The position numbers were made by a program, and so were the translations under genes. Positions 1-40,762 of a stretch of 40,762 nt of DNA are shown here, piece after piece. Source of the DNA: a virus; IMG/VR virus record IMGVR_UViG_3300042453_001733, positions 1 to 40,762 of that record; one strand, written 5' to 3'. Positions within the stretch are counted from its first letter, which is position 1. Each line of letters begins with the position of its first letter. Below the pieces are notes generated by a model. It saw only the letters and a program-made list of their open reading frames with translations, searched no databases and was not told the DNA's origin.

Positions 1-50
1 CTCGCTTTGGGAGCGAGATGTCGCAGGTTCGAATCCTGTCATTCCGACCA
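1..50 (+). tRNA. tRNA-Pro(TGG), 5' truncated by window
   Basis: Anticodon stem ctcgc/gcgag closes a loop with anticodon TGG. A T arm and a 3' acceptor half cattccg follow, then discriminator a and an encoded cca (48-50). The acceptor 5' half and D arm lie before the window. A second tRNA-Pro with the same anticodon is at 6127. Confidence 0.85.
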
Positions 51-123
51 CGGGAGGTAGCTCAGATGGTAGAGCACGGGATTGAAGATCCTGGTGTCGG
101 TGGTTCAATTCCACCCCTTTCGA
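51..123 (+). tRNA. tRNA-Phe(GAA)
   Basis: Full cloverleaf: acceptor cgggagg pairs with cctttcg (two G-U pairs), D arm gctcagatggtagagc, anticodon stem cggga/tcctg with GAA in the loop, T arm ggtgg/ccacc. It abuts the preceding tRNA-Pro with no spacer. CCA is not encoded. Confidence 0.93.
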
Positions 124-126
124 CTT

Positions 127-255
127 GGGTTGCTGCCCGATATGAGAAACACTCCTGTATTTCTAGGATACGGTAGGGTGAAAACTCGGAATTACCTCTG
201 CCCCGTCTCTTGGGGATGCGAATTGAGGAAAGGTAAAGGGAAGAGACAGCAACCC
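127..255 (+). ncRNA. Structured RNA candidate with pseudoknot, between tRNAs
   Basis: This 129-base element fills the gap between tRNA-Phe and tRNA-Ile. Its ends form a perfect helix, gggttgctg (127-135) with cagcaaccc (247-255). Inside, cccc (201-204) and gggg (212-215) close a 7-base loop gtctctt (205-211) that is an exact complement of aagagac (241-247), so a 6-7 bp pseudoknot stacks next to the terminal helix. A further hairpin agaaacac/gtatttct lies near 147-165. No CDS is convincing. The manA and wcaG RNA motifs are pseudoknotted RNAs known from cyanophages and are the first candidates, but I cannot assign a family by eye. Confidence 0.6.
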
Positions 256-260
256 ATATT

Positions 261-332
261 GGAACCGTAGCTCAGTGGTAGAGCACACCCCTGATAAGGG
301 TGCGGTCACAAGTTCAAATCTTGTCGGTTCCA
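261..332 (+). tRNA. tRNA-Ile(GAT)
   Basis: Acceptor ggaaccg/cggttcc, D arm gctcagtggtagagc, anticodon stem caccc/gggtg with GAT, T arm acaag/cttgt, discriminator a. All helices pair perfectly. Confidence 0.95.
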
Positions 333-336
333 CTTT

Positions 337-408
337 GGCAGTGTAGTTCAGTGGTAGAACAAGAGATTCATACCCTCTATGTCGGTAGTTCAATTCTACC
401 CACTGCCT
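337..408 (+). tRNA. tRNA-Met(CAT), elongator-like or Ile2
   Basis: Acceptor ggcagtg/cactgcc, D arm gttcagtggtagaac, anticodon loop ttcatac with CAT, T arm ggtag/ctacc. The anticodon stem agaga/cctct has one A-C mismatch next to the loop. CAT can also belong to a lysidine-modified tRNA-Ile, which sequence alone does not settle. Confidence 0.85.
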
Positions 409-409
409 T

Positions 410-482
410 GTGTCGTTAGCCTAGTGGTCAAGGCATCTGTTTGTGAAACAGAGGAGATGAGTTCAATTCTGTTATTGGGCTC
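410..482 (+). tRNA. tRNA-His(GTG), degenerate acceptor and T arm
   Basis: The D arm gcctagtggtcaaggc and anticodon arm tctgt/acaga with loop ttgtgaa (anticodon GTG) are intact. The inferred acceptor strands gtgtcgt and attgggc pair at only about five of seven positions, mostly by wobble, and the T stem atgag/ctgtt has two mismatches. It may be a decaying or strongly diverged tRNA gene. Ends are approximate. Confidence 0.6.
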
Positions 483-484
483 TC

Positions 485-560
485 GTTCAGGTGGCAGAGT
501 GGTCGAATGCAGGGGACTGCAAATCCTCTATCGCCGTGGGTTCGAATCCCACCCTGAACT
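485..560 (+). tRNA. tRNA-Cys(GCA)
   Basis: Acceptor gttcagg/cctgaac, anticodon stem gggga/tcctc with loop ctgcaaa (GCA), T arm gtggg/cccac. Structure is complete. Confidence 0.93.
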
Positions 561-565
561 CTCAT

Positions 566-637
566 TCCAGAATCGACTAACTGGCAGGTCACCACCCTTT
601 GAAGGTGTTCGTCTAGGTTCGAATCCTAGTTCTGGAA
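566..637 (+). tRNA. tRNA-Gln(TTG)
   Basis: Acceptor tccagaa/ttctgga, D arm gactaactggcaggtc, anticodon loop ctttgaa with TTG, T arm ctagg/cctag. One mismatch at the outer anticodon-stem pair. Confidence 0.9.
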
Positions 638-641
638 CTAT

Positions 642-718
642 ATCCGTGTAGCCCAATTGGAAGAGGCACCACCTTGAGGGGGTGGGTGTTGGAGGTTCAA
701 ATCCTCTCACGGATACCA
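642..718 (+). tRNA. tRNA with anticodon GAG (Leu) but a short variable loop
   Basis: Acceptor atccgtg/cacggat, anticodon stem ccacc/ggtgg with loop ttgaggg (GAG), T arm ggagg/cctct, discriminator a and an encoded cca (716-718). GAG reads Leu CUC/CUU, yet the variable region is only about 5 bases (gtgtt) where bacterial tRNA-Leu has a long arm. Compare the normal class II tRNA-Leu(TAG) at 1696. Confidence 0.8.
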
Positions 719-719
719 T

Positions 720-791
720 GTTGGGTTGGTGCAATTGGTAGCATCTCGGTCTCCAAAACCGAAGATCAGAGTTCAAATCTCTGGCCCTTCG
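720..791 (+). tRNA. tRNA-Trp(CCA), imperfect acceptor
   Basis: Anticodon stem tcggt/accga with loop ctccaaa (CCA) and T arm cagag/ctctg are clear. The acceptor halves gttgggt and gcccttc leave T-T mismatches at pairs 2 and 3. The only Trp tRNA seen in the window. Confidence 0.75.
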
Positions 792-794
792 CCT

Positions 795-868
795 ACTCTC
801 TTAGCTCAGTGGACTAGAGCAATCGGCTACGAACCGATGTGTCGCAGGTTCAAATCCTGCAGAGAGTG
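795..868 (+). tRNA. tRNA-Arg(ACG)
   Basis: Acceptor actctct/agagagt, D arm gctcagtggactagagc, anticodon stem atcgg/ccgat with loop ctacgaa (ACG), T arm gcagg/cctgc. All helices perfect. Confidence 0.95.
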
Positions 869-896
869 TTGACATTTACTAATCTTATGGTATAAT
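869..896 (+). promoter_or_regulatory. Sigma70-type promoter inside tRNA cluster
   Basis: TTGACA at 869-874, 16-base spacer, TATAAT at 891-896. It sits between tRNA-Arg and tRNA-Ser and can re-start transcription of the RNA block. Confidence 0.8.
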
Positions 897-905
897 GTCT
901 ATATT

Positions 906-990
906 GGAGAGTTGTCCGAGTGGTTTATGGTGAGATCTTGGAAAGGTCTTGTGTGTAACAGCACCAGAGGTTCGAATCCTCTACTCTCCG
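906..990 (+). tRNA. tRNA-Ser(GGA)
   Basis: Class II tRNA: acceptor ggagagt/actctcc, anticodon stem agatc/ggtct with loop ttggaaa (GGA), a variable arm of about 16 bases, T arm agagg/cctct, discriminator g as usual for Ser. Confidence 0.93.
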
Positions 991-991
991 C

Positions 992-1020
992 TTGACAACT
1001 GAATATGGTTAGTATACTAT
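992..1020 (+). promoter_or_regulatory. Sigma70-type promoter for the tmRNA gene
   Basis: TTGACA at 992-997, 17-base spacer, TACTAT at 1015-1020 (TATACT at 1013 with 15 bases is the alternative). Transcription would begin near 1027, just before the tmRNA acceptor piece. Confidence 0.75.
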
Positions 1021-1026
1021 ATACTA

Positions 1027-1085
1027 TGTTCAAGAGGATGCAAATTCTGTTGCTTCGGACTGGGGTTCGACTCCCCACAACTCCA
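1027..1085 (+). ncRNA. ssrA: Permuted tmRNA, acceptor piece
   Basis: This piece carries the 3' part of a tmRNA: cggac followed by T stem tgggg/cccca around loop ttcgact, then acceptor strand caactcc (1078-1084) and discriminator a (1085). The acceptor strand pairs over all seven positions with ggggttg (1092-1098) that begins the coding piece downstream, including the G3-U70 wobble read by alanyl-tRNA synthetase. gatgcaa (1037-1043) pairs with ttgtatc (1124-1130), giving the long tmRNA helix 2. Known fact: cyanobacterial tmRNA genes are permuted in this order and mature into two RNAs. The 5' end is inferred from the promoter; CCA is not encoded. Confidence 0.85.
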
Positions 1086-1091
1086 TTCCGA

Positions 1092-1263
1092 GGGGTTGCC
1101 AAGGTTTCGACGGGGTGGTAAGGTTGTATCTGTTGACGGGACAAAAAACAAACGCAAACAACATTGTTGCATTCTCTCGCAGTAAGTCCACTGCCCTAGT
1201 ATAGAGAGACGGGGTGATAACAGCCCTGTAAAGAAAGTGTTACGGTGCCGTGAAAAGCGGCCT
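1092..1263 (+). ncRNA. ssrA: Permuted tmRNA, coding piece with peptide tag
   Basis: It starts with acceptor strand ggggttg and the tmRNA signature ggtttcgacgggg, only six bases (ttccga) after the acceptor piece. The tag frame starts at GCA 1154 and ends at TAG 1202-1204, giving ANNIVAFSRSKSTALV. The start resembles marine cyanobacterial tags (ANNIV.FSR) but the end is ALV, not the usual VAA/LAA. The tag region lies in a hairpin (ttctctcgc with gagagac). Further hairpins follow (ctgtaa/ttacgg near 1226-1244, gccg/cggc near 1248-1261). The 3' end is uncertain and lies before the tRNA at 1268. Confidence 0.85.
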
Positions 1264-1267
1264 TAAT

Positions 1268-1342
1268 AGTGGGGAAGTGTAACGGTTGCACAGAAGTCTC
1301 ATAAGCTTCAGGTAGGTGGTTCAATTCCACCCCCCGCCACCA
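1268..1342 (+). tRNA. tRNA-Met(CAT), initiator-like first pair, encoded CCA
   Basis: Acceptor agtgggg/ccccgcc, D arm gtgt/gcac, anticodon stem gaagt/gcttc with loop ctcataa (CAT), T arm ggtgg/ccacc, discriminator a, encoded cca. Pair 1-72 is A-C, an unpaired first position as in bacterial initiator tRNAs, but the three G-C pairs typical of an initiator anticodon stem are absent. Follows the tmRNA directly. Confidence 0.8.
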
Positions 1343-1345
1343 AAT

Positions 1346-1418
1346 GGGGGATTAGCTCAATTGGTAGAGCAGTGCCTTTGCAAGGCAAAGGTTAGGAGTT
1401 CGAGTCTCCTATTCTCCA
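1346..1418 (+). tRNA. tRNA-Ala(TGC)
   Basis: Acceptor gggggat/attctcc with the G3-U70 identity pair, D arm gctcaattggtagagc, loop tttgcaa (TGC), T arm aggag/ctcct. Outer anticodon-stem pair is G-A. Confidence 0.93.
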
Positions 1419-1468
1419 TGGGGAAGTGATCCTGCGGATTCATCCAAGAGCTCTCCTTTCCCCTATAT

Positions 1469-1541
1469 TCCCCTATAGCTCAATTGGCAGAGCACGGTGC
1501 TGTTAACACTGGGGTTGTTCGTTCGAGTCGGACTGGGGGAG
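1469..1541 (+). tRNA. tRNA-Asn(GTT)
   Basis: Acceptor tccccta/tggggga, D arm gctcaattggcagagc, anticodon stem cggtg/cactg with loop ctgttaa (GTT), T arm gttcg/cggac, discriminator g. The 50 bases before it (1419-1468) begin gggga and end tcccc and may be a processing hairpin. Confidence 0.92.
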
Positions 1542-1690
1542 TTGGAAGGACTGGAAATGTCTGGGTCTTCCATAAGAGTCGGGATCATCATATCCGACTC
1601 ACTAAATCCTGAGTTTTCTTAGGTCGGGGACTTGATCACCCCCGCAAGTTGCAGAAAGTGTCTTCTGCGGGTGTCGGGCACTCGATACCC
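1542..1690 (+). ncRNA. Multi-hairpin RNA candidate between tRNAs
   Basis: No CDS and no tRNA, but four consecutive stem-loops: ggaag-gac/gtcttcc near 1544-1572; gagtcgggat/atccgactc (1576-1600, one bulged G); gcagaa/ttctgc inside ccc(g)c...gcggg (1640-1671); and gggtgtcg/cgataccc (1669-1690, eight pairs with one G-U). The density of helices suggests a stable RNA rather than spacer. I do not recognise the family. Confidence 0.45.
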
Positions 1691-1695
1691 ATTTA

Positions 1696-1778
1696 GCTTC
1701 AGTGGTGGAACGGTAGACACAGCGGACTTAGAATCCGCCGCCTTAAAAAGCGTGGAAGTTCAAATCTTCTCTGGAGCA
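1696..1778 (+). tRNA. tRNA-Leu(TAG)
   Basis: Class II: acceptor gcttcag/ctggagc, anticodon stem gcgga/tccgc with loop cttagaa (TAG), variable arm cgccttaaaaagcgt, T arm ggaag/cttct. Confidence 0.94.
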
Positions 1779-1782
1779 CTTG

Positions 1783-1812
1783 CCAATCAAACTTAAATAG
1801 TTTATGATTGGT
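1783..1812 (+). other. Stem-loop between tRNA-Leu and tRNA-Gly
   Basis: ccaatc-aaac pairs with gttt-at-gattgg around an A/T-rich loop. Likely a processing or spacer hairpin; no T run marks it as a terminator. Confidence 0.4.
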
Positions 1813-1818
1813 ACATAA

Positions 1819-1889
1819 GCGGGTATGATGTAGTGGTAACATGACATCCTTCCAAGTTGTTCTCATCGGTTCGAATCCGATTACCCGCT
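1819..1889 (+). tRNA. tRNA-Gly(TCC)
   Basis: Acceptor gcgggta/tacccgc, short D arm atgtagtggtaacat, loop cttccaa (TCC), T arm atcgg/ccgat. One T-T mismatch in the anticodon stem acatc/gttgt. Confidence 0.9.
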
Positions 1890-1893
1890 CTTC

Positions 1894-1965
1894 GGGAGAT
1901 TAGCACAGCGGTAGCGCGGATCCCTTACAAGGATTAGGTCACTGGTTCGATCCCAGTATCTCCCA
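1894..1965 (+). tRNA. tRNA-Val(TAC)
   Basis: Acceptor gggagat/atctccc, D arm gcacagcggtagcgc, anticodon stem gatcc/ggatt with loop cttacaa (TAC), T arm actgg/ccagt. Confidence 0.95.
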
Positions 1966-1968
1966 CTC

Positions 1969-1975
1969 ATAAATA
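1969..1975 (+). promoter_or_regulatory. Late-promoter motif ATAAATA before dps-like gene
   Basis: ATAAATA lies 22 bases before the start codon at 1998. It matches the T4-type late promoter (TATAAATA) as found in cyanomyoviruses. No matching -35 box precedes it, so this would be a late-only promoter. Confidence 0.55.
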
Positions 1976-1997
1976 CTTCATAAAAGTATTTGGTATA

Positions 1998-2525
1998 ATG
2001 GAAAAACTTTTTAAACTACTTTCAGATACTCAAGCCAGTTTATTTGTTCTTTTTCAAAAGACATGGGTATACCACTGGAATGTAGTTGGAGATGACTTTT
2101 ATCAGTTTCATAACTTATTTGGAACTCAATATGAGTCAATGTTTGAACAGATAGATCGTCTCACTGAACATATGAGATATCTAAATATCAAACCAGTACC
2201 CACTCTATCAAGAATTACTGAGGTATCTCATATTTCAGAAACAAATAGTTCTCTAGATAGTATGGGAATGATTCGTGACCTTATTTCCAGTCACCAAAAG
2301 TTTGTAGAACTTTTAGGTCAAGTTGCAGAAGAAGCTGAAGAACAAAAATCGAGAGGAACTACAAACCTAGTTGATGATCTAAATGAAGAACATGGTAAAT
2401 TTATTTGGATGTTGAGATCATTTACCGATAAACCAAGTAAGAAAGTTCAGGAAGAATTGGAAACTACGGAAGAAACTACGGAAGAAACTGAGGTAGAAAC
2501 TACGGAAGAAATTACTGAAGAATAA
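1998..2525 (+). CDS. Dps-like ferritin with acidic repeat tail
   Basis: 175 residues. Residues 1-150 follow the Dps fold (DNA protection in starved cells; oxidises and stores iron with hydrogen peroxide). The ferroxidase set is complete by alignment: H26 and H38 in YHWNVVGDDFYQFH, D53 and E57 in the following helix. Residues 155-175 form an added tail of ETTE-type tetrapeptides made by a 12-base DNA repeat; most Dps proteins lack such an acidic end. A late-type motif lies just upstream, and the gene stands alone behind the tRNA array. Probable job: protect phage or host DNA from oxidative damage in illuminated cells. The tail would repel rather than bind DNA, so DNA binding is doubtful. Confidence 0.85.
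   Translation: MEKLFKLLSDTQASLFVLFQKTWVYHWNVVGDDFYQFHNLFGTQYESMFEQIDRLTEHMRYLNIKPVPTLSRITEVSHISETNSSLDSMGMIRDLISSHQKFVELLGQVAEEAEEQKSRGTTNLVDDLNEEHGKFIWMLRSFTDKPSKKVQEELETTEETTEETEVETTEEITEE
2460..2519 (+). repeat. Five 12-base in-frame tandem repeats
   Basis: Units gaaactacggaa (2460, 2472), gaaactgaggta (2484), gaaactacggaa (2496) and gaaattactgaa (2508) code for ETTE, ETTE, ETEV, ETTE, EITE at the C-terminus of the Dps-like protein. Repeat slippage could change tail length between strains. Confidence 0.85.
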
Positions 2526-2540
2526 TTAAGGTATTGAACA

Positions 2541-2792
2541 ATGTTAAGAGTAAGATGTAAGGTGTGTAACACCGAGTTGGAGTCACATCCAACTAAATCG
2601 GTATGTTGTGGATGTGATAATATGACAATGGTTAAGGGGAACACCATCACGGCTGTTGACCTAAACCAGGTTGTCATGTTAAACTCAATTAAGGAAAATA
2701 AGAGATCCGATGTTTTAAGTGCATCTGATCTTGCATATCAAGAATCCAGACGGGCTCGCAAGGTTCGTAAACTGGATTTTGAAATCCGTTAG
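2541..2792 (+). CDS. Small zinc-ribbon-like protein
   Basis: 83 residues. The N-terminal half has C7-x2-C10 and a second cluster at C23, C24 and C26, a likely zinc-binding knuckle; the C-terminal third is basic (SRRARKVRKLDFEIR). The stop codon TAG shares its last G with the first base of tRNA-Ser at 2792. The protein looks like a widespread cyanophage hypothetical, but I do not know its function; RNA or DNA contact through the basic tail is a guess. Confidence 0.75.
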   Translation: MLRVRCKVCNTELESHPTKSVCCGCDNMTMVKGNTITAVDLNQVVMLNSIKENKRSDVLSASDLAYQESRRARKVRKLDFEIR

Positions 2793-2880
2793 GAGAATTG
2801 GCCGAGTGGTTTAAGGCGGGAACCTGCTAAGTTCTTGAGGAGTTTACGCTTCTCCGTTGGTTCGAATCCAACATTCTCCG
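2792..2880 (+). tRNA. tRNA-Ser(GCT)
   Basis: Class II: acceptor ggagaat/attctcc, D arm gccgagtggtttaaggc, loop ctgctaa (GCT), long variable arm, T arm gttgg/ccaac, discriminator g. Base 1 is the last base of the upstream stop codon. Confidence 0.95.
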
Positions 2881-2883
2881 TAT

Positions 2884-2968
2884 GGAAAGGTGGCCGAGTG
2901 GTTTAAGGCAACTGTCTTGAAAACAGTCGATGTGAAAGCATCCGGAGGTTCGAATCCTCTCCTTTCCG
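2884..2968 (+). tRNA. tRNA-Ser(TGA)
   Basis: Class II: acceptor ggaaagg/cctttcc, anticodon stem actgt/acagt with loop cttgaaa (TGA), variable arm gatgtgaaagcatc, T arm ggagg/cctct, discriminator g. Third Ser isoacceptor in the window. Confidence 0.95.
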
Positions 2969-2998
2969 TTTTAGTTTAATATTTGCTTAATCCGTGTT

Positions 2999-3045
2999 AC
3001 CATATGAACACATATGGTTGACGTTAGAGCTTTCGTGATTATTAT
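2999..3045 (+). promoter_or_regulatory. Promoter with upstream perfect inverted repeat
   Basis: accatatg (2999-3006) and catatggt (3011-3018) form a perfect 8-base inverted repeat with loop aaca. Its last base starts TTGACG (3018-3023), followed by 16 bases and TATTAT (3040-3045). The palindrome touching the -35 box could be an operator or a terminator-like hairpin for the tRNAs; there is no T run, so an operator is preferred. Confidence 0.5.
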
Positions 3046-3071
3046 ATAATTATGTACAAGTTAATAACCTC

Positions 3072-3221
3072 ATGGACGACCACACCTATAACAATTGGGT
3101 GAAGATTAAGGCTACTTTTGAAGCCTCTGGTAATACTGATAATATGTTCTATAAAAGAGCATGTGAGATTGTTAAAACCAAAAAAGATCCTTTATCAAAG
3201 TATCTTGGAGACGAAAAATGA
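3072..3221 (+). CDS. Small hypothetical protein (49 aa)
   Basis: ATG at 3072, stop TGA 3219-3221, product MDDHTYNNWVKIKATFEASG... ending in KYLGDEK. Hydrophilic, probably helical, no recognised motif. It is first in a chain of tiny overlapping genes and overlaps the next start as ATGA, which supports translation. The promoter at 3018-3045 lies just upstream. Confidence 0.65.
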   Translation: MDDHTYNNWVKIKATFEASGNTDNMFYKRACEIVKTKKDPLSKYLGDEK

Positions 3222-3421
3222 TGCAATCACATGATGAATTAGTGAGTCGTTCTGAAGTTCAGGAGATGATTGATGCTGCTATACGAAGGCACAATAGGAA
3301 TGCTTCCATTATTTCTATGTGTGTTGGCTGGGTGGTTCTTGCTTTATTTGCTGAGGGGCTTCTCCGATTAATTGGTATTATTCCACCTTTACTGCCATGG
3401 CTCAACATTACCCTGAAATAA
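3218..3421 (+). CDS. Small single-pass membrane protein (67 aa)
   Basis: Begins MMQSHDELVSRSEVQEMIDAA. The first 30 residues are charged and helical; residues about 31-50 (SIISMCVGWVVLALFAEGLL) form one membrane segment, followed by a proline-rich hydrophobic end. Start overlaps the previous stop. No known function; it may belong to the small membrane proteins common in early regions of cyanomyoviruses. Confidence 0.7.
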   Translation: MMQSHDELVSRSEVQEMIDAAIRRHNRNASIISMCVGWVVLALFAEGLLRLIGIIPPLLPWLNITLK

Positions 3422-3576
3422 TTGGTATAGTTTTATTATTGGTATTTGCTTCTACGATGTTCTATCAAGGGACTTGTATTATTAAAGGTAGTAGGGGGTA
3501 TTCCCTTAGGGACTATCTTAAAAAAGATAGTATTAATATGCGTAAAAGAATAGAAGAGCTACTAAAGGACAAATGA
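3397..3576 (+). CDS. Small membrane protein (59 aa)
   Basis: MAQHYPEIIGIVLLLVFASTM then a charged end rich in K and R (DYLKKDSINMRKRIEELLKDK). One membrane segment at residues 7-23, positively charged cytoplasmic tail. It overlaps the preceding gene by 25 bases and the next gene by ATGA. Function unknown. Confidence 0.65.
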   Translation: MAQHYPEIIGIVLLLVFASTMFYQGTCIIKGSRGYSLRDYLKKDSINMRKRIEELLKDK

Positions 3577-3707
3577 TAAATCTTACAGAAGAAGATTTGC
3601 AACAATTAAGGGACATGGTTTTAAAACAAAAGATGGATGAATTATTTGAAGAACCATCTACTTACGAGGATGAAAATGACGACTATGGAATGGATAGAGT
3701 TTATTGA
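3573..3707 (+). CDS. Small acidic hypothetical protein (44 aa)
   Basis: MINLTEEDLQQLRDMVLKQKM then an acidic stretch (ELFEEPSTYEDENDDYGMDRVY). Likely a helix plus acidic tail. Start overlaps the previous stop (ATGA) and the 3' end overlaps the next gene by 32 bases. No family recognised. Confidence 0.6.
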   Translation: MINLTEEDLQQLRDMVLKQKMDELFEEPSTYEDENDDYGMDRVY

Positions 3708-3801
3708 ACTTGTTTCAAGAGAACTTTATTTACTGATAGCATTCATGTGTGGATTGATTATCGGATATATAGTCGGATTCAAATCAGGAGGAGGAGAATG
3801 A
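3676..3801 (+). CDS. Small membrane protein (41 aa)
   Basis: MTTMEWIEFIELVSRELYLL followed by IAFMCGLIIGYIVGF and a short KSGGGE end: one membrane segment with small-residue packing (GxxxG-like). Overlaps both neighbours. Function unknown. Confidence 0.6.
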   Translation: MTTMEWIEFIELVSRELYLLIAFMCGLIIGYIVGFKSGGGE

Positions 3802-3884
3802 GATTAACTTTCTCAACTATCTGTATATTTTTATCAATTGGATTATTTGTTTTTTGGGGACTAAACAATGCTTATCCACAATAG
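3798..3884 (+). CDS. Tiny membrane peptide (28 aa)
   Basis: MRLTFSTICIFLSIGLFVFW then GLNNAYPQ. One hydrophobic segment. Overlap ATGA with the previous gene and the aggag before talC just after it support a real gene, but at 28 residues this is tentative. Confidence 0.5.
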   Translation: MRLTFSTICIFLSIGLFVFWGLNNAYPQ

Positions 3885-3896
3885 GAGATTAATTGC

Positions 3897-4559
3897 ATGA
3901 AAATTTTTTTAGATACTGCTGATGTTTCTTTCATCAAACCTGCATATGAAACTGGATTACTTGATGGAGTCACTACAAATCCATCTCTAATTCTTAAAAG
4001 TGGTAGACAACTTTTGGAAGTCATCAAAGAGATTTCAACAGAGTTTGAAAATTTGCAAAGTATTTCTGCAGAGGTTGTTGCAGACACTGCAGAAGATATG
4101 ATTTCAGAAGCACAACAATATTATACAATCGCACCTTCAGTCACTATTAAAGTTCCATGTACTGTAGAAGGTCTTAAGGCTTGTAAGTTTTTGTCAGATA
4201 AAGGGATTAAAACTAATGTAACTTTAGTGTTCTCTGTATCACAAGCAATCCTTGCATCAAAAGCAGGAGCAACATTTATTTCGCCATTTATTGGACGCTG
4301 GATGGATAATTCCATTGATGGTGTAGAGTTGATTAAAAATATTCGTAAGGCGTTTGATTACTCGGGAACATCTACACAGATTCTTGCGGCATCTATTCGT
4401 GATGTAAGACAAGTGGAACAGTCAGCTCTTCATGGTGCAGATGTCGTTACAATCCCGCCAGTTGTATTCTGGGCAATGTATAAGAACATTATGACTGATA
4501 AGGGTCTAGAACTCTTTCAGAGAGATTGGGAGGAAGTTCTCAAACAACAAAATCGATGA
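3897..4559 (+). CDS. talC: Transaldolase (TalC type)
   Basis: 220 residues, full length for the short TalC family. Moves a dihydroxyacetone unit between sedoheptulose 7-phosphate and glyceraldehyde 3-phosphate in the pentose phosphate pathway. N-terminus MKIFLDTAD, motif GVTTNPS at 24-30, Schiff-base lysine K85 in TIKVPCT. The start follows aggag by about a dozen bases. Next but one is gnd, the usual cyanophage pairing that shifts host carbon from the Calvin cycle to NADPH and ribose for nucleotides. The 3' end overlaps a small gene by ATGA. Confidence 0.96.
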   Translation: MKIFLDTADVSFIKPAYETGLLDGVTTNPSLILKSGRQLLEVIKEISTEFENLQSISAEVVADTAEDMISEAQQYYTIAPSVTIKVPCTVEGLKACKFLSDKGIKTNVTLVFSVSQAILASKAGATFISPFIGRWMDNSIDGVELIKNIRKAFDYSGTSTQILAASIRDVRQVEQSALHGADVVTIPPVVFWAMYKNIMTDKGLELFQRDWEEVLKQQNR

Positions 4560-4762
4560 AACCAGAAAATATGTGTTGGCATTTCATAATGTCTTCTTTT
4601 TCTAGAACTTATGGAGTTTCCGCAATAAAAAATGAGGAAAGATTTCATGCATTTGCCTTACAGTGGTGTGACGATCATAATTATATGTGTGACATTTATC
4701 TTGATGACTTAAATAAAGTTGATAGGTATTTTAGAGAACAATACGAATCTTGGGAGGGTTGA
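4556..4762 (+). CDS. Small hypothetical between talC and gnd (68 aa)
   Basis: Start chosen at ATG 4556, which overlaps the talC stop (ATGA); an upstream in-frame ATG at 4526 would lie inside talC. Product MKPENMCWHFIMSSFSRTYG... is rich in aromatic, Cys and acidic residues and ends YFREQYESWEG. Its stop is immediately followed by the gnd start (tga-atg), so it is translated with the two pentose phosphate genes. No family recognised. Confidence 0.65.
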   Translation: MKPENMCWHFIMSSFSRTYGVSAIKNEERFHAFALQWCDDHNYMCDIYLDDLNKVDRYFREQYESWEG

Positions 4763-5797
4763 ATGAAAGTAGGATTAATTGGACTTGGGAGGATGGGAGA
4801 AGGAATGTCCCGTCGTATGATGAAATCGGGAATAGAAGTTTGGGGTTATAGGAGAAATTATGAAAAGGCTCAAGAAGCTTATGAAAAGGGATATATTAAT
4901 GGAGTTTCAACTACTATTGAAAATCTTGTTAAAGTAGTTAAACATAATAATAAAGGTGGACTGCAACCAGGTATTTTTCAAATGGTTGTTCCTGCCGAAA
5001 CCGTAGAGGAGACAATCAATGAGTTACTACGATATTGTAGTGAAGGAGATATTATTATTGATCATGGCAATAGCAATTTTAAGGACAGTCGGAAGAGAGC
5101 CGAACGTCTCTCAAAGATGGGTATCCAATATATTGATTGTGGCACTAGCGGTGGTGTTTATGGGGTGGATCGTGGATACTGTCTTATGGTTGGGGGTGGA
5201 GATACTGCAGTCGCCGCTTGTGCAAAGATTTTTAATGCACTCTCCCCAGGGATCTCAGCTGCCCCCAGAACTAACTTTGACTCGGACGTAACCTCTGCAG
5301 AATATGGTTGGTTGCATTGTGGAGGCCCAGGTGCGGGTCATTTCGTTAAAATGGTGCATAACGGTATTGAGTATGGTATAATGCAAGCATATGCAGAAGG
5401 ATTCAATATCCTAAAAAATGCCAATGCGGGTGCTAAGTACGTCAGAGAAGGAGATGCAGAGGTTGCCCCAATGGCAGATCCAGAATCTTATTGTTATGAT
5501 ATTGACGTTGCTGAGGTGGCTGAGTTATGGCGCCGTGGTAGTGTTGTTGGTTCTTGGTTACTCGATCTTACTGCTGATGTGTTACGCGGCAATAGTGAGC
5601 TTAAACAGTTCTCTGGAGGTGTATCCGACAGCGGTGAGGGTCGTTGGACGGTTACTGCCGCTGTGGATTTGGGGGTTCCCGCTCCTGTCATTACCACTGC
5701 GCTTTATGAAAGATTTAATTCACGCAATCTGGGCACTTTCGCAGCCAAGGTTTTAAATGGTATGCGATATATGTTCGGTGGACATCACGTTAGATAG
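4763..5797 (+). CDS. gnd: 6-phosphogluconate dehydrogenase, short type
   Basis: 344 residues, matching the short (GntZ/YqeC-like) class rather than the 470-residue form. Oxidatively decarboxylates 6-phosphogluconate to ribulose 5-phosphate with NADPH. Rossmann motif GLIGLGRMG at 4-12, substrate motif DHGNSN, signature GTSGGVYGVDRGYCLMVGG, and GGPGAGHFVKMVHNGIEYG with the catalytic lysine. The long C-terminal domain of the host-type enzyme is shortened. It works with talC to yield NADPH and pentose for phage nucleotide synthesis. Confidence 0.95.
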   Translation: MKVGLIGLGRMGEGMSRRMMKSGIEVWGYRRNYEKAQEAYEKGYINGVSTTIENLVKVVKHNNKGGLQPGIFQMVVPAETVEETINELLRYCSEGDIIIDHGNSNFKDSRKRAERLSKMGIQYIDCGTSGGVYGVDRGYCLMVGGGDTAVAACAKIFNALSPGISAAPRTNFDSDVTSAEYGWLHCGGPGAGHFVKMVHNGIEYGIMQAYAEGFNILKNANAGAKYVREGDAEVAPMADPESYCYDIDVAEVAELWRRGSVVGSWLLDLTADVLRGNSELKQFSGGVSDSGEGRWTVTAAVDLGVPAPVITTALYERFNSRNLGTFAAKVLNGMRYMFGGHHVR

Positions 5798-5807
5798 GAG
5801 TTACCCA

Positions 5808-5975
5808 ATGGAACGATTCAAAGATTTTTCGGATTACGAACTAAAACTTTTGGCTGATGCTGTCTGGATGAGACAAAGACGTTTCATCGCAGGTGATAGG
5901 AGATTCAAAGAATATGGTGTTATTCTTGATGAAATTCGTGAAAGAATTAATTATGTCCCAGGAATATTTGCATAA
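5808..5975 (+). CDS. Small hypothetical protein (55 aa)
   Basis: Start at ATG 5808, ten bases after an aggag ribosome site that overlaps the gnd stop; the longer in-frame ATG at 5757 is inside gnd. Product MERFKDFSDYELKLLADAVW... is helical and charged. No known domain. Confidence 0.65.
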   Translation: MERFKDFSDYELKLLADAVWMRQRRFIAGDRRFKEYGVILDEIRERINYVPGIFA

Positions 5976-5980
5976 AAGGA

Positions 5981-6136
5981 ATGGAACCACATACTAATTT
6001 TGTATTTAAGTTTGTGGAATTTGTACTAAATAATCCCATATCAATTTTTATCATTGGTATGGGGTTGACAGTCGTTCCTACATTAGGTATAATGTTTGTA
6101 CATTCAACCAAAGATGAAAAGAAAAACGGAACGTAG
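5981..6136 (+). CDS. Small membrane protein (51 aa) running into tRNA-Pro
   Basis: MEPHTNFVFKFVEFVLNNPI then SIFIIGMGLTVVPTLGIMFV and a charged tail KDEKKNGT. One membrane segment. aaaagga precedes the start. The last ten bases (6127-6136), including the stop TAG, are the first bases of the tRNA-Pro gene, so message and tRNA cannot both be made intact from one transcript. Confidence 0.55.
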   Translation: MEPHTNFVFKFVEFVLNNPISIFIIGMGLTVVPTLGIMFVHSTKDEKKNGT

Positions 6137-6200
6137 CTCAGTTTGGTAGAGCGCCTGCTTTGGGAGCTGGAAGTCGTAGGTTCAAGTCCTATCGTTCCGA
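6127..6200 (+). tRNA. tRNA-Pro(TGG), second copy
   Basis: Acceptor cggaacg/cgttccg, D arm gctcagtttggtagagc, loop tttggga (TGG), T arm gtagg/cctat. The anticodon stem cctgc/gctgg has a central T-T mismatch. Differs from the copy at 1-50, so it is not a recent duplicate. Confidence 0.92.
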
Positions 6201-6204
6201 CTTA

Positions 6205-6211
6205 ATAAATA
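6205..6211 (+). promoter_or_regulatory. Late-promoter motif before Phd-like gene
   Basis: ATAAATA, nine bases before the start at 6220 and directly after tRNA-Pro. The short leader would leave almost no untranslated region. Confidence 0.4.
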
Positions 6212-6219
6212 CAACAACT

Positions 6220-6390
6220 ATGGAAATCTGCACGGTGGAACAATTTCAAGAACGTTGGGATGAAATGATTGGAAGAGTGGAAAACGGAGAACATATAGGT
6301 ATAACTAACGGAAAAAATACTTGTGTGATGGTTCCTGCGGATGATGAACTCATACGAATATATACCGAACTAAACAACGAAGCCCCTTGA
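6220..6390 (+). CDS. Phd/YefM-like antitoxin protein, no toxin partner
   Basis: Start at ATG 6220; a longer frame from 6160 would run through tRNA-Pro. 56 residues: MEICTVEQFQERWDEMIGRVENG then EHIGITNGKNTCVMVPADDE. This is the pattern of the Phd N-terminal domain (x-V-x-x-F-x-x-x-x-x-x-I-x-x-V-x-x-G-E-x-x-x-I-T-N-G-K-x-x-x-V-M-V-P-x-D), which dimerises and binds operator DNA. The C-terminal toxin-binding part is almost absent and no Doc/RelE-type gene follows. It may neutralise a host toxin or act as a repressor; both are inference. Confidence 0.65.
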   Translation: MEICTVEQFQERWDEMIGRVENGEHIGITNGKNTCVMVPADDELIRIYTELNNEAP

Positions 6391-6415
6391 CAAAGAGTTT
6401 CAAGTCCTCTACAAT
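6387..6415 (+). promoter_or_regulatory. Sigma70-type promoter for second tRNA cluster
   Basis: TTGACA at 6387-6392 overlaps the stop codon of the Phd-like gene; 17-base spacer; TACAAT at 6410-6415. It drives the three tRNAs from 6430. Confidence 0.75.
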
Positions 6416-6424
6416 TGACTTGAA
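6399..6424 (+). repeat. Perfect 8-base inverted repeat across the promoter
   Basis: ttcaagtc (6399-6406) and gacttgaa (6417-6424) flank the -10 box with a 10-base loop. Could be an operator for a small dimeric regulator such as the Phd-like protein just upstream; inference. Confidence 0.45.
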
Positions 6425-6429
6425 TTTAT

Positions 6430-6522
6430 GGGAGTGTAGCTCAATTGGCAGAGCGAGAAGCTTATACCTTCTGTATGCACCAGATTAGTGCGCGGTTGGG
6501 GGTTCGACTCCCTCCACTCCTA
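6430..6522 (+). tRNA. tRNA with anticodon TAT and a long variable arm
   Basis: Acceptor gggagtg/cactcct, D arm gctcaattggcagagc, perfect anticodon stem agaag/cttct with loop cttatac (TAT, Ile AUA), T arm ggggg/ccctc. The variable region is 25 bases (6473-6497) with its own stem gcac/gtgc, a class II feature reserved for Leu, Ser and Tyr tRNAs in bacteria. Identity is therefore unclear. A normal tRNA-Ile(TAT) follows at once. Confidence 0.75.
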
Positions 6523-6527
6523 CCTAT

Positions 6528-6599
6528 GGGACTGTCGCCTATTGGTTAAGGCCCACTGCTTATAACGGTGTGAAGAGGGTTCAATTCCCTCCAGTCCTA
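6528..6599 (+). tRNA. tRNA-Ile(TAT)
   Basis: Acceptor gggactg/cagtcct, D arm gcctattggttaaggc, anticodon stem cactg/cggtg with loop cttataa (TAT), short variable loop, T arm gaggg/ccctc. Reads AUA directly, where most bacteria use lysidine-modified CAT. Confidence 0.92.
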
Positions 6600-6602
6600 C
6601 TT

Positions 6603-6675
6603 GCTCCTTTAGCTATCTGGTGAAAGCACCCGACTCATAATCGGTCCCAGGAGAGTTCGATCCTCTCAAGGAGCA
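6603..6675 (+). tRNA. tRNA-Met(CAT), or Ile2
   Basis: Acceptor gctcctt/aaggagc, loop ctcataa (CAT), T arm gagag/ctctc, discriminator a at 6675. Third CAT tRNA of the window. Confidence 0.88.
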
Positions 6676-6699
6676 TGGACAGATTTCAAACTGTCCCCC

Positions 6700-6728
6700 T
6701 TGACTTCTCTAAGTCCACCCCCTATAAT
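6700..6728 (+). promoter_or_regulatory. Sigma70-type promoter
   Basis: TTGACT at 6700-6705, 17-base spacer, TATAAT at 6723-6728. It shows that the ATG at 6675 is too far upstream to be the start of the next gene. Confidence 0.8.
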
Positions 6729-6752
6729 AACAAGGTAAACAAATTCAAACAG

Positions 6753-6974
6753 ATGTCACTCACTGCTAAATTCAAAAAAGACATTCAAACTCTGAAGTCG
6801 GCTGCGAACGGAGATTCCTATCTCGATGTGAAGAATCCGAAACTTTACAAAAAAGTTCGTAAGTTTTATGAATCTAATGGTGCAATCTTCTCTGGAGATC
6901 CTTTGGACGATTATGAGATTTTGATGGAATATATCTACAATGATCTTGAAGCCGAAGGAGCTCTTGTATCGTGA
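6753..6974 (+). CDS. Small hypothetical protein (73 aa)
   Basis: Start set at ATG 6753 because the promoter at 6700-6728 would lie inside a frame opened at 6675. Product MSLTAKFKKDIQTLKSAANG... is mixed charge, ends EYIYNDLEAEGALVS, and looks like a small alpha-helical protein. Cyanophage-type hypothetical; function unknown. Overlaps the next gene, which begins with GTG inside the stop region. Confidence 0.65.
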   Translation: MSLTAKFKKDIQTLKSAANGDSYLDVKNPKLYKKVRKFYESNGAIFSGDPLDDYEILMEYIYNDLEAEGALVS

Positions 6975-7237
6975 TTGAAACACTTCCTAAAGTTCTCCTC
7001 GAACGAGAAGCATATAGATTTGTTCAAAAGGGTATCATTGAACTGAATGGTATGCCTGATTATAGAATGCAAAAGAAAGATCATTACACAAAACGCTGGA
7101 ATGACATTTATCTTTTTGATAATGGTCTACAATGTTCTACTGCAATGGAGGATATTGAATATGCGAAATGGTTAGATCCAGATCGCGTTCCATGTTATGT
7201 AAAGGATGATGATGAAGAAGACACGGATGGTCTATAA
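6971..7237 (+). CDS. Hypothetical protein (88 aa), GTG start
   Basis: GTG at 6971 overlaps the preceding TGA (gtga). MIETLPKVLLEREAYRFVQK... ends in a run of acidic residues (VKDDDEEDTDGL). No domain recognised. Co-translated with the upstream gene. Confidence 0.6.
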   Translation: MIETLPKVLLEREAYRFVQKGIIELNGMPDYRMQKKDHYTKRWNDIYLFDNGLQCSTAMEDIEYAKWLDPDRVPCYVKDDDEEDTDGL

Positions 7238-7263
7238 CAGCACTGGTCGGGAGCAACCCCTTT

Positions 7264-7491
7264 ATGAAAAAAACTGATGTTCTAAGATACATTGGTAATC
7301 TTCTCCTACTGTCAGGATACTTTGTCCTTTTATGGGGAGATCCTAAAGTTGGACTACTTGTAAAATGTGTTGGAAATGCTTTTGTAGTTCCTTTCGCAAT
7401 CAAGTATAAATTTTGGGATATTTTAGTTCTTTGTGGTTTTTATGCCGCAATAGAAATTCCAAAATTAATTCAACTAGCTTTTCCTAGTTAA
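7264..7491 (+). CDS. Two-helix membrane protein (75 aa)
   Basis: MKKTDVLRYIGNLLLLSGYF... with hydrophobic segments at about residues 10-40 and 43-70 and conserved-looking G, D and P residues (LLWGDPKVGLL). Small membrane proteins of this type recur in cyanomyoviruses; no function known. A structured RNA with terminator follows. Confidence 0.65.
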   Translation: MKKTDVLRYIGNLLLLSGYFVLLWGDPKVGLLVKCVGNAFVVPFAIKYKFWDILVLCGFYAAIEIPKLIQLAFPS

Positions 7492-7496
7492 GTCAA

Positions 7497-7658
7497 ACTA
7501 GGTGGTGGAGTCAATGACCCATGCTGTCCTCGTCGGATTGGACGTTAAATATGCCGACTGGTGTGGATGGGGAAACCCCGCCGAGTTTCTTGTTTTCTCG
7601 TACTCAAAACAAGTGGCGAGCCTGAGCTGACAGAGGTGGGAGTAATCCCACCTTTTTT
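7497..7658 (+). ncRNA. Structured RNA candidate ending in a terminator
   Basis: The 165 bases after the preceding gene hold nested helices: ctgtc (7524-7528) with gacag (7629-7633); gtcgg (7532-7536) with ccgac (7554-7558); gggg-aaa-cccc (7569-7579); cttgtttt (7589-7596) with aaaacaag (7606-7613), whose loop ctcg (7597-7600) can pair with cgag (7617-7620). The last helix is a classical terminator. The RNA lies before a sugar-epimerase operon on the same strand, but a minus-strand gene separates them, so it looks like a stand-alone RNA or 3' RNA rather than the operon leader. Cyanophage wcaG and manA motifs should be tested first. Confidence 0.6.
7634..7658 (+). terminator. Rho-independent terminator
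   Basis: aggtggga/tcccacct, loop gtaa, then six T. Plus-strand orientation; ends the small-gene transcript and the structured RNA. Confidence 0.9.
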
Positions 7659-8262
7659 AATTTGAATTTACAAAAGTCATTACAATCACATATCTTGGAT
7701 ATACTGAAGTTACTTCTGGATTTGGTGTAAGTGCAGTGTGATGTAATCTAGGATCAAAAATAGTTAAGGAATTCTCAGTTCCATCAAGAACTAAAGATCC
7801 ATTTTTAGTTCTTATTAAAGTACCATATTTTTTGTCAGGATTTTGTAAATAAAAAATGCAACTAATTATTTGACCATCATGATGCGAATGATAATGATTG
7901 TCTGTATATAACTGCAAATCCTCATCAAAATACAGAGTGTTTTTAATATCAGTATCTGCATAGAATCCCACTTTGTTTATCCAACAGGATTCGAATCTTA
8001 CCTTGAGATGTAAATAATTTTTAGAATATTCGTTTACAATAGTGAGTACTCTTTTAGTTAAGTTTCTCCAACATTCTTTCTCTAATAATTTTTTTGTAAA
8101 AAAATTTTCAGCCATAATTGGAGGATGTAGTTCTCCAATTTTCCTGTGAGTTTTTAAATATAATTCCGATTCTTCTATGAGATTTGTTCTATCCTCTTTT
8201 GAGATAGTATTGTAGTGTTTGTAAAAATATTTTTCGTCAAAATAAAATAGATTGTTTTGCAA
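7657..8262 (-). CDS. 2OG-Fe(II) oxygenase-like protein
   Basis: 201 residues on the minus strand. The iron site H127-x-D129 sits in the segment YHSHHDGQIISCIFYL, the distal histidine is H174 or H175, and R190 (YPR) would bind 2-oxoglutarate. This order and spacing fit the prolyl-4-hydroxylase-like double-stranded beta-helix. Such enzymes hydroxylate protein or other small targets; several are found in cyanophages with unknown substrates. It is isolated in orientation, with a promoter for the opposite gene at its 5' end. Substrate unknown. Confidence 0.75.
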   Translation of the reverse strand: MQNNLFYFDEKYFYKHYNTISKEDRTNLIEESELYLKTHRKIGELHPPIMAENFFTKKLLEKECWRNLTKRVLTIVNEYSKNYLHLKVRFESCWINKVGFYADTDIKNTLYFDEDLQLYTDNHYHSHHDGQIISCIFYLQNPDKKYGTLIRTKNGSLVLDGTENSLTIFDPRLHHTALTPNPEVTSVYPRYVIVMTFVNSN

Positions 8263-8285
8263 ATTTTCACTTTTGTTGGTATAAT
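8257..8285 (+). promoter_or_regulatory. Promoter of the surface-glycan operon
   Basis: TTGCAA at 8257-8262, 17-base spacer, TATAAT at 8280-8285; start codon at 8319. The -35 box overlaps the first codons of the opposite gene. Confidence 0.7.
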
Positions 8286-8318
8286 ATATAGTATGAGATT
8301 ATTATTTTTGATCAAAAT

Positions 8319-9380
8319 ATGAGTCAATATATCAAGAAGGCACTTGTACTTGGTGCCGGTGGCTTTATCGGAAGTCATATGGTTCGTAGATTACGTTCCG
8401 AAGGGTATTGGGTTCGTGGTGTGGACCTTAAACGACCAGAGTTTTCTCCAACCGAGGCACACGAATTTATCCAAGGAGATCTTCGTGACGTAGATTTTGT
8501 TCGTCGCGTTCTAGAATTTAAAGGAGACAATGGTAATTTTTACCAGTCAGTTCCTTATCGTTACATTGAAACCTTCGATGAAATCTATCAGTTTGCTGCT
8601 GATATGGGTGGCGCAGGATTTGTTTTTAGTGGTGAGAATGATGCAGACATCATGCATAATTCTGCAACCATTAACTTGAATGTTCTTGAAGCTCAACGAC
8701 AACTAAATGAGTCAAAGGGTGTTAATAAGACCAAGATTTTCTATTCTGGATCTGCTTGCATGTATCCAGAACACAATCAACTCGACCCAGATAATCCCGA
8801 TTGTCGTGAAGAATCAGCATACCCAGCAAACCCAGATTCAGAATATGGATGGGAAAAACTCTTCAGCGAACGACTCTATTTCGCTTTTCACCGCAACTAT
8901 GGCATTCCCGTTCGTGTTGCTCGCTATCATAATATCTTCGGACCTGAAGGCACCTGGGAAGGAGGACGTGAGAAAGCTCCAGCAGCAATTTGCAGAAAGG
9001 TTGCATATCTTCCAGAAGAAGGTGGGACTATAGAAGTTTGGGGTGATGGAAAACAAACTCGCTCATTCCTTTATATTGATGAATGTATTGAAGCAACTCG
9101 TCGTATGATGGATTCCGAATTCATCGGACCTGTAAACATTGGTTCTGAAGAAATGGTAACCATCAATCAACTTGTTGAAACTGCGGCTAAAGTTTCTGGT
9201 AAGAATGTCCAGAGACAACATAAACTTGATGCTCCTCTTGGTGTTCGTGGTCGTAACTCTAATAATGATCTGATCCGTGAAAAACTAGGTTGGGATTATC
9301 AACAAACTCTTGAAGAGGGTATTCGCAAAACTTATAATTGGATTTCTGAACAAATTGCTAAAAAGAATGATGAAAATTGA
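8319..9380 (+). CDS. GDP-mannose 3,5-epimerase-like SDR
   Basis: 353 residues. Extended short-chain dehydrogenase: NAD motif GAGGFIGSH at 12-20, C147 in SACMYP, Y176-x3-K180 (YGWEK), and the GME-type stretch RYHNIFGPEGTWEGGREKAP followed by GDGKQTRSFLYIDE. These match plant-type GDP-mannose 3,5-epimerase, which makes GDP-L-galactose from GDP-D-mannose. The C-terminal RGRNSNNDLI also fits. First gene of the glycan operon, so it probably supplies an activated sugar for the transferases downstream. A related GDP-sugar epimerase is the alternative. Confidence 0.85.
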   Translation: MSQYIKKALVLGAGGFIGSHMVRRLRSEGYWVRGVDLKRPEFSPTEAHEFIQGDLRDVDFVRRVLEFKGDNGNFYQSVPYRYIETFDEIYQFAADMGGAGFVFSGENDADIMHNSATINLNVLEAQRQLNESKGVNKTKIFYSGSACMYPEHNQLDPDNPDCREESAYPANPDSEYGWEKLFSERLYFAFHRNYGIPVRVARYHNIFGPEGTWEGGREKAPAAICRKVAYLPEEGGTIEVWGDGKQTRSFLYIDECIEATRRMMDSEFIGPVNIGSEEMVTINQLVETAAKVSGKNVQRQHKLDAPLGVRGRNSNNDLIREKLGWDYQQTLEEGIRKTYNWISEQIAKKNDEN

Positions 9381-9939
9381 AATTATTAAAGAACATGTAA
9401 AAGATTTGGATGTCGGTCATTTGAGAGACATGTCCCTCAATCAAAATGATTGGCTTCCTGCGGGGCAAAGTGAATATCGACTTTATGCTTACCTTTCTAC
9501 GTTTTTCAATAAAACTACTATCCTGGATATTGGCACTCGCACTGGTGGGTCCGCTCTTGCACTTTCTTATAATCCAAATAACCAAGTCATCAGTTATGAT
9601 CTGGTAGAACAGGGTGCAAGTTCGATTCAAAAAGACAACATTACCTGGAAAATTCAGGACTTCATGGAAGATGAAGAGATTGATTGGGATAATGTTTCAA
9701 TTGTTATGATTGATGTTGATCCTCATGATGGTTCTCAGGAACGTGTCATGATGAATTGGCTTCGTGAAAAAGGTTGGAAAGGTATTTTGATTCATGATGA
9801 CATTGGTCCTGGTTGGCCCGATATTCAACTGATGTGGGATGAAATTCCCGAAGAAAAGATTGATGTTACTGAAATTGCTCATATGAGTGGAACTGGTATT
9901 GTCAACTTTGGAAACGCACACGAAATTACTATCGTCTGA
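9367..9939 (+). CDS. Class I SAM-dependent methyltransferase-like
   Basis: Start at ATG 9367 (or 9370), overlapping the epimerase end. 190 residues. SAM motif I is LDIGTRTGGSALALS, followed by SYDLV and VMIDVDPHDG; the end ILIHDDIGPGW resembles cephalosporin-hydroxylase/sugar methyltransferase-like families of cell-surface clusters. Probably methylates a sugar or nucleotide-sugar here. Tight coupling to both neighbours (TGATG). Confidence 0.7.
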   Translation: MMKIEIIKEHVKDLDVGHLRDMSLNQNDWLPAGQSEYRLYAYLSTFFNKTTILDIGTRTGGSALALSYNPNNQVISYDLVEQGASSIQKDNITWKIQDFMEDEEIDWDNVSIVMIDVDPHDGSQERVMMNWLREKGWKGILIHDDIGPGWPDIQLMWDEIPEEKIDVTEIAHMSGTGIVNFGNAHEITIV

Positions 9940-10796
9940 TGAAAATTACAATCTTAGGTTCTAGTGGGCAAATCGGTGCCTATCTAACAGAATATTTTCG
10001 TAATAAGGGTCATCAAGTTCATGAGTTTGATGTTGTGAATGGTAAGGATCAGGATATGACTCTTATTCCTAACCCAGAATTGGAAAGAGTAATTGAAGAT
10101 TCTGATTTTGTATTCTTTCTTGCATTTGATGTTGGTGGTTCTCGTTATCTTAAAAAGTATCAACATACTTTCCAATTCATTGATAACAACATCCGTTTGA
10201 TGGCGAATGCATTTGGACTTCTCAAAAAATATAATAAGAGGTTCATTTTTGCATCATCTCAGATGAGTAATATGAGTTACTCCCCATACGGTGTTCTCAA
10301 GAATGTTGGTGAACTGTATACCAAATCACTCAAAGGACTGATTGTTAAGTTCTGGAATGTTTATGGAATTGAAAGAGATCATGAAAAATCACACGCAATT
10401 ACAGATTTCATCCGCAAGGGTTTTGAAACTGGCGTTATTGATATGCTTACTGATGGTCAAGAAGAACGAGAGTTTCTATACGCAGAGGACTGCTGCGATG
10501 CACTTGAATCAATCATGGAAAACTATGATGATTTTACTCCAGAAGACAATCTTCACATCACCAGTTTCCACTCTACAAAAATCATTGATGTTGCTGGGAT
10601 GATTATGGGTCAATTTAATTTAATTGGTAAATATGATGTTAAGTTGCAACCATCAACTGAAAAGGATAGTGTTCAGTTGGATAAGAGAAATAAACCAGAT
10701 ACTTATTTAATGAAGTGGTGGGTCCCTAAAACTACAATTGATGTAGGAATTGCAAAAGTATTTGAGGCTATGAAGAATGTCTACATTCAAGATTAA
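9939..10796 (+). CDS. NAD-dependent epimerase/dehydratase (SDR)
   Basis: 285 residues. MKITILGSSGQIGAYLTEYF carries a G-x-x-G-x-x-G nucleotide motif, and Y-G-V-L-K supplies the YxxxK pair; EEREFLYAEDCCDAL is typical of extended SDR sugar enzymes. It probably converts a nucleotide sugar for the operon product; exact substrate cannot be read. Start overlaps the previous stop by one base. Confidence 0.8.
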   Translation: MKITILGSSGQIGAYLTEYFRNKGHQVHEFDVVNGKDQDMTLIPNPELERVIEDSDFVFFLAFDVGGSRYLKKYQHTFQFIDNNIRLMANAFGLLKKYNKRFIFASSQMSNMSYSPYGVLKNVGELYTKSLKGLIVKFWNVYGIERDHEKSHAITDFIRKGFETGVIDMLTDGQEEREFLYAEDCCDALESIMENYDDFTPEDNLHITSFHSTKIIDVAGMIMGQFNLIGKYDVKLQPSTEKDSVQLDKRNKPDTYLMKWWVPKTTIDVGIAKVFEAMKNVYIQD

Positions 10797-11577
10797 TCTC
10801 TATTGCAACGATTCTCTTCTACCATCTACTTCAGATAAAAATACTTCTAAGTATACTGAATGGGTTTATGATGGATCTGGATCGGTAAGTTTGTATGTGA
10901 ATCAGAGATCTCTTGATATTCTTCAAGATGTTTCTTCTACTCCAAAATATATTTGGCTTCTTGAATCAAAACAAATTATTCAAAATGTTTATGATTGGAT
11001 TCTTGAAAACTATGACTTTGTTGCTTCCAGGGTGGATGGTATTCTGAGTTGTGATCGTGAACTATGTGAGAAGTATCCAAAGTTTCAGTATGCATTGACT
11101 AATGCATCTCCTTGGATTGAAGAACGAAAAATCTATGAGAAGACAAAACTGGTTTCCATGATTTCTTCAAATAAATCCATGGTTCCTGGTCACATGAAAA
11201 GATTGGAATTTGTGAATAAATTTAGGGATCAAGTTGATCTTTATGGTCGTGGTTTTAGAGATCTGCCAAGAAAAGAAGAAGGTCTTAAGGATTATATGTT
11301 CTCTGTTGCCGTAGAGAATGCCGTCTATGATACATACTTTACAGAGAAACTTACTGATTGTTTCGCTACTGGAACAATCCCTATCTTCTATGGTTGTAGA
11401 GGAGTAACAGAGTATTTCAACGAGGATGGTATTATATTCTTGGATGATGACTTTGATGTTTCTACATTGACACCAGATCTTTATTATTCTAAAATAGATG
11501 CGATCAAGGATAACTTTGAACGTGCAAACAATCTGCCAGTGGCAGAAGATTATCTTTACGAAACTTACTGGAAATGA
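10777..11577 (+). CDS. GT10-family fucosyltransferase-like
   Basis: 266 residues. The C-terminal half has the alpha-1,3-fucosyltransferase motif: FSVAVENAVYDTYFTEKL then TDCFATGTIPIFYG, which binds GDP-fucose. Related sugars such as GDP-L-galactose could be used, which would fit the GME-like gene upstream. Overlaps the previous gene by 20 bases. Confidence 0.82.
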   Translation: MSTFKINLYCNDSLLPSTSDKNTSKYTEWVYDGSGSVSLYVNQRSLDILQDVSSTPKYIWLLESKQIIQNVYDWILENYDFVASRVDGILSCDRELCEKYPKFQYALTNASPWIEERKIYEKTKLVSMISSNKSMVPGHMKRLEFVNKFRDQVDLYGRGFRDLPRKEEGLKDYMFSVAVENAVYDTYFTEKLTDCFATGTIPIFYGCRGVTEYFNEDGIIFLDDDFDVSTLTPDLYYSKIDAIKDNFERANNLPVAEDYLYETYWK

Positions 11578-12353
11578 GTACTTACAAAGGTTGGGAAGCA
11601 GAAGAAAAAATTGCAATTGATTATCTAGAAACTTGCCGTAGTGCAGTTGCTGATGATGATATCTTTGCAAAATTTAAATCACTTCAGGGATATAAAAATA
11701 TTCTTGAACATGTAACTCCTCGTCAAGGTGCAGAATATCTTCAAGTTGCCATGGAAATGGCTGAAGATGCTCTACTTGAAAATCTAGAGGCGTTTAAAGA
11801 GAATGATACTATCGGAACTCCCGATACGTTCTCTTATCCAGAAACGGGTAAAATCTCTCCCACTACAATCCGATACATCAAGAATGTATTTGAGATGGCG
11901 ACTCTTCTAGGAGAAACTCCTATTAGTCGTGTAGTTGAAGTTGGTGGCGGGTATGGCGGACTTTGTAAGACCTTGAGTGTTGTCTGTGATTTTGATGAAT
12001 ATATTTTAGTCGATCTTCCAGAAGCTGTTGCAGTTCAGGAAAAGTATCTTAAGAACTTCCCTGAACTTTATGCAAAGTGTAAATTTATTCCTTGTGATGA
12101 ACTGGAAGAAGTAAAAGATGTCGATCTTTTCATTAGTAACTACGCACTTTCTGAGTGTGATTACGATACTCAAGTAAATTATTATGATAAGTTGGTATCC
12201 AATTCTAAGTTTGCTTACATTATCTACAATCTTGTCAACTTTAATGATTTCTACTATAATAAGTTTACTGAAAGGATGAGCGAACAATTTGAGTTTACTA
12301 CATCTAAAGATTATGAAAACACTGTAATTTTAGCTAAACTAAAAGAATCATGA
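11574..12353 (+). CDS. Putative sugar O-methyltransferase
   Basis: 259 residues. SAM motif VVEVGGGYGGLCKTL, then LVDLPEAV and ISNYALSEC, the pattern of the putative sugar O-methyltransferase family that occurs in bacterial surface-polysaccharide loci. The N-terminal 100 residues are helical. ATGA overlaps on both sides. Would methylate a glycan chain or terminal sugar. Confidence 0.78.
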   Translation: MSTYKGWEAEEKIAIDYLETCRSAVADDDIFAKFKSLQGYKNILEHVTPRQGAEYLQVAMEMAEDALLENLEAFKENDTIGTPDTFSYPETGKISPTTIRYIKNVFEMATLLGETPISRVVEVGGGYGGLCKTLSVVCDFDEYILVDLPEAVAVQEKYLKNFPELYAKCKFIPCDELEEVKDVDLFISNYALSECDYDTQVNYYDKLVSNSKFAYIIYNLVNFNDFYYNKFTERMSEQFEFTTSKDYENTVILAKLKES

Positions 12354-13141
12354 ACCGCATTAAAGATTACGATGAGTTGGAAGATCGGATTGTAGGATGG
12401 ATTTCCGAGTACTGTCTTACTCATCCCAAAATTAAAAGTTTGGTAGTAGGAATCTCTGGAGGAATTGATTCCTCCGTGGTTTCTACTCTTTGTGCTTTGA
12501 CTGGTTTGCCAACTTATGTGGTTGGAATGCCAATCAATCAACTTGAGAATCAAGAGTCACTTTCTGATGCTCATGGTAAGTGGTTGGAGTCAAAATTTAG
12601 TAATGTAAAGTTTATCAAAACTGATATGAGTTCGGTCTATGATTCTTTCCTTCAGACAATCTCTAATGATATTGGGGAAAACTTTGCAACAAATAAACTT
12701 GCACAAGCCAATACTCGTTCAAGGATTCGCATGGTAACTCTTTATCAAGTTGCCACAACAGTAAATGGTATTGTTGTTGGAACTGGTAATAAGGTTGAAG
12801 ATTATGGTGTAGGATTCTATACCAAGTATGGTGACGGTGGTATTGACATTGCCCCTATTGCAGATCTATATAAAACTGAAGTATGGATGATTGGTGAACA
12901 TCTTGGTGTAGATGAAAGAATTATTTCTGCACCACCTACAGATGGTCTTTGGGATGATGGAAGAACTGATGAAGATCAGATCGGCACTTCTTATGCAATG
13001 TTAGAATGGGTTATGGAAAAGGGTCTTCGTGAAGATCCAATGTTCTTGAACGAAGAACAGACCAATGCTATTAATGTATACCAGAAGTTTCATACACAAA
13101 ACAAACACAAGATGGTTGAAATTCCGACATTTAAGCTATGA
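12350..13141 (+). CDS. nadE: NAD synthetase (NH3-dependent type)
   Basis: 263 residues, full length for the ammonia-dependent form. Turns nicotinic acid adenine dinucleotide into NAD. ATP pyrophosphatase loop SGGIDSS at 36-42; GTGNKVEDYG and YGDGGIDIAPIADLYKTEV are NadE hallmarks. No glutaminase domain. Embedded by ATGA overlaps inside a glycan operon, where such a gene is not expected. It may support NAD-dependent sugar enzymes or restore NAD against NAD-depleting host defence; both are inference. Confidence 0.85.
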   Translation: MNRIKDYDELEDRIVGWISEYCLTHPKIKSLVVGISGGIDSSVVSTLCALTGLPTYVVGMPINQLENQESLSDAHGKWLESKFSNVKFIKTDMSSVYDSFLQTISNDIGENFATNKLAQANTRSRIRMVTLYQVATTVNGIVVGTGNKVEDYGVGFYTKYGDGGIDIAPIADLYKTEVWMIGEHLGVDERIISAPPTDGLWDDGRTDEDQIGTSYAMLEWVMEKGLREDPMFLNEEQTNAINVYQKFHTQNKHKMVEIPTFKL

Positions 13142-14283
13142 AAATAGGACTAATAGGCGCAGGGAGATTAGGAATTTGTCTTGCACTTCTTATGGAAAAT
13201 GCAGGATATGATGTTCTTGTCTCTGACATTCGTGAGGATTATGTAGAGAACCTCAATAAAAAAATTATTTCTAGTACAGAACCATTTGTACAAGAACACT
13301 TAAGACAAGCTAAGTACCTTGAAGCAACTACTGACAATAAGAAAGTGATTGCAGAGTGTGATATTATTTTCACTTTAGTAGCAACTCCATCTTTAGAAGA
13401 TGGTTCTTATGATGTAAGTTCTGTATGGGATGTTGTTCGTGATTTTCAAGAATCTCCAAATGTGGAAGGAAAAACTCTTGTGGTTGGATGCACTACAAAT
13501 CCTGGAGATTGTGCGAAGTTCCAAGAACAACTTAGTTCTTATGGTGTAAGTGTCGTCTATAATCCTGAATTTATTGCACAGGGATCTATAATTAAAGATC
13601 TTACCCATGCAGACATGGTTCTTCTTGGTGGAGATAATACTGAAACTTTGGAAATTCTTTCTGAGATTTACAAAAAAATTCAAGTTACTAAACCAGTTAT
13701 TTCAATCATGTCTTCGACATCAGCGGAGATAGTTAAGATTGCAATTAACTGTTTTATGACAACAAAAATTAGTTTTGCAAATATGATCGGAGAGGTTCTT
13801 ATTCTTTCTGGCCTTGAGGGTGAAATTGAATCGGTTCTTTCTTCTATTGCAAGTGATTCTAGAATTGGAAGTAAGTATTTGAAATTTGGATTTGGTTTCG
13901 GTGGTCCATGTCTGCCTAGAGATAATAGATCTTTCGGTAGGTATGCAGAAAAACTAGGATTGAAATATAATCTTGGTACAACTACTGATGATTTTAATAA
14001 TGAACATGCAAAGTTTTTGAAAAATTATTTCATTGGTAAGAATACTAAGAATCTTCCTTTCCACTTTGAATATATTTCATATAAGAAAGGAACCGATATC
14101 TTAACGGAAAGTCAACAATATAAACTTTGTTTAGATCTTTTGGATGCTGGATATGAAGTGTACGTTTCCGACAATCCACATATTATTAAACAAGTAGAGG
14201 ACTTGTTAATTAGTAAATATGGTGATAAAATACACTTTGGGGAACCACCAGAAAAAGTTAATACATTTGCAATTAAACTATGA
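13138..14283 (+). CDS. UDP-glucose/GDP-mannose dehydrogenase family
   Basis: 381 residues. Three-part fold: NAD domain with GLIGAGRLGICLA at 4-16, central domain with K200 and N204 (EIVKIAINCF), catalytic C258 in GFGGPCLPRD, and a shortened C-terminal nucleotide-sugar domain. Four-electron oxidation of a nucleotide-hexose to a uronic acid. The C-terminal part diverges from characterised enzymes, so the substrate is uncertain. Confidence 0.85.
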   Translation: MKIGLIGAGRLGICLALLMENAGYDVLVSDIREDYVENLNKKIISSTEPFVQEHLRQAKYLEATTDNKKVIAECDIIFTLVATPSLEDGSYDVSSVWDVVRDFQESPNVEGKTLVVGCTTNPGDCAKFQEQLSSYGVSVVYNPEFIAQGSIIKDLTHADMVLLGGDNTETLEILSEIYKKIQVTKPVISIMSSTSAEIVKIAINCFMTTKISFANMIGEVLILSGLEGEIESVLSSIASDSRIGSKYLKFGFGFGGPCLPRDNRSFGRYAEKLGLKYNLGTTTDDFNNEHAKFLKNYFIGKNTKNLPFHFEYISYKKGTDILTESQQYKLCLDLLDAGYEVYVSDNPHIIKQVEDLLISKYGDKIHFGEPPEKVNTFAIKL

Positions 14284-15140
14284 TTGGGTATAACAGGTTA
14301 GGAAGTAATGGTCGTCTGGGAAACCAGATGTTTCAATACGCAGCACTTAGAGGTATTGCTGCAAAAAGAGGATATGATTGGGTTGTTCCTCCAGATACTT
14401 ATGACCATAAAGATAATTATGGTCTCTTCGAAACATTTGAGATGAAAAATATCAAAGAAGGTAATATTGGATTTGTTAATGGCCAATATGTTCAAGAGAA
14501 TGACCATTGTTTTGCTTTAGAATTTTTTGAAGAATGCCCTGATAATGTAAGCCTTGATGGGTATTTTCAAACAGAAAAATATTTCAATCATATCGCAGAA
14601 GAAATCCGTGAAGATTTTACATTCAAGAAAGGATATTTAGAGCCATGCCAAGAGTATATTAACTCTTTGGATACTCCTCCTATTTTTCTTCACATTCGAC
14701 AAAGTGATAATATTGGAAGAGAACAATATCACCCCATTCTTCCTATTTCTTATTTTGAAGAAGCGTTGAGTAATTGGTCTGATGATACTTTATGTTTTGT
14801 TTTTACTGATGATATAGAATGGTGTAAATCCCAAGAATTTTTTAAACAAGATCGATTCTTGTTTAACGAAAGTAATGGAAGATATTCATATCGTACTATT
14901 GATGGTACTGGACAAATGCAAAATACTCTTCTTCCACAAGTTGATTTGTGTTTGATGACTCTTTGTTCTGGTGCTATTATTGCAAACTCTTCGTTCTCCT
15001 GGTGGGGTGCTTGGTTGCAAAATGATCGTGGTAAAGTAGTTGCTCCAGATCCTAAGAAGTGGTTTGGTACTGCAATGACTCACCTAGATACTTCTGATAT
15101 TGTTCCTGATCGTTGGATTATTCAAGAGTGGAGTAAATAA
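14280..15140 (+). CDS. GT11 fucosyltransferase-like, copy 1 (altered motif)
   Basis: 286 residues. N-terminal GRLGNQMFQYAALRGIAA and C-terminal IIANSSFSWWGAWL are GT11 (alpha-1,2-fucosyltransferase) hallmarks. The donor motif usually H-x-R-R-G-D reads HIRQSDN, losing the second Arg and Gly, and a loop present in the other two copies (about 20 residues) is missing. It may have changed donor or be weakened. Confidence 0.85.
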   Translation: MIGYNRLGSNGRLGNQMFQYAALRGIAAKRGYDWVVPPDTYDHKDNYGLFETFEMKNIKEGNIGFVNGQYVQENDHCFALEFFEECPDNVSLDGYFQTEKYFNHIAEEIREDFTFKKGYLEPCQEYINSLDTPPIFLHIRQSDNIGREQYHPILPISYFEEALSNWSDDTLCFVFTDDIEWCKSQEFFKQDRFLFNESNGRYSYRTIDGTGQMQNTLLPQVDLCLMTLCSGAIIANSSFSWWGAWLQNDRGKVVAPDPKKWFGTAMTHLDTSDIVPDRWIIQEWSK

Positions 15141-16036
15141 TGGCTGTTTCATTTAAAGGACTTGGTAACGAGGGGCGCCTTGGAAACCAAATGTTTCAAT
15201 ACGCATTCATTCGCGGTCTTGCTGCAAATCGCGGATTTGATTGGGTTGTTCCTGGTCCAGAGGCTGATCGTTTGGACAACTATGGTTTGTTCGATGCATT
15301 TGAACTAACTAACTGTGATATAGAAAAGAATACTGGAGAACCCTTCTACAAAACTGTAGAGTACAGGGACATGCACTTTAATGAAGAAATCTTCAATAAG
15401 TGTGAAGACAATACAAACTTCTCCGGTAATTTCCAGACAGAGAGATACTTCGAAGCTATTTCCGATAGTATTCGAGAAGATTTTACTTTCAGGAGTTATT
15501 ATCTAGAACCCTGTCTGGAGTATATTAATTCTCTTGGCGGTAGAGAAAACTGCATCTTCCTACATGTTCGTCGTGGTTCTCCAAATCTAACTGGACGCAG
15601 AGGAGAAAAGTGGTCTTATCAGATGGTTCAGGAATACCATCCGCTTTGTAAAAAAGAATACTATATTGAAGCCCTGAAAGAGTTTCCTGAAGATAAGAAC
15701 GTGATTGTTGTTTCAGATCTTATTGATTGGTGCAAACGTCAAGATTGGCTGCAGGGTGATCGATTCCATTTTTCTGATTCATCTTATGAAACCTTCGGAG
15801 ATGGTGCCTCAGTCCCCTACATTGATCTTTGTCTTATGTCTCTTTGTGGTGGTGCGATTATTGCCAATTCTTCTCTGAGTTGGTGGGGCGCATGGTTACA
15901 GAATGATGCTGGTAAGGTTGTCGTTCCAGATCCTTGGTTCGGACCTGCTTATGCACACTACAACATGAAAGATATGATTCCTCAACGTTGGATTAAAATT
16001 CATAATGATCCCTCTCCAGTTCCCGCAGAAACATGA
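15140..16036 (+). CDS. GT11 fucosyltransferase-like, copy 2
   Basis: 298 residues. GRLGNQMFQYAFIRGLAA, donor motif HVRRGSPN, and GGAIIANSSLSWWGAWL. Adds fucose or a related sugar from a GDP donor to a glycan. Starts on the stop of copy 1 (taATG). Paralogous to the genes at 14280 and 16841, with the strongest likeness to the latter. Confidence 0.88.
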   Translation: MAVSFKGLGNEGRLGNQMFQYAFIRGLAANRGFDWVVPGPEADRLDNYGLFDAFELTNCDIEKNTGEPFYKTVEYRDMHFNEEIFNKCEDNTNFSGNFQTERYFEAISDSIREDFTFRSYYLEPCLEYINSLGGRENCIFLHVRRGSPNLTGRRGEKWSYQMVQEYHPLCKKEYYIEALKEFPEDKNVIVVSDLIDWCKRQDWLQGDRFHFSDSSYETFGDGASVPYIDLCLMSLCGGAIIANSSLSWWGAWLQNDAGKVVVPDPWFGPAYAHYNMKDMIPQRWIKIHNDPSPVPAET

Positions 16037-16854
16037 ACGATTTAACATTCCTTTTACCTTGTCGTATTGAGTCAGAAGACAGGCTCAGAAATGTAGTTAC
16101 ATCTGTTACATTTCTATTAAAAAACTTTCCAGAATCGAAAGTTATTTTAAAAGAGGTTGATACTCAATCTAAATTTAAATTTAGAGCCCTTCCTGTCATT
16201 AAAAAATATGCAGATACCAAGAATCTAACTCATATTTTTGAAGAAAGTGACGAAAAGTTTTTTCATAAAACTCGCATATTAAATGATCTCTTAGTTGCTT
16301 CTGATACTGAGATCGTTTATAATCATGATGTAGATATTGTTCTTCCTTTGGGTAGTTACATTTCTGCGTATACACAAATCAAATCTGGTCAGTGTGATGC
16401 TGTATATCCTTTTGGGTGTGGAGTTTATCAATGGGCTGTAAACTATTCTGAAGATTTGATGTTCAAATTTTTAGATTCTAGTTTTGATCTAAATGTTTTA
16501 ACCGAATCTAAGTTTAGGGTTGCTTCATCTATTGGATGGGGTCAAATGATTAAAAGACAAACAGAAATTGAAGTAGGTTTCTGGAATGAAAATTTCATTT
16601 CTTGGGGAGCTGAAGATTGTGAATTTTATTTCAGATTAAATTCTTTTGGTCGCAAAGTTGGTAGAGTTTATGATGATGTCTATCATTTTGAACATGGTAG
16701 AACGTTTAACTCACATTACCATAATCCGAAGTTCATGGATAATCATAATCTTTGGCAAAATATTAGAACTTGGGATGCTAAAACATTAGTTAAATATTAT
16801 CAATCACAAGATTACATTAAAAAAAGAGGAGAACAATTAAATGTTAGCGTTTAA
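16033..16854 (+). CDS. Glycosyltransferase, WGxED type
   Basis: 273 residues. N-terminal MNDLTFLLPCRIESEDRLRN fits a GT-A fold, D-V-D at NHDVDIVLPLG binds metal and nucleotide sugar, and SWGAEDCEFYFRL is the acceptor-side motif of galactosyltransferase C-terminal (GT7/GT2-like) domains. Placed between two fucosyltransferase copies. Sugar unknown. Confidence 0.78.
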   Translation: MNDLTFLLPCRIESEDRLRNVVTSVTFLLKNFPESKVILKEVDTQSKFKFRALPVIKKYADTKNLTHIFEESDEKFFHKTRILNDLLVASDTEIVYNHDVDIVLPLGSYISAYTQIKSGQCDAVYPFGCGVYQWAVNYSEDLMFKFLDSSFDLNVLTESKFRVASSIGWGQMIKRQTEIEVGFWNENFISWGAEDCEFYFRLNSFGRKVGRVYDDVYHFEHGRTFNSHYHNPKFMDNHNLWQNIRTWDAKTLVKYYQSQDYIKKRGEQLNVSV

Positions 16855-17695
16855 TGAACTTGGCAATACTGGCCGACTTGGAAATCAAATGTTCCAGTAT
16901 GCAGCACTCAGAGGAATTGCTGCTGCAAAAGGATATGATTGGTGCATCCCACCTTTTACTACACCAAGAATTGATAATTACAGCCTTGCAAATTGTTTCC
17001 TTATGGAAGGAGTCAAGTCAACTAATCAATACATTCTTGATCGCGGACAAGCTCCTGTAGTTGTTGAGAAACATTTTCATTTTGATGAAGAACTACTTCA
17101 ATTGTGCCCTAATGATGTTTCACTTCAAGGATTTTTCCAAAGTGAAAAATATTTTGCACACATCAAGGATGAGATCCGTAAAGAGTTTACCTTTCATAAA
17201 GATCTGACTACTCCTGTTCAAGGATTCTTGAGTGAACTTAAAGATCCCATTTTTCTCCATGTTCGCCGTGGTGATCCAAATCTTGTAGATGCTCGTGGAT
17301 TTAAGTGGTCATACACTCAATGTTCTGATCAACATCCACCACAACCACTAGAATATTACGAACAGGCTCTTGCAATGTTCCCTGAGGATCAGGAAGTAGT
17401 TGTAGTTTCTGATTCTCCCGAGTGGGTTATGGAACAGGAACTGTTTAAACCAGATCGTTTCTATGTTTCTACACCTGAAGAAAAATACCCCGATGGATCT
17501 TATACCCCTTATGTGGATCTCTGTATCATGGCTAATTGTAAGGGTGGTATTATCGCTAACTCTACACTTTCTTGGTGGGGTGCTTGGTTGCAAAATGGCG
17601 TTGGTAAGATTGTAGCACCTAAGATGTGGTTTGGTCCTGCGTATTCTCAAAATGATACTAAGGATCTCTACTGTGAGGGTTGGGAAGTTATCTGA
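16841..17695 (+). CDS. GT11 fucosyltransferase-like, copy 3
   Basis: 284 residues. GRLGNQMFQYAALRGIAAAK, donor motif HVRRGDPN, GGIIANSTLSWWGAWL. Has its own strong ribosome site (aggag before 16841) though it overlaps the previous gene by 14 bases. The standard R-R-G-D in this copy suggests it is the most active of the three. Confidence 0.88.
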   Translation: MLAFNELGNTGRLGNQMFQYAALRGIAAAKGYDWCIPPFTTPRIDNYSLANCFLMEGVKSTNQYILDRGQAPVVVEKHFHFDEELLQLCPNDVSLQGFFQSEKYFAHIKDEIRKEFTFHKDLTTPVQGFLSELKDPIFLHVRRGDPNLVDARGFKWSYTQCSDQHPPQPLEYYEQALAMFPEDQEVVVVSDSPEWVMEQELFKPDRFYVSTPEEKYPDGSYTPYVDLCIMANCKGGIIANSTLSWWGAWLQNGVGKIVAPKMWFGPAYSQNDTKDLYCEGWEVI

Positions 17696-18501
17696 TGGAA
17701 TCTGCTGTTATGGATAAAAATAAATCTGCCTATAAACTAAAAGGTATTGGTCCAATTTATTATATCAATTTGGATGATCAACCAGAAAGACAAGCTTACA
17801 TGGAAACCATGTTTTCTTACTGGGATATCGAAAACTATGAACGTATTTCTGCCTATGATGGTAGAAATGATGATCTGAGTGACATTATTCATGGCAGGTA
17901 TCCAAGTAATATGAGTTCGGGTGAGATTGGGTGTGTAACCTCTCACCTCAAACTTCTAAAACATTATTTGGAAACATCGGATTCCCCATATTGTATTGTT
18001 ATGGAAGATGATGTTGATATTAGTACTGCAAAGTATTGGAACTTTACGTGGAATCAATTTGTTGCACGACTTCCATATGATTATGATGTAGTTCAACTTG
18101 CTATTATTTGTCCAGGAACTTTACATGTAAATCTACATCGTCGTTTTGTAAATGATTTTTCCACAGCATGTTATGTTATTACTCGTCATCATGCAGAAAA
18201 AATCGTAAAATTTCATTGTCGTGGTGATAAATATAAACTTGATTATAATATCAAACCTCGCGCAGTTGCAGATGATCTAATTTATAATTCAGGAAATACC
18301 TTTGCCATTCCTCTTTTCCTTTATAAGATTGAATTGGGTTCTTCTATTCACCCAGAACATATTGAAATTTTCCATCGTGGATCTCATGATGGACTTCGTA
18401 ACCTTTGGGAAACCCGTGGTTCTGATTTGGAATTAGAAAAACTTATGGACTATGATCCATATTTGGGAAGAACTTCTGAAGCTCAACCTCCACAAGAATA
18501 A
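17695..18501 (+). CDS. GT25-family glycosyltransferase
   Basis: Start at ATG 17695, overlapping the previous stop (tgATG); an earlier ATG at 17680 is inside the previous gene. 268 residues. IYYINLDDQPERQAYMETMF near residue 20, GEIGCVTSHLKLLKHYL and IVMEDDVDIS are the GT25 pattern (LPS galactosyltransferases, collagen-type transferases). Last transferase of the operon. Confidence 0.85.
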   Translation: MESAVMDKNKSAYKLKGIGPIYYINLDDQPERQAYMETMFSYWDIENYERISAYDGRNDDLSDIIHGRYPSNMSSGEIGCVTSHLKLLKHYLETSDSPYCIVMEDDVDISTAKYWNFTWNQFVARLPYDYDVVQLAIICPGTLHVNLHRRFVNDFSTACYVITRHHAEKIVKFHCRGDKYKLDYNIKPRAVADDLIYNSGNTFAIPLFLYKIELGSSIHPEHIEIFHRGSHDGLRNLWETRGSDLELEKLMDYDPYLGRTSEAQPPQE

Positions 18502-18503
18502 AC

Positions 18504-19571
18504 ATGAAAGTATCTAAAATTCCTGGTCTTGGTAGATTTGGTGTTTTTATTGATGATGTCGATTTAAACACCATTACCGAAGACGAGTGGATGGAAATTG
18601 GTAAAATTCATCTTCAATCTTTGGTTACCATTATTCGTGGAAGTAAAATAGATCATACAACCTATTATAATTTGATTCTCAAATTTGGAGATCCTCGTTG
18701 GGTTAAACCTCTCCAAATGTATGAGAAATATGGGAGACCGGTAAAAGAATTATTGTTTAAACGTCTTCTTGATGAAACAGATCGCAAAGATCTTTTAAAT
18801 GATAAGAGGTGGGTTGTTGATAGGAAATGCCCTGGAATGCTTAGAATAACTCCTAAAAAAGATGAAAAGGGCCAATCTCTAGGACTTTTTGGTGATGGAG
18901 AACTTTATTGGCATAGTAATGAGTGTGGTAGTTTAGCTTTTACTCCTGGGGTTTCTCTGATGGGAGTAGAAAATATGGTGGGAAGTTCTACCGGGTTTTG
19001 TACAACTGTAGATTGGTATGAAAAACAATCCGAATCATTTAAAAGTGAACTTGATGAGATGATTTTGGTTCATAATTTTAGAACTAAACATAGAGAGTTT
19101 GATGATAAAAATAGATTACATTTAGAAAAGATGATAGAATATGATGAACTTCAAACATCATATTATCATAGTAATCAGTGTCCAAAAAGTGATTCTGAAT
19201 TTCCATTGGTAATTAAAAGTCCTGGTGGAATCAAAGGATTGCACTATACTCCATGGACAATTGATTACATTAAAGGTATGAGTAAAGAAGAAAGTAACAA
19301 ACTTTTGGTTAAAATTAGTGAGGAATTATTTACGGAAGAGTATATTTACGATCATAAGTATCAAACAAATCATGATTTATTGTTGTTTGATAATAGTATT
19401 ACTCTTCATAATAGGTCTGTAGAAAATGGAACTGCACCAAATAGATTGGGATATCGAATTCAATTTGATTATGATAGATTGATTGGTGGTTTATATCAAC
19501 CGTTTTTTCAAGAGGAATTTGCAAAAAGAAGAATTGCAGATATGAAAAAACTCCATATAGCCATGTCTTGA
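18504..19571 (+). CDS. TauD/TfdA-like 2OG oxygenase with H-x-N site
   Basis: 355 residues. The stretch ELYWHSNECGSLAFTPGVSL aligns with the TauD iron motif W-H-x-D, but the aspartate is Asn (H137-S138-N139); E140 follows. Distal DLLLFDNSITLHNR and NRLGYRIQFDYDRL supply the second His and the 2-oxoglutarate Arg. Loss of the carboxylate ligand recalls 2OG halogenases, though those carry Gly or Ala. It begins two bases after the glycan operon, so it may act on a glycan-linked substrate. Function unassigned. Confidence 0.7.
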   Translation: MKVSKIPGLGRFGVFIDDVDLNTITEDEWMEIGKIHLQSLVTIIRGSKIDHTTYYNLILKFGDPRWVKPLQMYEKYGRPVKELLFKRLLDETDRKDLLNDKRWVVDRKCPGMLRITPKKDEKGQSLGLFGDGELYWHSNECGSLAFTPGVSLMGVENMVGSSTGFCTTVDWYEKQSESFKSELDEMILVHNFRTKHREFDDKNRLHLEKMIEYDELQTSYYHSNQCPKSDSEFPLVIKSPGGIKGLHYTPWTIDYIKGMSKEESNKLLVKISEELFTEEYIYDHKYQTNHDLLLFDNSITLHNRSVENGTAPNRLGYRIQFDYDRLIGGLYQPFFQEEFAKRRIADMKKLHIAMS

Positions 19572-19581
19572 AATTAAAAGC

Positions 19582-19615
19582 TTGACTGATCCCAAAGAAA
19601 CTGTTAAGATAAATA
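19582..19615 (+). promoter_or_regulatory. Composite early/late promoter of the porin gene
   Basis: TTGACT (19582-19587), 17 bases, TAAGAT (19605-19610) whose last AT starts ATAAATA (19609-19615). Same architecture as the psbA and psbD promoters. Confidence 0.7.
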
Positions 19616-19622
19616 CCCTGAC

Positions 19623-19653
19623 GTAGCCGTGCCGCAATTACTTGCACGGTTAC
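19623..19653 (+). promoter_or_regulatory. 10-bp hairpin in porin 5' leader
   Basis: gtagccgtgc pairs with gcacggttac (one G-U pair) around an 11-base loop. No T run follows, so it is more likely a message-stability or regulatory hairpin than a terminator. Confidence 0.5.
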
Positions 19654-19687
19654 TCAACATGTCGTTTAGTACTAAAAAACAAACTTT

Positions 19688-21169
19688 ATGAAACTCAAAC
19701 AACTGATGCTTGCACCTGTTGCTCTGGGAATGGTTGCTCCTGCTGCTGCGAATGCCGCAGATCTGAATATGGTTGCAGTCAACCAATACTCAACTTCTGA
19801 ACAGGTTACGAGTGTTACTCAATTTTCTGATGTTAAGCCTACCGATTGGGCATATCAGGCGCTCTCCAACCTGATCGAGCGTTATGGTTGCGTTGCAGGT
19901 TACCCCAATGGTACTTTTGTTGGTGGTAAGGCAATGACTCGTTTTGAGGCTGCTGCACTTCTCAATGCCTGCCTTGATCGTGTCTCGGAAACCACTGATG
20001 AACTTCGCCGTCTTCTGAATGAGTTCCAAGCAGAACTCGCAGTCCTTCGTGGACGTGTTGACGGACTGGAACAGAAAGTTGGTGTTCTGGAAGCGCAACA
20101 GTTCTCCACCACTACCAAACTGAAAGGTGAAGCGAATTTCGTTCTTGGTGGCGTGAATAATGCGTATCTTACAAATGGTAATCAAGTTGGAAACACTGCT
20201 TTCAACTATGATCTCCGTCTGAACTTTGATACCTCGTTCACTGGTAAGGATCTGCTCCGCACTCGTCTGCGTAGTGGTAATTTCTCCAGTCAACCTTTCG
20301 GTTCCTCTGGTTCACTCTTCAAACTGGATAAGGCTGAAACCACTGCTGATGGTGTAATCATTGACCGTCTCTACTACAGTTTCCCTGCTCTTGCTAAGGG
20401 TGTGACTCTTACTGCTGGTGCTCTGGTTCGTAACACTGAGATGTCATGGATTCCTACTGCATATCGCTCTGAGATCCTTGACTTCTTCACTACTGCTGGT
20501 GCTCCTGGTGTTTATAACAAGGCAACTGGTCAAGGTTTCGGTATTCAGTATGTCCAACCTGGTAAGAAAGGTGGAATCGTTGCTGGTCTGAACTATGTTG
20601 CTCAAGATGGTGACAACAGCCAAACTGGTGTATTTAACTCCACTGGTGGTCTGAACACCCTTGCACAACTTGGTTATCGTGCTCCTAACTGGGGTGTTGC
20701 TTTCGGTTATCGTTACGGTACTCAAGGTACTCGTCTCCGTACCTATAACGGTCTGAATGGTGCTACTGGAACTCTTGGTTCAAATCAAGGTTCTAACGGT
20801 TATGCAATTAATGCTTACTGGCAACCTCTGCAGAGTGGTTGGGTTCCTTCTGTTTCTGCTGCTTATGGTTGGAACTATGTTGCAGGGCCTTCTACTCCTA
20901 ACAACGCAACCAACTCCCAAACCTGGATGGCAGGTCTTCAGTGGAGTGATGTGTTTGCTAAGGGTAATGCCTTCGGTGCTGCTGTGGGTCAACCTGGCAA
21001 TGCTCAGGGACTTTCTGCAAACGCAACGATGTGGGAAGTGTTCTACAAGTATCGTGTAAGCGACAACATCGCCATCACTCCTGCGATCTTCTATGTTTCC
21101 AACAACCAAGCATTCTCTGGTGCTTCCAGCAATGTTGGTGGTGTGATCCAGACGAAGTTCACCTTCTGA
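19688..21169 (+). CDS. Cyanobacterial-type outer-membrane porin (SLH + OprB)
   Basis: 493 residues. Signal peptide at 1-23 (MKLKQLMLAPVALGMVAPAA then ANA). SLH domain near residues 46-100 (FSDVKPTDWAYQALSNLIER and GYPNGTFVGGKAMTRFEAAA) anchors to the cell wall, then a coiled coil (ELRRLLNEFQAELAVLRGRV), then an OprB-like beta-barrel of about 370 residues ending in aromatic F (IQTKFTF). This is the SomA/B architecture of Synechococcus porins, so a host origin is clear. In infected cells it would add channels for phosphate or other small solutes, next to pstS. The gene has its own promoter and terminator. Confidence 0.9.
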   Translation: MKLKQLMLAPVALGMVAPAAANAADLNMVAVNQYSTSEQVTSVTQFSDVKPTDWAYQALSNLIERYGCVAGYPNGTFVGGKAMTRFEAAALLNACLDRVSETTDELRRLLNEFQAELAVLRGRVDGLEQKVGVLEAQQFSTTTKLKGEANFVLGGVNNAYLTNGNQVGNTAFNYDLRLNFDTSFTGKDLLRTRLRSGNFSSQPFGSSGSLFKLDKAETTADGVIIDRLYYSFPALAKGVTLTAGALVRNTEMSWIPTAYRSEILDFFTTAGAPGVYNKATGQGFGIQYVQPGKKGGIVAGLNYVAQDGDNSQTGVFNSTGGLNTLAQLGYRAPNWGVAFGYRYGTQGTRLRTYNGLNGATGTLGSNQGSNGYAINAYWQPLQSGWVPSVSAAYGWNYVAGPSTPNNATNSQTWMAGLQWSDVFAKGNAFGAAVGQPGNAQGLSANATMWEVFYKYRVSDNIAITPAIFYVSNNQAFSGASSNVGGVIQTKFTF

Positions 21170-21191
21170 TAACTACTCACATCCTGAGTGG

Positions 21192-21219
21192 AACCACCCA
21201 TTTTTTGGGTGGTTTTTTT
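21192..21219 (+). terminator. Terminator of porin gene
   Basis: aaccaccca/tgggtggtt with loop ttttt followed by a T run to 21219. Confidence 0.93.
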
Positions 21220-21233
21220 ATGATTCCTTAACA

Positions 21234-21266
21234 CTTAACTTTCTTTTAATCTTCATCTGGTATAAT
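21234..21266 (+). promoter_or_regulatory. Pho-box-like promoter of pstS
   Basis: CTTAACTT (21234-21241), three bases, TTTAATCT (21245-21252): two 8-base repeats with the 3-base spacing of cyanobacterial Pho boxes. A further CCTTAACA lies directly upstream. TATAAT follows at 21261-21266, with no -35 box, as expected for PhoB activation by the host regulator under phosphate starvation. Confidence 0.75.
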
Positions 21267-21290
21267 TCTTTACGTAGTTTTTTGATTTTT

Positions 21291-22256
21291 ATGAAACTCG
21301 CTACTCAAATTATTTCTATTGTTGCTGTTACTGCTCCTGTAGCGGCTCTTGCTAGTGTAACAATTAATGGTGCTGGTGCTACTTTCCCCGCACCCATTTA
21401 TCAACGTTGGTTCCAAGATTATTCCCGTCAAACTGGTAATCGTGTAAACTACCAGTCAGTCGGTTCTGGCGCTGGTGTCCGTCAGTTTGTTGCTGGAACG
21501 GTTGATTTTGGTGCTTCCGATGAACCTATCAAGGCATCTGAAGCAGCAAAGGTTCGTCGTGGTGTCGTTCAAATCCCTGCTGTAGGTGGGACGATTGCTG
21601 TTGCTTATAACAAACCTGGTTGTAATCTGAAACTGACTCAAAAACAAGTTGTTGATATTTTCTCTGGTCGTATTAAGGACTGGAAACAGGTTGGTTGTGC
21701 TGCAGGCCAAATGAGAGTTGTTTATCGTTCTGATGGTTCTGGAACCACTTATGCATTTACCAATTCTCTGGATGCTTTTGGTGGTTGGGGCCCTGGTGTC
21801 GGTAAGGCAGTTAAGTGGCCAGTTGGTGTTGGTGGAAAAGGTAATGAAGGTGTTGCTGGAAACATCCGACAAACATCTGGTGCGATTGGTTATGTGAATA
21901 CTGGATTTGTTCGTGCAAATCGTCTTCAAGCAGCAGCAATTCAAAACAAGGCAGGAAGGTTTGTTCTTCCTACCGCTGCTTCTGGTGCCGCTGCTCTGAA
22001 TGGTATTAAACTTGATTCCAACCTTGCTGGTGAAGAACCCAATCCTTCAGGCGCAAATGCATATCCAATCTCTACTTTGACTTGGATTCTTGCATACCGC
22101 ACTGGTAATGGTGCAAAGACCAATGATATTCGTGCTGCTCTGAACTATGTTTTGAGTTCTAAGGCACAGGGTATTGCTGATGACTTGGGTTATGTTCCTC
22201 TGTCTGGAAGCATTCTGAATCGTGCCCGACTTGCAGTCCAACGCATCGGTCAGTAA
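21291..22256 (+). CDS. pstS: Phosphate-binding protein PstS
   Basis: Start chosen at ATG 21291; a TTG nine bases earlier is less likely. 321 residues with signal peptide (MKLATQIISIVAVTAPVAAL, cleavage near ALA-S). Phosphate site pieces: GAGATFPAPIYQ, VGSGAGVRQF, DFGASDEP, RSDGSGTTYAFT. Periplasmic part of the host PstSCAB transporter; the phage carries only this subunit. Its Pho-box-like promoter implies control by host PhoBR, which is known for cyanophage pstS genes. Confidence 0.95.
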   Translation: MKLATQIISIVAVTAPVAALASVTINGAGATFPAPIYQRWFQDYSRQTGNRVNYQSVGSGAGVRQFVAGTVDFGASDEPIKASEAAKVRRGVVQIPAVGGTIAVAYNKPGCNLKLTQKQVVDIFSGRIKDWKQVGCAAGQMRVVYRSDGSGTTYAFTNSLDAFGGWGPGVGKAVKWPVGVGGKGNEGVAGNIRQTSGAIGYVNTGFVRANRLQAAAIQNKAGRFVLPTAASGAAALNGIKLDSNLAGEEPNPSGANAYPISTLTWILAYRTGNGAKTNDIRAALNYVLSSKAQGIADDLGYVPLSGSILNRARLAVQRIGQ

Positions 22257-22287
22257 TTTCTGACAAAATAAGTATCGGATACTACTG

Positions 22288-22314
22288 AGGGGTGCTTGAC
22301 ACCCCTTTATTTTT
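22288..22314 (+). terminator. Terminator of pstS, nested with the hli promoter
   Basis: aggggtg/cacccct with loop cttga, then tttattttt. The -35 box TTGACA lies in its loop and 3' arm. Confidence 0.75.
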
Positions 22315-22324
22315 CCTATATAAT
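22296..22324 (+). promoter_or_regulatory. Consensus sigma70 promoter of hli
   Basis: TTGACA (22296-22301), 17 bases, TATAAT (22319-22324). Perfect match to consensus. Confidence 0.88.
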
Positions 22325-22350
22325 TGTGTAACAATTCGTAATAAAACGAA

Positions 22351-22545
22351 ATGACAGTAACAACTAATGAACGTGGTCAACAAAACCTGTTCGCAAAAGA
22401 ACCTACCATGTATTATGAAAATTACGGGATGTATTCCCCTAACGAAATCAAGGAGACCTACAATGGACGCTGGGCTATGGTCGGCATTATTGCTGGGTTC
22501 ATTTCTTATGTTATCACTGGTAAGTTCTTCTTCGGTATCTTCTGA
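22351..22545 (+). CDS. hli: High-light-inducible protein (Hli), long form
   Basis: 64 residues with one chlorophyll-binding helix: ETYNGRWAMVGIIAGFISYV, the Hli/LHC motif (E-x-x-N-G-R-x-A-M-x-G). Located in thylakoids, it protects photosystems by quenching and pigment handling. Common in marine cyanophages. Strong promoter directly upstream. Confidence 0.92.
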   Translation: MTVTTNERGQQNLFAKEPTMYYENYGMYSPNEIKETYNGRWAMVGIIAGFISYVITGKFFFGIF

Positions 22546-22552
22546 CAATTGA

Positions 22553-22581
22553 TTGACAATGACTTCAATTATCTTTACAAT
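22553..22581 (+). promoter_or_regulatory. Possible internal promoter before ferredoxin
   Basis: TTGACA (22553-22558), 17 bases, TACAAT (22576-22581). If used, transcription starts inside the tiny ORF at 22559. Confidence 0.55.
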
Positions 22582-22645
22582 TACTAGTGTCGCCTTTTTT
22601 GTTTTACTGGCGCACTCTGTAAATCAACTTTCTAAAACTTACTAA
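22559..22645 (+). CDS. Tiny membrane peptide (28 aa)
   Basis: [20 protein letters not shown] then VNQLSKTY: a single hydrophobic helix with short polar end, the size and look of small photosystem subunits (Psb/Pet peptides), but I cannot match one. It is coupled to petF by taATG. The promoter-like sequence covering its start makes its expression uncertain. Confidence 0.45.
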
Positions 22646-22935
22646 TGACTTATAGTATCACTCTTCGTTCCGCTGATGGAACTGAAAACGTCATTCAATG
22701 TCCCGAAGATCAATATATTCTCGAAGCAGCAGAAGAGGCAGGTATTGACCTTCCTTATTCTTGTAAGGCAGGTGCTTGTTCCTCCTGTGCTGGTAAAGTA
22801 ATCTCTGGTGAGATTGATAATGAAGAACAATCGTTCCTTGATGATGATCAAATGGCAGAAGGATTTGCACTTCTCTGTGTTGCTTATCCCAAGTCCGATT
22901 GTGTAATTCTTACAGAACAAGAAGAAAATCTTTAA
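22645..22935 (+). CDS. petF: 2Fe-2S plant-type ferredoxin
   Basis: 96 residues, full length. Cluster ligands C40, C45, C48 ([13 protein letters not shown]) and C78 (LLCVAYP). Carries electrons from photosystem I to NADP reductase, bilin reductases or thioredoxin reductase. Acidic surface (DEDIN-like stretch [16 protein letters not shown]) as usual. Lies between two hli genes, so it is part of the light-energy block. Confidence 0.95.
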
Positions 22936-22951
22936 TTTGGAGGAAACTAAA

Positions 22952-23074
22952 ATGAAAAACTTTGGATTTACTGAAGTAGCAGAACGTCTTAATGGTCGTC
23001 TTGCAATGATTGGATTTGTAGCCGCTGTTGGTGCATATCTCGCAACTGGCCAAGTGATTCCTGGTGTGTGGTGA
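22952..23074 (+). CDS. hli: High-light-inducible protein, short form (40 aa)
   Basis: MKNFGFTEVAERLNGRLAMI then GFVAAVGAYLATGQVIPGVW. Canonical Hli helix AERLNGRLAMIGF. Good ribosome site (tttggagg) 10 bases ahead. Shorter than the first hli, lacking most of its N-terminal part. Its stop overlaps the GTG start of the next gene. Confidence 0.92.
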   Translation: MKNFGFTEVAERLNGRLAMIGFVAAVGAYLATGQVIPGVW

Positions 23075-23355
23075 CTGAACATCCTCATCATGATATGTTG
23101 GGGCAACTTTCTATTGCCCTACAAACACTGGTAGAATCTGGAACTTGGGAAAACGGCGATCAACTTTCAGTTGAAATCGGCGGAGTTGCAGTAACAGGAA
23201 CTGCAACTCATCCAGATGCAAATCCAAAATGGGCCAAACCATTTGGTACGGTATCTTATCAAAATGATGCATTTATTGTCATCAAAAATAAATCTAAGAA
23301 TCCCGTAATTCCTTCCCAACCAAATCCTGAACTTAAACAAAAACACTCTAATTAA
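23071..23355 (+). CDS. Hypothetical protein (94 aa), GTG start
   Basis: GTG at 23071 overlaps the hli stop (gtga); GTG 23068 and ATG 23092 are alternatives. Product VTEHPHHDMLGQLSIALQTL... then a beta-rich middle (QLSVEIGGVAVTGTATHPDA) and a polar, proline-containing tail. No family recognised. Position among light-stress genes suggests a redox or photosystem role, but nothing in the sequence proves this. Confidence 0.6.
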   Translation: MTEHPHHDMLGQLSIALQTLVESGTWENGDQLSVEIGGVAVTGTATHPDANPKWAKPFGTVSYQNDAFIVIKNKSKNPVIPSQPNPELKQKHSN

Positions 23356-23359
23356 AATT

Positions 23360-23896
23360 ATGCCTCAACTTGCTCCTGAAGAAACCGTAAATATTCCTTC
23401 CGTGGACTTTATGTTCCGTGAGAATGGTGAATTTGTGACTCGTTCCACCGATGAACTGTTCGGTGGTAAAAAAGTAGTTCTGTTCGCACTTCCTGGTGCC
23501 TTCACTCCTACTTGTAGTGCCTATCAACTTCCAGGATTTGAAGAAAAGTATTATGAATTCAAAGAGGCTGGTATTGATGAGATCTATTGTCTCTCTGTGA
23601 ATGATGCTTTCGTGATGAATGCCTGGGCTAAAGATCAGATGATCTCTAATGTTAAACTCATTCCTGATGGTAATGGTGAGTTTACTCAAGGTATGGACAT
23701 GCTTGTTCAAAAACGTAACCTTGGATTTGCTCTGCGTTCTTGGCGTTATGCTGCTGTCATTAATGACGGTGTGATTGAACAGATCTTTATGGAAGATGGT
23801 AAACGCGACAATGCAGATACCGATCCTTATGAGTGGTCTACTCCAGAAAAGGTTCTGGAATATGTCCGATCTACTACTCCTGCGGTAGTGGTCTGA
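23360..23896 (+). CDS. Peroxiredoxin (Prx5-like)
   Basis: 178 residues. Active site PGAFTPTCSAYQLPGF with peroxidatic C52; FALPGAFTPTC and RSWRYAAVINDG fit the Prx5/AhpE-like class. Reduces hydrogen and organic peroxides using glutaredoxin or thioredoxin. Its place before psbA suggests defence against peroxide from light stress in the infected cell. Other Cys: the Prx5 resolving position is not obvious, so a 1-Cys mechanism is possible. Confidence 0.9.
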   Translation: MPQLAPEETVNIPSVDFMFRENGEFVTRSTDELFGGKKVVLFALPGAFTPTCSAYQLPGFEEKYYEFKEAGIDEIYCLSVNDAFVMNAWAKDQMISNVKLIPDGNGEFTQGMDMLVQKRNLGFALRSWRYAAVINDGVIEQIFMEDGKRDNADTDPYEWSTPEKVLEYVRSTTPAVVV

Positions 23897-23901
23897 TTCT
23901 T

Positions 23902-23925
23902 TCCCCCGCAAGGGGGATTTTTTTT
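23902..23925 (+). terminator. Terminator after peroxiredoxin gene
   Basis: tccccc/ggggga with loop gcaa and eight T. Confidence 0.93.
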
Positions 23926-23930
23926 AGCCC

Positions 23931-23964
23931 TTGACACCCCTTTTCTTCCGTGGTATGATAAATA
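23931..23964 (+). promoter_or_regulatory. Composite early/late promoter of psbA
   Basis: TTGACA (23931-23936), 17 bases, TATGAT (23954-23959) merging into ATAAATA (23958-23964). Confidence 0.8.
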
Positions 23965-24131
23965 GGTAAACAAATGTTAAGGATTTCTCATAATTCTTAA
24001 CGATGTTGACACCCGTTAACCGAGACCTATGGGTGTATAAATTACGTCTCTCATACCCACAATGGAGGGTGTTGTGGGAAATACTGTAACATCCAGAACC
24101 CCCTGGACTTTTACCTACCCTTTTAAAACAA
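23965..24131 (+). promoter_or_regulatory. Long structured 5' leader of psbA
   Basis: About 165 untranslated bases with hairpins: ttaacg/cgttaa (23997-24019 region), cccacaa/ttgtggg with loop tggagggtg (24056-24078) and ccag/ctgg near 24093-24106. A conserved leader RNA (PhotoRC-II) is known upstream of psbA in marine cyanobacteria and their phages and is the likely identity, to be confirmed. Confidence 0.55.
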
Positions 24132-25208
24132 ATGACTGCTTCAATTGCACAACGATCTACTTCCACTTGGGAACAATTCTGCGAGTGGGTTACTTCAACG
24201 AACAACCGCCTTTATGTTGGTTGGTTCGGTACTCTGATGATTCCTACACTGCTTGCTGCTACTGTATGTTTCATCGTCGCCTTCATTGCTGCACCTCCTG
24301 TAGACATTGACGGCATCCGCGAACCAGTTGCTGGTTCACTCATGTACGGAAACAACATCATTTCTGGTGCTGTAGTTCCTTCAAGCAACGCCATCGGCTT
24401 GCACTTTTATCCTATTTGGGAGGCTGCGTCTCTAGATGAATGGCTCTACAATGGTGGTCCTTACCAACTCGTTGTTTTCCACTTCCTCATTGGTGTCTTC
24501 TGCTACATGGGTCGTGAGTGGGAACTTTCTTACCGTCTTGGTATGCGTCCCTGGATTTGTGTTGCTTACTCTGCTCCTGTTGCTGCTGCTACTGCGGTGT
24601 TCCTTGTTTATCCTTTCGGTCAAGGTTCCTTCTCTGATGGAATGCCTCTTGGAATCTCGGGAACGTTTAATTACATGCTCGTCTTCCAAGCAGAACACAA
24701 TATTCTTATGCATCCGTTCCATATGCTTGGGGTTGCTGGGGTATTTGGTGGCTCTCTTTTTAGTGCTATGCACGGAAGTTTGGTCACGTCTTCGCTAGTC
24801 CGTGAGACCACTGAGAACGAATCTCAGAACTATGGTTACAAGTTCGGTCAAGAAGAGGAAACATATAACATTGTTGCTGCTCACGGTTATTTCGGACGCC
24901 TTATTTTCCAATATGCATCGTTCAACAACTCTCGTTCACTTCACTTCTTCCTCGCCGCTTGGCCTGTTGTAGGTATCTGGTTCACCGCTCTTGGTGTTTC
25001 CACGATGGCCTTCAACCTCAACGGCTTCAATTTCAACCAGTCAATCATGGACAATCAGGGCCATGTGCTCAACACTTGGGCAGATGTTCTGAACCGCGCT
25101 GGTCTTGGCCTAGAGGTGATGCATGAGCGGAACGCCCATAACTTCCCTCTTGATCTTGCCGCTGCTGAGAACACTCCTGTTGCACTTACCGCACCTGCAA
25201 TTGGTTGA
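24132..25208 (+). CDS. psbA: Photosystem II D1 protein
   Basis: 358 residues, uninterrupted (no intron). Numbering is one less than the plant protein: redox tyrosine Y160, Mn ligand D169, and E129 at the position that separates high-light (Glu) from low-light (Gln) D1 forms, so this is the high-light type. C-terminal processing site LDLAA followed by [14 protein letters not shown]. Replaces damaged D1 in infected cells so that photosynthesis continues until lysis. Own promoter, leader and terminator. Confidence 0.98.
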
Positions 25209-25234
25209 TATAAAACTGAATAATTGATATAATA

Positions 25235-25260
25235 AGAGGGTGTAACAACCCTCTTTTTTT
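25235..25260 (+). terminator. Terminator of psbA
   Basis: agagggt/accctct with loop gtaaca and a T run to the next start codon. Confidence 0.93.
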
Positions 25261-25383
25261 ATGTCTCATAAACCTCAACACGAACCTATGGAGCCCTGGG
25301 TTATATGGGCAGGTGTAGGAATTATGATATTTACAGTTCTTATATTTGTTATATTTACACTCAGTTTAATCTATTGGGGATAA
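25261..25383 (+). CDS. Tiny membrane protein (40 aa)
   Basis: MSHKPQHEPMEPWVIWAGVG then IMIFTVLIFVIFTLSLIYWG: polar, proline-rich N-terminus and one membrane helix. ATG directly follows the T run of the psbA terminator, so it needs read-through or a separate start. Function unknown. Confidence 0.55.
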   Translation: MSHKPQHEPMEPWVIWAGVGIMIFTVLIFVIFTLSLIYWG

Positions 25384-25395
25384 GTATAACTATTA

Positions 25396-25962
25396 ATGGT
25401 TTATAAAACAAATATGAAAAAAGTAGCAATTTTTGGATCTGCTCGTACTAAATCAGATTCTGGTCTCTATAATGCTGTGGAGAAACTTGGACGCAATATC
25501 GCGGAACAAGGATGGATTGTAGTCACTGGAGGAGGGCCTGGAACGATGGAGGCCGCGAATAAAGGTGCGATGAGTGTCTGTGGTGATGAAAAACTTTGTT
25601 CCATCGCACAGGCAATCTACCTACCCTTTGAAGAAGACGTGAATCCTTATGTTCAGGAATATGAGAAGCATAAAACTTTTTATTCTCGTCTTAAAACCTT
25701 TGCGGATTGTGATGCTTTCATAGTTACTCCTGGTGGTATTGGAACTCTTCTAGAGATGGCACTTATCTATCAGTTGGTTCAGGTGGATCACATAGAAAGA
25801 AAGCCAATTATCTGCGTTGGTAGAATGTGGAGAACTTTTAGAAATTGGATTGAAGATGAGATGTTAGATAATGGATTTATGAACAATGATGAGATTAAAC
25901 TAATTCATTATGTGGATAGATTCTCAGAAGCCACCCATCTTCTTAAGGGACTTTTGAATTGA
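25396..25962 (+). CDS. LOG-family nucleotide phosphoribohydrolase-like
   Basis: 188 residues from ATG 25396 (a start at 25414, MKKVAIFGSA, is possible). Rossmann-like fold with TGGGPGTMEA at 44-53 and the LOG signature PGGIGTLLE at 112-120; R98 and E120 match the catalytic pair. Known members cut nucleoside 5'-monophosphates to base and ribose 5-phosphate; many were once called lysine decarboxylases. Placed between psbA and psbD, outside any obvious nucleotide operon. Possible purine recycling; substrate not proved. Confidence 0.8.
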   Translation: MVYKTNMKKVAIFGSARTKSDSGLYNAVEKLGRNIAEQGWIVVTGGGPGTMEAANKGAMSVCGDEKLCSIAQAIYLPFEEDVNPYVQEYEKHKTFYSRLKTFADCDAFIVTPGGIGTLLEMALIYQLVQVDHIERKPIICVGRMWRTFRNWIEDEMLDNGFMNNDEIKLIHYVDRFSEATHLLKGLLN

Positions 25963-25975
25963 GTAGAAACACTCA

Positions 25976-26009
25976 TTGACTCTTATGTTAAGGTATGTTA
26001 ACATAAATA
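25976..26009 (+). promoter_or_regulatory. Composite early/late promoter of psbD
   Basis: TTGACT (25976-25981), 17 bases, TAACAT (25999-26004) merging into ATAAATA (26003-26009). A direct repeat atgttaa-ggt-atgttaa (about 25985-26001) fills the spacer. Confidence 0.78.
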
Positions 26010-26030
26010 CGAGAAATGACATAGGAGGCT

Positions 26031-27092
26031 ATGGTATCGTCTACACTTTCACAACAAACTTCGCAGAGAGGATGGTTTGATGTCTTGGATGACTGGCTTA
26101 AACGAGATCGCTTTGTCTTTGTGGGTTGGTCTGGATTACTTCTTTTTCCCACTGCTTATTTGGCCCTTGGTGGCTGGCTTACTGGCACAACGTTTGCTAC
26201 AAGTTGGTACACCCACGGGTTGGCGTCTAGTTACCTTGAGGGTGCTAATTTCCTCACGGCAGCTGTGTCAACGCCTGCTGATGCTATGGGTCATTCTCTT
26301 CTTTTACTTTGGGGTCCTGAGTCTCAGGGAGATTTCGTCCGCTGGATCCAACTTGGGGGACTCTGGCCTTTTGTGGCGCTCCACGGAGCCTTCGCTCTTA
26401 TAGGTTTCATGCTTCGTCAGTTTGAGATTGCTCGTCTGGTAGGTATCCGTCCTTACAATGCAATCGCATTCTCTGGTCCCATTGCCGTATTCGTTTCAGT
26501 ATTTTTAATGTATCCACTGGGTCAATCCAGTTGGTTTTTTGCACCCTCGTTTGGGGTTGCTGCAATCTTCCGTTTCCTTCTGTTTCTTCAGGGTTTCCAC
26601 AACTGGACCCTCAACCCCTTCCATATGATGGGAGTTGCTGGTATACTAGGAGGTGCTCTTCTATGTGCAATTCATGGTGCAACAGTCGAAAACACCCTCT
26701 TTGAGGACGGAGACAAAGCAAACACCTTCAAAGCATTCGAACCTACCCAAGAGGAAGAAACTTATTCTATGGTTACTGCCAATAGATTTTGGTCTCAGAT
26801 TTTTGGAATTGCTTTTAGCAATAAGCGTTGGCTTCACTTCTTTATGTTATTCGTTCCTGTCATGGGTCTTTGGACTAGTAGTATTGGTATTATCGGTCTT
26901 GCTCTCAATCTACGAGCATATGATTTCGTATCGCAGGAGATTCGAGCAGCAGAGGATCCAGAATTTGAAACCTTTTACACCAAGAACATTCTTCTAAACG
27001 AAGGACTTCGTGCTTGGATGGCTCCAGTAGATCAACCTCATGAACAGTTTGTATTTCCTGAGGAGGTCTTGCCGAGAGGTAACGCTCTATAA
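26031..27092 (+). CDS. psbD: Photosystem II D2 protein
   Basis: 353 residues, full length. Ribosome site taggagg precedes the [23 protein letters not shown] includes the redox tyrosine, and [20 protein letters not shown] the special-pair and quinone-iron histidines; C-terminus [10 protein letters not shown] is standard. Partner of D1 in the photosystem II core. Presence of both psbA and psbD is typical of phages with a broader Synechococcus host range. Confidence 0.98.
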
Positions 27093-27098
27093 TATACT

Positions 27099-27121
27099 AG
27101 GAGGGGGAACCCTCCTTTTTT
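27099..27121 (+). terminator. Terminator of psbD
   Basis: aggaggg/ccctcct with loop ggaa and six T; ends two bases before the next start codon. Confidence 0.92.
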
Positions 27122-27122
27122 A

Positions 27123-27377
27123 ATGATTAATTCGGAAACACCTTACAAACTTGCTGAGATTATTAGAGACACTTGGCCACAACTTTACAGATCATCTGAG
27201 AACATGAAAGTAACTGAACACAATCTTACTAATTGGAATCTTAACGAAGAAGAACTCAATGCACTTATTTCTCTATCTAAGGAGAAACTTAAAGAGTGTG
27301 GTAACGATAAAATGTGTGAAATGTTTTACGGACTTATTGCTGGTAAACTTATCATTATGAAGAATGAGCGAAATTAA
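27123..27377 (+). CDS. Hypothetical protein (84 aa)
   Basis: MINSETPYKLAEIIRDTWPQ... helical, with C59 and C64 (KECGNDKMCEMFYGL). Starts immediately after the psbD terminator. No family known. First of a run of small genes that continue to 31.9 kb. Confidence 0.6.
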   Translation: MINSETPYKLAEIIRDTWPQLYRSSENMKVTEHNLTNWNLNEEELNALISLSKEKLKECGNDKMCEMFYGLIAGKLIIMKNERN

Positions 27378-27570
27378 ATCATTCAAACAGACATCAGATG
27401 AACCGTATATTCGTCATGACTACAAATTAGTTTTTGCAAATGGGAAATCGGTTGTCTTTGATAACTATGAAGATGTCCAAGTGACTTGGTTTCAATCTCC
27501 AAATCAAATGTTATCTCATGTTGAAGTACTAGACCACAAAGAAAAGAAACCAAAAAGCAAAGGATTTTAA
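27364..27570 (+). CDS. Hypothetical protein (68 aa)
   Basis: MSEIKSFKQTSDEPYIRHDY... beta-rich middle (YKLVFANGKSVVFDNYEDVQ VTW) and a basic lysine-rich tail (KEKKPKSKGF). Overlaps the previous gene by 14 bases. Cyanophage-type hypothetical. Confidence 0.65.
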   Translation: MSEIKSFKQTSDEPYIRHDYKLVFANGKSVVFDNYEDVQVTWFQSPNQMLSHVEVLDHKEKKPKSKGF

Positions 27571-27571
27571 A

Positions 27572-27877
27572 ATGAAAAAGTATAATGAAGAATATTTTTC
27601 AGTGTTGGATAAACGTACTGGAAAGAAACTTTTAGATTGTGGTGAAGAAATGGATGCACTCTCTATGGTTGCTTTGGATCCACAAAACAGAACTTATACT
27701 CGCAATAAATTCCTTATGGGCCCTGTTGTGGATGTTGAGGTTCCTAAATCACTACCAACCAATGAAATTGTGGTGAATATGGATGGTGGTGTTGGTGGTT
27801 CTTGGGAAGTTCGTGAACCAGAAGAACTACCCCAAATTAAACTCCCAGAGAGTCAGGCAGAACCAGTTAGGGTATGA
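27572..27877 (+). CDS. Hypothetical protein (101 aa)
   Basis: MKKYNEEYFSVLDKRTGKKL... with a glycine-rich turn (MDGGVGGSW) and an acidic, proline-rich end. Likely beta-rich. One base separates it from the previous stop. No domain recognised. Confidence 0.62.
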   Translation: MKKYNEEYFSVLDKRTGKKLLDCGEEMDALSMVALDPQNRTYTRNKFLMGPVVDVEVPKSLPTNEIVVNMDGGVGGSWEVREPEELPQIKLPESQAEPVRV

Positions 27878-28065
27878 ACTATCGTAAATATAAACAGATA
27901 GAGAATCAAAAAAAGAAAAGGATGTATACGCCTGAAGGATATTTAAAAGATCCCCCAGACGCACAATGTCCTTACTGTGGGGAGAAGCTAAAATCTTGTT
28001 CATATGTAAATAGCCTTTCTCGTGCATGGGCTAGAGATGCTTGCAAAAAGAAAAATCAAAAATAA
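27874..28065 (+). CDS. Small CPYC-containing protein (63 aa)
   Basis: MNYRKYKQIENQKKKRMYTP... then CPYCGEKLKSC (C-x2-C plus a further Cys) and a basic end. Basic with half a zinc knuckle or a redox CxxC; the CGE context suggests zinc. Start overlaps the previous stop (ATGA). Confidence 0.62.
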   Translation: MNYRKYKQIENQKKKRMYTPEGYLKDPPDAQCPYCGEKLKSCSYVNSLSRAWARDACKKKNQK

Positions 28066-28097
28066 CTATCATATATAATATCTGATGTTGTGTTTTT

Positions 28098-28253
28098 ATG
28101 CCAAAAAATCAGTTGAAGAGAGATGAGTTTAAAATTAGAGTATTGAAGTTGAAACATCAACTTCAATTTGAAAATAGATATCCTGGAGAAAAAGAACTTG
28201 CCAATAAGTACTTAGATGAAGTACTATTCATAATAGAACAGTATTCTAGATGA
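28098..28253 (+). CDS. Small basic helical protein (51 aa)
   Basis: MPKNQLKRDEFKIRVLKLKH... ending VLFIIEQYSR. Charged amphipathic helices; no family known. A TATAAT at 28074-28079 could be its -10 box but no good -35 is seen. Confidence 0.55.
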   Translation: MPKNQLKRDEFKIRVLKLKHQLQFENRYPGEKELANKYLDEVLFIIEQYSR

Positions 28254-28256
28254 CTT

Positions 28257-28586
28257 ATGACCTTGCCTCAACAAGAACATAACTCTCTTCTAGCTACTAG
28301 AGAGTTTTTATTACTACTTTTAGATGAAGTAAAGTATCCAGAACTTCCCGAAAAAATTAGATTGTCTGCAAAATCTCTCTTAGAATACTATCCAGAACGT
28401 TCAAAGATAGATGAATTGTATTCGGGAAATACGTTTTCAGATCTAGTTCCTTCAGAAGAATCTGAAATTACTGAAGAAGAGAGAGTAAATAATAATAAAA
28501 TTTTTAATGATAATCAAACTTGGGAAACTCCTGGATTTAAATGGAAAACCGAAGTTGAATACGTACCTGTAAAAAATAAATCATGA
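28257..28586 (+). CDS. BPSL0761-like hypothetical protein (109 aa)
   Basis: The first 50 residues (ATREFLLLLLDEVKYPELPE then IRLSAKSLLEYYPE) resemble the small bacterial BPSL0761-type family (T-R-x-F-L ... P-x-x-I-R-x-x-A-x-x-L-L-x-x-Y-P). The remainder is acidic. Function of that family is not known. Overlaps the next gene (ATGA). Confidence 0.6.
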   Translation: MTLPQQEHNSLLATREFLLLLLDEVKYPELPEKIRLSAKSLLEYYPERSKIDELYSGNTFSDLVPSEESEITEEERVNNNKIFNDNQTWETPGFKWKTEVEYVPVKNKS

Positions 28587-29197
28587 GTTTTTTTATAGAT
28601 TATAATTTCTTTAACCCGAAACTAAAACTCTTATCTGATAGATATGATCTTATTAGAGACGAGTATCTTTCAAATAAAGATAAATTGGAATTTAAAGATT
28701 TTACGGAACAACAAACTAAAAGTATTGATGAGTGTGGAAAGGAATACTTGATCGAAGTAGAAAGTTATTTTACTGCTCCGAAAAAAACTGATAAAAAAGG
28801 ATGGCATATGGCAGGGATCCTTTATGGAAATTATCTCTACAATAGAAATTCTAACTTCCTACCAGTTCTAACAGAAACCTTAAAAGAAATCGAGACCCTA
28901 AGTGTTTGTGGAATAAACATTTTAGATTCTGGAATTTCATTGGATTGGCATAATGATGATGATTATATTTTTGATGGTGTTACCACCCTTCGTGTTCTCT
29001 GGGGATTGGATGTTCCTGTAGAAGATAACGGAGAATCTATTATTCAAATGAAAGATCAATTTTCTGATGAACCTGAAACAAAAAGATTTGAAAATAATCA
29101 ATTTTATTGTTTTTGGCCTTCCACAACACGTAGAATAGAAAACTCTCTATCATTACCAAGAACAGTTCTTATTATTGATTTGCTGACAAATTCTTAG
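28583..29197 (+). CDS. Asp/Asn hydroxylase-like or 2OG-like protein
   Basis: 204 residues. SLDWHNDDDYIFDGVTTLRV then LWGLDVPVEDN resembles the H-x-D ... R-x-x-x-x-L-x-x-P core of aspartyl/asparaginyl beta-hydroxylases. The distal iron His expected near the end is not present (STTRRIENSLSLPRTVLIID has Arg there), so activity is doubtful. N-terminal 90 residues are helical. Probably a divergent member of that fold. Confidence 0.45.
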   Translation: MSFFIDYNFFNPKLKLLSDRYDLIRDEYLSNKDKLEFKDFTEQQTKSIDECGKEYLIEVESYFTAPKKTDKKGWHMAGILYGNYLYNRNSNFLPVLTETLKEIETLSVCGINILDSGISLDWHNDDDYIFDGVTTLRVLWGLDVPVEDNGESIIQMKDQFSDEPETKRFENNQFYCFWPSTTRRIENSLSLPRTVLIIDLLTNS

Positions 29198-29234
29198 ATA
29201 TGGAAAGAATTGAATCAATAAATTTTTCTTCAAC

Positions 29235-29262
29235 TTGACAAATAGGCTAAATAACTTATAAT
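29235..29262 (+). promoter_or_regulatory. Sigma70-type promoter for small-gene operon
   Basis: TTGACA (29235-29240), 16 bases, TATAAT (29257-29262); next start at 29286. Confidence 0.85.
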
Positions 29263-29285
29263 TACTGAGTGTTTAGTGATTTAAT

Positions 29286-29459
29286 ATGAAAGTTCCAAAT
29301 AGTTCTGAACTGATGCATCTGCGTCTTCAAGCTTGGATGAGAGAACATAGTTGTGATGATATTGAATATCTTGGTGTACGAGAAGGTGAACATTATTACA
29401 GAATCGCAGAACACGAAGTACCAGTATCCTCTATAGAAGGTTTGGAGCAAGTATCATGA
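29286..29459 (+). CDS. Small hypothetical protein (57 aa)
   Basis: MKVPNSSELMHLRLQAWMRE... ending VSSIEGLEQVS. First gene after the promoter at 29235. Mixed alpha/beta look, no family. Overlaps the next start (ATGA). Confidence 0.6.
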   Translation: MKVPNSSELMHLRLQAWMREHSCDDIEYLGVREGEHYYRIAEHEVPVSSIEGLEQVS

Positions 29460-29650
29460 ATGATTACATAGTAAATGATGGCGAATCTAAAAAAGATAAA
29501 TGGAATCGAGGTTTGGATTTGTTCATTGAAAGTGTTCATAGACCAGATAACGACCTAAGACAACAAGCACATGATCAAAAGTGTTACCACGAACTCATGG
29601 ATGTTAGAACAGTAATTCTCGAACATTTGAAAACTCTTCGTTGGTATTGA
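29456..29650 (+). CDS. Small hypothetical protein (64 aa)
   Basis: MNDYIVNDGESKKDKWNRGL... hydrophilic and helical, ends LEHLKTLRWY. Cyanophage-type hypothetical without motif. Confidence 0.6.
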   Translation: MNDYIVNDGESKKDKWNRGLDLFIESVHRPDNDLRQQAHDQKCYHELMDVRTVILEHLKTLRWY

Positions 29651-29651
29651 A

Positions 29652-29891
29652 ATGAGTTATCAATATTTTTTACTTTTTGTATTTGCAATTTTTGCATACT
29701 TCATCGTTACTGATGATAGTGTTGCAAAATTTTTTTATTATATTACTTTAATAATAAAACAACAATACGAAATTAAAAAATGGTGGTTCTTAAACAATCC
29801 CAGAAATCCAATTGTAAAATATTTAATGTGGAGAAGAGCCATGAAAATGGCTGAAGAATTGCAAAGGGAGTTTAAAAATGACAAAGTATGA
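29652..29891 (+). CDS. Small membrane protein (79 aa)
   Basis: Residues 3-20 (YQYFLLFVFAIFAYFIVT) form a membrane helix; a basic, Trp-rich tail follows (QQYEIKKWWFLNNPRNPIVK). Function unknown. Confidence 0.62.
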   Translation: MSYQYFLLFVFAIFAYFIVTDDSVAKFFYYITLIIKQQYEIKKWWFLNNPRNPIVKYLMWRRAMKMAEELQREFKNDKV

Positions 29892-30033
29892 CAAATTAAT
29901 CGATGCAATCACAAATGAATTATATCAATTCACTATCATTAATGATAGTTGGAATGAAAAGGAGGCTAAAAGAACGTCACATCGTATTTTGGAAATAGTT
30001 GAAGAGTATCAAAATTCTACCTCTTGCACATAA
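29878..30033 (+). CDS. Small hypothetical protein (51 aa)
   Basis: MTKYDKLIDAITNELYQFTI... ends QNSTSCT. Helical. Overlaps the previous gene by 14 bases, which suits coupled translation. Confidence 0.55.
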   Translation: MTKYDKLIDAITNELYQFTIINDSWNEKEAKRTSHRILEIVEEYQNSTSCT

Positions 30034-30075
30034 GGATCATCTGTGTTAAAATTCACTTGAGACGTAAAATTAGAA

Positions 30076-30276
30076 ATGAGCGACCGTGCAAAGTTCTTAA
30101 TGGATAAAATTTGGGAATGTAGAAATTCTGGTGCAGACACAGAAGAAAAACTAGTTGCTCAGATTCTTCGTTCTACTTTAGAGTATGTTACTCTTTATAG
30201 TACACAAAATAACATGAAAGTTCTTTCTGCTGAGGACGTTGTAAATCTTGCAAATGAAGTAGAGGGTTTGAAATGA
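30076..30276 (+). CDS. Small hypothetical protein (66 aa)
   Basis: MSDRAKFLMDKIWECRNSGA... helical bundle-like, ends NLANEVEGLK. Overlaps the next start (ATGA). No family known. Confidence 0.6.
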   Translation: MSDRAKFLMDKIWECRNSGADTEEKLVAQILRSTLEYVTLYSTQNNMKVLSAEDVVNLANEVEGLK

Positions 30277-30533
30277 AAGATCTGAAAAAAATTAGGTATT
30301 CTACTTCTTTTGAGAATATTCGTGTAGGTGACTTTGTAAAATTTATTGGATGCACTCGGGAACAAATAAACTGGGGTAATAATAGTGATCCAGAAAACCT
30401 TCTAATGGTTAATGGAGTTTATTATGTACAGGATATGATTGTAAAATCTTCCCATACTAAACTGATTCTTCGTGGTGTGGAAGGTAAATTTAATAGTGTT
30501 TGTTTTGAACGTCTAGGTGATGGCTCTTTCTGA
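30273..30533 (+). CDS. Small beta-rich protein (86 aa)
   Basis: MKDLKKIRYSTSFENIRVGD then FVKFIGCTREQ...VNGVYYVQDMI: the pattern of an SH3-like small barrel (V-G-D-x-V-x-x ... x-G-x-Y-x-V). May bind protein or nucleic acid; no direct evidence. Confidence 0.6.
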   Translation: MKDLKKIRYSTSFENIRVGDFVKFIGCTREQINWGNNSDPENLLMVNGVYYVQDMIVKSSHTKLILRGVEGKFNSVCFERLGDGSF

Positions 30534-30696
30534 AAAGGCAAAAATTTATTTTAATGTTTGGTGTTGTGCTCATCAAAGAAGGTATAATGCTAAGGTTAAA
30601 AATGATTGGAACTTATATGATAGGGAACATGAAACTCTCCTAATGTGTCTTAGAATGAAAGATGCCAAGTGGATTAAATGGGCTGGAGAAAAATAA
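30520..30696 (+). CDS. Small basic hypothetical protein (58 aa)
   Basis: MALSEKAKIYFNVWCCAHQR... rich in Trp, Lys and Arg, ends DAKWIKWAGEK. Overlaps the previous gene by 14 bases. No family known. Confidence 0.55.
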   Translation: MALSEKAKIYFNVWCCAHQRRYNAKVKNDWNLYDREHETLLMCLRMKDAKWIKWAGEK

Positions 30697-30700
30697 AACA

Positions 30701-30982
30701 ATGGGACTTACATTTAGAAATATGCACGAACCAACCTCATGGAGAAATTGCCCCTCCTGCAACTACAATCTTGTGGATGCTGAAATTTCGGATGAACTTA
30801 AGTTCACTTGTGAACCTGGAGCATTTCATTCCAAACTATTAGGTGGGAGAAATCCAGACACATGGGAGATGGAGTATTGGAAATGCCCAGAGTGTAAGAC
30901 GGTTTTTCCTGCAAAGGAACGTCCTGTAATTCACACAATGTCTGATGCATATTTAACTAATAACAATTACGATAGAGATTAA
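30701..30982 (+). CDS. Zinc-ribbon protein (93 aa)
   Basis: Start at ATG 30701; the longer frame from 30662 lies inside the previous gene. NCPSCNYNL and, about 40 residues later, KCPECKTVFP give a two-knuckle C4 zinc ribbon with the first pair at C17/C20. Could act in transcription or RNA contact; target unknown. Confidence 0.68.
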   Translation: MGLTFRNMHEPTSWRNCPSCNYNLVDAEISDELKFTCEPGAFHSKLLGGRNPDTWEMEYWKCPECKTVFPAKERPVIHTMSDAYLTNNNYDRD

Positions 30983-30984
30983 TT

Positions 30985-31128
30985 ATGAAATGCAAAGTAC
31001 AACTTTATGTTGCTGGGAAAGTTTTTGATGAGATTGTGGAAGCTCGTGATTATCAAGATGCAAAACAAACAGTCCTTGCTCGTAATCCAACCGCAAAAGT
31101 AATTGGTGTAACTGCTGTATTTAAGTAA
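30985..31128 (+). CDS. Small hypothetical protein (47 aa)
   Basis: MKCKVQLYVAGKVFDEIVEA then RDYQDAKQTVLARNPTAKVI: beta-beta-alpha-beta pattern seen in many tiny cyanophage proteins. Function unknown. Confidence 0.62.
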   Translation: MKCKVQLYVAGKVFDEIVEARDYQDAKQTVLARNPTAKVIGVTAVFK

Positions 31129-31129
31129 A

Positions 31130-31288
31130 ATGAACTTTACCCGAGAACAATATCAATTAATGATGATTGCAGTGAGAAAATATCAACAAATTTATAATGT
31201 TGATAAAAAAACTTATGGGGAATGTCAGGAAGTCCTTGACATGCTCATGAACTTGGTCTATACTCAAGGTCGTGAACAACCAAGGTAA
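31130..31288 (+). CDS. Small helical hypothetical protein (52 aa)
   Basis: MNFTREQYQLMMIAVRKYQQ... ends YTQGREQPR. All-helical prediction by eye, one base after the previous stop. No family. Confidence 0.58.
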   Translation: MNFTREQYQLMMIAVRKYQQIYNVDKKTYGECQEVLDMLMNLVYTQGREQPR

Positions 31289-31290
31289 TC

Positions 31291-31470
31291 ATGATTTCAT
31301 CTGTTGGTGAAAAATTTCCCTATCAAAATTTTATTTTTCGTTTGGAATTGGCGGAGGGTAAAGATAAACGTGTTTGTTGGTTTGAGTGCCAAGAACATGT
31401 GGATAGGTTTTTGAACAGGCATAAACTTAAGAAAAAAGATTACACGTTGACTATTAAATCTAATGACTGA
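31291..31470 (+). CDS. Small basic hypothetical protein (59 aa)
   Basis: MISSVGEKFPYQNFIFRLEL... then FLNRHKLKKKDYTLTIKSND. Overlaps the next gene by eight bases. No family known. Confidence 0.58.
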   Translation: MISSVGEKFPYQNFIFRLELAEGKDKRVCWFECQEHVDRFLNRHKLKKKDYTLTIKSND

Positions 31471-31678
31471 TTATACTTGGATTGATGATGCTTTCAGAGT
31501 TGAACAACAAAGGTGGGGTACTTGGGACTCTTATAATAAAGAAGGAAAATGTCTTGTGACCTCTCTCACGGAAGAAATTTGCATTTCTGCAACAAGATTT
31601 TATCTTAAAGGTAAACAAGAAGGTTGGAGTGAATCAAATTCTGTTAAATATGAAGGAGTTGTGGGGGGGAAACTCTGA
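31463..31678 (+). CDS. Conserved-type cyanophage hypothetical (71 aa)
   Basis: MTDYTWIDDAFRVEQQRWGT then WDSYNKEGKCLVTSLTEEIC and a glycine-rich end. Its last base is shared with the next ATG (tgATG). Function unknown. Confidence 0.62.
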   Translation: MTDYTWIDDAFRVEQQRWGTWDSYNKEGKCLVTSLTEEICISATRFYLKGKQEGWSESNSVKYEGVVGGKL

Positions 31679-31908
31679 TGTATGAGCCTCAAATCAATGA
31701 TTATGTAATGTGGTCAAAAGGAATTGAGGGTTGGATTTATTTTAAAGATAAAGAATATGTCACAATAGAAGTGTCTGTTAGACCTAAAGATAGTCAAAAC
31801 TATCAAGCATGCCATTTACATCGCAACGAAAGGTTGTTGGTTTTATGTTATCACAGCCAATGGAAAGAACTGGAATATGTCAGATCTAGAGAATCAATTT
31901 ATGAGTAA
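31678..31908 (+). CDS. Small beta-rich hypothetical (76 aa)
   Basis: MYEPQINDYVMWSKGIEGWI YFKDKEYVTIEV then a His/Cys-containing stretch (ACHLHRNERLLVLCYHSQW). The start VMW..GIEGWI resembles an SH3-like barrel. Cys and His could bind a metal. No family known. Confidence 0.6.
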   Translation: MYEPQINDYVMWSKGIEGWIYFKDKEYVTIEVSVRPKDSQNYQACHLHRNERLLVLCYHSQWKELEYVRSRESIYE

Positions 31909-31927
31909 AATTTTTATTTAATTAAAT

Positions 31928-32530
31928 ATGATTAAAGTAATAGATGATGCAATCCCAAAAAGATACCAAACTGAAATTATAGAAAAGGTATTTCGTCCTG
32001 GGTTTAAATGGGGTTATAGTCCTACGATTGTTAACCACAAAACTGGAGAAGGATTTACTTATGGATTTTGTAATCCATTAGGAAATTATAGTCAGGGGGT
32101 AGTTGATGTTGAAAATTTTCACTTCTTTCTTCCCCTGACTTATTGTATCTCCGAAAAATCTGGAGTTGATTTTGAGTCAATTTTAGCTGCTAGATCATTC
32201 TTACAAGTTCCAAGTAATTATGAACAAGATCATGGACACTTTCATGTTGATTTTACTTTCCCACATTTAGTATTTTTATACTATGTAAATGATTCTGATG
32301 GTGATACAATTATTTCTAAGAAGAAATATGACCATATAAATGGTACTCTTGAAAGTATTGAAGATTCTTTAATACTTGAAAAAGTTACTCCTAAACAAGG
32401 CAGGGCTGTAATTTTTGATGGACTACTTTATCATGCTGGTGGTATTCCCAAGAAAAATACCAGGTGTGTTATCAACTTTGATTTATCGGTCCACAAAACT
32501 ATGAATTTTGTTAACTATCTACAAACATGA
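31928..32530 (+). CDS. 2OG-Fe(II) oxygenase
   Basis: 200 residues. Iron ligands H106-V-D108 in HFHVDFTFPH, distal H169 in LLYHAGG, and R179 for 2-oxoglutarate; GRAVIFDGLLYHAGGIP is the typical end of the prolyl-hydroxylase-like fold. All four site residues are present, so it should be active. First gene of the second accessory island. Substrate unknown. Confidence 0.82.
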   Translation: MIKVIDDAIPKRYQTEIIEKVFRPGFKWGYSPTIVNHKTGEGFTYGFCNPLGNYSQGVVDVENFHFFLPLTYCISEKSGVDFESILAARSFLQVPSNYEQDHGHFHVDFTFPHLVFLYYVNDSDGDTIISKKKYDHINGTLESIEDSLILEKVTPKQGRAVIFDGLLYHAGGIPKKNTRCVINFDLSVHKTMNFVNYLQT

Positions 32531-32748
32531 AAAATATTGTATGGAGGTTATGGGCAAAAGCTTTGGGAGAAAAAGCTCATAAAAAAGATCATGTTGCTGA
32601 TCAAGTTGCAATTATTCGTACAATAATTTTTATAACCTATTTAATTACTAATTGTTTTATTGTCGCTGGGGTAATCCGACACTGGAATGATACTTCTCCA
32701 GAAATTTATATAGAATTAAAGATGGAAGATCTAACCCATTCGGCATAA
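32527..32748 (+). CDS. Small membrane protein (73 aa)
   Basis: Basic N-terminus (MKNIVWRLWAKALGEKAHKK), a membrane helix at about 30-48 (TIIFITYLITNCFIVAGV) and an acidic end. Starts in the previous stop (ATGA); its 3' end overlaps the opposite-strand methyltransferase by 43 bases. Confidence 0.62.
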   Translation: MKNIVWRLWAKALGEKAHKKDHVADQVAIIRTIIFITYLITNCFIVAGVIRHWNDTSPEIYIELKMEDLTHSA

Positions 32749-33242
32749 ATTCTATGATTATGATCCCATTTCAAATCAGTACATTCAAATCCAAAGTGAT
32801 TTGAAAATTTTTTGTGAATCTCAAAAGACCACGGAAAAAAATCTATTTCTTGACACTCTTGGTTCCCGTGATCTTTTCTTCCAGGATTACACCTCCAATA
32901 AATTCTTGCAGTAGGATTCAATAAGTTTACTAAAGAATTAATTTCTGATATAATTTTATCACCTGGGCCAAAATTTATACTACCTAAACAAAAGGCAACA
33001 TCAAATTTTTGATCTGTCTTAAATTTATCTATTGTTACTTTATAATCTGCTTGATCAAACGCGGGATCTATTCCAATCAAATTTTCGATCTTTCCTTTGA
33101 ATGGATTTGGTCCACAACCAACATCCAAAACCCATTCGTCATCTGCAACATTATTAATCAAGTTCCATCCAGAGTATAGATATTGATCTAAATTACTTTT
33201 CCACTTTGTCCCAAAGTATTCATTTAGTTGTTCCTGGTTCAT
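32706..33242 (-). CDS. SAM-dependent methyltransferase-like (minus strand)
   Basis: Start set at the ATG whose complement is 33240-33242 (MNQEQLNEYFGTKW); the open frame continues upstream to 33347 but would then be antisense to the next gene. 178 residues. Motif I WVLDVGCGPNPF, acidic loop GIDPAFD and FCLGSINFGPGD mark a class I methyltransferase. Substrate unknown. Its start codon overlaps the start of the plus-strand gene at 33241, so each promoter must lie inside the other gene. Confidence 0.75.
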   Translation of the reverse strand: MNQEQLNEYFGTKWKSNLDQYLYSGWNLINNVADDEWVLDVGCGPNPFKGKIENLIGIDPAFDQADYKVTIDKFKTDQKFDVAFCLGSINFGPGDKIISEINSLVNLLNPTARIYWRCNPGRKDHGNQECQEIDFFPWSFEIHKKFSNHFGFECTDLKWDHNHRIYAEWVRSSIFNSI

Positions 33243-33816
33243 GAAGTTACCTAAGAGAATATTTTTTACAGGAGTTCCTGGATCCCGTTGGAGTGGTATC
33301 GCCCAGACATTAGAAAAGATGTCTGGTATGAATACCTCTGACCGCACACCTGAGCGTGAATACGATCATCATAGTTATACTGGACACAAAGGTGCATACT
33401 TTGGGCCTGGAATGGAGTTTGAACCAGTTCTTGATGGGGATTATATTGATCAAGCATGGTTAGAACCTAATGGATGTAAACTCGTCAAGAGTCATGAGTG
33501 GTCATATTATCTAGGTGAAATAAAAGAAAAGTTTCCAGATGACTGGATCATGATGATATATCGTCCAGATATGGCTAGTTATGCCTGGTGGCATGAAGCT
33601 GGAGGATTTCAAATTCAGTATCCAAACTACAATGCATATAAAAATAGTGGTAACATGTTGAATGAAATTATGAAACAAAACTCTTGCATCTTAGAGTTTG
33701 GAATGTCAAATAAATGTAAGTGGGAATACTTTACATCTGAATGGATTTATGAGAAGTTTGGTGAAAGTATCGTAGTTGATAAAACATTTTCAGATATTTT
33801 GGTAACACTAGTATGA
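33241..33816 (+). CDS. Sulfotransferase-like P-loop protein
   Basis: 191 residues. FFTGVPGSRWSGIAQTLEKM is a Walker-A-like PAPS-binding loop, and WIMMIYRPDMASYAWW fits the second PAPS motif (x-Y-R-P/D). Such proteins occur repeatedly in cyanophages; they may add sulfate to surface glycans. Start codon overlaps that of the opposite methyltransferase (CATG). Ends with ATGA overlap. Confidence 0.65.
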   Translation: MKLPKRIFFTGVPGSRWSGIAQTLEKMSGMNTSDRTPEREYDHHSYTGHKGAYFGPGMEFEPVLDGDYIDQAWLEPNGCKLVKSHEWSYYLGEIKEKFPDDWIMMIYRPDMASYAWWHEAGGFQIQYPNYNAYKNSGNMLNEIMKQNSCILEFGMSNKCKWEYFTSEWIYEKFGESIVVDKTFSDILVTLV

Positions 33817-34814
33817 GTAATGATAATATTTTGATCGGACATTTGGGTTGGGATGGAGCACATTTTTTATGTGCCTGTCTTACTATGAGTGATCAAGTTT
33901 ACTTTAATAATTTTACTCTTCGTGGAAAAGTTGAGTATTATTTTAAAAATATGACCAATATTAGTAGAGTGAATGATAAACCCGTTTGGAATGATGTGTT
34001 CATGTTTTATGGAACTTCTTATCAATCGGAAAATTATATTCACTATAGAAATGTTTGGGTCAATGATTTCAATACTGATTACGATCAGTTTGATTTTAAT
34101 TCAAAGTCGGAACAAAAAACTCTTATATCCAGATTGCACGTACCGATTTATTACCCACTAACAAGTATGTTGGAGAAAAACATTTCACACCCTGTTGCGG
34201 ATATGTTTAGATCCAAATACTTTATTTGTTTAGTCAATACAAAACTTTTTGCCTCATTGAGAAGCGTAAAACTTGAAGAGGATAACAGAATAAAAGGTTC
34301 TTGGGATGATGATTTTGCTCCAATTCCAGATATAAAATGGTTTGATGGTCCGTTAACGAAGATGGATAAAATAACAAATTCAATAACTGTTAGTGAATTT
34401 CAATCATTACCGAAAAAAGTTAAGGATACTCTTATATCCCATCACGATAGTAACATGGAGGATCTTTTTAATTTAACTGAGTTATATAAAACTGACAATG
34501 ATTTATTGAAAACATTGATAACGCATCAGTGGGATTGTAATTGGTTCTTGAGTGAAGATGAGACCATTGAACAACTTAAATTTTTATATTTGGAAATGAA
34601 TCTGGGAAAATTAAATGAAAAAGTAATACGTGAAATGTACAAAGTGTGGATCCAGAAGATGGATTACATTAAAAAATGGTACATTAAAGATGAATCTAAG
34701 TTCATTTCATCAAGAGAACAAGAGTGCCCACCTGGATGTTGGACAAGCGAAAGATGGAAAGATGAAGTATCTCCATACCTTATGATAAATATTGATACAT
34801 TAGTAGATCAATAA
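33813..34814 (+). CDS. Unknown protein, tandem paralogue A
   Basis: 333 residues. N-terminus NILIGHLGWDGAHFLCACLT then MSDQVYFNNFTL looks like a strand-loop-helix such as a P-loop variant. C-terminal block THQWDCNWFLSEDETIEQLK then LYLEMNLGKLNEKVIREMY is shared with the next gene. I do not recognise the family; sulfotransferase-like fold is possible. Middle part differs between the two copies. Start overlaps the previous stop. Confidence 0.6.
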   Translation: MSNDNILIGHLGWDGAHFLCACLTMSDQVYFNNFTLRGKVEYYFKNMTNISRVNDKPVWNDVFMFYGTSYQSENYIHYRNVWVNDFNTDYDQFDFNSKSEQKTLISRLHVPIYYPLTSMLEKNISHPVADMFRSKYFICLVNTKLFASLRSVKLEEDNRIKGSWDDDFAPIPDIKWFDGPLTKMDKITNSITVSEFQSLPKKVKDTLISHHDSNMEDLFNLTELYKTDNDLLKTLITHQWDCNWFLSEDETIEQLKFLYLEMNLGKLNEKVIREMYKVWIQKMDYIKKWYIKDESKFISSREQECPPGCWTSERWKDEVSPYLMINIDTLVDQ

Positions 34815-34820
34815 TAAATT

Positions 34821-35741
34821 GTGACTAACAATATTCTCATAGGTGCTGAGGGAATAGACGGAGCTAATTTTTTGGCTTGTTGTCTTACCATGAGTGATGA
34901 AGTATACTTTGACAATTGTACTCTAGAAGAAAAAATAAAATTCTTTTTTAGGGGTATGGCTGACATTGAAAAGATAAATGGAATACCCATTTGGTCTGAT
35001 GTTTCTATGTTATTTCATAGTTTTTCTAGAGGTAAAAATAATTTAATATTTTCTACTTATCAATCTAAAAAAATTCATGACTCTCTTAACTCAACTAAAA
35101 CATTGATAAGCAAGGTATCAATGCCTCAACTTTTGCCATTACGAACATTAATGTCAAAAGATCCTGAGGATCCTTTGGTGCAATTATTTGAGTCAAAATA
35201 TTTTATTGTCCTAGTAAACCCAGATCTTTTCATTTCTTTAAGAACAATATTAGATAATGAAGATTCTTCTGTTCCTAATTTAGATTCATTCACTATTGAA
35301 AAATTTAATTCTCTACCAAAAAGAGAACAGGAAACGATTAAATCTGGTTATCAGTCAGATATTGAAAGATTATTTGCATTTAGACCTAGTGGACCTACAT
35401 TGCATTCATGGAATATGCATAATATGAAATGCGATATTGATTATAGGACACAACATGATGATGTTGATATGGATGCAATGGAGGAGATTTTTAATAAAAG
35501 TAAGGATTTTATGAAACCACTAATAACTCATCAGTGGGATTGTAACTGGTTCTTGAATGAAGATGATACCGTAGAAAATATTAAACTCTTATATTCTGAA
35601 ATGAATTTAGGAAAAGTTAACGAAAAATTAATTCGTAAAATGTATAATGTTTGGGTTGAAAGAATGGATTATATTAAGAAATCACATATAAAAGAGTTCG
35701 AATCTGCAATAAATAATGGTACATTTGTAAGTGAATACTAA
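34821..35741 (+). CDS. Unknown protein, tandem paralogue B, GTG start
   Basis: 306 residues from GTG 34821 (MTNNILIGAEGIDGANFLAC). Same N-terminal pattern and the same C-terminal block (THQWDCNWFLNEDDTVENIK, then MNLGKVNEKLIRKMYNVW) as the gene before. The copies are old and diverged, with different central inserts. Function unknown; keeping both suggests distinct partners or substrates. Confidence 0.6.
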   Translation: MTNNILIGAEGIDGANFLACCLTMSDEVYFDNCTLEEKIKFFFRGMADIEKINGIPIWSDVSMLFHSFSRGKNNLIFSTYQSKKIHDSLNSTKTLISKVSMPQLLPLRTLMSKDPEDPLVQLFESKYFIVLVNPDLFISLRTILDNEDSSVPNLDSFTIEKFNSLPKREQETIKSGYQSDIERLFAFRPSGPTLHSWNMHNMKCDIDYRTQHDDVDMDAMEEIFNKSKDFMKPLITHQWDCNWFLNEDDTVENIKLLYSEMNLGKVNEKLIRKMYNVWVERMDYIKKSHIKEFESAINNGTFVSEY

Positions 35742-35742
35742 A

Positions 35743-36408
35743 ATGTTAACAGGAAAAGAATTTGTAGCCAAAATTAAAGAAGGTAACGCAGAATTATTTG
35801 AACAATCTCGTTCAAATGTTCGTCGTTTCTTTGCTTCTAATCCAAGTAAAGAACATATGGTAGAGCACTTCCGTGGTCGCATGGTAAATGAAGCCATGAA
35901 TATGAAGGCTATTGCTGCTGAGGTTGCTTCTGCTCCTGCTTCTATGGATGTTACTGAACTAGAACTTCTCACCAAACAGGCACAAGACGAGGCAAAACAC
36001 TTCCGTATGGTAAAGGAAGTTATCGAACATATCTCTGGTGAACCCGTAGATGTTGACGCTGCTTTTGCTGCAGAACTTGCTGCGCCTCAGGCAAAGGGTG
36101 CAACCCTTCTAGACAAGTATGGTGCATCTGAAGACCCTGCTGCTCTTGCTGCTTACCAACTCGTTGCCGAGGGTCGTGCAGAGGCGGTATGGAACGAAAT
36201 GGCTGAGTGTGTAGAGGACGAGTTTATCTCTTCACGTTATGCTGCTATTGCTAAAGACGAAGGTTTTCATGCAAATATTGGTGGTTGGAAACTAGAGAAA
36301 CTTGTAGAAGGTGCTTCCGAACTTCAAGATCGTATTCTTGCAATGGTGGAACAAATGCGTTATGATCTTCTTGAGATCAGTAATAAAAATACTGCTATTC
36401 CTGTTTGA
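35743..36408 (+). CDS. Ferritin-like diiron protein
   Basis: Start at ATG 35743; GTG 35731 is in frame but overlaps the previous gene. 221 residues. Four-helix pattern with E50, E83-x-x-H86 (DEAKHF), E143 and E173-x-x-H176 (DEGFHAN): two E and two ExxH, a complete diiron set. Family role (oxygenase, desaturase-like or iron store) cannot be read. The codon use, rich in gct and other host-like codons, differs from the AT-rich genes around it. Confidence 0.75.
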   Translation: MLTGKEFVAKIKEGNAELFEQSRSNVRRFFASNPSKEHMVEHFRGRMVNEAMNMKAIAAEVASAPASMDVTELELLTKQAQDEAKHFRMVKEVIEHISGEPVDVDAAFAAELAAPQAKGATLLDKYGASEDPAALAAYQLVAEGRAEAVWNEMAECVEDEFISSRYAAIAKDEGFHANIGGWKLEKLVEGASELQDRILAMVEQMRYDLLEISNKNTAIPV

Positions 36409-36426
36409 TATAAATTCTTTTATATT

Positions 36427-36681
36427 ATGAGTTCGATTGAAAGAAGAAGACGCAAAGATAAAACACAAATAATTAAGTGGGTTAGTGCCTGTACAATACT
36501 CATCGCAATGGTGTTTCATGTACTGGGACTAACCCCTTGGAATAGCATTCTACAACTAGTTGGTGCATCTGGTTGGACTTATGTAGGATTAAAGTGGAAG
36601 GAACGTTCAATTGTTTTGAACTTCCTTCCACAATTTTTTATTATTATACCAGGACTGATTTACTTATTATTTTTTAAATGA
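36427..36681 (+). CDS. Two-helix membrane protein (84 aa)
   Basis: Basic N-terminus (MSSIERRRRKDKTQIIK), membrane segments at about 18-36 and 64-83, with WNSILQLVGASGWTYVGLKW between. Resembles the small DUF6552-type membrane proteins of marine phages, though I cannot be sure. Function unknown. Overlaps the next start (ATGA). Confidence 0.62.
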   Translation: MSSIERRRRKDKTQIIKWVSACTILIAMVFHVLGLTPWNSILQLVGASGWTYVGLKWKERSIVLNFLPQFFIIIPGLIYLLFFK

Positions 36682-37298
36682 AAAAAATGATTATTCTTAC
36701 TGGGCCACAAGGGTCTGGTAATCATCTTTGGTCTAAAATATTTTCACTTCATTCAGAAGTTTTTGGGTGGAAGACGCTCCTTGATAATTATTGGGAAGCA
36801 CATAGGTTTGCAGAACCATTCTGTGAGTATTGGAAAGAACCATCAAAACTTAAAGATTTTGATTGGTCTACTCATGATTATTTTTTCACCAGTATTAGTG
36901 TTCCTCTTGGTATTCAAGAAAAGAAATGGGAACCAAACATTATGTCATTTGTAAATGAAGTTGAAAATCTTGGTATTGGAACACAAATAGTAGTAGTTGG
37001 TAGAGATCAAAATATTCTTAGACATCAACAGAACCGTCTAAGAAAGGAAAACACTCTTCCTTTGTTTATGAAACAACTCCCTGAGTTTCATAATCCCATC
37101 TTTTTGAGCTATGAGTTATTGTATCTTTATAAACAAGATTACTTGAAGAGTTTGAATGTTGGTATACCCATAGCTTGGGATGATCCTAGAGTTTATGAAA
37201 TTTTATCAAATGATTCTAATGATAAGTACGTTCATCATGTAGAAGAATATTTCTTGGATAATTGCAATAAAACTGGTCAACCTCTTAAGTCATTATGA
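36678..37298 (+). CDS. P-loop sulfotransferase-like protein, copy 1
   Basis: 206 residues. MIILTGPQGSGNHLWSKIFS is a G-x-x-x-x-G-N/K-type loop; the Lys of a normal Walker A is Asn (SGNH). IVVVGRDQNILRHQQ fits the second PAPS motif. Distant sulfotransferase/nucleotide kinase-like fold. Tandem with the next gene (ATGA). Confidence 0.6.
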   Translation: MKKMIILTGPQGSGNHLWSKIFSLHSEVFGWKTLLDNYWEAHRFAEPFCEYWKEPSKLKDFDWSTHDYFFTSISVPLGIQEKKWEPNIMSFVNEVENLGIGTQIVVVGRDQNILRHQQNRLRKENTLPLFMKQLPEFHNPIFLSYELLYLYKQDYLKSLNVGIPIAWDDPRVYEILSNDSNDKYVHHVEEYFLDNCNKTGQPLKSL

Positions 37299-37942
37299 AA
37301 AAATTGGTCATTATTACTGGACCACAAGGATCTGGAAATCATTTCTTCAGTAGGGTCTTCAGCACTCATCCTAAAGTCGGTGGATGGAAAAGTTTGTTGG
37401 ATAAGTATTGGGTTCCAAGTGATGAAGAATACTTTGCTAAGTATTGGGTTAATCCAGAAGAATTATCTGAGAAAGATTTTGATGGGTATGATTATTGGTT
37501 GGCAAATGTAAGTTGCCCATTCTTTTATGATGGAGTAAGATATATTCCAAAGGTACAAGAATTTGCAGAGAAGGCTCAATCTCTAGGTATTGATGTTCAG
37601 ATTTGTATTATCGTAAGAGATCAAAACATCAACTCAGAACAACAAAAGAGAGTTCGTGGTGAAGTAACTTTACCTATTGCAATGGATTATTATCAAAATA
37701 ATATCATTGGAAATGGATTTAAAGTTCACTTTCTAGACAATGAAGCATTCTTTTTACATAGACAATATTATTTGAAGTGGGTGGGTGAACTCTTAGATTT
37801 CCCAATCGATTATAATAATCCCGACATTTTTAAATTTATCAGTGAGGATCCAAATAAAAAATACATTAAATATGTTGATCAATATTGGTTAGATGATGAA
37901 GTTTGGCATGGAATCAAATCCAAAAAAGAGAGAAACCAATGA
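37295..37942 (+). CDS. P-loop sulfotransferase-like protein, copy 2
   Basis: 215 residues. LVIITGPQGSGNHFFSRVFS then VGGWKSLLDKYW and CIIVRDQNINSEQQKR align with copy 1. Same Asn at the Walker A lysine place. Directly coupled to the radical SAM gene (ATGA), suggesting joint work. Confidence 0.6.
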   Translation: MKKLVIITGPQGSGNHFFSRVFSTHPKVGGWKSLLDKYWVPSDEEYFAKYWVNPEELSEKDFDGYDYWLANVSCPFFYDGVRYIPKVQEFAEKAQSLGIDVQICIIVRDQNINSEQQKRVRGEVTLPIAMDYYQNNIIGNGFKVHFLDNEAFFLHRQYYLKWVGELLDFPIDYNNPDIFKFISEDPNKKYIKYVDQYWLDDEVWHGIKSKKERNQ

Positions 37943-39231
37943 ACAAAGAAAATAAAACTTTTTGCATGGCTCCTTGGGTTCATATGAACATAGGGCCTAA
38001 CGGTGATGTTTACCCATGTTGTTTGATGCCTTTATGTGAGGTAGAGGAAAATATTTCTGATAATGGTATTGGGGAATCAACCTTAGAGGTTATCGCTTCC
38101 GAATGTAATGGTGCCCCAAGAGATTTTAGAATGGGTTCTCTAATGAATGAATCTCTTAAGGAGATTTGGAATAATGAAAACATGAGAGAACTTCGTAGGA
38201 ATATGATGGCTGGCAAAAAGTCAAATTATTGTACTACATGTTATAAAGAAGAAGAACTAGGCCATGGATCTCCTAGACAAACTTTTAATAATCTTTACGC
38301 TAATAATTATAAGTATGTTAAAGAGACAAAGGAAGATGGAACTTTTGAAAGATTCAATCTTGTTTATTGGGACTTTAGATTAACTAATATCTGCAACTTC
38401 AAATGTAGAATGTGTGGACCTGGATATAGTAGTTCTTGGGAACAAGAAATGAGAAAACAATTCAACATTGAAGGTGAATATCCAAAAATTGATATAGATA
38501 TGGTTCGTCAAGATATCGAACCATTATATGATATTGTTGAAGAAATATATTTTGCTGGTGGTGAGCCTTTAATTGCAGATCATCACTATGAAATTATGAA
38601 CAAACTAATTGAAAAGGGTAGAAATAAAGATGTTAGAATATCATACAATACAAATTTTAGTACTTTAAAATATAAAGATAATAATGTTTTAGATTTGTGG
38701 CAAAAATTTCCGAATTTACATCTGTCAATAAGTTTTGATGGTGCAGGAAAAAGAGGTGAGTTAATTAGGAAAGGATTTGATTGGCAAAAGTTTTTAGATA
38801 ACTTTAAAATGTTTAGGAGTAAGTTTCCTCGCAAAAGTGTATCAATTAATTTTGTCATTCAAGCTTTGAATTGTTTTCATTCTATGGATGCTCAGAAAGA
38901 ACTTTATTTAAGAGGTATAATTAATAGTTGGGATGACTTTAATTTGTGTTTGCTTCATACTCCAGAGTATCTCTCTGTTACCATTCTTGATTCTGAATTA
39001 AGAAAATCTTTGGGTGAAAAGATTAAATATCATATTCACAATTATCTTGTGCCTGCAAAAGCCGAAAAATCTATTAAACAATATATGTCAATTCTTAAAC
39101 TTTTATCCACTGAGAAAAATGATTATTTTATTCCCACTTTCAAGTCCTATGTTTCCACATTAGATATTATACGGAATGAGAATTCTTTAGAAGTTTTTCC
39201 TGAATTAGAGAGTATTTTACGCAATGATTGA
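37939..39231 (+). CDS. Twitch-type radical SAM enzyme 1
   Basis: Start ATG 37939 overlaps the previous stop. 430 residues. Radical SAM cluster C152-x3-C156-x2-C159 (CNFKCRMC). Upstream of it, C9, C27-C28, C98 and C101 (FCMAPWVHMNIGPNG, YPCC, YCTTCY) form a SPASM/twitch-like auxiliary-cluster region placed N-terminal to the core. IYFAGGEPLI is the GGE motif for SAM binding. Such enzymes modify peptides or sugars by radical chemistry. Substrate unknown. Confidence 0.85.
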   Translation: MNKENKTFCMAPWVHMNIGPNGDVYPCCLMPLCEVEENISDNGIGESTLEVIASECNGAPRDFRMGSLMNESLKEIWNNENMRELRRNMMAGKKSNYCTTCYKEEELGHGSPRQTFNNLYANNYKYVKETKEDGTFERFNLVYWDFRLTNICNFKCRMCGPGYSSSWEQEMRKQFNIEGEYPKIDIDMVRQDIEPLYDIVEEIYFAGGEPLIADHHYEIMNKLIEKGRNKDVRISYNTNFSTLKYKDNNVLDLWQKFPNLHLSISFDGAGKRGELIRKGFDWQKFLDNFKMFRSKFPRKSVSINFVIQALNCFHSMDAQKELYLRGIINSWDDFNLCLLHTPEYLSVTILDSELRKSLGEKIKYHIHNYLVPAKAEKSIKQYMSILKLLSTEKNDYFIPTFKSYVSTLDIIRNENSLEVFPELESILRND

Positions 39232-40465
39232 TAAAAGTAAAATTAATCTTTACGGAGAAGTTTTTTGTGTTGCGCCTTGGATGTGTTTAGACATTAGACA
39301 AGATGGAGAAGTGAAACCATGTTGTGTTTCTGAATATACTTATGGTGATATTAAAGAAAAATCTTTATGGGAAATTTGGAATGATGAACCAATAAAAAAA
39401 CTTCGTGAAGATATGATAAATGGAATACCAAATGAAAGTTGTCAAGTATGTTATAATAATCAAGCCGCAGGAAAAAGTTCTTTGAGGCAAGATTTTAATG
39501 GAGATTTATTTCATTTGTATAAAAAATTTGTTTATGGTACTAATGATGATTACACAGTAAATGAACCTGGATTTGTTTGGTGGGATCTGAAACTGAGTAG
39601 TAAATGCAACTTTAAATGTAGAATGTGTAGTGAAACTTCAAGTTCTAGTTTTGAGTTGGAAAAATTTGGAGAAATTTCTGGTAGATGGAATGCATCTGAA
39701 AAAACTTACGAAGAGGTAGAACCATATCTCGGAATGGTTAATCACTTATATTTTTCTGGTGGAGAATCTTTAATTATTGATGAACACTGGAAAATACTTG
39801 ATAAAGTTATTGAGTTGCGTAGAAATAATAAGGTAACAATAGCATATAATAGTAATTTTAGTAACCTTGTGTATAAAGGTAGACATATTTTTGATCTATG
39901 GGATCAGTTCAGTAGAGATGTTCAAATTCATATTAGTGTTGATGGTGTAGGTGCTAGAGGAGAGTTAATACGAAAAGGATTTAAGTGGGATAGATTTATA
40001 TCACATGCGGAACAATTTAGAAATAGATTTAAACACAAAGAACGCACCCATGAATTACACTTTGATTGTACTGTTCAAGCTTTAAATATTTTTGATGTTG
40101 TTAATTTACATCAATATCTTTATACTAGTGGATTAATGAAAAATATTGATTTCTTTTTTCTAAATTTTTTACAAACTCCAAGAGAACAATCGGTTTGGAT
40201 TCTAGATAAAAAGACAAAGGAGGCTGCAAAGGAAAATATAAGAAATCATATTGACAACTTTCTAGTTCCTAACAGATCAAAAAGGTCTGTAATTTTTTAT
40301 GAAAGTTTGATAACCTATATTGATTTGTATCAAGAACAAAAGTTGATCCCACAGTTCTTAGATTCAATGAGAAGATTTGATAAGATAAGAAACGAAAGTG
40401 TTATTGAAACATTTCCAGAACTTCAAAGAATCTGGGATGTTATCAAAGTTAAACCTAAAACTTGA
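39224..40465 (+). CDS. Twitch-type radical SAM enzyme 2
   Basis: 413 residues. Same layout as enzyme 1: N-terminal C15, C33-C34, C73 and C76 (FCVAPWMCLDIRQDG, PCC, CQVC) then the core cluster C128-x3-C132-x2-C135 (CNFKCRMC) and LYFSGGESLI. Overlaps enzyme 1 by eight bases. Two diverged copies in a row suggest sequential or paired modification. Confidence 0.85.
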   Translation: MIDKSKINLYGEVFCVAPWMCLDIRQDGEVKPCCVSEYTYGDIKEKSLWEIWNDEPIKKLREDMINGIPNESCQVCYNNQAAGKSSLRQDFNGDLFHLYKKFVYGTNDDYTVNEPGFVWWDLKLSSKCNFKCRMCSETSSSSFELEKFGEISGRWNASEKTYEEVEPYLGMVNHLYFSGGESLIIDEHWKILDKVIELRRNNKVTIAYNSNFSNLVYKGRHIFDLWDQFSRDVQIHISVDGVGARGELIRKGFKWDRFISHAEQFRNRFKHKERTHELHFDCTVQALNIFDVVNLHQYLYTSGLMKNIDFFFLNFLQTPREQSVWILDKKTKEAAKENIRNHIDNFLVPNRSKRSVIFYESLITYIDLYQEQKLIPQFLDSMRRFDKIRNESVIETFPELQRIWDVIKVKPKT

Positions 40466-40490
40466 TAAAATAATTAATATACTGTATACT
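40462..40490 (+). promoter_or_regulatory. Sigma70-type promoter
   Basis: TTGATA (40462-40467), which overlaps the stop of the radical SAM gene, 17 bases, TATACT (40485-40490). Next start at 40518. Confidence 0.7.
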
Positions 40491-40517
40491 ACATAAAGTA
40501 AACACAAAGTTTATACT

Positions 40518-40655
40518 ATGACTAAAAGAACTTATACGCAAAAAGATGGAACAATTTGGGAATGGGACGAAACTCCAGAACTTCTTCGACTCCTTAAAGA
40601 ACTACACACAAACAACAACACAACCAGCACTGGATTCAACAACCCCGTGGTTTGA
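40518..40655 (+). CDS. Small hypothetical protein (45 aa)
   Basis: MTKRTYTQKDGTIWEWDETP... ending HTNNNTTSTGFNNPVV. The N-terminal YTQKDGTIWEWDETPEL looks like a conserved cyanophage small protein. It overlaps, in another frame, the ORF that runs off the window. Confidence 0.6.
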   Translation: MTKRTYTQKDGTIWEWDETPELLRLLKELHTNNNTTSTGFNNPVV

Positions 40656-40762
40656 TTGGATATGTTACTGTGAAATCTGCGAAAGTTTAGGCCCTATTCC
40701 AGGTCAACCTTCTCTTCGAAGATTCATGGCTTACCGTAGATATCTCAAAGAAGTTGGTGTAT
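40546..40762 (+). CDS. Partial ORF running off the window
   Basis: Open from ATG 40546 to the window end. The part after 40650 (WFDWICYCEICESLGPIPGQ then PSLRRFMAYRRYLKEVG) looks coding, with C-x-C/C-x2-C; the earlier part is antiphase to the gene at 40518. The true start may be later, or a frameshift may join the two. 3' end missing. Confidence 0.45.
   Translation, partial: MEQFGNGTKLQNFFDSLKNYTQTTTQPALDSTTPWFDWICYCEICESLGPIPGQPSLRRFMAYRRYLKEVGV

Follow-up and report, generated by a model that had tools for sequence, protein, structure and literature searches.

A linked methyltransferase-like, diiron, and P-loop gene module and a separable radical SAM pair share a cassette slot in a likely T4-like cyanophage fragment

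INTRODUCTION

The locus analyzed here has its closest described relatives in one genomic region and in several protein families. In T4-like pelagimyophages and cyanomyophages, a hypervariable host-recognition cluster that includes glycosyltransferases and radical SAM cassettes has been reported near tail-fiber and neck genes (PMC7029224). At the protein level, the relevant families are the ferritin-like diiron oxidases and oxygenases, the sulfotransferase superfamily, and the twitch-domain radical SAM proteins of NCBIfam NF033640.

We examined a stretch of 40,762 bases, the whole of IMG/VR record IMGVR_UViG_3300042453_001733 (here the window), in which an initial annotation had marked positions 33241 to 40465 as an accessory island and as a candidate undescribed system. 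The literature that we searched contained no description of a module combining a methyltransferase, a diiron protein, and P-loop proteins, so the system does appear to be undescribed; the limits drawn for it were wrong, since the studied island is a cassette slot that holds at least two separable modules.

RESULTS

The window carries tRNA genes, about 21 in all, along with a tmRNA-like gene, a transaldolase, a 6-phosphogluconate dehydrogenase, a pstS-like gene, and two photosystem II reaction-center genes. Two Synechococcus phages of about 240 kb, S-SCSM2R and S-SRM01, are its closest cultured phages over positions 1 to 22 kb. From this gene content and these nearest phages, a large T4-like cyanophage is the most likely source of the window, which would be a fragment of its genome. 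Inside the dense tRNA array, ARAGORN called a permuted tmRNA at 996 to 1295 with the tag ANNIVAFSRSKSTALV. An epimerase/glycosyltransferase cluster at 8319 to 18501, which includes an NAD synthase gene and two GT11 genes, matches S-SCSM2R at about 77%. In the lineage of the window, the slot is bordered upstream by a small gene at 32527 to 32748 and downstream by a gene, Z, from 40546 onward.

All of the open reading frames named in the initial annotation exist, and two further genes belong beside them: a minus-strand gene for a class I SAM methyltransferase-like protein (MT, 32706 to 33242) and a small plus-strand gene for a probable membrane protein of family DUF6552 (D, 36427 to 36681; Pfam E value, 6e-14). 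The remaining genes, all on the plus strand, encode a weakly sulfotransferase-like P-loop protein (A, 33241 to 33816), a fast-evolving protein (B1, 33813 to 34814) and its paralogue (B2, 34821 to 35741), a diiron protein (C, 35731 to 36408, starting at GTG 35731 or ATG 35743), two P-loop proteins (E1, 36678 to 37298, and E2, 37295 to 37942), and two radical SAM enzymes (R1, 37939 to 39231, and R2, 39224 to 40465). R1 starts at 37939 rather than at the program-listed TTG 37903, and the program-listed frame of MT begins earlier, at GTG 33347. MT and A are divergent, with their ATGs overlapping in the palindrome CATG at 33240 to 33243, while the ATGA coupling that had been reported is present at A/B1, D/E1, E1/E2, and E2/R1. 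The reported gene pairs are likewise genuine paralogues, at 47% identity for B1 and B2, 41% for E1 and E2, and 39% for R1 and R2. NG86 dN/dS values below 0.25 for all nine plus-strand genes in every comparison listed indicate that A, B1, B2, C, D, E1, E2, R1, and R2 are under purifying selection.

Loci L004 to L223 were obtained when R2, E, and C were used to search viral contigs; 94 neighborhoods remained after deduplication by the C gene, with the window and the bacterial loci counted in, and the 52 of these with at least 3 kb on either side of C are the basis of the co-occurrence counts. Because the scans were seeded by peptide patterns, the best 80 loci were kept, and the sets were chosen by C (near-duplicates may remain), the resulting fractions measure linkage, not abundance. 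E occurs in all 52 neighborhoods, in at least two copies in 50 of them, and MT occurs in 51, followed by A (29), D (18), B (16), R (11), a C26-type glutamine amidotransferase (3), and a cupin (2). Most often the genes run MT+ C+ E- E-, in some cases preceded by two A-like genes; the window type is MT- A+ B+ B+ C+ D+ E+ E+ R+ R+. The retention of MT, C, E, and E despite changed order and strand is stronger evidence than simple synteny, and these four genes very probably form one functional unit; B, D, R1, and R2 are optional to it.

Many uncultured T4-like phages carry the MT-C-E1-E2 set; of 20 carriers that are long or diverse, 7 have gp23, the capsid gene of T4 type, and 7 have psbA/psbD-type genes. 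C, E2, and B1 had zero protein matches among 50,697 deposited phage records, a protein search of deposited phages likewise yielded no cupin, and the stretches of S-SCSM2R and S-SRM01 that we inspected have no annotation corresponding to the C/E module; the psbA-psbD neighborhood of S-SCSM2R holds a different modification island, with 2OG oxygenases, glycosyltransferases, and amidinotransferases. That a gene set so nearly invariant in divergent T4-like phages has no match in those records, by searches with C, E2, and B1, indicates a viral function that is common yet overlooked by culture-based work.

When 84,980 species were scanned for C by a pattern-based method, which remote homologues could escape, four loci were recovered, none of them cyanobacterial, and on this result we rejected an origin of C as an auxiliary metabolic gene taken from a cyanobacterial host. 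A collinear chromosomal cluster is shared by Massilia atriviolacea and Janthinobacterium sp. strain UMAB-56; it comprises nucleotidyltransferase-like and unknown genes, an adenylate-forming-like gene, and a NitT/TauT-type ABC importer (the latter two named by inspection, with no Pfam match for the adenylate-forming-like gene) together with MT, A, a sulfatase-like gene, a 2H phosphoesterase, C, a cupin, and E. These were the only 2 of 295 genomes searched in that family to carry C, which makes the cluster uncommon in the family and perhaps mobile. It has the look of a small-molecule pathway, and its importer and adenylate-forming-like gene argue for a small molecule as the substrate. The two other loci come from metagenome-assembled genomes. 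In a Nitrosopumilaceae bin (L225), a truncated gene for a CCA-adding enzyme directly follows genes of phage-like character, and the contig is probably a chimeric assembly, so we did not count it as an archaeal occurrence; in its open reading frame at 2748 to 4730, a phage-type segment with a P-loop (SGSHGN) is joined to the C-terminal portion of that enzyme. A Rhodobacteraceae bin (L226) encodes a phage-type family B DNA polymerase and was judged by inspection to be a phage contig.

The motif DVGCGxN is near-invariant across 73 rows of MT sequences, and the homologue in Janthinobacterium has a match to Pfam Methyltransf_11 (E value, 6e-7), although the window protein by itself has no Pfam match. 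The sulfotransferase-like character that had been proposed for A finds weak support: 5 of 21 homologues match Sulfotransfer_3, at a best E value of 0.0015, and the A protein of the window matches no Pfam sulfotransferase profile. B varies from 0 to about 6 copies per neighborhood, and its structure model, which is of fair quality, has only weak, nonsignificant matches to sulfotransferase folds. B1, B2, E1, and E2 have nothing significant in Pfam, PHROGs, or NCBIfam. Profile comparison did not establish A, B, and E as a single superfamily: E aligns with A and with B at the P-loop only, and the comparison of A with B is not significant.

The diiron assignment made for C fits its ligand pattern, E54, E87xxH90, E147, and E177xxH180, which are invariant in 16 homologues, the bacterial ones included, while overall identity across phages ranges from 53 to 95%. 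By this E, ExxH, E, ExxH pattern C is a predicted ferritin-like diiron carboxylate protein. It falls under every curated family cutoff in profile searches, which makes an oxidase, an oxygenase, and other roles indistinguishable, and by sequence it has no significant match in the PDB.

The SGNH that the initial annotation noted in place of SGK in the P-loop paralogues is part of an invariant loop, GPQG[SA]GNH, present in 32 of 32 E sequences. All 32 therefore read GxxxxGNH where the Walker A motif calls for GxxxxGK[ST], and all 32 also lack the Lys/Arg of the sulfotransferase 5'-phosphosulfate loop, so that with the kinase and the sulfotransferase residues both missing, catalysis is not assured. 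No Pfam model fits E. The predicted structure of E1 is of high confidence (pLDDT, 92.6), and its best PDB matches are the PAP-bound human tyrosylprotein sulfotransferases TPST1 and TPST2 (E values, 1e-4 and 7e-4; TM score, about 0.46), with small P-loop kinases close behind; against a viral structure library, sulfotransferase-family proteins come out on top. Sulfuryl transfer may be the actual chemistry, at a probability of about a third. In a phylogenetic tree, E1 and E2 form separate clades (support, 100/99), which indicates that the pair is an old split, and the single bacterial copies fall inside the E2 clade.

That the loop is invariant even though both textbook catalytic residues are missing would accord with a non-enzymatic role, in which the P-loop proteins bind nucleotides as sensors or effectors and anti-defense or superinfection exclusion is what the module serves. 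The methyltransferase-like protein and the diiron protein that always accompany them speak against such a role, as does the context of the bacterial cluster, and we regard it as quite improbable. The kinases among the structural matches of E1 bear on another reading, in which the module modifies nucleic acid, either by DNA hypermodification or on tRNA, with the P-loop proteins acting as kinases on bases or tRNA and C acting as a hydroxylase like MiaE. One C homologue does match MiaE weakly (E value, 0.004), and the phage has many tRNA genes; however, E lacks the Walker lysine, the module neighbors structural genes rather than nucleotide metabolism, and no base-hydroxymethylating or thymidylate-synthase-like family recurs among the neighbors, which together make this reading improbable.

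R1 and R2 are two N-terminal-twitch radical SAM enzymes, as had been predicted for the twitch type: they score 375 and 329 bits against NF033640 (N_Twi_rSAM; cutoff, 170) and keep the CxxxCxxC motif (CNFKCRMC in both, at 152 in R1) together with N-terminal cysteines. In nearly all close relatives the two genes lie side by side, and a large share of these relatives lack C/E. R1-R2 without C or E is seen even on contigs as long as 239 kb and 138 kb, whereas phage contigs of 249 kb and 192 kb have C/E in a surrounding stretch devoid of R1-R2, and R1/R2 is thus an independent pair, separable from C/E. An alternative cassette in the same slot consists of an AMP-binding enzyme and a small DUF6356(-like) protein followed by R1-R2, with no C/E (L024, 6898 to 10008; L011, 5431 to 8532; and L018, 6792 to 10008; Pfam was run on L024 only). 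Because R1/R2 and C/E are found apart, we rejected the nine-gene island as a single unit; subsets of the genes originally listed travel together, and the list as a whole does not. A viral contig (L069; IMG/VR 3300009786_002507) has eight N_Twi_rSAM-like matches within about 14 kb.

SPASM/twitch radical SAM enzymes often use peptide substrates, and this, together with weak scores to NCBIfam peptide maturases, would accord with maturation of a RiPP by the radical SAM pair, with the remaining genes in tailoring roles. The pair is unlinked to C/E, though, and no precursor-like short open reading frame recurs with the module among the gene-family clusters, which leaves the peptide substrate, suggested alongside a sugar in the initial annotation, with no support. 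We consider RiPP maturation very improbable.

DISCUSSION

In this study, we characterized an island in a likely cyanophage fragment as a cassette slot with two modules, one of which, consisting of MT, C, E1, E2, and often A, would be a tailoring pathway for a small molecule or sugar; we assign this reading a probability of roughly 0.5. The initial annotation had suggested a modification pathway running through the whole island. Near-invariant linkage across divergent phages and two bacterial chromosomes supports a linked pathway for MT, C, E1, and E2, and in part for A, and not for the complete list, from which R1/R2 separate. Starting from this linkage, from the conservation and residue patterns, and from the predicted fold of E1, we infer the reactions, their order, the substrate, and the benefit. 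C would oxidize a small-molecule or sugar substrate, MT would methylate it, and E1/E2 (and A) would transfer a group to it, most likely sulfuryl and possibly phosphoryl. In this lineage, R1/R2, as an exchangeable second module, may either modify that product further or catalyze a separate reaction.

The benefit of the pathway may be tied to the host surface or to host recognition, given its location in phage genomes, where marine copies of the module adjoin tail-fiber-like and neck genes, the position reported for the host-recognition cluster (PMC7029224). Taken further, this setting raises the alternative that the module decorates the virion or host surface itself, with tail fibers or LPS glycans modified (by methylated, sulfated, or oxidized sugars) such that adsorption is altered or superinfection is blocked. 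Glycosyltransferase genes are also found beside such sites, the window has its epimerase/glycosyltransferase cluster at 8.3 to 18.5 kb, and the top PDB matches of E1 are protein sulfotransferases, but where the genes stand as MT C E E, which is the order seen most often in marine copies, no glycosyltransferase family recurs among the neighbors, and the bacterial cluster includes no tail fiber and does include an importer and an adenylate-forming-like gene. We therefore hold surface decoration to be rather doubtful and prefer the tailoring of a small molecule or sugar.

A more far-reaching version of the tailoring pathway can be advanced only tentatively: MT-C-E1-E2 might be an undescribed biosynthetic pathway that a rare bacterial gene cluster has in common with many T4-like cyanophages not yet cultured. 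Its P-loop proteins, with GPQGxGNH as a new signature for nucleotide binding, would carry out or make possible a group transfer without precedent, acting on an oxidized substrate. If the Janthinobacterium or Massilia strains prove workable, gene deletion combined with metabolomics could reveal the product, and the viral function would become testable.

Comparison with known systems places each component near a described family and at some distance from it. The host-recognition cluster resembles the setting of the module, but the portions of its description considered here present no methyltransferase-diiron-P-loop module, and the word "sulfotransferase" does not occur in that text (PMC7029224). 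R1 and R2 are clear members of the NF033640 twitch-domain proteins, and they differ from that family at large in being paired here and in having partners (DUF6552, DUF6356, and the AMP-ligase) that vary between lineages. C has the ligand pattern of the ferritin-like diiron oxidases and oxygenases and weak matches to all of them (PaaA/PaaC, AurF, MiaE, R2, and symerythrin), but it scores below each curated cutoff. E1 has its best PDB fold matches in the sulfotransferase superfamily (tyrosylprotein sulfotransferases), A matches Sulfotransfer_3 of that superfamily weakly, and the E loop and second motif (RDQN..QQ.R) are comparably placed; in contrast to that superfamily, the E proteins have no Lys/Arg in the PAPS loop, carry Gln for the Ser of the second motif, and are shorter, at 206 to 215 amino acids. 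The invariant GPQGxGNH marks a P-loop type that fits neither the kinases nor the sulfotransferases.
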